Shown one piece after another: positions 1-41,030 of a stretch of DNA of 41,030 nt. The translations under genes and the position numbers were made by a program. Position 1 is the first letter of the stretch; each line of letters starts with the position of its first letter. The DNA comes from Pleurostoma richardsiae (Eukaryota; Ascomycota; Sordariomycetes; Calosphaeriales; Pleurostomataceae). Below the pieces are notes generated by a model. It had not been told where the DNA came from and searched no databases. It saw only the letters and a list, made by a program, of their open reading frames with translations. Location of the stretch: assembly GCA_030052745.1 (NCBI GenBank), contig JANBVO010000087.1, forward strand, positions 1 through 41,030. Reading direction: 5' to 3'.

Positions 1-571
1 TCCAGATCAAATCGTGACTGCCTATCAAATAATAGCGCTGTGGTCGCCGTGGGCCGCTATGCGCTCCGGGTGCAAGCTCCGGGTGCAAGCGCCGTGGCCA
101 GAAGCGGATGTGGTGTCTTCCCGCGGCTTCGAACGTCATGGGAAGAAGATACGCGCGGCGCTCGGAGGTATCTGCTCTCCTGCATTATTTAGTCTTCTTC
201 ATGCGGAGGGCGAGTCGTCGCTACTTCGAAACAGTGCTAGTAGACGACTTGTCATCGGGTTTACGCAAACCAAACGCATTACGCTTAATTAGCGCCCCGC
301 CTTGAAGAACGAGATGGGATCCGAGGTGTGCAATTCATAGCGGCTAAAGGAGGGGTGTGCCGTCTTGGACAAGACCAACCTATTGCGTGGTGGGGATAGG
401 GATAAGCAGTTCGGGCTTGGTATGGGATCAGCAACGTGGCAGTGCGAAAGTCCATAGGCTACTCTACTGTACTCCTATTCCAGCCCCCCAAACGTTAGCT
501 CGAGTACACGGTGGGACCTCACAGCCGGGGTTGATCGGAAAGGCCCACCAGTTGCTGTTGTTTACGTCTAA

Positions 572-871
572 CAGCCAGAGCATGATGCACAGGACCATCG
601 ACGCGCTGCTACAGGGTCCTCTCCGGCTGATGGGATCCTGATCTCGAGCGAAAGCGAGTCCGACGATAGCGAGTCCGGTGATAGCGAGCCCGACGACAGC
701 AAGCCCGACGATAGCGATCATGATGACTTCGGCGACGGTCAATCTGATACTTCTTTCCCCCTGATTGACGACATTCTTCCTACCGCGTCCGCTGGCGATA
801 TTCATGTGAAGCGACAGTTGGTTCAGGCAGCCAGAAATCTAGGCTGCCGACGCTTGCTGCAAAAAGTTTGA
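572..871 (+). other. Acidic, Ser/Asp-rich open frame lacking a start codon
   Basis: An open frame without an ATG runs from just after an in-frame stop at 569-571 to a TGA at 869-871. It encodes a short imperfect repeat of Ser-(Glu/Lys)-(Ser/Pro)-Asp-Asp type units (bases about 650-720) followed by a less acidic tail. A TCTAACAG sequence just before 575 could be a 3' splice site, so this may be a downstream exon whose first exon lies in 300-570. It overlaps the start of the next frame in another reading phase, so the two may be one gene with a frameshift. The function is not recognised. Confidence 0.3.
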
Positions 872-1866
872 GGCCGACTCCTAAGCACGTCCGGGACGGC
901 TCCGAAGGATCATCTCTCGGCGAGATGACGGAACCAAGCCAAGCGACTGTGTCGACTGAACCCCTTACAAGACCCGGCGCGGGGGCTGCCTCTCCTTCAC
1001 CACCTTCGCCGAAGCTCTCGTCGCCCGTGCCTCTACAGACCGACTCATCTCTAATGAATGGCGCGGAGAATCCACCGGGAACAAGCTTTGCTTCTCAAAG
1101 AAATGACGCTGCATACGACATTAGGGCTCCGGATGGACCAGGTTCTTCCCCCGACGAAGACGTAATCGGCCTCCATGGATCCGAGCCACGACGTAGCCCC
1201 CAATTCAGCCGGGGTCATACAAGCGGCCCGGAGCATGCTCCGGCACCGCCTGCCACAACGCTGCCGCAGCGATTGTCTGGGTCGAGGGCCGTGCAGCAGG
1301 AGGAGCCTTCCGTCGAAGAGGCTGCTTCGTGTGAAACAAGGCAGACACCCCCTCCTGAAGGCACTACATGCGGCAAGGACGCTGCGGATGTATCCCTCGC
1401 GACATCACCGCGAGTGGAGGCTTTACATTTGGGCAGCTCAAACCTGCCTACCGTGCCTTCTCCGCGACTGGAGAATGACACCCATCGAGAGAGCATGCTA
1501 CACAGTGTCTCTGTGAGCAACGGCGATCGCGACGACGAAGCCATGCCGCCTCGCATCCAACCGAAGACAAGCCGTGCGAGGGCTGTGGTTCGCCGTCACC
1601 ACCGTCGTTCTGTTGAGAATGTCAATGATAACCCTGACAAGACGCAAGAAGCGCGATCTGACAGCCACAAAGGCATTCGCCTGCCGCCTCGCAAATGCCG
1701 CAGGGTGAGCTCTCGACCCAATATCGGTCCTCGCCAAGATGCCAGTGACGAAGAGGTTTCGACTTCATCCCAGGATGGCGACAGCGAGTGGGGTACTCGA
1801 CCACCACAACGCAAGCGCCGTAGATCAAGTCTCCCGAAGCGTGCTCGCACAAAAGCTACTAGATAG
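868..1866 (+). CDS. Disordered basic/Ser-Pro-rich protein upstream of chromodomain frame
   Basis: This 332-codon frame opens with TTG; the first in-frame ATG is at 925. The product is low-complexity, rich in Ser, Pro, Arg and Asp, with two short basic clusters (PPRKCRR and PPQRKRRR) near residues 270 and 315 that look like nuclear localisation signals. No folded domain is recognised. It stops only 3 bases before the chromodomain frame. The rearranged copy at 10.8-12.0 kb contains both parts without clear separation, so the two frames probably belong to one gene broken by a stop, or joined by splicing I cannot place. A DNA- or chromatin-associated nuclear protein is an inference from the basic clusters and the neighbouring chromodomain only. 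Confidence 0.45.
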   Translation: MRPTPKHVRDGSEGSSLGEMTEPSQATVSTEPLTRPGAGAASPSPPSPKLSSPVPLQTDSSLMNGAENPPGTSFASQRNDAAYDIRAPDGPGSSPDEDVIGLHGSEPRRSPQFSRGHTSGPEHAPAPPATTLPQRLSGSRAVQQEEPSVEEAASCETRQTPPPEGTTCGKDAADVSLATSPRVEALHLGSSNLPTVPSPRLENDTHRESMLHSVSVSNGDRDDEAMPPRIQPKTSRARAVVRRHHRRSVENVNDNPDKTQEARSDSHKGIRLPPRKCRRVSSRPNIGPRQDASDEEVSTSSQDGDSEWGTRPPQRKRRRSSLPKRARTKATR

Positions 1867-1869
1867 GAG

Positions 1870-2415
1870 ATGAGTTCGGATTCCGGAAGCACCGGATCAC
1901 AAGTCCGGCTTGCCAGCACCTCGTCTGCACGAGTTCCCGGCGAACAACAAGGGTCTGTCAAAGCTCTCTCCGCAAAGTTCACGGAATGGCTACTCGAGGC
2001 TGCAGTCGTCAGGAGTGCAGTAGTGGATGGTGTAACAACGTTTCAGCTACAGTTCAAGGCAGACCGCTACTGTTCAAAGCACAGGCACCACGGGCTCAGC
2101 AGCTCAAAATTTGATGGCGGGTCAAGCTCGCAGGCCAAGTGGCGTAACTCGGAGCCAGAGCCCATCACGAGTGTCGCCTCGACGCACGGCATGGATCCTC
2201 TGGTCTCCCAGTCGGATGACGACGTGCAATCGACGTCGACTGAAGAAGCCGAATACAAGGTTGAGAAGATTCTCAAGATCAGGAAACGAGGGAGAGGTCA
2301 TCAAGCACGTGTTAAATGGGTAGGCTTCAAGAGAAAGACCTGGGAGCCTCTCAAGAACTTCTTGGGGACAGCCGCGCTGGATGACTACGAGGCGCGACAC
2401 GGAAAATTGCCCTAG
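1870..2415 (+). CDS. Chromodomain protein (C-terminal chromo fold)
   Basis: The frame encodes 181 residues. Residues 128-178 form a chromodomain: EYKVEKILKIRKRG gives the first strand and loop, VKWVGF the central strand, TWEP the tryptophan turn, and LDDYEARHGK the C-terminal helix. The three expected aromatic-cage positions (Y129, W at VKW, W at TWEP) are all present, so methyl-lysine binding is plausible. Residues 30-95 contain a conserved-looking segment (FTEWLLEAAVV, FQLQFKADRYC) also kept in the decayed copy at 11.4-11.9 kb. An acidic stretch precedes the chromodomain. Chromodomains also occur at the C-terminus of some retrotransposon integrases, but no integrase or reverse transcriptase is nearby. 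The chromodomain assignment is firm; the cellular role is unknown. Confidence 0.7.
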   Translation: MSSDSGSTGSQVRLASTSSARVPGEQQGSVKALSAKFTEWLLEAAVVRSAVVDGVTTFQLQFKADRYCSKHRHHGLSSSKFDGGSSSQAKWRNSEPEPITSVASTHGMDPLVSQSDDDVQSTSTEEAEYKVEKILKIRKRGRGHQARVKWVGFKRKTWEPLKNFLGTAALDDYEARHGKLP

Positions 2416-2794
2416 GTCTTGGTCCGTAAAGGGGGCTTGAGCGGAGATCATGGCGTGCACCGAGCCATTGTAGGGCCACCAGCAACCCACTGCTGTAGCT
2501 CCGACTCAGAGGAACAGGTCAATTCCCTGTTCTGGGAGATTCTCCATAGCAATTCATGCACAAATTAGACGGCAAGCTCTTAAAGAATTATGTGGTGTTC
2601 AACGATTCCCCTGTATCTAGTAGACTCTCGTCCCGACGCACTAAATGCAGATAAGAATGCATGTCAAGCTGCACGCGACTTACCGCGCGGAAGGCGCACC
2701 CACAAGCGCTGGGTCTAAAAGAGAATGACTGTTGGTAGTAGACGACTGAACGCTTATGGAGTCTTCCTAGGCACAGCAGAGTAGCCTGTAACAG

Positions 2795-2836
2795 CACACA
2801 CACTCTCTCTCACTCTCGCTCGCTCGCTCGCTCGCC
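2795..2836 (+). promoter_or_regulatory. CT/GCTC-rich tract upstream of collagen-like gene
   Basis: An AC/CT run passes into about five GCTC units roughly 100 bases before the collagen-like gene's ATG. Pyrimidine-rich tracts at this distance are common in filamentous fungal promoters, near the transcription start. It could equally be a plain microsatellite. Confidence 0.35.
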
Positions 2837-2936
2837 ATCTGCCGATTCCCTCTCTTCGGAGACGACATTGATTCAGTTAAGTGACGGGACAACAACTGAG
2901 TCGTCAGACTGGACAACCCGCCCGATATCGCCGAAC

Positions 2937-3302
2937 ATGTCATCGAGCAACAGCAATCAAAGTTCACAAACCGCAGTGATCGTGTTGGGTTGCTTTCTTG
3001 CTCTGCTGTGGGCTTTGGTTATACTTCGCTGGCTCTGTGGATGTTGTCGTGGTCCTCCTGGCGAGCGAGGACCCCGTGGATACCCAGGACACCCAGGTCC
3101 TGAAGGGCCTCCTGGATTACCAGGTCGCCAAGATCCCCCTGGCCTTCCCGGCCGCCATTGCCTCCACGGGCCTCAAGGAGAGATGGGTCCACGAGGCACA
3201 GAAGGCCCAGAAGGCCCAGAAGGTCCAGTTGGTCCAGCTGGTCCACGAGGCCCACGAGGCCCCCCTGGACCTCCTGGCGGCCATCGAATTGTTGCGTTCT
3301 AA
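2937..3302 (+). CDS. Small membrane-anchored collagen-like protein
   Basis: This encodes 121 residues from the ATG at 2937; the frame is open further upstream (to 2868) but without an ATG. Order: about 14 polar residues rich in Ser/Asn, one strong membrane segment ([20 protein letters not shown]), a Cys-rich juxtamembrane motif (CGCC), then about 75 residues of collagen-type Gly-X-Y triplets with one imperfect stretch in the middle (LHGPQGEMG). Many triplets carry charged pairs such as GERGPRG and GPEGPEG. Fungal collagen-like proteins are known from hypocrealean surface adhesins, usually much longer and with a signal peptide. This one has a membrane anchor instead, with the triplets on the C-terminal side. 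The gene converges on the 3' end of the NLR gene, 130 bases away. Function unknown; surface exposure or trimerisation is an inference. Confidence 0.7.
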
Positions 3303-3432
3303 TTGGAATTGCCGATTCAATTCTAGTTGGTCGTGGGTAGCCGACACCGGCTTTGATAAGGCATGGGGAGGCGTTTGGGTCGAAGGGTACCGGTAGTTAA
3401 GGTTCAGCGTTCAAGCGTACTGTCCTTGCTCG

Positions 3433-6400
3433 TCAAAGCACGTGCTGACAACCGCGACGCTCCAGAATCTGAACTATAACATCGTGCCCGTGCTTCTTCG
3501 CTACAGACATTGGCGTCTCCCCATCTGCATCTGCAATCGTCGCATCCGCCCCGGCTTCCTTTAGCAACGCCACAATATCTTTGTCACCATACGCGGACGG
3601 CCAGAATAAAGGTGGCCGGCCGGCCTCGCATCGCGAGTTCATATCGACATCGGGGCGCGGCACGAGCACCTCGACGACGTCTCTGTGTCCCCAGTATGCA
3701 GCAACCCATAAGGGGGTCTGAGATTGGAGATTCTTCGTATCTGGGGGGACTCCGTCGCCTAGAAGCTTCCGCACAGTCTTAACGTCACCGTCTCTTGCCG
3801 CACGGTATAATGTGGCAATGGAGATCCAGCCGTCCTGGAGAGGGAAGAAACTATGACGGCAGAGGAGGTCCAGGACTTCAAGCTGGCCACTAGCAGCAGC
3901 TCCAACAAAGATTGACGTGTCCAACAAAGGCGTAATGTCGTTGCCACGCTTCTCCAGCAACAGCTCCATCACCTGTCTGCCACTGCTGTAATTCGCTGCT
4001 GCTGCCTTGACAACCTCGGCTGTGATCTCGACGTCGTTGCCACGCTTCTCCAGCAACAGCTCCATCACCTCTCTGCCACTGCTGTAATTCGCTGCTGCTG
4101 CCTTGACAACCTCGGTCGTGATCTCGACGTCGTTGCCACGCTTCTCCAGCAGCAGCTCCATCACCTCTCTGCCATTCCATTCATTCGCTGCTGCTGCCTC
4201 GACAACCTCGGCCGTGATCTCGACGTCGCTGCCACGCTTCTCCAGCAGCAGCTCCATCACATTACTTGGCCAAGTCCTTGATATCACTATGACCACCTCG
4301 GCCGTGATTTCGACATCGTTGCCACGCTTCTCCAGCAACAGCTCCATCACCTGTCTGCCACTCCCGCTATTCGCTGCTGCTGCCTTGACAACCTCGGCCG
4401 TGATCTCGACGTCGCTGCCACGCTTCTCCAGCAATAGCTCCATCACCTCTCTGCCACTCCAGTAATTCGCTGCTGCTGCCTTGACCACTGCAGTCGTCAC
4501 CCTGATACTTAGCATTGCCGGGTGTCCTAATAGTTCGGCAATTACGCGAGGCCATGACGAAGCCGCCCTTATCAAACAGTCTCCATCAAACGCCTCGGAT
4601 AGAGCATCCAACATCTGATTCAGTAAAAGTCTGGCAAGCCAGACTATATCAAAATCGATCGCGAGGTAGCACAGTGATCGCTCTTCGCGCTGATATCTAT
4701 CCCGGGTCCACTTTTCCCGATTTTGACCTTGGAGTATGCTTTGTAACTTCTCCACGTCATCCAGGACCTCCTCGGGAGTGTTGATGTGTTGATGCCAGTG
4801 GGCTGCTGTATAGTCGAGAAAGGTGCGGCTTTGTTCAAGCCCAAATGTACGTGTATGAGGGGGCTCTATATCGGGGAAACATAAGAAGGTCATGCACGTT
4901 TTCCCAAGGGCGAGCTCCGGCCGAGGGGGTATCCACCCAAAACTATGTTGCGGCCAGATATCGCGAGTCGTCAAGAAATCTCGTAATGATTGGTGAATGA
5001 GGTAGACTGTGTTGTCGATGACGTCGACTAGTGTCCCTAGGGTTTCGCGAAGATCATTACCGTCGACACTAACCTTCTGGCTGCAGCAATCTGCATAACT
5101 TGCAATTCCAGGATTCACGGTGATGGCGGTGGCAGTCTCGAGCGCTTCAACCGTCAGTGGCTTCCTTGCATAGGCTACCCAGAGAAGAATAGCAACATCG
5201 TACGAGTCTTTGAATGTAGCCCGGACAAGGTCTCCATACAGATCGTCAAGCTCAATCGGTGTCTTCTTAATTGCCTCATCAATTTTCGCCTTTGATAGAT
5301 ATCTCAGACTAGAGAGCTCCCGGAGTATGATGCTTATCCAGAGGAAGGTACCACCTGAGCGTCGGATGACAGCTTTGCGAACGTCATCCTCCCATTTCCT
5401 CAGCTTTGGGGACGTTGCTAGCCTTTCATCGACGAAGCGTCTCAGGTCCTCATCCGGCGGGCGGAAGATTCGCTTTGGCGAGAGTGAGACGGCGTCTACC
5501 GGGCCAGTCGACCGACTCGTGCAGAACAGCTTGAGATCGTGCTGTTTATAGGCCATCAAGGTCTCCAGATGCTTCAGGAGATCGCGCATCCCTGTCTCGT
5601 ACACGTCCAGCCCATCGATCACACAATAGATGCTATACGGGCAGCTCTTGATCAGATCATCGAGCGTACGCCAGAGATCATCAAGATGGGCAGAATGAAA
5701 AGCTTTCCTATCGTTTCTGTCCTGAAATCTGTTGGGAAGCATTCGAAACAGCCGGGCGTCTTCACACAGCTGTACGATGAGGGCGCGGAGGATCATCGAG
5801 GCGTTCCGCGAGCCTTCGTCGTTCTTGATGTTGCAGAAGTAGTAGATCACCTTGCCGATGCCCCGCTCTCCAGAAAGGCCGAGGAGATGGTCCACTACGA
5901 AGTTTGACAGCACGGACTTGCCCTGTCCGGGAGGTCCCATCACGAGAAGTGAGCTAGGTGTGTCCGCGTCACGCCAGGTGCTGAAATCCGCACTACTCAG
6001 ACTATCACTTCCTGAAGATGGGAATGATCTCGATGGGTGGTCTGGGAACAGCCATTGGGGGCTGCTAAGGTGAGGCTGGTCCGAGACTAGCCACTGAAGA
6101 GTACCATCGGCCGGTTTTGCTAGCTTCTCTGTGTTTTCCCGGAAGGCTCTGTAGTCGGGTACGTTGAGGTCGTCCCAATGACGTTTTTCATCAGGTGACA
6201 GCGCTTGGGAAGATGTTAATTGCTGAGAAGCTACCTAGTGAACTAGCACGTACCAATGTGGGATGAAAATCGACCCTGAACGACGCCTGGTGCGTCCTCG
6301 ACTAGTCTCGCAAGCCTGTTCCCCACTCTCCTGTAAGTATCGTCCTCAGCGCTCGGATACTTTACCATGTCTGAATGGTTGGCCAGCAGTGGTTGCCTGT

Positions 6401-7660
6401 CATGCTCGTTGTCCTCCAACCCGATCCGACAAGCCGACTCCTGCGTCACCATGAAGCACGCATCACCCTCTCTCACCAGCTTGCCATTTCTCATCTGCTG
6501 GCACGTCAGCCTTGCCTGCCAAGGAGGGGATGCGAACTGACATCTGCAGTCGGCGTCTTCTTCTGCTCGTAGTAAGACACGATGCGGAAGGGCGGCGTCT
6601 GCTTCCGGCAGCAACGGTTGAACTTGTCCTTCAATTCCCTGAGATATGGTGTCGGTTCTGACTCGGTGTCGAGCTCTAGGTCGTGAATGAGCTGTCCGTT
6701 CAGCTGCCCGGCCGTGATCTCCTTCAGCTTGCCCTGTCGCAGCCCGAGGTTGGGGACGCCGAAGAACACCAGGGCGTAGGATGAATTGAAGAAGTCGCGG
6801 CTTTGGGGGTCGTCAGTGTCCTCGAGAGACATCGAGAGAGCCTGTGACACGTCAGCGGACGGCAGATCTGAATGCGCGGGGCCGCAGACCTCCTTGACGA
6901 GGAGCCCCCCGAGGCTGTGGCCGATGAAGACGATAGGTCTGCGACTGGTCTGGGATGTGTCAGCGCTGAGCCTTGTGCAGGGCGGTGCATGTCACCTGTG
7001 TCGCCTCTCGAAAAGCCTTGTATGAGTCCAGAAAGGCCCTGCCCAGGTCCTTGATCGAGTATTTGGCGTCCTTGTCCGTGATTGTCGTGTCGTAGCCGTA
7101 GACGAGCATGCGGGCTGTTGGAATGTCTTTTGGTAGGAAGTCGCGAAGCCACACGCTGTTGTTGTCCTTGGCCTTGAACGCGCCTATGGCGTGGCTGCCC
7201 AAGCCGTGAACTGCGATGATGCTGGTCTGGATTAGCGTCGCAGCTGTCAGGGGCGGCATGTGGCTCACTCTACAGCAGCGTCTCCTCCACCGAACAGAGG
7301 AGTGATACCGAGGAAGTCCGAGTCGACGGGATATCCCATGGCCTCTATCTTTGGTCTGTCAGATGATAGGAGAGTTGCCATGCAATATGTAGGCGACGAT
7401 CGCGCGAGAGTCAGCCGCAGGTCGGCAGCCCCGAGATGGTGTGTGGCTATCTGGTCCCGGAGCTCGCCTTCCGTTGTCGACATCGGAATCTCTCTGACTC
7501 GATAGCATCTTGGCTTGGCGGGCCGCGGGCGCGTCGGGGGCTTCGAGGTGAGCCGCCATAGCAGAACAATGAACATCGCGCCGGCGAGAAGCGCTGCGCC
7601 GACGGCGTACACGCCGTCAAGCGAATCGACGGGCATGGCAAGTTCGATGTGCTGCGGCAT
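3433..7660 (-). CDS. NLR: alpha/beta-hydrolase - NACHT - 32-aa repeats - ankyrin
   Basis: A six-exon model joins in frame to 1329 residues. Exons (genomic): 7660-7274, 7226-6996, 6949-6890, 6841-6542, 6494-6254, 6203-3433. The introns are 46-50 nt, mostly with CTGAC branch points. Residues 17-38 form a membrane segment. Next come CYRVREIP and FLGITPLF, which mark the N-terminal module of this fungal NLR class, then a serine-hydrolase-like domain with IIAVHGLGSH and the nucleophile elbow GHSLGG (Ser218). The NACHT domain has Walker A GPPGQGKS (496-503) and Walker B-like IYCVIDGLD (near 600). Six 32-residue repeats occupy about 970-1160, and ordinary ankyrin repeats follow to the end. Such STAND proteins act as intracellular non-self sensors that trigger incompatibility or cell death. 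No premature stop is seen, so the gene appears intact. The start at 7660 was chosen because the frame further upstream has only a GTG. Confidence 0.85.
3943..4512 (-). repeat. Near-identical 96-bp tandem repeats in the NLR sensor region
   Basis: The anchor gccacgcttctccagca recurs at 3943, 4039, 4135, 4231, 4321 and 4417. Spacing is 96 bases, with one 90-base interval. Each unit encodes about 32 residues built on EVVKAAAAN...GREVMELLLEKRG. Differences cluster at the loop between the two helices (YWSGRE, SGSGRQ, TWPSN, EWNGRE, YSSGRE, YSSGRQ), while the rest is almost invariant. The third unit from the protein N-terminus is degenerate (EVVIVISRTW). High internal identity with a few variable codons is typical of fungal NLR recognition repeats undergoing repeat shuffling. 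Confidence 0.9.
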
Positions 7661-8564
7661 CTCTCTGGCGCGAGGAGGATCAGGCTGTGTTGTCTGCGAT
7701 GTGATGGCAAGGTGCGGAGCAGTTTGATTGTCAAAAGCAACAAGCGACGAGGTCAAAGAGTGACGATGGGAGCTGGCCCCGCTGGCAAGGCTGGCTACGT
7801 TCTGAGCGGCGGTCAGGCAGAGGCACCTCCCGGCAGCTCCTATAGTGGCGGGAGCCACAGCCACATGCACTAGCGCCACAGGAATACCTGCGGCTCAGGC
7901 CCCGTCTGCACTCGGACGCTCTTATGCGTGGTTCTGCGGACTCTACTTCGACGTGTGGACGACCTAGGCCTGCTGCAATTCCTTGGCCATGGGGTGCTGC
8001 CAGAGCGAGGCGCGTTCAAGGACTCTGTAAGCGGTCGGCGGATGAGTTGACACGTCCTGAGTGAAGGTTACTGACACGGGTCCGTAGGCCCCGCTCAACG
8101 TTTCAGGTCAGCCCCTCACATGGCAGCCGCGGTATGCTTTCAGATGACCACTGAAGACAGGTGGCGCGCGTCTTTCACACGCGTAACTGAACGGCGGTCT
8201 GGGAATAGCTTAGCTGTGGAGCCATACCGATCTTTTGATGGGTCACTCATGATCCACTGCCACATGCGCTGGCTAGCACCGTCTAGACGGACTGGCTACG
8301 CTACTTTCTGTGCCGTCCTGTGCATCTGCACCTTCCCCGCACGGCGTTCCCACCTCTCTAGTGGTCGGCGATCGCAATGAGCAGGTGCTGACGTCCGACT
8401 GCTGCACATCCACATGGTCTTCGTCTACTATGTGATATTCAGCTTTGGCAGACGGCTTGACCGATCGCCTATACCACTGGAAACCTGACTCTGGGAGGGG
8501 AGTTTATTATAGATTAGATGACATCAATTTCATAGACAAATAGAAGCGAGCCACTGTATGTCGA
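7661..8564. other. Intergenic region upstream of the NLR
   Basis: I see no supportable gene here. The stretch holds the NLR promoter (7661 onward) and the 3' side of the DUF6601-like gene. The only open frames are short and without recognisable coding character. Confidence 0.4.
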
Positions 8565-9506
8565 CTACCCTGCCAACCCAATCTTCCTCTCCTCCGAGAG
8601 TCTCTGGCGGTCCCGGATCGCGAACCTCCACTCCGCCGCCACCTTGTACACCAGGAGAAGGGCCAAGGAGGAGAAGATGGCACAAAAGATCAGAATGACC
8701 GCGACGCTGAACCAGAGCGCCGCCGATGACAGCACCCCGTCGTGCTCGACCGCGACGGTGACCTGCAGTCCGCTCAAGACGAGGGACGTGATGCCGATCA
8801 CGAACAGGATGGGTCCGTAGAAGCGCGCAAAGAAGGTCCCGTACTGGTACTCGACCCTCTGGAAGTGCGACCTCCCGAGCAGGAACGGCGCGTAGAAGTT
8901 GAGGCGCGTCAGCCGGATCTCGCCGTACGCGTACCGCGCAGAGACGTCGCGGTCGGTAATACCAGCCAGGTCGGAGACGAAGTCGGAGAACTGCTCCCAT
9001 GTCACGTCGCCCGGGATGAGGCACAGGCTGGGATCCTGGGCGATGCGGAAGTCAGACTCGTGCCGGACGAGGTAGCGGTACGTCCTGAGGAGGCCCAGGG
9101 CGGCCCCGCGGAGTCGTGCCGTGCGCTCGCTGCCGTCGCAGAGGTGATCCTGCCAGAACCCGTGCGAGCCCAGGTAGCGCGGGAGCGGCTTGACGAAGAT
9201 GCGGTCGTGGATCCACACCAGGTGCAGCTTCGGGTCCTCCGACACGACCACCGCGCGCCGCTTGACCAGCTGGCGGTGGAGCGGGGAGATGTTCGCGCTG
9301 TCCTGCTTCGACATCCACCAGAGCCTGTGCGCGACCCGTTCCATGTCCTCGGCCCAGAGCTCTCCTTCGAGACAGTCCCGCACCTTCTGTCGATCGTCTA
9401 GCGGGACGCTAGGATGCCCCGGTAGGCGCCGCGTCGACGGGTCGTGCAGCTGGTGAGACGACGCGAAGGGCGGGGTCAGGCGCGGGAGAGGGCTTGTAAG
9501 TGCCAT
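8565..9506 (-). CDS. DUF6601-like fungal two-TM protein
   Basis: A single-exon gene of 313 residues starts at the ATG at 9506. The N-terminal two-thirds is soluble and contains motifs typical of this fungus-restricted family: RLWWMS, SPLHRQLVKRR, KLHLVWIHDRIFVKPLPRYL and FWQDHL. A conserved YGEIRLTRLNFY motif follows, then two strong membrane helices (about 235-260 and 270-298) and a short basic C-terminal tail. The family occurs widely in Pezizomycotina and has no characterised role. Codon use is strongly GC-biased, so several antisense frames are open but are shadows. It lies between the intact NLR and its broken inverted paralogue. Family assignment rests on memory of the motif set; function unknown. 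Confidence 0.75.
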   Translation of the reverse strand: MALTSPLPRLTPPFASSHQLHDPSTRRLPGHPSVPLDDRQKVRDCLEGELWAEDMERVAHRLWWMSKQDSANISPLHRQLVKRRAVVVSEDPKLHLVWIHDRIFVKPLPRYLGSHGFWQDHLCDGSERTARLRGAALGLLRTYRYLVRHESDFRIAQDPSLCLIPGDVTWEQFSDFVSDLAGITDRDVSARYAYGEIRLTRLNFYAPFLLGRSHFQRVEYQYGTFFARFYGPILFVIGITSLVLSGLQVTVAVEHDGVLSSAALWFSVAVILIFCAIFSSLALLLVYKVAAEWRFAIRDRQRLSEERKIGLAG

Positions 9507-9729
9507 GTCTGAGGATGCTTGGTGTGATGGACCGTGAGTAGCATTTTATTTCTCACGTGCTATATTGCACACTGCCATGCTGCCACGGCAGCTGAAAAAC
9601 TAGGCAGCGTGGGGGTCAACCCAGATCTTATCCTCGTCCCTTATACATCTAGCAACGCCGTGAATCATCACTTCCTGCTTATCGCACTTGTCCGATTCGA
9701 CACGAGAGCTACAGGCACAGGCCCGATGT

Positions 9730-10650
9730 CTCCGTCAAAACTTTCCGCATCACAGGTATCCCTCTTGATCATACCGGTGCCTTGGGAAACAAGCTCAAGC
9801 TTATCGCCCAGCCTTTTCCCGACCTGTACGCGATCATCTCAACATGCAGACCACGCTCCCTTGTTCGGCACCAGCACGACTCTAGTGCCACAGTCACGGT
9901 TTCCGTCGACACATCTATCCCGGTGGATGAGCTTTGCAGCCGACTACACCAGGCTCGTAGCGCCCTCCCATACCGCTTTGACAGCCGGTTCCTAGGCATC
10001 ACACCGCTCTATGAAGATGAGGCGCGCTTCTATCGAGTGAGCTGCTTACCCTCTACAAACATGACTGCACTGACCTTTCCAGCATTGTCGCAGTACCCGG
10101 CCTCGGGAGCCACGCCCTCGGCTCCTGGAAATCTCTAGATAGTGGCGATGTCTGGTTGCTCGACTACCTTCCCGAAAACCTACCGTATGTCCGACTTATC
10201 GTGTACGGCTACGACGCCACCCTGCAGGATAGCACATCCAAGCAGTCGATTGAGCATACGGGTGTTGATCTGCTCGAGAGGATTGCGGCGTTTCGAGCAC
10301 ATGATGGTGTTGGTGGCCCAGCATGATGCCTGAACAGGCTGATCATACGCTAGACAGGATGTCGCCCGATCGTGTTCATTGGTCATAGCCTAGGTGGTCT
10401 GCTGATCAAAGAGGTGAGGCCTCTTCCGCCCGACAGAGCCAGCTGCTAATGTGCTACAGGCGCTCGTGCACGTTGCTAAGAGTGATAGAGGCTCTGAGAA
10501 GCTTGATCTGTCTCGGAGCTGTTATGGAATGCTCTTCTTCGGTGTCCCAAATCATGCATCGCCGCCTGACTGCATACCGGCCACTCGCAGCTAGTTACCC
10601 CGAAGTAGAAACTCACCTTGGACCGTGTCAAGTCGTCTGACACATCAATA
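9730..10650 (+). pseudogene. Truncated NLR N-terminus (alpha/beta-hydrolase part)
   Basis: The plus strand carries the same N-terminal modules as the NLR at 3.4-7.7 kb. FRITGIPLDHTG is near 9746 and FLGITPLYEDEA near 9990. IVAVPGLGSHALGSW is near 10085, then VWLLDYLPENLP and VYGYDATLQDS. FIGHSLGGLLIKE is near 10385, and GMLFFGVPN near 10530. The intron positions are also conserved: GTGAG..CTGAC..CAG at about 10037-10082, and GTGAGG..GCTAAT..CAG at about 10412-10459. The first splice leaves a one-base phase error, no start codon precedes the first module, and a stop follows shortly after GVPN. No NACHT domain or repeats follow. It is a decayed, truncated paralogue in opposite orientation to the intact gene. 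Confidence 0.75.
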
Positions 10651-10799
10651 CTCGTGGTAACACGCTTCACCATGTCGATTGCAGACGGTTATGTTATTAA
10701 TCTATCTACCTACACGGAAGCTAGATAGTTACACGACGTTAAGCACATTACAGGCCTTATGCTGTATGGGAAACACCTTGCCCGGAAGCGAACCTTCCC

Positions 10800-11960
10800 A
10801 GGGCTGAACAGAGGGACAGTCGCTACGAAGTGCTGAAGGCCTCCGATGGCCGGCGTTCGACTGAATGCGAGGCAGCGCGGCTTTGCTGTCGCGATCGCTG
10901 TTGCTCACAGAGACACGGCGTGGCATGCTCTCTCGATGGGTGCCGCTCTCCAGTTGCGGAGAGGATGCAGGAGGAAGGTTTGGGCCGCACGGATGTAAAG
11001 GGATGTAGAGGCTGCACTCGCGATGATGTCACGCGGGATATCTCCACAGCGGTCTTGTCGTATGTAATGTCTCTGGAAGGGAGTGTCTACTTTGTTTCAC
11101 CCAAGGCCCTGCCTTGGATGTCCGGCTCTTTTTGCTGCACGGTCCTCTGCGGCCCAGACAATCGCTGCGGCAGCGTTGTGACAGGTGGTGCTGGAGTACG
11201 CTCCAGTCCATCCGAGGATAGCTAGAGCGAGCAAGATGCCCCGCCGCCAAAATGCAAGCGTCGTAGATTAAGCCTTCCCAGCTCTGCTCGCACGTGGACA
11301 AGAGACTGGACCGGAACCAGAAGCACCGTATCACGACGAGTCCAAGCTGCCAGCCCCTTGTCTACACACGGCCCCGGCGAACACCAGGAATCTGTTCAAG
11401 CTCTCTCCGCAAAGTTCAGGGAGTGGCTTCTCGAGGCTGCAATCGTCAGGAGCGCGATAGTGGCTAGGAATGTGCATCCTGACCTTCTCATAGGGCATGG
11501 CCATGAACCGCCAAGCTCTCCAGGATGAAATGAGTGCCATTGCCACTTCAGCCATTGCCACTTCCATCATTGATGCCAGATTCTCTGCCATCGATGCAAC
11601 CATTCGCAATCGTATGGCGGCTGAGATTCACGATCTTGTGGTGGCCGAGTTTCGCGATCGTATGGAGGCCGAGTATCGCACCAACCGAGCCCTGGTCGCT
11701 GAGGCAAAACGGACAGCCAGATGAAGATTGCAGGCTCAGAGAAGAAGCACCGCGAGCACATCGTTTCCGCTACAGTTCAAGGCAGACCAATATTGTTCAA
11801 AGCATGTTCACCACGTACTCAGCACGTCTAGCGGGTCTAACTTGCCGCCCAAGTGGCGAAGCTCAACCGGCAAGGATCTTCTGCTTTCTCAACCAGACGA
11901 TGACATACAATTTGACTTGTTGACTGAAGAATGTGAATGGGAGGTCGAGGAGTTCCACAA
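10800..11960. pseudogene. Rearranged copy of the chromodomain-protein gene
   Basis: Two blocks match the 868-2415 region. About 10850-11220 is the reverse complement of about 1215-1560 (shared ctcacagagacac, catgctctctcgatgggtg). From about 11245 onward the match is direct: 11245-11480 to 1800-2035, and 11762-11960 to 2040-2275 (shared ctacagttcaaggcagacc). So the 5' part has been inverted and the 3' part kept. An unrelated block of about 280 bases interrupts the direct part, and similarity ends just as the chromodomain would begin. No intact reading frame survives. Confidence 0.8.
11481..11761 (+). other. Insert within the chromodomain pseudogene, with a 75-codon helical frame
   Basis: This block has no counterpart in the 868-2415 gene; similarity resumes on both sides. 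It contains a 75-codon frame (11497-11724, first ATG at 11497) predicted to be almost entirely helical and rich in Ala, Met, Arg and Glu, with a short internal echo (IATSAIATS). It may be a small insertion element or sequence lost from the other copy. No transposon ends are visible to me. Confidence 0.4.
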
Positions 11961-12740
11961 TACTGTAGCTACCGCTAGATTTATGTCCTATAGCATTTCC
12001 ATCTGGACGGTACTGCAGAAGTGTTACCATTCGTCGAAACTGACGTTGGCGCTCTGTGATCGAGACATCGGTGGTACCGTAACCCCAGGCGAATGCTGGC
12101 TTCCTGGCATCGAGTAATCGATCGGTTCTTTTGGGAGACAGACTAGCTATTCGAGTCCGGCTCAGATGTGGCCGTTGGCATGGATGTGCTGGATATACCG
12201 TACCCAGGTACCTGACAGACTCCGGTCTGAAGCCGCAGTACCTGGCATGGACAACTAGTCGCTCCCCAGTCTCGATGTACGAGTTGCTGGACAAGTTTCT
12301 TCGGCATTGCGGTGCCACCCATAACAGGAGTTTATTTCTAGATGAGGCTTGCATGGCTTGATAGGGAGATATCGGGCTCGTGTTCTCCCGCTGTAGGGAT
12401 GACGCTCTTTGAGATCTTTGCCTCCGAAAGAAGTCATACACTTCGAGCACGTCGAAGAGCGAGATGTTGTCTCGGAGGTTCAACGGATCACCGACGAAGC
12501 CCGAATTCGATGCGCCGCCAAAGCATGGCGGCTCCAACGGAAGTCAGCCACCAAAAGCAATGCATGTCTGGAATGATTGGCTACAGTACAATGAGATTCC
12601 GAGCACGGCAACGCATTTGTTCCGTATTCCGGTCCGTAGCGTATATCTGGCTGCAGATGGGAAGCCAACCTGAAATCAACCTTTAGTCCAGGATATCATT
12701 GCTACGAATACACTAAACAGTCTGGTCAGTTCGGTCCGAT
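11961..12740. other. Region with no supportable gene; short helical frame near 12400-12550
   Basis: No gene can be modelled. A plus-strand frame without a start, about 12410-12570, encodes a charged helical stretch (VIHFEHVEERDVVSEVQRI) and may be an exon remnant. A long minus-strand frame (11863-12537) overlaps both the pseudogene and this stretch and looks like chance. The region ends at the F-box gene start. Confidence 0.35.
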
Positions 12741-14623
12741 ATGGCGGCTCTTCCTGGCAGCCTTGTACAGCTGCCCGACGAGCTCCTGGTCGAGATCGCA
12801 AAGTACCTCAATTATAGGGATCTCAATTCCGTCGTCCGTGCGAACCGTCGACTTCATTGGTTGTTTTGGGACTCCTTCCTGGAAACCTACGTGAAACAAC
12901 GGTCCATAGGACATCTGCAGCTGTTCTTTTACGCAGTAAAACATGACTCGGTAAACATCACTCAATGGCTCACATATAACACCGATGAGCTGAATCTCAA
13001 AGAGTCTGTTACCTTTGTGCCGCCCGAGAGCATTCAGACTGACTCTCCTCTTGCAGCAATATTCCAAGGTTATTCAATCAGAACGTCAGTTTTGTCCACT
13101 ATTCGATAGTGGCCGATGCTCCCAAAATAACCGCACACCTGGTGAAGTACGGAGCCGATGTTCAGCAGAATGCCGAAAACTACCCAGACCTGGTTCCCCT
13201 GTATTTGACGATAGCTCGGTCTCAGAGCAGCTGCCAGAAAGATCTTGACGCGTCCCTCCGTATCGCGTGTAGTTATGCTCTACCGAGAACCGCACGCTTT
13301 CTGTTGATCAGAGGCGCCAGCCCCAACACGACGAGCTACGGTATTTCTGCTTTGCATGCTGCAGTAACAAGAAGGATCCCGTGGCGAAATTCCGTAGCAG
13401 TGTTGTCTTCGCTGTTGGGGGCTCCTCGACCGATTCCATGGACTTCCTCAATTACACAGACGGTCTCGGTCTTGCTAGCATTTGGGGCGGACATTGAACT
13501 TCAGACAACCACTTTGAGGCTTCATAGGTGTAGTCACGATTGTTGGGGCTCTTTGGATTGTGATCACAGAGGACAGACTCCTCTCCACCTGGCATCTGCG
13601 AGCGGCATGGAGGGCACTGTGTCGCTACTGCTTGAAAGTGGAGCTGATCCCACCTTTCCCAACGACGATGGGTATACGCCACTATATTCTGCCTTGGTCC
13701 AAGGCCAAGAGAGGATCGCACGCAGGCTCCTGAAGCGGACTGGTACAGTCAATCCTGTCACTTGTGTACCTGATAAAACGACTGCTCTTCACACGGCGTG
13801 CCGATATGCCTTTGCGCCAATGGCATTGGGAATTCTTTTGAAAGGAGCGGATCCGAACGCTCTTGATGTGCATGGACAAACAGCACTTCACGAAGTTCTA
13901 GGACAAACCCGTAGGGATCGAGAAGAAGACGTCGTCAAAACTCTTAAGTATCTTGAGCGGTTTGGAGCAGATCCGGATATAACGGCAAACCCGCAGTCTC
14001 CTTGGCAATTGGCGCAGACGCACCCGTTCAACCGGGTCCGAGAGATGTTTGAATGGCCTGTTGAAAAGCCGATACGCGTCCGAGCGAGCCGCCGCATGCC
14101 GTCTGACACTCGTAAGGAAGCCAGGATCCAGACACCGAATGCAAAAGAATTGGAGGGTCCTGCCACGTAAGTACAGCACTGAGCCCATCTACTAATTTGG
14201 TCTTCTAACATCTGCACCTTGAGACATCGATCCCAAGGCATTGATGAGGACAAGAGCCACGTCCCTATCATTCAGAAAGGTGATCCAGCACCATGGACCA
14301 GGTTGCCTGACAGTCTTTGGCTCCCTGAGAGGACAGACCAGCTGGTCAAGAGTTTAGGCTCTCCTTTGCAGGATTCAAAAGTCCAGTCCAGCCAGGCCGT
14401 TCCGGAACAATTTCCTCCTCTGAAAGAAAAACTCAGTCACGACCCTGTTCGCACCAACGATCAGGGAACAGCGGCCACCTCTGCAGCACAGTTGTGGAGA
14501 GGTCTTGCCAAGCAGACCCGTGAGGATTGCAAAAGCCGGGACGAAGATGATACGACAAAGACAAGGGAACGCGTGAAATCTCATGGCAAGAGGAAGTGGA
14601 GACCAATCCCTATTAAGTATTGA
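12741..14623 (+). CDS. F-box and ankyrin-repeat protein
   Basis: A three-exon model (12741-13068, 13110-14166, 14224-14623) gives 594 residues. An F-box lies at about residues 7-50 (LVQLPDELLVEIAKYL, then ANRRLHWLFWDSFLETYV), followed by ankyrin repeats such as ITAHLVKYGADV, GQTPLHLASASGMEGT, GYTPLYSALVQGQERI and GQTALHEVL. The tail is charged and disordered. F-box proteins of this type act as substrate adaptors of SCF ubiquitin ligases. The second intron is convincing: GTAAGT at 14167, TCTAAC, AG at 14223, with matching phase 2. The first is only 41 nt with a weak branch site, so a frameshift mutation at about 13070-13110 is an alternative reading. If so, the gene would be broken after the F-box. 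Confidence 0.75.
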
Positions 14624-14777
14624 TATCTGATTCAGACGAAACGCTTTGAGACCTGCCACGGAACCAGTCGGGAAGTTTTCTGAATATGTATTGCAGCTGG
14701 GAGATAGTCGCAAAGCAATGGCTCGCTTGGGTATCTCGAGCTAGCATTGGCCTCCTCGCCTCCGACATCCATCTTCA

Positions 14778-15049
14778 ATAATGTTGAGGCATATCTAGAA
14801 GAATGCGCTACAAACCCGAGTGCGCTGGTGATCCTTAATTTTCGCTTTATACATTCGTGACCCATGGCCAAACAGTATTCTCGCACATGTCGGGCCGGGC
14901 AACCATACCTGATGATGAGAGCGCCATCGTGGCGATTCAGGGTTAGAATGTCAAAGTCTGCTTGCCCGTGGTACCGTCCCAGATCCCATAATCCTGTCCA
15001 TGGCATTGGAGACAAAGAATCCGCCGTGCCCCGAGATTGTTATGCTTGA
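14778..15049. repeat. Dispersed direct repeat, copy 1 (partner 28271-28538)
   Basis: About 270 bases are nearly identical to 28271-28538 in the same orientation, from ataatgttgaggcatatc to tatgcttga. Most differences are single bases plus one small indel near the right end. On the minus strand both copies keep a similar frame (GLWDLGRYH, NRHDGALIIRYGC), so this may be a fragment of a coding element. No terminal repeats are evident. Confidence 0.8.
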
Positions 15050-15421
15050 AACAGCACCGTTGTGTCCCGTGGTGGCTAGTCTTCATCATTGATTTCATTA
15101 ACTGGGTTGCTCTAACGGGAGGTAGTCTACATACAGTTGCGAGAGGGTCATTTCGGCCCGCACCGAGTCGTGTAACCGCATCAACGTTACCCAGACGGCT
15201 CCATAAGTATCCGCCATGGCGAGAAGAAGATCGATGCTAAAGGTTATTTTAGAGACATTCCTTGCGGTCTAGCCGTCGAACAACCTGTCCCAGCCGCCCT
15301 TGTGAGTTGAAACTCTGAACAAGAAAGTGTACTCTTTTTGTTCTACTGTACAGTATCTGGGAGATCTATAACTAATTTATAGCTGGAGATGCTCTCTAAC
15401 AGCCTAACCTCAGGGGTGAAT

Positions 15422-15470
15422 GACTGCCTACCAGGCAGTCACCACTATGGCACTTCTGCCTGTCGGCAGA
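15422..15470. repeat. Two adjacent perfect short hairpins
   Basis: GACTGCCT-acc-AGGCAGTC at 15422-15440 is a perfect 8-bp inverted repeat. It is followed at 15455-15470 by TCTGCC-tgtc-GGCAGA. Both stems share the CTGCC core. They lie about 400 bases upstream of the IFI6-like gene, in a stretch (15240-15690) with no gene. They could be protein-binding palindromes or RNA hairpins; nothing in the sequence decides. Confidence 0.5.
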
Positions 15471-15555
15471 TACACGTTATCAGCGTTCGCCAGAGCTAGC
15501 ATTAATTTCTTTGGATATGACTTTAAACAGTAGTTAATTTCTTGGAATCGAGGAC

Positions 15556-15828
15556 TTCGTTAAGCACAAGCCTTGAGGAACAGAAGGCTCTTGTCCTGAG
15601 GGCGAGACCACTCCCCAAAAAGACCCACATTAAGTCGTCCAGAATCTCATCCTAGCCAATAAGAAGGCCTAGAAGCCCTTCAGTCTGTATCTTGCCCGCT
15701 GTTTGCCTAACTTCCCCGCTTTGGGCGTCAAGCTTGCGACGGCGTGCCCCCTCTCTACAGAATCCTCCATCGAGTCCGCTAACTATAAACAAAGAAGCTT
15801 GCTGTAGCACCATTTACTTATACACACA
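15556..15828. repeat. Inverted dispersed repeat at IFI6-like promoter (partner 34692-34918)
   Basis: This segment is similar to the reverse complement of 34692-34918. Shared blocks include ccccaaaaagacccacatta, gtttgcctaacttccccgct and aagcttgctgtagcacca. Two short stretches are unique to this copy. The repeat stops about 20 bases before the ATG of the IFI6-like gene, so it covers its proximal promoter and 5' leader. Confidence 0.8.
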
Positions 15829-15847
15829 CTCTCCCTTCTCACGCGAA

Positions 15848-16536
15848 ATGGCAACCCTAACTGAGATCCTTACCTGCTTCTGCGGACGCGGCATCCAACC
15901 TCCCAGCGGAGCAGTCCGCTGTGTCCGCCCGCCTCTTATCCTCGAAAAGCCACCACAGCCAACACCTCGTCCGTCGTATGCAACGCCAGCGCGTGATTGC
16001 GACATCATTGTGACCGAGGTCCTCTCCATCTTGCGTGCCGCCGAGAAGCACGGCGTCTGGCTGACCCGGCAGCTGGATGACGCTGTAGGCGTCGAGGGCT
16101 GGACGGAGTGGATCGCGGAGCGGGTCCTCGCTGGTCTCGAGGCAGTCTTGAAGGAAGGACGCGAGAAAATTGGGCCGGCCATGGCCCAAGCTTTCGACAG
16201 TGCTTCCGAAGCCGCTGACAAGGTCTTCCAATTCGCCAAGGACCATCCGGTCGCTACAGCAGGTTTACTGACGATCCTGACTGTGGGTGTGCTTGTCGTG
16301 CTCGCACCGGTGGTTGTCGAGGCCTTGGGTTTTGCAGAACTTGGTCCCGTCGAAGGTATGTTGTCTACCTGGGTTGAAATGTGGAACCTTTGGCCTTGTA
16401 TGAAGCCAACTTGCTGACGGTAGTTTTGACAGGGTCGTTTGCCGCATGGTGGGAAAGTACGTATGCCGGCTATATCCCGAAGGGTTCCCTGTTCTCATAC
16501 TTGCAGCGCCTGGGAATGATCTGGGGAAGATCTTAA
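15848..16536 (+). CDS. IFI6/IFI27 (ISG12)-like small membrane protein
   Basis: Two exons (15848-16355 and 16433-16536) join in phase 1 across an intron with GTATGT, GCTGAC and CAG, giving 203 residues. The first about 140 residues are helical and partly charged. The C-terminus has a hydrophobic segment (LLTILTVGVLVVLAPVVVEA) followed by LGFAELGPVEGS, AAWW, AGYIPKGSLFSYLQRLGM. This matches the layout of the IFI6/IFI27 family (LGF..G...GS.AA......G...GSL...LQ..G). Animal members localise to mitochondria or ER and modulate apoptosis. Fungal members are common in ascomycetes and uncharacterised. It lies downstream of a duplicated promoter segment. Confidence 0.75.
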
Positions 16537-17317
16537 TATAATGGAAACTCTAGAAGAGGTTAATGGGATGCTATATCTATTTGCTGTCGTGCTTAACTCG
16601 TAAAGGTTCTTCAGGCAAATCGTAAGCACTTTGCGTCTCCTGTTACAATAAATACTTCAGCAACTGCGTACGGGCAGGAGCGGGTGGAGCCAGCCGTCTG
16701 GGTGCGACGTGTCGGCGCTGTACTCCGGCGCGGCGCTCAGGATCCGAACGGAGAGGGGGTCGTCTGCGTGCCCATCACAAAGGAGGTATATTGGTCTATT
16801 AGGGCTTGTCGCGTCTCTATCTTCCTCTGTTACCAGCGATCGTGACGCGGCGGATGTACGGTGCGGCCAGAGCGGCTGTCGTCGCGCTCGCTCTTGACGC
16901 GGCAAAATCGTTTCAAGTTCGCGCGACGTCAACGTGGACTAACGATCTTGTCGCAATGCGGCGTCACTGTCAAAGCGTCACGAGTGGCAGGGCTGCAGCC
17001 TATCTGGCGCCGAGAATGATTCGTCGCGGACGCGCAATGATCAGGCAGCGCTTTCCAACTGCTGCAGACAAGTCGGCGACAGACGGTCTTTCCATCAACG
17101 TCATTGTGATTGGACAGCAACGCGCGCGCGAAAGCAGTGGCGTTCTGGCGAATTCACCTGAACCAAGGCTGGCGACGCGAGACCCCTCTTCTGGTTTGAT
17201 GAACTGGCATGGCCATGCTTTTGTGCCGTGATATCATCGATCTTCCATCAATAATAGAGGATGAGATGACCACGATGGCAAGTTGTGAGCATTGCCGTTT
17301 ATTTCCTCTTCGCTAAT
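16537..17317. other. Gap with one unassigned 141-codon frame
   Basis: The only long frame is on the plus strand, 16806-17231, rich in Arg and Ala with no recognisable motif or splice context. I do not support it as a gene. Confidence 0.3.
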
Positions 17318-17452
17318 ATGAGCAACCAGCCTAGCGATACAAGAAGCGACCTTCCCCTGCTTGCCCTCGATGGCGGCGGCGTGCGTGGACTGTCATCGCT
17401 CATGATACTCCACAGGCTCATGACTGAGCGCTCGAGAGGCTCTTGTCTGGTA
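17318..17452 (+). pseudogene. Patatin-like phospholipase stub (DGGGVRG)
   Basis: From the ATG at 17318 the frame reads into LPLLALDGGGVRGLSSLMIL. This is the oxyanion-hole loop and first helix of a patatin-like phospholipase, as found at the N-terminus of many fungal PNPLA-type NLRs and stand-alone patatins. After about 45 residues the similarity stops and a basic unrelated tail runs to a stop near 17578. The GxSxG nucleophile elbow and the catalytic Asp are absent, so this is a non-functional fragment. Confidence 0.7.
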
Positions 17453-17663
17453 GGGAAATTCACGGTGAGGCGTCGGAGGGGCAGAAAGGACTACTCGACA
17501 TTAAAATGGCATGAAGACGATCTATCGTGCATTCTATCGTCCGTAAATCATAAAGTAATCACCGCGCTTAGCAAGTAATACAAAATTTGAAGATTCCCAC
17601 ACCCTAAACCTGTTAGATCGAGAGTTATGATAACGCACCGCACTAACCTGCCCGTCTCCATGC

Positions 17664-19691
17664 CTATGTAGCTTGCTCGGTAGTTTGGAATTCAAAATTG
17701 GCATCCTTTTGTACACTTTCCATCCTGGTGCGCAGGTTGCTGTTGTTCTCACGAAATCTTCTTAGTCGGTCGCGGATGAGCTCCTGGTTATATGCAAAAC
17801 TGGACATGGCATCCACGTCAACACCGAGCGCCGCCAAAAGGGTCCTCCTATCGTGTTCTGGAAAGGTTTCGTCCAGCGGCTTTCGCATAACCTGGGCACA
17901 GAACACCATCGCAATGGCTTGTCTAGCCTGATTGGCGCATCTGTCTATCTCCTTGATGGCGATGTCAACTGCACGACGGGATCAGTTTGTGATCATGACT
18001 CATGAATGATACGGACTCGCATTAGTATAGACACACAGTTTCGGCATATGGCGAATTCACGCAGAGCGTCAAGATGGGAAAATTGTATGGAAGGGAAACC
18101 TTACACTCTCTAACTCTGTCCTTCTTGCCGAAGGCTTCCCCGCGTTCTTCATCCCATATACAGTGCGCCCCGACGCCTGCAGCACCCCCAACTACGCCTC
18201 CAGCTGCTCCGCCGAGCGCGTACGCGGCCCAGCCGGCAGGGTTGGACCAGCAAAAGATAGCAACTAACGTAAGGACACAGGTGATAACTGCCCCTCCTCC
18301 GCCCGACTTAGTCCTGCCTTTCTCGTAAATCTTTACCACCTTGTTGTAGTCTTCTTCAAGCAGTCTGACTAGAGGTCGTACTTCTTGCTTTAGGGTGGAG
18401 AAATGGAGCGCTGCATTATGGGCATCCTGGACGAGCTCGTATAGATCCTGGTTAGAGAGAGCTGCTATCTGTAAGTGCCTGAAATCAGAAATAATGGATG
18501 GAGTTGTCGATGAAAAGAACGAGGAAAAAGTATGGTCATGATGTTGGCTGGGGGACCTAGGATAAAACTTACTCTGATTAGTTTCCAGCTTTGTTAATCT
18601 GCTCTCCATGCGATTGGCGAGACGCAAGTATTGCTGTAAGGGGCCGGCGGCGCGGTTCAGTGCTCCCTGCACATCTGCGATTTGAACCGCTGGCTGGGCG
18701 GCGCGAAGCCCGTTGGGCTGCCTGAACTTTGTTCGAAGTTAGAGTTGATGTTAGACAGCATTGCATCGTATAAATGGGTCAAAACTGAAGAGACCAGCTG
18801 GCAAGGTACCTACCTGTTGGAACAGCCTTCGCAACTCGCCAAACTGTTCTGGCACATCGACGTTCAAAGCATAGGTATCCTGTGTCCCACGTTGAACACC
18901 AGCCTGGCCAATTCCATTTCCCTGGTTTTGGTCGCGCCTATACATGAGGTAGAGGCTTACGATCGCAGCCAGGATCTCTAAGACATCAGCGGCAGTGTCG
19001 ACGGCATCTCGCAACCTTAGCGAATGTACCTAGTTAGTGCATAGCTGGGACGCTGGACAAATAAAAAGGATATGAGACTGTTCCTACCAGGACTGCACCT
19101 CATTCCTTGTCACCGGGCCGGGAACGAAAAATGCGTTGACACGGATGTTAAGACTGTTTAGGACATATGCATGCGTGTATCGCGAAAAGAACTCCTTCGG
19201 GACACCGATCGGAAAGATGTTCAGATTGTGGGGGGTGCTGCTGATCCCGATAAAGAACTCGTAGATGAACTGTGGAGAAACCTTGAAGAAGAGCTCCCGG
19301 ACATCGGCCATAGGATGTTCACTTGGGTCGTTATACGCCCGAAACCGGTGACGAAATCGCACCTTACACATGTAGCTGAGCTAAGATTCTTGATACAAGA
19401 ATCGGTTGGAAACTGGGCAAAGGTGAGGGGGAGGCTCTCAATTACCTCGACTGGAACATATTGATCGTGGGAACTCAGGCCCGTGATTCCCTCAACCTCT
19501 AGCGGAACCACTTCCCAGTTTTGGGGACCGTGGTTGCGGAAGAGCGCAGCGAGTTCGTCATTGTTTGTAGGGCTTCTCCCTTCGCTTCTGTAGTGCCATA
19601 CTTGCAGATGAACAACCAGCCGTGAGGAAGATTCTGACAGGGCCGGATTTCCCGCTGCTACCTCCTCGTAAGGTGGAGGCTGGCCTGACAT
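17664..19691 (-). CDS. Unknown six-exon protein with TM segment and Gly-zipper region
   Basis: Exons 19691-19446, 19362-19088, 19015-18814, 18717-18573, 18464-18105 and 17968-17664 join in frame to 510 residues, most junctions having clear donors (GTAAGT, GTAAGG, GTAGGT). The start is the ATG of MSGQPPPYEEV. The N-terminal about 170 residues look globular. A hydrophobic segment (VLEILAAIVSLYLMY) lies near 185-200. A Gln-rich linker and coiled-coil-like helices follow. A long hydrophobic Gly/Ala stretch (about 349-397, with GGAAGGVVGGAAGVGA) could form a membrane hairpin, and a helical C-terminal part ends the protein. I do not recognise the family. It is divergently transcribed from the gene at 20256. 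The large number of consistent junctions argues that it is a real gene; the fourth intron's acceptor (18465) is the least certain. Confidence 0.65.
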
Positions 19692-20255
19692 AGCGTCACA
19701 GTCCTGAAGGGACCACGAGGTGCACTTGCTCGGCTGTCTCAGCAATTTTTCACAGTAAAGGCTGTTACGAAACGAAACATATTTCCGGACGAAGGAGAGA
19801 TTCTCGGCACTCTTAACTGAGGCTGGGGGTTGGAGGAAACCTCGCACCGTGGGAATGGCGCACCATCCATCGGGCCCTCACTATTCGTCCGCCTCTCGGG
19901 TCTCGATTAGGCAACCTTTAAGCAGCTCTACGCGCCGTGCAATGACGTGGCAGCGACCAGAAAGCTGACCCTCCACGGCGCCCACCAACCAGACGACCCT
20001 AAATTTCGATAAGGCGTCTCAACGCCAGCCCGGGAACATGAAGATCCGGTAAAGGATAGGCTAAGAATCTCCCGTCGTAATACGCGATAATTTCCCCCGC
20101 TGCGTAACAGTACATCAGGTGGACTGGAAGGATTGGCCGTTGACGCTGGAAGGTGTGAACTTGCTGGGCTACTTTTCTCATCAGATTCTTTTGTTCCCCC
20201 TGGCCCAGATCCCTCCAATCTTTATTCACTTTTTCCCTTCCCGACTTACAACTGA
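19692..20255. promoter_or_regulatory. Shared divergent promoter region
   Basis: These 564 bases separate the starts of two oppositely transcribed multi-exon genes of unknown function and so hold both promoters. A pyrimidine-rich run precedes the plus-strand ATG (20206-20245). No specific operator can be named. Confidence 0.45.
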
Positions 20256-21172
20256 ATGTCGGCTGGCGACTCAATCGGGCTCGATGAATCGACCGAGACC
20301 ATGGCTCTCCTCGGTCAGCACGAACGGATTCATGACCTAAACGCGGCTGACGCGACCGCAACTCTTGCTCATAAAAGCAGCGACGTTTCCCAACGACTGG
20401 CAGTCGTCCTGTCCCAGTGTCAAACTGATAGCGAGATCGACCGCGAGATGTGGGATGATTTCGAAATCCACCGTCGCTCCGCGGATACGTATATGAAGCA
20501 GTATCTGGATTGCTTGCAGCAGGTGCACGAAGAACGTTCCAGGCATGTCTACGAGATCGACGACTTTGATGACGAGGTTCCTCCCATGGGTACGTATACC
20601 GAGAGTGTTGGCCACGAAGGGGTGCTAATCTGTTGTACTTACAGACATGGCTGCGCGAGCACCAGATTCAAGTGTTATTGACGTGACGAGGGAAGAATGG
20701 CGGCTCAAGATCTCGCGCGACAGTCTTGCCCGTGATCTGCTGGCCATGCACGAAACGCTCGAGTTCCTCAAGATGAGAGCTGCCCCATCATCGAGTAGAG
20801 GTGATTTGTCCATCTCCGTGTTGTCGATTTCTGCAGCGACGCTGTAAGTCTAAGCCCAAACTACGAAATCTTCCCAGCATTTCACATCAAGGTGCAGGGG
20901 CATTTTCTTACGTGCCTAAATACAGTGGCTGCATTATGTGGTGGAACTCCCACCGCGGAGAGGCTATCGGGGTCCTTGCGGCCGACGTGGCTGGTGTTGC
21001 ATGCTACTACTCGTCTGAGATATGGAAATGGCTCAGGACACAGTCGATTGAGCGCTGCCAAGAGAAGGTTGGAGCTTTGCTTCGGCATCTCAACAAAGGT
21101 GAGGTGGACGAACGAAACCGGGAGGATCTTTGCGAAATGTCGTTTCGGATGGTAGATCACTTTAGGGAGTAG
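20256..21172 (+). CDS. Unknown three-exon helical protein with weak TM segment
   Basis: Exons 20256-20589, 20645-20843 and 20926-21172 give 259 residues. The first intron has GTACGT, GCTAATC and ACAG in matching phase 1. The second uses GTAAGT and TACAG in phase 2. The first about 190 residues are charged and helical with coiled-coil character (DSEIDREMWDDFEIHRRS; EEWRLKISRDSLARDLLAM). The third exon contains a moderately hydrophobic stretch (AIGVLAADVAGVACYYSS) and a charged helical tail. An alternative ATG at 20301 has a good context (ACCATGG). Family unknown. The gene is head-to-head with the 17.7-19.7 kb gene, and the two may work together; that is inference from arrangement only. Confidence 0.6.
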
Positions 21173-21220
21173 AGGAGAGACACCTTGTGGGCTACATTTT
21201 TTGTCAGTACAGAAGTTCCT

Positions 21221-21406
21221 CTAATCACAACAGGGTGAGAACAGTTGTGGCCCATACGTCTCCAAAAGATAGTATTTCATCTGGAGGAGCTCTGTGACTG
21301 CAGGATCGTCGATGCGCTCCTTCTGTATGACCAGACTTCGAAATAGGCTTGTCGCCTCCTCGAAGTCCATCTCTTCCAACTCGACGACGTCGAGAGCCCT
21401 TCTCTA
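21221..21406 (-). pseudogene. NB-ARC domain stub of an NLR
   Basis: A short minus-strand frame bounded by stops encodes ALDVVELEEMDFEEATSLF followed by IQKERIDDPAVTELLQ. This is the region after the nucleotide-binding site in fungal NB-ARC proteins, where V.EMD...A..LF and a later leucine-rich segment are conserved. The usual LPLAI.QAA continuation is lost, replaced by MKYYLLETYGPQ and a stop. No P-loop is found upstream. A remnant. Confidence 0.55.
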
Positions 21407-22379
21407 TGCACGATGACTAAATGCATGGCAAAACAGAAGACGGTATTTCAGAACTGCCCAGGCAGCAATGGTGGGGCGGTCACGGCGAAGGCAGATGCCC
21501 CTCCTCACTATGTATGCGGATGGCATCCAGAATGGGTGCGGGGCAGCTGCGTCGCCGTGAAGAGACCGCCTTCCTCGGAGGGGCTGTACGAGAAGGACTC
21601 GAACCAGACGAAGGAAAGGGGAATTCCAAAGACTGGAGCGAATGTCGTGACACCAAAATGTATCAGTTATATGACGCAAAGCGCTATCGGGAAGGCTCTC
21701 TAACATAGTATGTTCTCCGATAACTTCAAGCATCCACATGTGTAAGAATACATTTGCAAACTAACCAACAGCCTACATCAAGCCACCCGTTTTCGTTTCC
21801 ATAGTCCATTAGCCTTTTACCAGAGGTCTCGAGCCCTTGAAGCTGTCAGCTACCCTACGAGACTCGCAGGCCGTGGACATTCCAGCCGAGATGAGGGATG
21901 AAATGTGGAGTGGACGCGGAGAAAGGAAAAAGGAAAGGGAGAGAAGCTTCGTGGCACATCTCCGAGTGCACAGTAGCGTTGCTGATCGTCCTTGCCACGT
22001 GGGTGCTCGCATTTAGCCTGAATACACCAGAGCTCTCTTCAACTGGGGATGGGGATGCTAAGAGAAATTCTGCTGGTTCCCCGCGATCTGGGCGATGATA
22101 GCTCCCAGCGTATCGGCCCTATTGTGGGTTGCTCGTGCAGGACGCACCAGTGGCTATCCCATTCAGGTGGGTGACAAAAAGAATGACGGATCCGGTAACA
22201 GTTCGCTTAAGTATTTACAACCGGATATCTTAGCCATAATTTATATATAATGATCTTGATGCTATTTAGAATGCAAAATACATATTCTTGAGGCCATACT
22301 TTAGGAGACTACTTTGCCAATTTCTGCACTGCTCTAACACTAGTCCTTGCCCATCACCATTTGAACTCTCAATAAGACC
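21407..22379. other. Region without a supported gene
   Basis: Short frames exist on both strands around 21410-21740; a minus-strand frame near 21540-21660 contains FGVTTFAPVFGIPLSFVWF and could be an exon remnant of the same broken NLR. Nothing else is recognisable. The last about 200 bases are AT-richer and lead into the small gene at 22380. Confidence 0.3.
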
Positions 22380-22502
22380 ATGCCGGAGTCAAACACTACA
22401 ACCACCGTCACGGACATTCCCTATACGGGAGGTGGTCAAGTGACGTCCACTACAAGCCCCGACGGGATTTCCATCTCGTTCGGCTGGACCAAAACGTTTT
22501 GA
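22380..22502 (+). CDS. 40-residue Thr/Ser/Gly-rich peptide
   Basis: The ATG lies in a fungal-type context (aataagaccATG) and opens a 41-codon frame rich in Thr, Ser and Gly (TTTTVTDIPYTGGG, then SPDGISISFGW). It is probably beta-prone, with no signal peptide or membrane segment. Seven bases after the stop is a strong GTAAGT donor (22509), with a matching TTAACAG acceptor at 22576. This suggests a transcribed unit with a 3' UTR intron, or a longer protein if an earlier weak donor is used. A second short frame follows at 22591-22689. The composition recalls short amyloid signalling peptides of NLR systems, but no known motif is matched. Confidence 0.4.
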   Translation: MPESNTTTTVTDIPYTGGGQVTSTTSPDGISISFGWTKTF

Positions 22503-22590
22503 TCAGCAGTAAGTCGAACTTGTTCGGTCCTCGTGCACATTTCTTGTTCTCTGAGTTGGCACTCATGTCTTAACAGAAATTTTGTCACTT

Positions 22591-22689
22591 ATGGCAACTC
22601 TCTGGATCACACTGTACACCGCGCTTGGAGATAAGACAAGCTTGGATCTTTTCCAGGGAGGGATGGACACTTTAGGCTACCGATTTTAA
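22591..22689 (+). CDS. 32-residue frame after the intron
   Basis: This short frame starts with an ATG 14 bases after the probable acceptor at 22576 (MATLWITLYTALG...) and ends at 22689. It may be a second small open frame on the same transcript, or the 3' exon of a gene whose splicing I misjudge. Nothing is recognised. Confidence 0.2.
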   Translation: MATLWITLYTALGDKTSLDLFQGGMDTLGYRF

Positions 22690-23950
22690 GGAGTCAGCTG
22701 CCTACTTCTCCTCAATCCTTGCTGGCGCAAGCATTCTTTGTCAGCCAACTTTTCCTGGTTCTGTTCAATGTCGTCCCGGTACGATGTGGCTGGTTGTCAG
22801 CAGCCACTCGCTGTGACTATTTTAGCAGGCTTGCGAGTATCTGTCACATAGGCCAACAAGAACCATGTATCGTGCATCATAGTGCAGCACGCTAGCCGGC
22901 CTACTGCACACAATCCTGGGGCAAATTTCGCGCGTGACCACTGTATTAAATGTGTACTTCCGACAGGATCACGGTGTAGGATTCTACGAGGAGGGCAAAG
23001 AAAAAACAAGACGGAGAATGACTGAAAACAGCATAGAGTGCACACGATCACAAAGCTTTTGCCCAGCTATAGCTAGAGTAGCCTTACTGCACATACCGCT
23101 GGATACCAGCTTGATTTTGTCCGCGCACAACGTCCGCCCTGAACAGTCTCCTCACTGGCCAAAGCTTTCGCAAACACGGACTTCGGCTCCAGTAATGGTA
23201 TGCGACGATTGGACCAACATATGCCAACGCTGCGCTCCGTCTGAACACAACGAATTGGCAGCATGCGGAAGCTCATTACTATGATGCCGCCTGAGGTGAC
23301 ACTCCCCCCCGGCCCCTTATTTTTCTTTTTTCTTTTTTTCCAACCGCTTTATTGACAATCACGTCGAGAGCTGCTTCACTGGTAGGCCGATACATTCTAC
23401 TATTAATGTCGACGACGTCCAGATCTTTCGCCAGGACTATTCTCGTAGCATGACATTTGAGCCGTCGCTCGCGTTGTTCCTACTGAAATGCCGTCATGGG
23501 ATCGATCCTCGGTACATTTCGTAGCGTGGAGGCAGCAGAGAGGTTGATGGGCGCCGGGCCCGGAGACTTGGGTGTGGTCAGCAATGACTCATTATCGAAT
23601 CTGATCCATATGCGCCGAGAGATTATCGAGGCATAACTGGGTTCTGTCCTGCTCCTCCTTAACCCGCCGTGTTGAGTCCCTAGCCACATTATTTTTGGGG
23701 CCTACCGTTGATGTCGAAGTCGTGTTTCCCACTCTCGCAGTACGGGCGAAGGACCAACTCGGGGGTGCCGTCGAGAAGGGGTTCACTAGAGAGTGTGTCC
23801 TCCGCCGACGTCTGCTCGCGCCGGTAGAAGTCCTGTATCTGTGAGTTATCTGAGAGAAGAAGAGCGGCTGCAGAAAATATACTCGAGCGGGTTGGCGGCG
23901 GTGCCAGGCGATGAACGTCGAGATTCGCGCTGGATCTTTCTGAGACAAGG
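22690..23950. other. Region without a supported gene
   Basis: No gene is supportable. A C-run followed by a T-rich stretch lies at about 23307-23340. Minus-strand frames at 23480-24020 are open for up to 142 codons but show no domain. Confidence 0.35.
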
Positions 23951-23954
23951 CCGT

Positions 23955-24612
23955 ATTTAATACCCAGTCAGACTCGTTCAACGGGGCATGTATGTTTTTC
24001 CGAGCCCGGCGCATCATCACACTTCAGGGAGCGCAGGCGCTTGACGCGCGTCTGTTTCGCCCACACTAACGCTGCTGGATTGTCTACTCGTACGACCCCG
24101 TACCTCCCTGTATGCCTATTTGTGGCTGTGCTAACACTATTCTAGGTTGACATTTGATCGCAACCGGCGATGGCACGCAATCCACTGAAGCAATTGTGAA
24201 CATCTGATGCCTTCCCACTTTTCGGTGTATGCACGCCGCATTTTGCTCCCCTCGGCCCTGCCCTTTTGAACGCACGACGTATCGCATCACGGACCTACGC
24301 GGCAATACTTCTGGAAAGCCACGACGGCGAAAAACATACAAGCCGACTTGGAACCCTGCTTCGACGGCGACAACCTGTAGAGGTTTCTCTACCGGCAGGT
24401 TCGTTTCGATGGAGCGGAGTGCGCCCGCGGCCGCAACGGCGGGATTGTGGGATGGCTATTCCCTCGCTGCGCCCAGCGCACTGTTCCCAAATAGCCCACA
24501 CGTTGTGGCTGCCTTTCCGCGTTATCTGGCGATGCGACGACTACTAAAACTTAGCCTTCCTGGCGTTCCCGGCGTCCCCGCCACAACTCTATGGTTATCA
24601 GGGAGAATATGA
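23955..24612. pseudogene. Broken partial copy of the bZIP gene and its upstream region
   Basis: About 24260-24500 is directly similar to about 35045-35250, the 5' end of the bZIP gene. Both copies keep gcacgac/gcacgag..tatcg, cacgacggcgaaaa, ggcaggtt(c/t)gtttcgat and ccgcaac(g/t)gcggga. At protein level both read GRFVS(M/I)E followed by ATAGLWD. The preceding block, about 23955-24045, instead resembles the reverse complement of about 34557-34650 (shared gatgcgccgggctcggaaaa). Copy and original are therefore rearranged relative to each other. No intact frame or bZIP domain follows here. Confidence 0.65.
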
Positions 24613-25110
24613 TCCCCAATCGCGGACGAAGACATTCGGACTATCCGGCTCGGAGACAGAATCGGGGACTGATGCTAGACGAGATACTTGAAAAGCTGGA
24701 GAATGGCAAATTTGAGGATCTTGTGCACGCGGGCTGCGATGATGATTGTTCCTGAACAGCGGAAGGCACTATCTACGGATGGAGCGTTCTTCCCCCATGT
24801 TCTGATTCCTTCTGGGGACAAGGGTTCATAAGGCATATGCTTCTTGAAGTAGACAAGACTCTGCTGTGATATTGGAGCGCTTGGTAGAGACGGCTGAGAT
24901 CAATCATGCGACAAAACAGACAACAATGCTGTATTCACTAACAATCAAAACAACATGGCAGCCCCTTTCGAACTCGTGTCCGTGTCAGTTATCCGTGCTC
25001 ACTCGAGAGAACGAGGTATTGTCTGCTGTAAAGGAGTAATAAGCTTCTAATAATATCGTAAAATCGGAATGAAGTTGACACCATATCAGTTGCAATTATT
25101 CTCACGGCCC

Positions 25111-25887
25111 TCAGCGAGAGATTCTAGCTGTGCGGGAGTCAATGGCGGTTATGGTACTGCCCTCGTTGACGCGAATAAGGAATTCACTCTCCCCAGCACG
25201 ACCAATCTCAACACTAAACTCCATATGGCCAACCTGCTCAACAGTTGTCGCAGAGGGGCCTGAGTTTTCCTTGTTCTCGTCGGTCTTGTACTTCTTCCGA
25301 TAGGGAGAATCGTCAGCTAAGTCGACAGTAGAAGACCTCTTCCTTGCCGCAGACTCGTGTCTTCTCGTTTGCTGTGGTGAAAGGGCCGAGGCCCGCTTGA
25401 GAGGCGTAGGCGTAGACGGTCGCATACTGCTGCTTGGAGCTAGACTTCACGTCAGCAAGTCCTCATACGACTGCAAACTTCTATCTCTGTACCATGCTCG
25501 TCTTGTATTCGAATTTCCGAATCATCAAAGCGTTTGGTTTCATATGTTTTCGATCTCTCTCTGCTTGGAATTGATGCCGGAGTTGGAAGATACGAGCGGA
25601 TGTCTCGTTTCGGCCTATGTGGAGTTTGTGGACATCGTTGAGGGAGTCGTTGCGTCACTTGCGCTTCCTCGTTAAGCCAGATTTGATTTTCGCACTGAGT
25701 ATCTTCGTATGCCTTACGGCATCTCCAGACTATCCAGATCAGTTGTGTTTATATTCGATGGAGAAAGTACCTTACATTTCGGATTGTTATTGGGCCTCTT
25801 CGCCATCTCCAACCCACATCGGCAAAAGAAAAGATCTCCAGCACGACTCGCACCTTCATAGTGCGAATTAAGATGAGAAGAGGACAT
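25111..25887 (-). CDS. GRF-type zinc-finger protein
   Basis: Three exons (25887-25776, 25729-25493, 25439-25111) join to 225 residues. Both introns (46 and 53 nt) have GTAAGG or GTACAG donors, CTGAT/CTGAC branch sites and matching phase 1. Residues 22-58 fit a GRF zinc finger: FCRCGLEMAKRP, then NPKFWRC, then a later Cys (C50) and IWLNEE. The putative ligands are C22, C24, C41 and C50, and the first intron splits the finger. The rest is basic and disordered (KKYKTDENKENSG), with a C-terminal beta-like segment. GRF fingers bind single-stranded nucleic acid in repair enzymes such as topoisomerase III and APE2. Small stand-alone GRF proteins like this are common in fungi and uncharacterised. Confidence 0.7.
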
Positions 25888-25913
25888 AATTGCTTAATAG
25901 AGTAATGAAGGGA

Positions 25914-26150
25914 CGTAGATTGGAAATGCTGAGACTTTGGAGCGTTAGCGAGAACTGGTCCGAGATGGAGGCGAAACGCGGTTGCAAAAGCGCGTCGTGG
26001 ACTTGGATGCGGGGTTGCGGGGCGGTAGACCGTGGCGGGGTTTGGCTACACAGTTATTCTGGAAACTTCGGCAGCCTTGTCGCCCCACTGGGATGGCCAC
26101 ACTGGCGAGTAGTGTAGAATGAACGGTTGAAGCAGGCCGACGCCTCGTTC
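25914..26150. repeat. Dispersed direct repeat, copy 1 (partner 33998-34232)
   Basis: About 235 bases match 33998-34232 in the same orientation at roughly four bases in five. Shared stretches include gatggaggcgaaacgcgg, aaaagcgcgtcgtggac and ggcggggtttggct. No frame is preserved between the copies and no terminal repeats are visible. Confidence 0.75.
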
Positions 26151-26966
26151 CTTACCGTGGAGAAGGACACGGTCAGATCAACGATCAAGGAGCGAGTCAG
26201 GAGCCTGCTGTTAGGAATTCGGACTGGCCTGTCGCTTACTCCATAAAAGAGGTTGACGTGGCTGTCATTGCGGCAGGATTCTTGCCATCTCCGATTCGCA
26301 GGAAGTCGATTCAAATCTGAAGTCCCCAGATGAGTGCTTGTCATTTGAGATTAGTCCTCGCCCCGTAAGAGGTGGCTATTGAAGGTCGCGAGAGAGCAAC
26401 GTGGATTTGCTTGCAGGAGCTCGAGAAGGCCGATTGTGTTCTGCCGCCTTTGACCGCTTTGAGCGACAAGATTGCTAGAATGCCTTTGAGCAAACGCACC
26501 CCTCGTCTCACGCCTCCAGCCCGGTAAGACCCAATTGGAATGCCCCGGCAACGCGCTGGCTGGTTGGGGTTCGATGTGCTTTGCTGATGGCACAGAGGGT
26601 TCGTCTACTTTGACTGACTTCTTGTGAGGTACTCTGCGTAAGTGGCGTTTGGATTGGAAATGCCAGGCCGTGCTCGAGTTGCACAGCGAGCCCCGAGAAC
26701 CTTCGGAAGAGACGACTCAAAATGGTGCCGAAGTTCTTCTTGACGCCACTGCCACTTGTCACTGGGCTCGCCAATCTCTTTGCGTCTTCGCTAGAACATG
26801 CCGACTAGGCTTCTCAGTGCTGCAGGATAGAGAACAGAGCGGAGGAAGCCGAGAGGGTCTTCTGGAGCTCGTCACCGCGACCGTGGAAGAAAAACGATAA
26901 GACAAGATCACTATCGCTGGCGCTAGACGCAACTTCTTGAAAGGATTAAGCACTGGAATTTGGTTG
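26151..26966. other. Region without a supported gene
   Basis: Several overlapping frames of 60-105 codons occur on both strands, none with a recognisable motif or consistent splice signals. I see no gene. Confidence 0.35.
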
Positions 26967-28123
26967 CTAGTAAATACAATGCCTATTCTTACAAGCTGGG
27001 CAAGCTGACACATTGCACTCTGGGCAGCGAAAGGACCATTTTCTACGTGTCTCCCCGCAGAATACACAGCTCGCACTGCCGTTCTTCCTCAGCCAGCCGA
27101 GCCGCGGATGTGCACACCCAGGAGATTGTGAAGGTGCGGCCTGGGCTGGCTCGGCTCCTCGAAGCTCTGCTGCTTCACGCATCTTTGCCCAGTTATGACG
27201 GACGACGTCCTGCTTCTCCTCGATCAAAATAGTCTTCAGTCGCTCCCGCGCCACACGTTCCTGCTCGAGCCTGATTCTCTTTACTGCTTCTTCCGATCTC
27301 TTTTCAGCTTCCCTTTCTTTCTCTCTACGTAGTCTCTCTTTCGCCGCCTGCTCTTGTTCTTCCCGCGCTCTCCGCGCAGCTTCCCGAGAACGCTCTTCCG
27401 CTTGCCTCACTCTCTCCTCTCTAATCCTCTCGCGCTCTGCCCTCTCCCTGCCCGCTCGTTTCTCCTCTTCCATTCTCCTTGTCCTCTCAGCTTCTGCTGC
27501 TTTCCTCTCTCGTTCCACTCTTTCTCTGGCAGCACGCTGCTCCGCTTCCATGCGCCGTAGTCGCGCGACCTCGGCTGCTTTTCTTTGTATAGCCTCCTCC
27601 TCGGCTCGTTTGCGCTCTTCATCCTTGTGCTGAGTTTCTTGCCATTCCCGATACCTGGTCCATTGGTCTCGCAGGTCAAAGTACCGTGCGTCGTACGTCG
27701 AACGCTTTACCTTATCTGTCAGGCATTCGTAGGCTTCCCGGACCTAGTCAAACACCACATAGGTTAGCTGGGCTCTTGTTTGGTTGTGGTAAGCTCACGA
27801 CCCCCATTCAAGATAGACTACTGAAGACTAGCCTTGCGAAACTCGTGAGCGTCGATAGACTTGCCCGGCGCTATTTTATCAGGGTGATTCTTTTTCGCTA
27901 ATCTACGAAAGGCCAGTTTGATGTCTCGAGAGCTTGCTTGTTGTTGCAATCCAAGGTCTGCGTAATAATCCGAGACTTCAGGTTCCATTTCATTGAATGG
28001 ACCCATCTTCGGATGGAATGGCTGCCTGGTTTGGAAACACGGTTGAGCTTGAAGGGAGGTGAGAAGATGCCCTGGCGATAGCTGCTGCCAATCCAACGTT
28101 TGAACAACCGTGCATTCGTTCAT
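26967..28123 (-). CDS. J-domain, coiled-coil and zinc-ribbon protein
   Basis: Two exons (28123-27833 and 27743-26967) give 355 residues. The J domain starts at about residue 50: DYYADLGLQ, IKLAFRRLAKKNHPDK with the HPD motif near 80-82, then EFRK joined to VREAYECLTDKVKRSTYD across the intron. A basic linker (QWTRYREWQE) leads into a very long Glu/Arg/Ala-rich coiled coil (about 130-270). The C-terminus is a zinc-ribbon-like cluster with paired cysteines (CVFCGETRRKW, CPECNVSACPACKNRHC). HPD means it can probably stimulate an Hsp70. The intron appears to start with GC (AAG|GCTAGT) and has GCTAAC and CTAG. ATGs at 28006 and 27988 are alternative starts. Confidence 0.75.
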
Positions 28124-28270
28124 GGCAATCGCCAACCAGAAAAAGGAGAGTTGGCCAAACTGTCAGCGACGTGTATTGCCGTCATTGGCTGTCGGAAGCG
28201 CATCTTTCAACTTTCAGGCATTCCGAGAACCGGCGGCACCTGTGATTCACCATTTGGGATCTCTTTAGTT

Positions 28271-28538
28271 ATAATGTTGAGGCATATCTAGAAGAATGCG
28301 CTACAAACCCGAGTGCGCTGGTGATCCTTAAATTTTCGCTTCATACATTCGTGTCCCATGGCTAAACAGCATTCTCGCACATGTCGGGCCAGGCAACCCT
28401 ACCTGATGATGAGAGCGCCATCGTGGCGATTCGGGATTTGGACGTCAAAGTCTGCTTGCCGGTGGTACCGTCCTAGATCCCATAGCCCTGTCTATGGCAT
28501 TGGAGACATCCGCCGTGCCCCGAGACTGCTATGCTTGA
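28271..28538. repeat. Dispersed direct repeat, copy 2 (partner 14778-15049)
   Basis: This is the second copy of the approximately 270-base segment described at 14778. It lies about 150 bases upstream of the J-domain gene's start and is not part of any gene I can model. Confidence 0.8.
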
Positions 28539-29544
28539 TGCTTCATCTCGTGTGCTAACAACGCGACCAAGAGGACTGGCTAACACTATTGTTGCACTGG
28601 TTGTTTACGAGTGTGTGCTGAACACTTGTGCACGCGTAAGAGGCAGCGAGGTGAGGCGGGGTAATTAGTGACTGGCCAGCAATTGCTCGTAGCCAATCGC
28701 TTGATCTCTGCCAGCACTAGAGGTCTCCTACACCTAGCGAGCCTGGCGTATCCCAGGGAACGAATCGATCATCTCGCTGGTCTCGATCGTCTCGAGCGGC
28801 ACGATGGAGGCGCAGTCGTCTGAATGTATGCAGCGCGTTCACCTCGAGCGAAACAATCACCCTTGAGCCCCGGTAGCCCTGAGCGCGTCGACTCGGACGT
28901 ATTGAGGCATCACGAAACGGAGCAGCGTTACTGTGGGAGGCCAAGCTAACGTGATGCGCACAGTTGTCTTCATCCTCGCCGCCACCAGCCACACCAACAC
29001 TTCTCATCCGGCCTCTCGTCTCGCTCAGCAGAGCTCGCCGGCCGATTTCGACACCCGGAGCTCCACTCTCGATGACATCATATCATGGACAAATGAGACT
29101 ACGGAAGCCTGACGCGCTGTAGATCGCGGAACAGCCCGTGCCGCCATCCCCGGCGCCGTGGATCCATCGGCGTCCGTCACACGGTGGAACGATGACTGCC
29201 CTAGGCTCGGCCCGGTCACTAATACCGAGTACCGCGCGGGAGCCTCTTCCTCGCCTAGTGCCTATTCCGTGTGGGCTGTGGCGTGGACAGGCACGATGAT
29301 GGCATGGCGCTACCTGCTCTAGTCGAGAGGAGCAGGTAGCCTATATCTCTGTAGAATGATGCCAACAGATCAACACAACAAGCTTCATTCGTGACTAAAC
29401 CGTAGCCTTACTAGATACACAACGCTTTATTTAGTACCCACACTAGCGCAGAGTGTCGGTCAGCCTTAGTACGGTATTCAATGTCATGATCCCAAGCCTT
29501 GTAGAATCATCGTTACCTCTAACTTGAAATCAGAGTCGCTGTCG
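28539..29544. other. Gene-free stretch with an 11-bp hairpin at 29309-29340
   Basis: No coding region is supported. A perfect inverted repeat lies at 29309-29340: GCTACCTGCTC and its complement GAGCAGGTAGC, separated by 10 bases. It could form a stable hairpin or a terminator-like structure, but no gene ends nearby. Confidence 0.45.
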
Positions 29545-29810
29545 TATGGCCCCTCGGGAGGGTATGAGGTCGTGATCAAGCTGCTGCTCGCCACAGGAGA
29601 GGTCGAGGTCGATTGGAAGGGTCATGATGGTCGGATGCCGCTATTGCATGCCGCTTGGTACGGGCATGAGGCCATGGTCAAGCTGCTCCTCGCCACACGC
29701 CAGGTTGAGGTCCATTGGAAGGACGAAAATGGGCGGACGCGTCGTATGCCGCCACGAACGGTCACAAGGCCATCGTCAAACTGCTTGAGTTGTATGCCTG
29801 AACTTATTCT
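29545..29810 (+). pseudogene. Ankyrin-repeat stub with frameshift
   Basis: The frame encodes two clear ankyrin-type units of the kind at the C-terminus of fungal NLRs: VVIKLLLATGEVEVDWKGHDGR, then LLHAAWYGHEAMVKLLLATR with QVEVHWKDENGRT. At about 29740 the reading frame shifts by one base; the other frame continues with SYAATNGHKAIVKLLELYA and a stop at about 29804. No upstream NACHT or NB-ARC domain is present, so this is a detached and broken fragment. Confidence 0.65.
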
Positions 29811-31128
29811 CAATCAAGATCTCCATTATCCCTATCGCATGGTGTTGGGCCGTTGGCCATCGTCATTTTCGCAGTGTGTGAATGCTTCGCGAGGTTGGTG
29901 GTACGCTCTAGTGACTGTTGTGTTTGGATTCCGCCTTCCTAGTTTGGAAATCAGATTAGGGCAGGTAGTAGAGGAAAGCAGTCATCAAGTCCAAAGTTTA
30001 AATCCTGCCGAACACAAGGCGGTGAAGCAAATGGTGGAAGCTAAACTAGTGCTGGGAGCACGTCTCCTGCGAGACGACATTTTCTCCATCTGAGTGGACA
30101 GTGTCAATTGCACAGCAGTACTGCGATGGCGGCAAAACTGAACTTGCACTACGCCGAGGAACGGCACATCCCCCAAGGTGCCGGGACGTGCCAGCATGGG
30201 CGCAATGTGCTTCTAGATGGGGTCGGAAGTGAGCCTAAAGGCCCTCCCTCCTCTGCCCCTTTTCCTCCCCCCTTCTCTCCCTCCTTGTCCTCCCCCCTCC
30301 TGTAGACGTTGGAACCGATCCCTCTCTTACGGTGGGATTTGAGCAGTTGATCTTGCAGGAACTGGAAAACACTCATACGAGAGCGCCTGGACCTAGCCTT
30401 GGACACCCTGTTGTTCATGATGGAAACGCTCTCGGAGTGTGGGAGAGACAGGACCTCAAAGTTACAATGAGTAAGTCACAAACAGCTGTATCAGCCACGG
30501 TTTGTGTGAGCCTCAAGTGGCTTACACTTACATACCCGTTGCTAAAGGTGGCCTGTCATTGGACAACCTTGATACAGCACAGTGTGGAAATTGCTATGTT
30601 ATGTACTGTACTGTACTGTTGCGTACGCAGTAGAGATGAGAGCCAGAAAAGGGCCACTGCGTTTCGAGTCTACATAGGAGCGACAAAGAGAAACCGTTTT
30701 AATAGTGACTCTACTTCCGAACGCCAGACTTGGAGGCAATTGCCCTTCTAGTCTGTCTCATTTCTTTGTTCTGCAACAGCCATAGTTGGCTTTCATGTAT
30801 TTCGTGTACCTGGTAAGTACCGCACTGTCCGCCCAAATCCGCTCACCCGCGCTTTGAGAGGTACCAGGAGGAAGCCGAGTTGGACGGCCCGAGTGTCTGA
30901 CAAAGCAGGTACTTGCACAGTACAATAATGGAACGAAACCGCACAGTGTCAGCTTCACGTGGTGAGGTTGGCATCTTACTCCAGCCACTGTTTAGTCACC
31001 ACTTACGTAACCGTCCTCACAAACCCCGATGCTCTATCCGTGATGGCTTTTTGGGTCGTATGCGTCACAGTATCATATTTTTTCGAGTGTCTTGAGACGC
31101 CTCTACTGGTAAAAGAGACAGGATGCCC
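29811..31128. other. Gap with pyrimidine tract at about 30240-30303
   Basis: A C/T-rich run at 30240-30303 (gcccttttcctcccccctt and similar) resembles a fungal promoter tract, but no clear gene follows. The frame at 30332-30751 has a GTAAGT-like site at 30470 and no recognised domain. I do not call a gene. Confidence 0.35.
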
Positions 31129-33721
31129 TCAATGCCAGCGATACGGGTGCAGCTCTACCAGCTCTTCGGTCAGCTGGTCACCCCGTGCGTCCGCAAGCTG
31201 TCGCGTCCACGCCAGCGTGGCCTCGATCGCGTGCCGGTCCGCCGTCTCCCGCACGTCGAAAGGAGCAATGTCGCAACCATCGTCATCGCCGTAGTGGGCG
31301 CCGCGCTCTGAGCCCTCGCGGGCCATGACAGGGACCTCCGAGAACCGCAGTTGGCACCGCAGCTCTTGAATTGGGATGTTCGTGTCCTTCCACGGCTCGA
31401 GGTATAACCGTTTTCGTCGCTCTTTTAAATCAAGGCTGAGCGCTACCGCTTTCATCGTCGGGATCCGCGGGTGATCAGATACGTGGAAGAGCTTGAACTT
31501 GGTGCCAATGACGACGAATAGAGCCAGGTCGTGCATTGCCCTTAAAGGAAAAAGAGATCGGAACGTCAGGCGATTGTTTTGGACTGCAGTTTCGGGCAGC
31601 GCGCGAATGGCAGGACTCACGTATCCTTTTCATCCATCCACAGCGCGAAGGCCTCGCGGAAGTACTCCAGCTCCGCCTGTTTCCGCCCCTCGGCCTCGGC
31701 CCGGGCCCATCCCGCCGGAGTGTCCTCGGACGCGGGTTTGAACAGTGCCACGTAGTATACGGACACGCGACTGGCAGGCTCTGGCAAGATGCGGCCTGCC
31801 ATCTGTAGGTGCGAGTTGAGCGACTGCCTCGGAATCTGACCTCGATGCACTTCGCCCAGTTTTTCTGCGTAGTATTCTTGGTAGCGACCGCACCCTGCGA
31901 TTCCGAGCGGAATGAAGAAAACGAGGGCATAGAGCACGGCGAGGGTGACCGGGCGAGCTATGACGGCGGAGCCGTTCGGCGGATCAAGCACAGCATCGAG
32001 CTGGGCCCAGTCGATCCCCTTGGCTTCAAACGGTCGTCTCCACTGCGGATCATAGCGACGCTGCAGATATGTGTATTTGAGTCTCTCTGGATCGCCAAAC
32101 TCGGCCATTCCGCGACTGGGGTCAGTGGCAACCTTTACAGGGTGCCAGTCTTGCCATGGCTTCCATAGCACCGGCACGGGGATCAGGCTTGGGGTCGAGG
32201 CGTCGCTGCTCGCTTGGATCACCAGCATGCAGTGGACCTGCTTGCTAGCGGAGCCTACCCGCCGCTTTCGCTTCCTGCCAGCGGGATGTGCTCGCTGGTC
32301 TCGCCTGAGAACCACCTCGGCAGGCTCAACGCCCACGAGGACTTGGCGCAGGCGAGGCTCGTTTTGGTGCGTGCGGATGATCTTAAGATATCTGTGGAGG
32401 CCGAAACCCGCCAGGGAAAGAGCCGTGGAGGCTGTGCCTGTAAGAGTATGTGTCCTGTGACAGTGGGTCAACGAGTGCCACTTGGCGGTCAAAACAAAAA
32501 ACAAGGGGAGGGGGGGGGGGGGGGGGAAGGAGACGTACGCTTGGCTGTTTGCGTTGAGAAAGAACCGCATGAGGCTCTCGAACCCACCATCGAGACTCGC
32601 CGCCACCCAATCTGCGTCGTCTGGGCCGCCGTAGTTGACGTGTCGTTCCACGGCTTCCGCGCGCTTGTGTGTATGCACGTAAGAAATCTCGGCATGGACG
32701 GGTCTGGTCCAGAGAGGGTAGCGCAGGGAGTGGCTGACGTACGAAGGCGTCACATGGATGAGTACGAAGTGTCGGATGGAGAAGACGACTGCCTGGAAAT
32801 GGTCCCTGTTCTGTGACCTGCCCTCCCCGACCGCCGCGCAGATGGCTGCTTGGAAGCTCTCTCTGGAGAGTAGACTGCGCTCCAAATGCACGAGCACAGG
32901 CCCCAGCCAATATGACGTGCCCGGCGGTGCGCTCCCGGGTGTTTTCGGGACTTCGTGATAGTCGCTCAGGAACCGCGCCACGAGCTCTCTCGGCTCGTCG
33001 CTCCCGACCCCAAGAATGCCGTATTTCCAGCGCGCGAGATCGTTGGCATCCTGTCCCAGCTGCTCCACTCGGACAGGCCTGACACGGTCTGGTGAACAGG
33101 AAGCAATGCTCAGCAAAGCGTAGCTCACCTCTCGGAACAGGACATCTGTTTCGGAGGAAGTATCCCGTGCCTGTGTGATCTCCGGCGCGTACGTCTCGCT
33201 GATCACCTGGTAAGCCTTGTGCAGGACGGAGATCACATCAGCGGCTGGATCGGTGGTTGGGGGGGAGGAGCTCAGGAGCTGGGGCACGAGCGTGTCGTAG
33301 TTGGCAGCGGCGTGCTGGCGGTCGGTAGTCGGCGGCGGCAAGGCATCTGTGGTGATGCAGGGGGCCGCGGGTTCTGAGTGCAAGCCCAACCAGTATTCAT
33401 TGGCAGGTTGAAGGAAGGGGTTGACGTCTGAAGGGAGCTCGGCCATTCGAAAATGGCACACCTTGTTGAAGCTGATGATCTGGCGGTCGAGGTCGATCAC
33501 GTAGGTGTGTTCCAGGAACAGATCGCCCCCCGGGCTGACATAACCTGGCATCAACCTGAGGTCGTCGGTCCCAGGAACGGAGGAGAGAAGCCTATTGTCT
33601 GCTGCTGCATCGTCATCAAAGAAATGGCCCACACCTCCTGCAACCGCTCTTGCAAGTTCGCAAAATCTCTCCGGATTTCAGCAAGCCATTCCTCGTACTC
33701 TGCAGGGTCCAAAGGGATCAT
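31129..33721 (-). CDS. Large unknown fungal protein with one TM segment
   Basis: A four-exon model (33721-33633, 33591-32539, 32454-31621, 31540-31129) joins in frame to 795 residues. The second intron (84 nt, with GTACGT and GTTGACC) is itself open in frame, and the last (80 nt) has GTGAGT, CTGACG and TTTAAG. The first intron is only 41 nt and uncertain. The N-terminus is helical (PAEYEEWLAEIRRDFANLQE), followed by HTYVIDLDRQIISFNKVCHF, a motif I associate with a family of large fungal hypothetical proteins. One hydrophobic segment lies near 544-567 (VTLAVLYALVFFIPLGIAG). A charged region rich in Glu and Ala (AEAEGRKQAELEYFREAF) precedes the last exon. No enzymatic motif is seen. Function unknown. 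Confidence 0.65.
32510..32526. repeat. 17-G homopolymer inside an intron
   Basis: Seventeen consecutive G (C on the coding strand) lie within the second intron of the minus-strand gene, just after its 5' splice site. Such runs are length-unstable, and the count may be a sequencing artefact. Confidence 0.6.
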
Positions 33722-33997
33722 TAGGGTAAGCGTGTCACCTAGCCTATCCGAGTCCCTTCAAGACACGAAGCGGTTAGGGTGTGCTAGCTGACGTTCGAGA
33801 CATGGGGTCGACGTGCCAGTGATTGTAGTACACGTAGTACTTCCCGGCAAATTTCACCGAATACAAGCCTCTGGTGCCCATGGCAAAGCAAAAGTCGGTA
33901 CAGCGTTTGATGACTACGCGTAAGGTATGCTCTCTACTCGTCTTTGCAACTTTGATGTGCCCGTTGGCAAGATGAATAAAGCAAGATCTGGGGACTG

Positions 33998-34232
33998 GCG
34001 TAGATTGGAAATACTGTGACTTTGGAGTGTTAGCTGGTCAAAGATGGAGGCGAAACGCGGTTTTGCAAAAGCGCGTCGTGGACGTGGATGCGGGGCTGCG
34101 GGGCAGTAGACCTTGGCGGGGTTTGGCTGCACAGTTATTCTGAAAACTTCGACAGCCTTGTCACCCACAGCGATGGCCACGCTGGTGAGTTTTGCAGAAT
34201 GAATGGTTGAAGCAGGCCGAACCCTCTGCTCA
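33998..34232. repeat. Dispersed direct repeat, copy 2 (partner 25914-26150)
   Basis: This is the second copy of the segment described at 25914. It lies inside a 170-codon minus-strand frame (33914-34426) that I regard as fortuitous because the other copy does not preserve it. Confidence 0.7.
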
Positions 34233-34691
34233 TTATCAAGGACTGGGCCGCGAGTCGGCCTCTGATGTTCATTGCCCCGTGTCTGGGAGGCATCATATTG
34301 ACCCAGGCAGTTACGGTCGCGGCATATCGGGTATCTCGTCCCAAGAGGGATGAGTTCGCCGGCGTCGCCCCTTGACCCAAATGGGATACTACGATAGGAC
34401 TTGGACGAGATCGAGAAGTTCATCACGTTGTGGTCGATCAGGCCGGTGCCTGTGATGAGACTGGGAGTGAAGACGACTGGTCTAGGCAGGCCAGCCCAAA
34501 AAAGACGAAGTCCGCAGAGTGGTCAGCCCGCCTGGGAAGAGAAGCGCTCGGCACGTAGCGCCTGCGCTCGCGGACGAAGTGTGATGCGCCGGGCTCGGAA
34601 AAACAAACTGCGTCAAACCAATCTGGCTGGGGACAGAATGAAGCCCGCGACTCGGTGGGCATACTACTGTACAGTACTTCGCGGGGAGAAC

Positions 34692-34918
34692 GTGTGTATA
34701 AGTAAATGGTGCTACAGCAAGCTTCTTTGTTTGTAGTTAGCGGACCAAACTTGACGCCCAAAGCGGGGAAGTTAGGCAAACAGGGCCCTTCTGGGCCTTC
34801 TGATTGGTTAGGATGAGATTCTGGACGACTTAATGTGGGTCTTTTTGGGGAGTGATCTGTAGTGGCGCCCGCAGCACAAGAGCCTTCTGTTCCTCAAGGC
34901 ATGTGCTTGACGAATTAA
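34692..34918. repeat. Inverted dispersed repeat upstream of bZIP gene (partner 15556-15828)
   Basis: This segment is the reverse-complement partner of the IFI6-like promoter region. Read on the minus strand it would drive transcription leftward toward 34.6 kb, where the short frame 34438-34779 is found. No IFI6-like coding sequence remains there. Confidence 0.8.
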
Positions 34919-35112
34919 ACAGTATGCACGCTGCATCTATTACCATCCTCATCTTCGGCTTGAGGCCCGTACTGTCAGTCTTCGGCCTCGTGGACCAGAC
35001 GGCCGATGTCTACAAGGAAACGCGTCTTCCCCCCTCCCCCGCCCATTTGAGCGCACGAGATATCGACTAGACGTAGTGATGCTCTTGGAAGGTCACGACG
35101 GCGAAAAAAAAT

Positions 35113-36435
35113 ATGCAAGCCGGCGTTGAACCACGGTTCGACAGTGACAGCTGTGAAGGTCTCTCTTCTGGCAGGTTTGTTTCGATCGAACAGAACGAGC
35201 CGACGGCCGCAACTGCGGGACTGTGGGATGACAACCTGTACTTCATCTCCTCTGTGCAACTCGAGCACGGCCTGTCATCCCCACCCCAAACGTCGCTCGA
35301 CATGTCTGCCGCCGGCTCTCTGCCTTACGCAGAGTGCTTCTCAAGAAGGCAGGGCATGTACGACAGTGAGACGACGAAACTGTCGACAGCAGCGCCCTGC
35401 GTCGCGAACGGCGCGCATTTGAGTTTGGCAGCCCAGTCCTGGCCATCCGTGGGCGCGAATGGCGAACAGCAGGACGTCGCGACACCAATGCCGTACCTGA
35501 TCGACGGCAAGATGTCGTGCCCGATACATCTCGGGTTTTTCTCGCAGGAAGCACGCCAAGCCGCTCCAGATTGCGATGGGCAACAGTCAACTGTCAAATC
35601 AACAGCGACTCGAGCGTCAAGGTCCGGTTATGCTACCCTCATCTACCAACAGGATCGGGGCATTTATCTTGCCCCGGATCACGATCCGCAAGATCCGTCG
35701 CCGGGCGAGACTTGGCAGCTAGGACCCAGCGGAAGAAGTTCAGAGGACAGCAAGAGGCCAGGGCATGCTCGGAAAAGGCCGCCTCAGATGCACGCCGACA
35801 CTAGAAAGCTTCGACGACTATCGATCGAAGCATCTCTGACCGGTATCCCACATACCATGGCCTCTCAACCGGCCCAGTGCATCACGCCGCTCTCGTCCCC
35901 GTGTTGGGAATCCGTCGACCCCTATCTGCGGTCCAATCGAGACGAACTCCTAGATGGTGGATCCCTCGCAGGAGCTCCATGCTCACCGCGTCCTATTTCA
36001 CAACGGAGCGACACGTCTACCAGCTTTCGTTCTCCATCAAGTTCCACGATGACTGCCCCACGGCTCAGCAGTTCACCTTCCGCGTCATATCGCCAGGTGA
36101 GGCTGGGTTCGTCTCAGCGATTGAGCAACCGCGTCGCTGCCACCAAGTACCGTGCCAAGACGAAAGCGGCTATCAGCCGTTTGGAGGCGGACTCTAAGTT
36201 GATCTCAGAGCAGCATAAAGTTCTCTCCCACAGGGTAGCAATGCTAAGAGACGAGGTGCTAGCCCTCAAAACAGAACTTTTGAAACACAGCCGATGCGAC
36301 TGCACATCGATCCAGCAGTACCTCAGTAACGCTGCTGCACGGATCGGACATGATGCTAAGGATCCCTCTGGCGAGGCAGGGACACAGGAGATGCACGAAG
36401 TACTTCACCGCTGTTGCCATCCTCGGAGCGATTGA
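35113..36435 (+). CDS. bZIP transcription factor
   Basis: A single-exon 440-residue frame. The first about 330 residues are low-complexity (Ser, Pro, Arg, Gln), as expected for activation or regulatory sequence. Residues about 334-355 are the basic region (RLSNRVAATKYRAKTKAA: the N-x-x-A-A-x-x-x-R pattern with Arg at the expected DNA-contact position). The leucine zipper follows with LEADSKLI, LSHRVAMLRDEVLALKTELL. The C-terminal motif CDCTSIQQYLSNAA is shared by fungal ATF/CREB-like bZIP proteins. It is probably a nuclear DNA-binding dimer. The start is uncertain: an upstream frame (34852-35070) could be an earlier exon, and the N-terminal part is duplicated at 24.3 kb. It converges on the recombinase gene, 149 bases apart. 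Confidence 0.75.
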   Translation: MQAGVEPRFDSDSCEGLSSGRFVSIEQNEPTAATAGLWDDNLYFISSVQLEHGLSSPPQTSLDMSAAGSLPYAECFSRRQGMYDSETTKLSTAAPCVANGAHLSLAAQSWPSVGANGEQQDVATPMPYLIDGKMSCPIHLGFFSQEARQAAPDCDGQQSTVKSTATRASRSGYATLIYQQDRGIYLAPDHDPQDPSPGETWQLGPSGRSSEDSKRPGHARKRPPQMHADTRKLRRLSIEASLTGIPHTMASQPAQCITPLSSPCWESVDPYLRSNRDELLDGGSLAGAPCSPRPISQRSDTSTSFRSPSSSTMTAPRLSSSPSASYRQVRLGSSQRLSNRVAATKYRAKTKAAISRLEADSKLISEQHKVLSHRVAMLRDEVLALKTELLKHSRCDCTSIQQYLSNAAARIGHDAKDPSGEAGTQEMHEVLHRCCHPRSD

Positions 36436-36584
36436 GGACGACGAGCCACCATCCAGCGCCTCCAGCATCCCGAAACTGCAGTCAAGGCCGCCGACGCTCA
36501 TACCCGTCGGCAAGGCCTCGTCGTAGAGAGGAGGGAGGAAATCTTGATCAATACTGTACGTCGGCATGGGCCGCATGATCATCG

Positions 36585-39310
36585 TCACTGTCGCAGCTTG
36601 ACGCCGTGGACTGTTTGTACGTGGTGTTTGAAATGGTCCAGGTTTTCCAAGAAATCCCCCAGAAGTTTGCAATCAGGATGGTGGCAGACAAACCTTCCTC
36701 CGACCGGCCCGCGTCGCAGGTGCACGTTCTCGACGTGGTCCATCATGTGGGAGACACGGCTGAAAGTGCGTGTGCGATCCGTATACGACAGCGTCTCATC
36801 TCCCACGCAGTAAATGCACTGCGTCCTCTCCAGTACTACTGGGATCTCCTCGTATTTCATCGCTGGCGGAACGTTTGACGGCCTGCCGCCAGGACGCGGT
36901 CCGCACAGCGGCGATGGGCGTGGCGCCCGTATCTCCCGCCGGGATGCGAGTGCGACCATGAGATTGATGGCCGTTATCTTGCGCTCCGTCAGACGCTTCC
37001 AGTCGAGGTCCATGTTGAAGTCGCACAGGATCGCCTGCAGCTGGTTCCGCTCTTCCAGCTGGTGTTGGACAACTGGCTCCGTCTCGTCGGCTGCCGCCGT
37101 CCCGCTCAGCTGCCGCTCTAGTTCTTCATTGTGGATCCGACGTCGCAAGGCATCTTGATACACTCTCGTCATGTCGTCTCGAAAATTCTTCTCGGCGTTC
37201 TTGAGATCTCTCTGGAGCTGGCGATACTCGTCGCGGATGGTCTGCGGGGCCCGTTTGATGAACCTATATTCCCGTCGAATGCTGTGAAACATCTGCTTAA
37301 CTCGCCTTGAAAGAGCAACGATGTCCGGGTCGGGATCAATCTTGTCGAGCTCGGCCCGGGGAATCTCCGTGGGGACCTCTGGGTTGCATCTGATGCTCAT
37401 GTGGATGAAGGCCCGCGTGAGGCCATCAGCCGACGGATCTCTCTCCAGGAACGCATCCTGCACGTTGAATCCGACTCGGTGGTTGAGGTAGGCGTTCGCC
37501 AGGCATCCAGTCATAGGGTCGTGCCGCATGACCTGGTCGACGACCATATCCGGCGCCCGCCCGAGGATCGCGTTCGCGTTGCCGCGACGCATGCAATACG
37601 ACGTCCACTTCTCCTCGGACCCGAGGCCTTGACCAATACGGTCAAGGTACAATGCGTATGTGGAATACCTCATCGGGTCTGATTTCGACTTCTCCCATCC
37701 TCCCGTCGCGGTCCGCACCGACTTGCGGAAGAGGGGCTGCTTCATCACGCCGGACTTCCAGTTCACCTTCGTCGCACGCTTCCCGAGCCGCGTCGAGAAG
37801 AAGGGTTCGGCGGTGGTATAGCCGCCAACTTCGACAGCGTCGTCGAGGATCGCGCGGGCCAGGATGTGGCTGATGGGACACAGGATCGCAAGAGGATGCT
37901 CGCGAAACAAGAAGACGGTCCTGGAGAGGAGTCAACGCATGAACCAAGCCAGATGGAGTCACCAGGTGGATCAGTACGGTTTTGGCTTGTTGTCCGACCC
38001 TTTGTGGTATCGAAAGTAGACCTCCATCGCGAGGACATCTCTGCCGCCCTGATTAGGGTCCTTGACCATCCAGAGGGTGATATCCTCATAGCAGAGTGCC
38101 TTGTGTTCCCGGGTCGGGTTGCCGAGCTCGTCCGACCCGGGGCCATGAGAGGTTCGAGAGCACCCGGCGGCTTCGCCATGACTGCCGTCATCGGCAACTT
38201 CCTCGTCATCCAGTTCAGTGTCGCACGTCATGTCGCTATCGTATCCGTCATCGTCAAAGGTCGATGTCCTGTCTTCTTCATCTTCGTCGTTCTCATCCTC
38301 GTCCTCGTTCTCGGCGTCCTCGTCGCTGCAGCTGTCCACCTGCATGACGTCGTGCATAGCGTCGTGCATGAAATCATCGTCCGAACCGGCACGACTGACG
38401 CCTTGAGGACCACGGGTGCTGGGTCTATAATCGATCCCATCGTCCGGCTCGTCCTTCAAGGGATCCCCACCGCCCCTGCTCTTGGTTCCGTCAACAAGCT
38501 CGGCAGGCCGGCAGGCCGTATACGCCTGGAAGAGCATGATCGTCGGCAGGTCGAGCCGATCGGCCTCGGTAGGAAACACCGACCTGTCGCGGGACCAGTG
38601 GTGGGTGAGCCCCATGAGGAGGTCATCCACGCCCAGCACCGGCTTCGCTTTGGGAAGCATGTCCAGGTGAAACTCTTCCGTCAAGTCCCTCCGGATGTAC
38701 TTCGACGTGGTCAGCGTCTTCCGCGGCAGGCTATCACGCTCTCGCGAGGCACGTGGCCATACCTTGACGACTTCCTCGCAGTCATTCCCATTGATGACTC
38801 TGCCCTTGTTGGATCGCCGGTACAATAGCTTGAAATCCCGCCAATACTGGTTGATGCTCTTCTGCTTCGACCTCCTGCCCCTCACGAGCCTCGGCTGCAC
38901 ATATGTCTTGCATATCCAGTGCAGGAAGGTCATGATCAGCCCCTTGTCGCAGTTCTTCGCCTTGATGGCATTCTTCCAAGGCCCATGTTCGTTTTCACGG
39001 CAGAACCTGGGTCGTCAGCGTGACTTGAACAAGTGTTCCTCGAGGACCTTCTCCCTCCACCACCAGCTCCTTACCCGATGAACCTCTTCTTGATGTAGTA
39101 TATGTTGCACTTCGTCGTGTCAGCATCCAGCGGGCGGATGAACTCCGTCTTGTTCAGCTTCTTTCGCATTCGCTGGTAACCCTGTGCGCCGCACATGTTC
39201 GGCTGCTGTTCTTTATGGACAGCGGCCATACGGTGGCGGCGCTTTGCCGCTCTCTGGAGGGCACCGAGGACATCTGGGTGAAGATCTCGACTGGTTGTGT
39301 CTGGCGCCAT
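36585..39310 (-). CDS. DUF3435 (FluG-type) tyrosine recombinase with C2H2 fingers
   Basis: Three exons (39310-39075, 39006-37978, 37920-36585) give 866 residues. Both introns (68 and 57 nt) have clear signals (GTAAGG with GCTGACG; GTACTG with TTGAC) and consistent phase 2. The core follows the DUF3435 tyrosine-recombinase layout: FLHWICKTYV and QYWRDFKLLYRR in the N-terminal core-binding part; YTACRPAELVDG with the first catalytic Arg (about 245); an acidic insert (about 293-340); YCMRRGNANAI with the second Arg (about 533); MRHDP with the His (555); and ANAYLN with the presumed nucleophile Tyr (566). Two zinc fingers end the protein (CIYC...HMMDHVENVH and CHHPDC...HFKHHVQTVH). The gene looks complete. 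DUF3435 enzymes include Starship captains and Crypton-like recombinases. Confidence 0.88.
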
Positions 39311-39354
39311 GGCTGTGGTGTAGTGATGGGCTCTCGATCAGGTTTGATAGGAGC

Positions 39355-39460
39355 AAGGCAGAGAGAAGAAAGAGAGGAGGAGAGGGAGAGGGAGAAGGAG
39401 AAGGGGGACGAGAAAGGGGACGAGAAGGAGGAGGGGGAGGAGGAGGGGAGCGAGAGGATG
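39355..39460 (-). promoter_or_regulatory. Pyrimidine-rich tract upstream of the recombinase
   Basis: Read on the recombinase strand this is about 100 bases of almost pure C/T, starting about 45 bases before the ATG. That is the usual form and position of fungal core-promoter CT tracts. A second, looser mixed tract lies at 39705-39795. Confidence 0.5.
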
Positions 39461-39801
39461 GCATGTAGGTAATGGGGTAGAGGACAAAGTCCATTGTACA
39501 GCAGATAGCAGGTACAGATTCGTTCGAGAGCCTCTGGTGATTGACATGCCTTGGGAGCTGCCGAAGGGCATCCCCATCACTGGCCCTCCCCTTTTCTCCG
39601 AGGCCGCTTGGCCCCTGGAGCGGCTTGCTCTGAAGGCGAGCCATTTGAGGAAGCACTGGAGATGGTGATGGACCTGGCCATGCCTCGTACTTTTCTCGTT
39701 ACACTCACCCCCTCCCTTCCCCCCCTCTGTCTGTCCCGGCTGGCATGTGGGAGGGAGGAGGAGTTGTTGTACGGGGGAGGGAGAGGGAGGCTCGCGGTCG
39801 A

Positions 39802-39862
39802 AGCCGCCTAAAGCGGCGTCAGGTGCCACCAGATCCAGTGGGCAAGACCGCGACACTTGGCT
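39802..39862. other. GC/AT composition junction with small hairpin
   Basis: DNA to the left is GC-balanced; from about 39862 it is strongly AT-rich. A short inverted repeat (gccgcctaaagcggc) sits about 45 bases inside the GC side. The junction also cuts the hAT transposase frame: codons on the AT side are transposase-like, while those on the GC side encode unrelated sequence. This is the best candidate for an element boundary in the window. Confidence 0.6.
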
Positions 39863-40163
39863 TTATTATATAATAAATATTCTTCTTTTTTTTCAGAAGA
39901 AGATATAAATAATTCATCGTCTGAAGAATTGTTTTGTAAAGGAGGTGAAGGTGTAGCGTTATATATATCTTCGTTAATTTCATCAAATGAAATATTAGGA
40001 TCAGTATTAATTATTAATCCTTCTTTTTCTTTTTTAATACTATATAATGTTAATATATGAAATATAAATATAATAAAATAAGTTAATAACTTACTTATAA
40101 TACTCATCTATGAGTAAATTTAAAACGTCGATATGAATATCTTGATAGTGATTTAACAAGCCG

Positions 40164-40212
40164 GTTTTAAATAGCCTTGTTTTAAATAGCCTTGTTTTAA
40201 ATAGCCTTGTTT
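40164..40212 (-). repeat. 15-bp in-frame tandem repeat after LDPRFK
   Basis: The unit ttttaaatagccttg is repeated three times with a partial fourth. On the transposase strand it adds five codons (Lys-Thr-Arg-Leu-Phe) per unit without breaking the frame. Confidence 0.75.
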
Positions 40213-40366
40213 TGAAACGCGGATCCAATATAAGGCTTATTATATAAGGTTTATAAGAAGATATTTCTTCTTTAGTAAGTTTTTGAGGGAAATATTTAGT
40301 TAATTTAACAAGGCTTTTATCAATAGCACTTATTAAATTAGTAAGAACTTGAGCCTATTTATATAA

Positions 40367-40370
<4 letters not shown>

Positions 40371-40400
<30 letters not shown>
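40371..40400. repeat. AT dinucleotide microsatellite
   Basis: Fifteen consecutive AT units lie within the predicted first intron of the hAT fragment. Confidence 0.8.
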
Positions 40401-40403
<3 letters not shown>

Positions 40404-40740
40404 AAAGTAATTAAAAAATACCTACAATTGATTTATCTTTTGTTTTTTCTTTAAAGCTTTGTTTAAGTATATTAAGCTTTTTATAAATAGTATATATTGA
40501 AATTAAGGCGTTAGGTAGAGTAATATAAAGTTGACCTTGAAGTAAAACCGATGGTTTTATAAAAACTTCAAGTATTTGTATAAGATGGTTAATTATAAAC
40601 CAATCGATAGGCTTAAAATAAAGTTCTTTGAATTCGTTATTTGTTGTATTTGAGTTGATATATTCTAAGGCTTGTTTAGCCTCTTTAATTGCTTTAAGCA
40701 TTTTATAAGTCGAATTCCATCGCGTAACGTTATCTATAGT

Positions 40741-40930
40741 CAGGGTTGGGAATTAGTTACTACAATGTAGTTAATGTGATAACTTTAACTAACTACAATA
40801 GAATTATTTATTAACTAACTAACTACAGTAAAGATATATATTAACTTTAACTAACTACAAACTAACTATAAACTAACTACATTAACTATATTAACTACAA
40901 ATAAATCAAATGATAATTTATAATTTTATA
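40741..40930. mobile_element. Probable terminus of a second hAT element
   Basis: Position 40741 begins cagggttgggaattagttac, a sequence of the form found at many hAT terminal inverted repeats (CAGGGTTGG...). It is followed by many copies of an AACTAAC / TTAACTAACTAC motif, like the subterminal repeats bound by hAT transposases. It starts exactly where the first hAT frame is lost, suggesting a nested insertion. The 8 bases before it (tctatagt) would be one copy of a target-site duplication; the other end lies outside the window. Confidence 0.45.
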
Positions 40931-41030
40931 AAATTCTATAGAATTCTATGAAATTCTATGAAATTCTATGAAATTCTATGAAATTCTATGAAATTCTATG
41001 AAATTCTATGAAATTCTATGAAATTCTATG
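40931..41030. repeat. 10-bp tandem array (aaattctatg)
   Basis: There are ten consecutive units, the first two slightly different, running off the right edge of the window. The AT-rich minisatellite sits inside the presumed second hAT element. Confidence 0.9.

Follow-up and report, generated by a model that had tools for sequence, protein, structure and literature searches.

The window analysed here, 41,030 nucleotides of Pleurostoma richardsiae DNA that make up the entire contig C123 of an assembly of 39.4 Mb in 136 contigs, has a GC content of 0.48 to 0.64 (1-kb windows) until an abrupt fall near 39.86 kb, beyond which it is 0.22. Scanning 38.5–41.0 kb placed the best GC change point at 39,861 (0.59 to 0.22), in agreement with the sharp GC/AT junction of the original prediction, and comparison with a related copy on contig C80 and with uninterrupted target repeats set the element boundary at ~39,866/39,867, to within a few bases. 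The DNA outside this boundary (39867..40737, GC 0.23, no strand assigned) corresponds to the right half of an AT-rich repeat with uninterrupted relatives on C104, C135, C36 and C115. With ratios of 1.13 for TA/AT and 0.79 for (CA+TG)/(AC+GT), we take it, together with the other AT-rich stretches that have such ratios, to be RIP-like on thresholds from the literature; by the same thresholds, the captain unit and the cargo of the window are free of RIP-like ratios. A 10-bp AT-rich tandem repeat at the contig end (40919-41030) is probably the reason why the assembly stops there.

The first gene at this 5' edge of the element is its captain (36585..39310, minus strand), a predicted DUF3435 tyrosine recombinase of 866 aa. 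Its exons (39310-39075, 39006-37978 and 37920-36585) are those of a predicted gene model, and the two introns, with GT...AG ends, are both present again in the C80 copy. The ATG lies 556 bp inside the junction, with transcription directed away from the junction and into the element, an arrangement also seen on C80. Pfam assigned the spliced 866-aa protein to PF11917 (DUF3435) with E = 1.7e-53, as the sole family at E ≤ 10, so that an apparently intact DUF3435 recombinase about 550 bases inside the junction and pointing away from it, as first proposed, was indeed found; a PDB sequence search with the captain as query returned nothing at E ≤ 1. The 5' leader from tip to ATG (39311..39866, minus strand) is common to C80 (88% over window 39313-39876), ends abruptly and contains a possible hairpin, GCCGC-CTAAA-GCGGC (39803-39817), spotted by eye.

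Among the catalytic residues, R245 (in CRPAE), Y530-x-x-R533 and a nucleophile candidate, Y566, were located by motif and set against the residue list in section 11 of PMC12506042, a comparison at motif level in which the catalytic Lys is not among the residues placed. That section gives R260, Y424, R427 and Y458 for the captain of the Starship Sanctuary and Y381 and Y416 as required in HhpA; by these residue numbers, the Y-to-Y spacing is similar in all three, the window captain having 36, Sanctuary 34 and HhpA 35. The window captain looks functional. C-terminal zinc fingers had also been predicted, and a regular expression did pick out two C2H2-like Cys/His patterns (residues 790-822 and 834-860), whereas Pfam zinc-finger models gave no match to the captain.

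Genes behind the captain

The DNA to the left of the captain unit (1..36476, no strand assigned) is presumed cargo. An AT-rich target half is absent from window positions 1-39,800, where the lone 200-bp bin below 0.42 GC is one of 0.37 at 22.2 kb, and the left end of the element would lie beyond the contig. Since no left half of the target occurs anywhere in the window, the insert would measure at least about 39.9 kb, and at that size it is too long for a Crypton. Cryptons are mobilised by a tyrosine recombinase, with domains of the GCR1_C or DUF3504 type, and are compact elements without cargo that have both flanks within a few kb; Pfam detected neither type of domain in the captain protein at E ≤ 10.

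The NLR expected behind the captain was recovered as a gene at 3433-5943 (minus strand) with NPHP3_N (E = 2.5e-23), ankyrin and DUF7104 repeats, NLRs being an accessory class of Starships along with patatin, ferric reductase and DUF3723; within the gene, tandem units every 90-96 bp (3912-4593) encode the DUF7104 repeats. The proposed patatin came down to a short ORF (17270-17575, plus strand) that has the patatin start motif LALDGGGVRGLSS with a Pfam E of 0.049, under the cut-off, and is probably one exon or a decayed fragment. As substantial cargo it was not upheld, none of ten patatin matches in a genome-wide search being on the window's contig. The NB-ARC fragments suggested earlier did not materialise: the domain was absent from the families of nine ORFs, from the 11 families obtained at E ≤ 0.01 with 112 of the 145 ORFs of at least 90 aa outside the captain region and, at E ≤ 1, from the 25 families listed out of 44.

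Other cargo candidates are a chromodomain ORF (1870..2415, plus strand, E = 5e-6), a DUF6601 gene (8565..9506, minus strand, E = 2e-78), a bZIP-type ORF adjoining the captain (35113..36435, plus strand, E = 7e-7) and ankyrin ORFs. DnaJ and F-box domains, with positions not assigned, also occur among the window ORFs scanned, in which DUF3723 and ferric reductase were not found. Three pairs of segments in the presumed cargo are 84-98% alike (14778-15049/28271-28538, 25914-26146/33999-34226 and, inverted, 15556-15835/34684-34914), which suggests internal duplication.

A second copy on C80 and uninterrupted target repeats

We found that C80:253047-256405 matches window 36,477-39,876 with 92% identity, with the same terminus and a different flank. 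The match, at 94% in the last 200-bp bin on the right, runs to CCGCGACACTTGGCTTTATT and then ends, and beyond this shared terminus the window continues into one AT-rich repeat and C80 into another. The C80 captain copy is likewise open (857 aa), and because dN is 0.028 and dS 0.163 between the two copies (dN/dS ~0.17, NG86), the captain is, on this pairwise estimate, under purifying selection. On the other side, homology ends ~110 bp beyond the captain stop codon, and behind the captain the window and the remaining 13 kb of C80 share just four short pieces (73-400 bp, 67-84%). The cargo differs between the two, since sulfotransferase, NmrA-like and Zn2Cys6 factor genes lie downstream of the captain on C80 (10 of the 13 ORFs of at least 150 aa there were scanned).

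The target sites, TATTATAATAT in the window and TATATAATAAA on C80, are inside two repeat families. For the window repeat, all four relatives fetched (C104, C135, C36 and C115) run through the insertion site. For the C80 repeat, eight other copies span the site by coordinates, and all six that were fetched (C98, C64 twice, C104, C87 and C57) do so by sequence, reading from ...taaacg straight into TATTATAAT... With the target repeats uninterrupted elsewhere in the genome, the GC-rich side has the appearance of an insertion in the window as well as on C80, the uninterrupted sites being paralogous copies in one assembly and not allelic ones. When the left half of the window target was used as query, four of twelve matches (the query's own copy included) reached the site and ran through it, none of the four being joined there to GC-rich DNA; the remaining ones stopped before the site or were short pieces. 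C126 also has a copy of the C80 repeat, which we considered as a further insertion and rejected because it is rearranged internally and has nothing inserted at the site.

Relatives (68-81% DNA identity) of window segments 6246-10591 and 25054-25446 are clustered at C80:227.2-230.4 kb. This cluster lies across a 15-kb AT-rich island, on its outer side from the C80 captain, and its genes, which resemble those at 6-10 kb of the window, were for that reason rejected as shared cargo.

A candidate opposite end on C64

The captain-end terminus of the window (39841..39866, minus strand) reads inward as ATAAAGCCAAGTGTCGCGGTCTTGCC and is the inverted-repeat partner of an end at C64:166244. This end came to light in a search for the C80 repeat's left half, of which one copy (C64:165641-166243) halts exactly at the site. 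It ends in ...aaacgTATTAT, retaining the TATTAT, and continues with CTCAGTGTCGCGGCCTGCC; the DNA joined there begins CTCAGTGTCGCGGCC, the inverted repeat of the captain end. Three separate contigs thus carry AGTGTCGCGG(T/C)CT: C123 and C80 at their captain ends, C64 at its opposite-type end. In the 39.4-Mb assembly the 13-base pattern AGTGTCGCGGYCT has four matches, three of them at the AT/GC junctions of C123, C80 and C64 and the fourth on C1 in ordinary GC-rich DNA (three matches for the reversed-pattern control). When A/T bases were required just outside the pattern, the four matches were the same three and one on C133 in GC-rich DNA (two for the control). The tip-like motifs at C1:427257 and C133:17692 were rejected as ends and put down to chance, given their GC-rich surroundings. 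As for the two 40-bp tips, 31 of 20,000 random window 40-mers reach as high a local alignment score, so that what gives the match its strength is its position at identical target sites and not simply the score.

TATTAT is kept at the C64 end and recurs on another contig, where the C80 end occupies this same target site; it is likely a direct repeat of the C80/C64 target. C64 and C80 may bound a single, very large element, or they may be different insertions at one site. The 16 stretches sampled on C64 between 175 kb and the end of the contig are all GC-rich (0.51-0.62), which does not discriminate between one element and two. A second copy of the C64 end was sought in the assembly, and its first 1.75 kb matched elsewhere over 103 bp on C93 only.

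Near this non-captain end, C64:165900-171000 contains a 608-aa ORF (positions 2518-4344 of that segment) with a Myb-like match that narrowly missed the Pfam cut-off, and a 0.2-kb piece of the ORF recurs, with 83% identity, beside a captain fragment on C108. Pairwise E values of 2e-5 and 1e-4 appeared to link this Myb-like gene to window ORFs at 868-2415, which would have put the window close to the left end of its element; the link was dropped, as a genome search with the protein gave five matches and none in the window. C64 also has a divergent second DUF3435 gene (C64:68800-73200), whose last exon shows ~30% amino acid identity. It lies directly inside a further AT/GC junction, at 70.05 kb, has similar C-terminal Cys/His patterns by eye and is probably a different captain.

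Discussion

We conclude, with a probability of roughly 0.87, that the window contains one end of a Starship (the 5' end, nearest the captain), this being a giant cargo element moved by its own DUF3435 recombinase. The Starship-like end originally predicted at the right of the window is supported by the second insertion on C80, the uninterrupted target repeats, the inverted end on C64 and the dN/dS of ~0.17, and the element is a well-supported new example of an already known kind of mobile element. The recombinase, encoded by the element's first gene, would be expressed, bind the inverted termini (AGTGTCGCGGYCT...) and recognise an AT-rich target with a TAT-type core, which it would cut and join by Cre-like site-specific strand exchange, so inserting the element, with a short direct repeat left behind (TATTAT in the case of C80/C64). 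In the window, the element would have entered an AT-rich repeat that is presumably RIP-like. The window's own left end should then carry the same terminus, positions 1-39,866 would all belong to one element, and C64 and C80 would represent one kind of element. The strand-exchange chemistry attributed to the captain is by analogy with its family, as described in PMC12153272 and PMC12506042.

Several traits agree with those of Starships as published. AT-rich targets, and one site invaded by orthologous captains with unlike cargo, are described in PMC11623301 and PMC12289983. Like the window, Prometheus-family Starships (for example Prometheus, Gnosis and Logos) have a captain at the 5' edge, cargo and an AT-rich target according to PMC11623301, and in Table 1 of PMC12153272 the target of Logos h1 is given as A(N10)TACTTATTA(N)A(N6)A; the window and C80 targets are inside two repeat families, and the likeness to the Prometheus family is one of description, not of captain sequence. 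Sanctuary, which with Horizon is described from B. sorokiniana and P. tritici-repentis in PMC12506042, has a captain ~350 bp from its 5' edge (556 bp in the window), with a YR domain, a C-terminal DNA-binding domain and the R, Y-x-x-R and Y residues, and a 6-bp direct repeat; its captain is 786 aa long (866 aa in the window), the two being compared by features and not by sequence. In Verticillium, Ar1h1 and Ar1h2 have orthologous captains, non-syntenic cargo and orthologous sites (PMC12289983), whereas the window and C80 insertions are in two different repeat families and it is C80 and C64 that are at the same site. Terminal inverted repeats were reported for 18 of 20 Starships, and so are not universal (PMC12153272), and Starship sizes of 15 kb to about 700 kb are given in PMC12134995. 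Cryptons share mobilisation by a tyrosine recombinase with the window element (PMC12134995), which differs from them in its match to DUF3435 only, its far longer insert and its inverted termini.

Several findings count against the Starship reading: neither a left end nor its direct repeat turned up for the window, the C64 end matched nothing else beyond 103 bp on C93, homology to C80 is largely lost behind the captain, a 72% identical captain on C85 has no recognisable end, DUF3723 and ferric reductase were missing from the ORFs scanned, and random 40-mers can reach the alignment score of the tips. The window element may be derelict, as its far end is unassembled, its cargo is not common to C80 and captain fragments occur elsewhere. 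A derelict or rearranged Starship, in which the captain end is genuine and the DNA leftward of it is no longer one mobile unit owing to rearrangement or loss of the far end, is a possibility that we regard as unlikely, albeit one that overlaps with the Starship reading, which concerns the kind of element and not its present mobility. It would fit a far end outside the assembled contig, a patatin present as a fragment and the captain fragments on C64 (at 230 kb, 91% identical), C108 and C103, which show, as far as such remnants can tell, that captains of the window's group decay in this genome. Against it, the captain is open in both copies and apparently under purifying selection, and neither the captain unit nor the cargo of the window has RIP-like ratios.

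Much less probable is a small, solo Crypton-like element of 3.4 kb (tip to captain stop) at the AT/GC boundary, with host chromosome to the left of 36.4 kb. Continuous homology between the window and C80 is indeed confined to 36,477-39,876, solo DUF3435 genes are common according to PMC12134995, and a 72% identical captain on C85 is in GC-rich surroundings (no 400-bp bin below 0.42 GC in 126-166 kb), where the sole match to the 13-base tip with up to two mismatches is ~17 kb from its 5' end, so that it has no recognisable element end. Nonetheless, a solo element should be followed at 36.4 kb by the other half of the repeat, and both copies instead adjoin GC-rich DNA there, unlike in the two; moreover, the left edge of homology fades (0.74 identity in the last bin) instead of stopping sharply, no match to the 17-base tip with up to three mismatches was found in the window or C80:250.0-269.8 kb besides the two termini, and Pfam matches the protein to DUF3435 only at E ≤ 10. 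It is hardly credible, even for a small contig that ends in AT-rich tandem repeats, that an AT-rich island was brought next to GC-rich DNA by a chromosomal break or a join in the assembly and that the recombinase gene is there by chance, given that on C80 this terminus borders another AT-rich repeat, unlike that of the window, and that a third contig, C64, shows the corresponding opposite end at exactly the same target base.

For a Starship end in the window, the evidence for its boundary is unusually clear for a single assembly used without strain comparison. It provides a nearly base-resolved end, a target site and an inverted terminus for Starships of a group whose targets are AT-rich, presumably RIP-like repeats, with the same target base used by the C64/C80 pair. 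The genome also has two captains of this group that appear intact and differ in their cargo, material for the question of whether cargo or captain is the unit of movement. Because the window and C80 share 92% identity over the stretch that begins at the terminus and ends shortly after the captain stop codon, and have hardly anything in common beyond it, a tip-plus-captain cassette (~3.4 kb) might have been swapped between Starships as a module, a doubtful idea that we put forward tentatively; captain swapping is raised as an open question in PMC12134995. If such cassette exchange were true, the two copies would be within-genome evidence for captain swapping.
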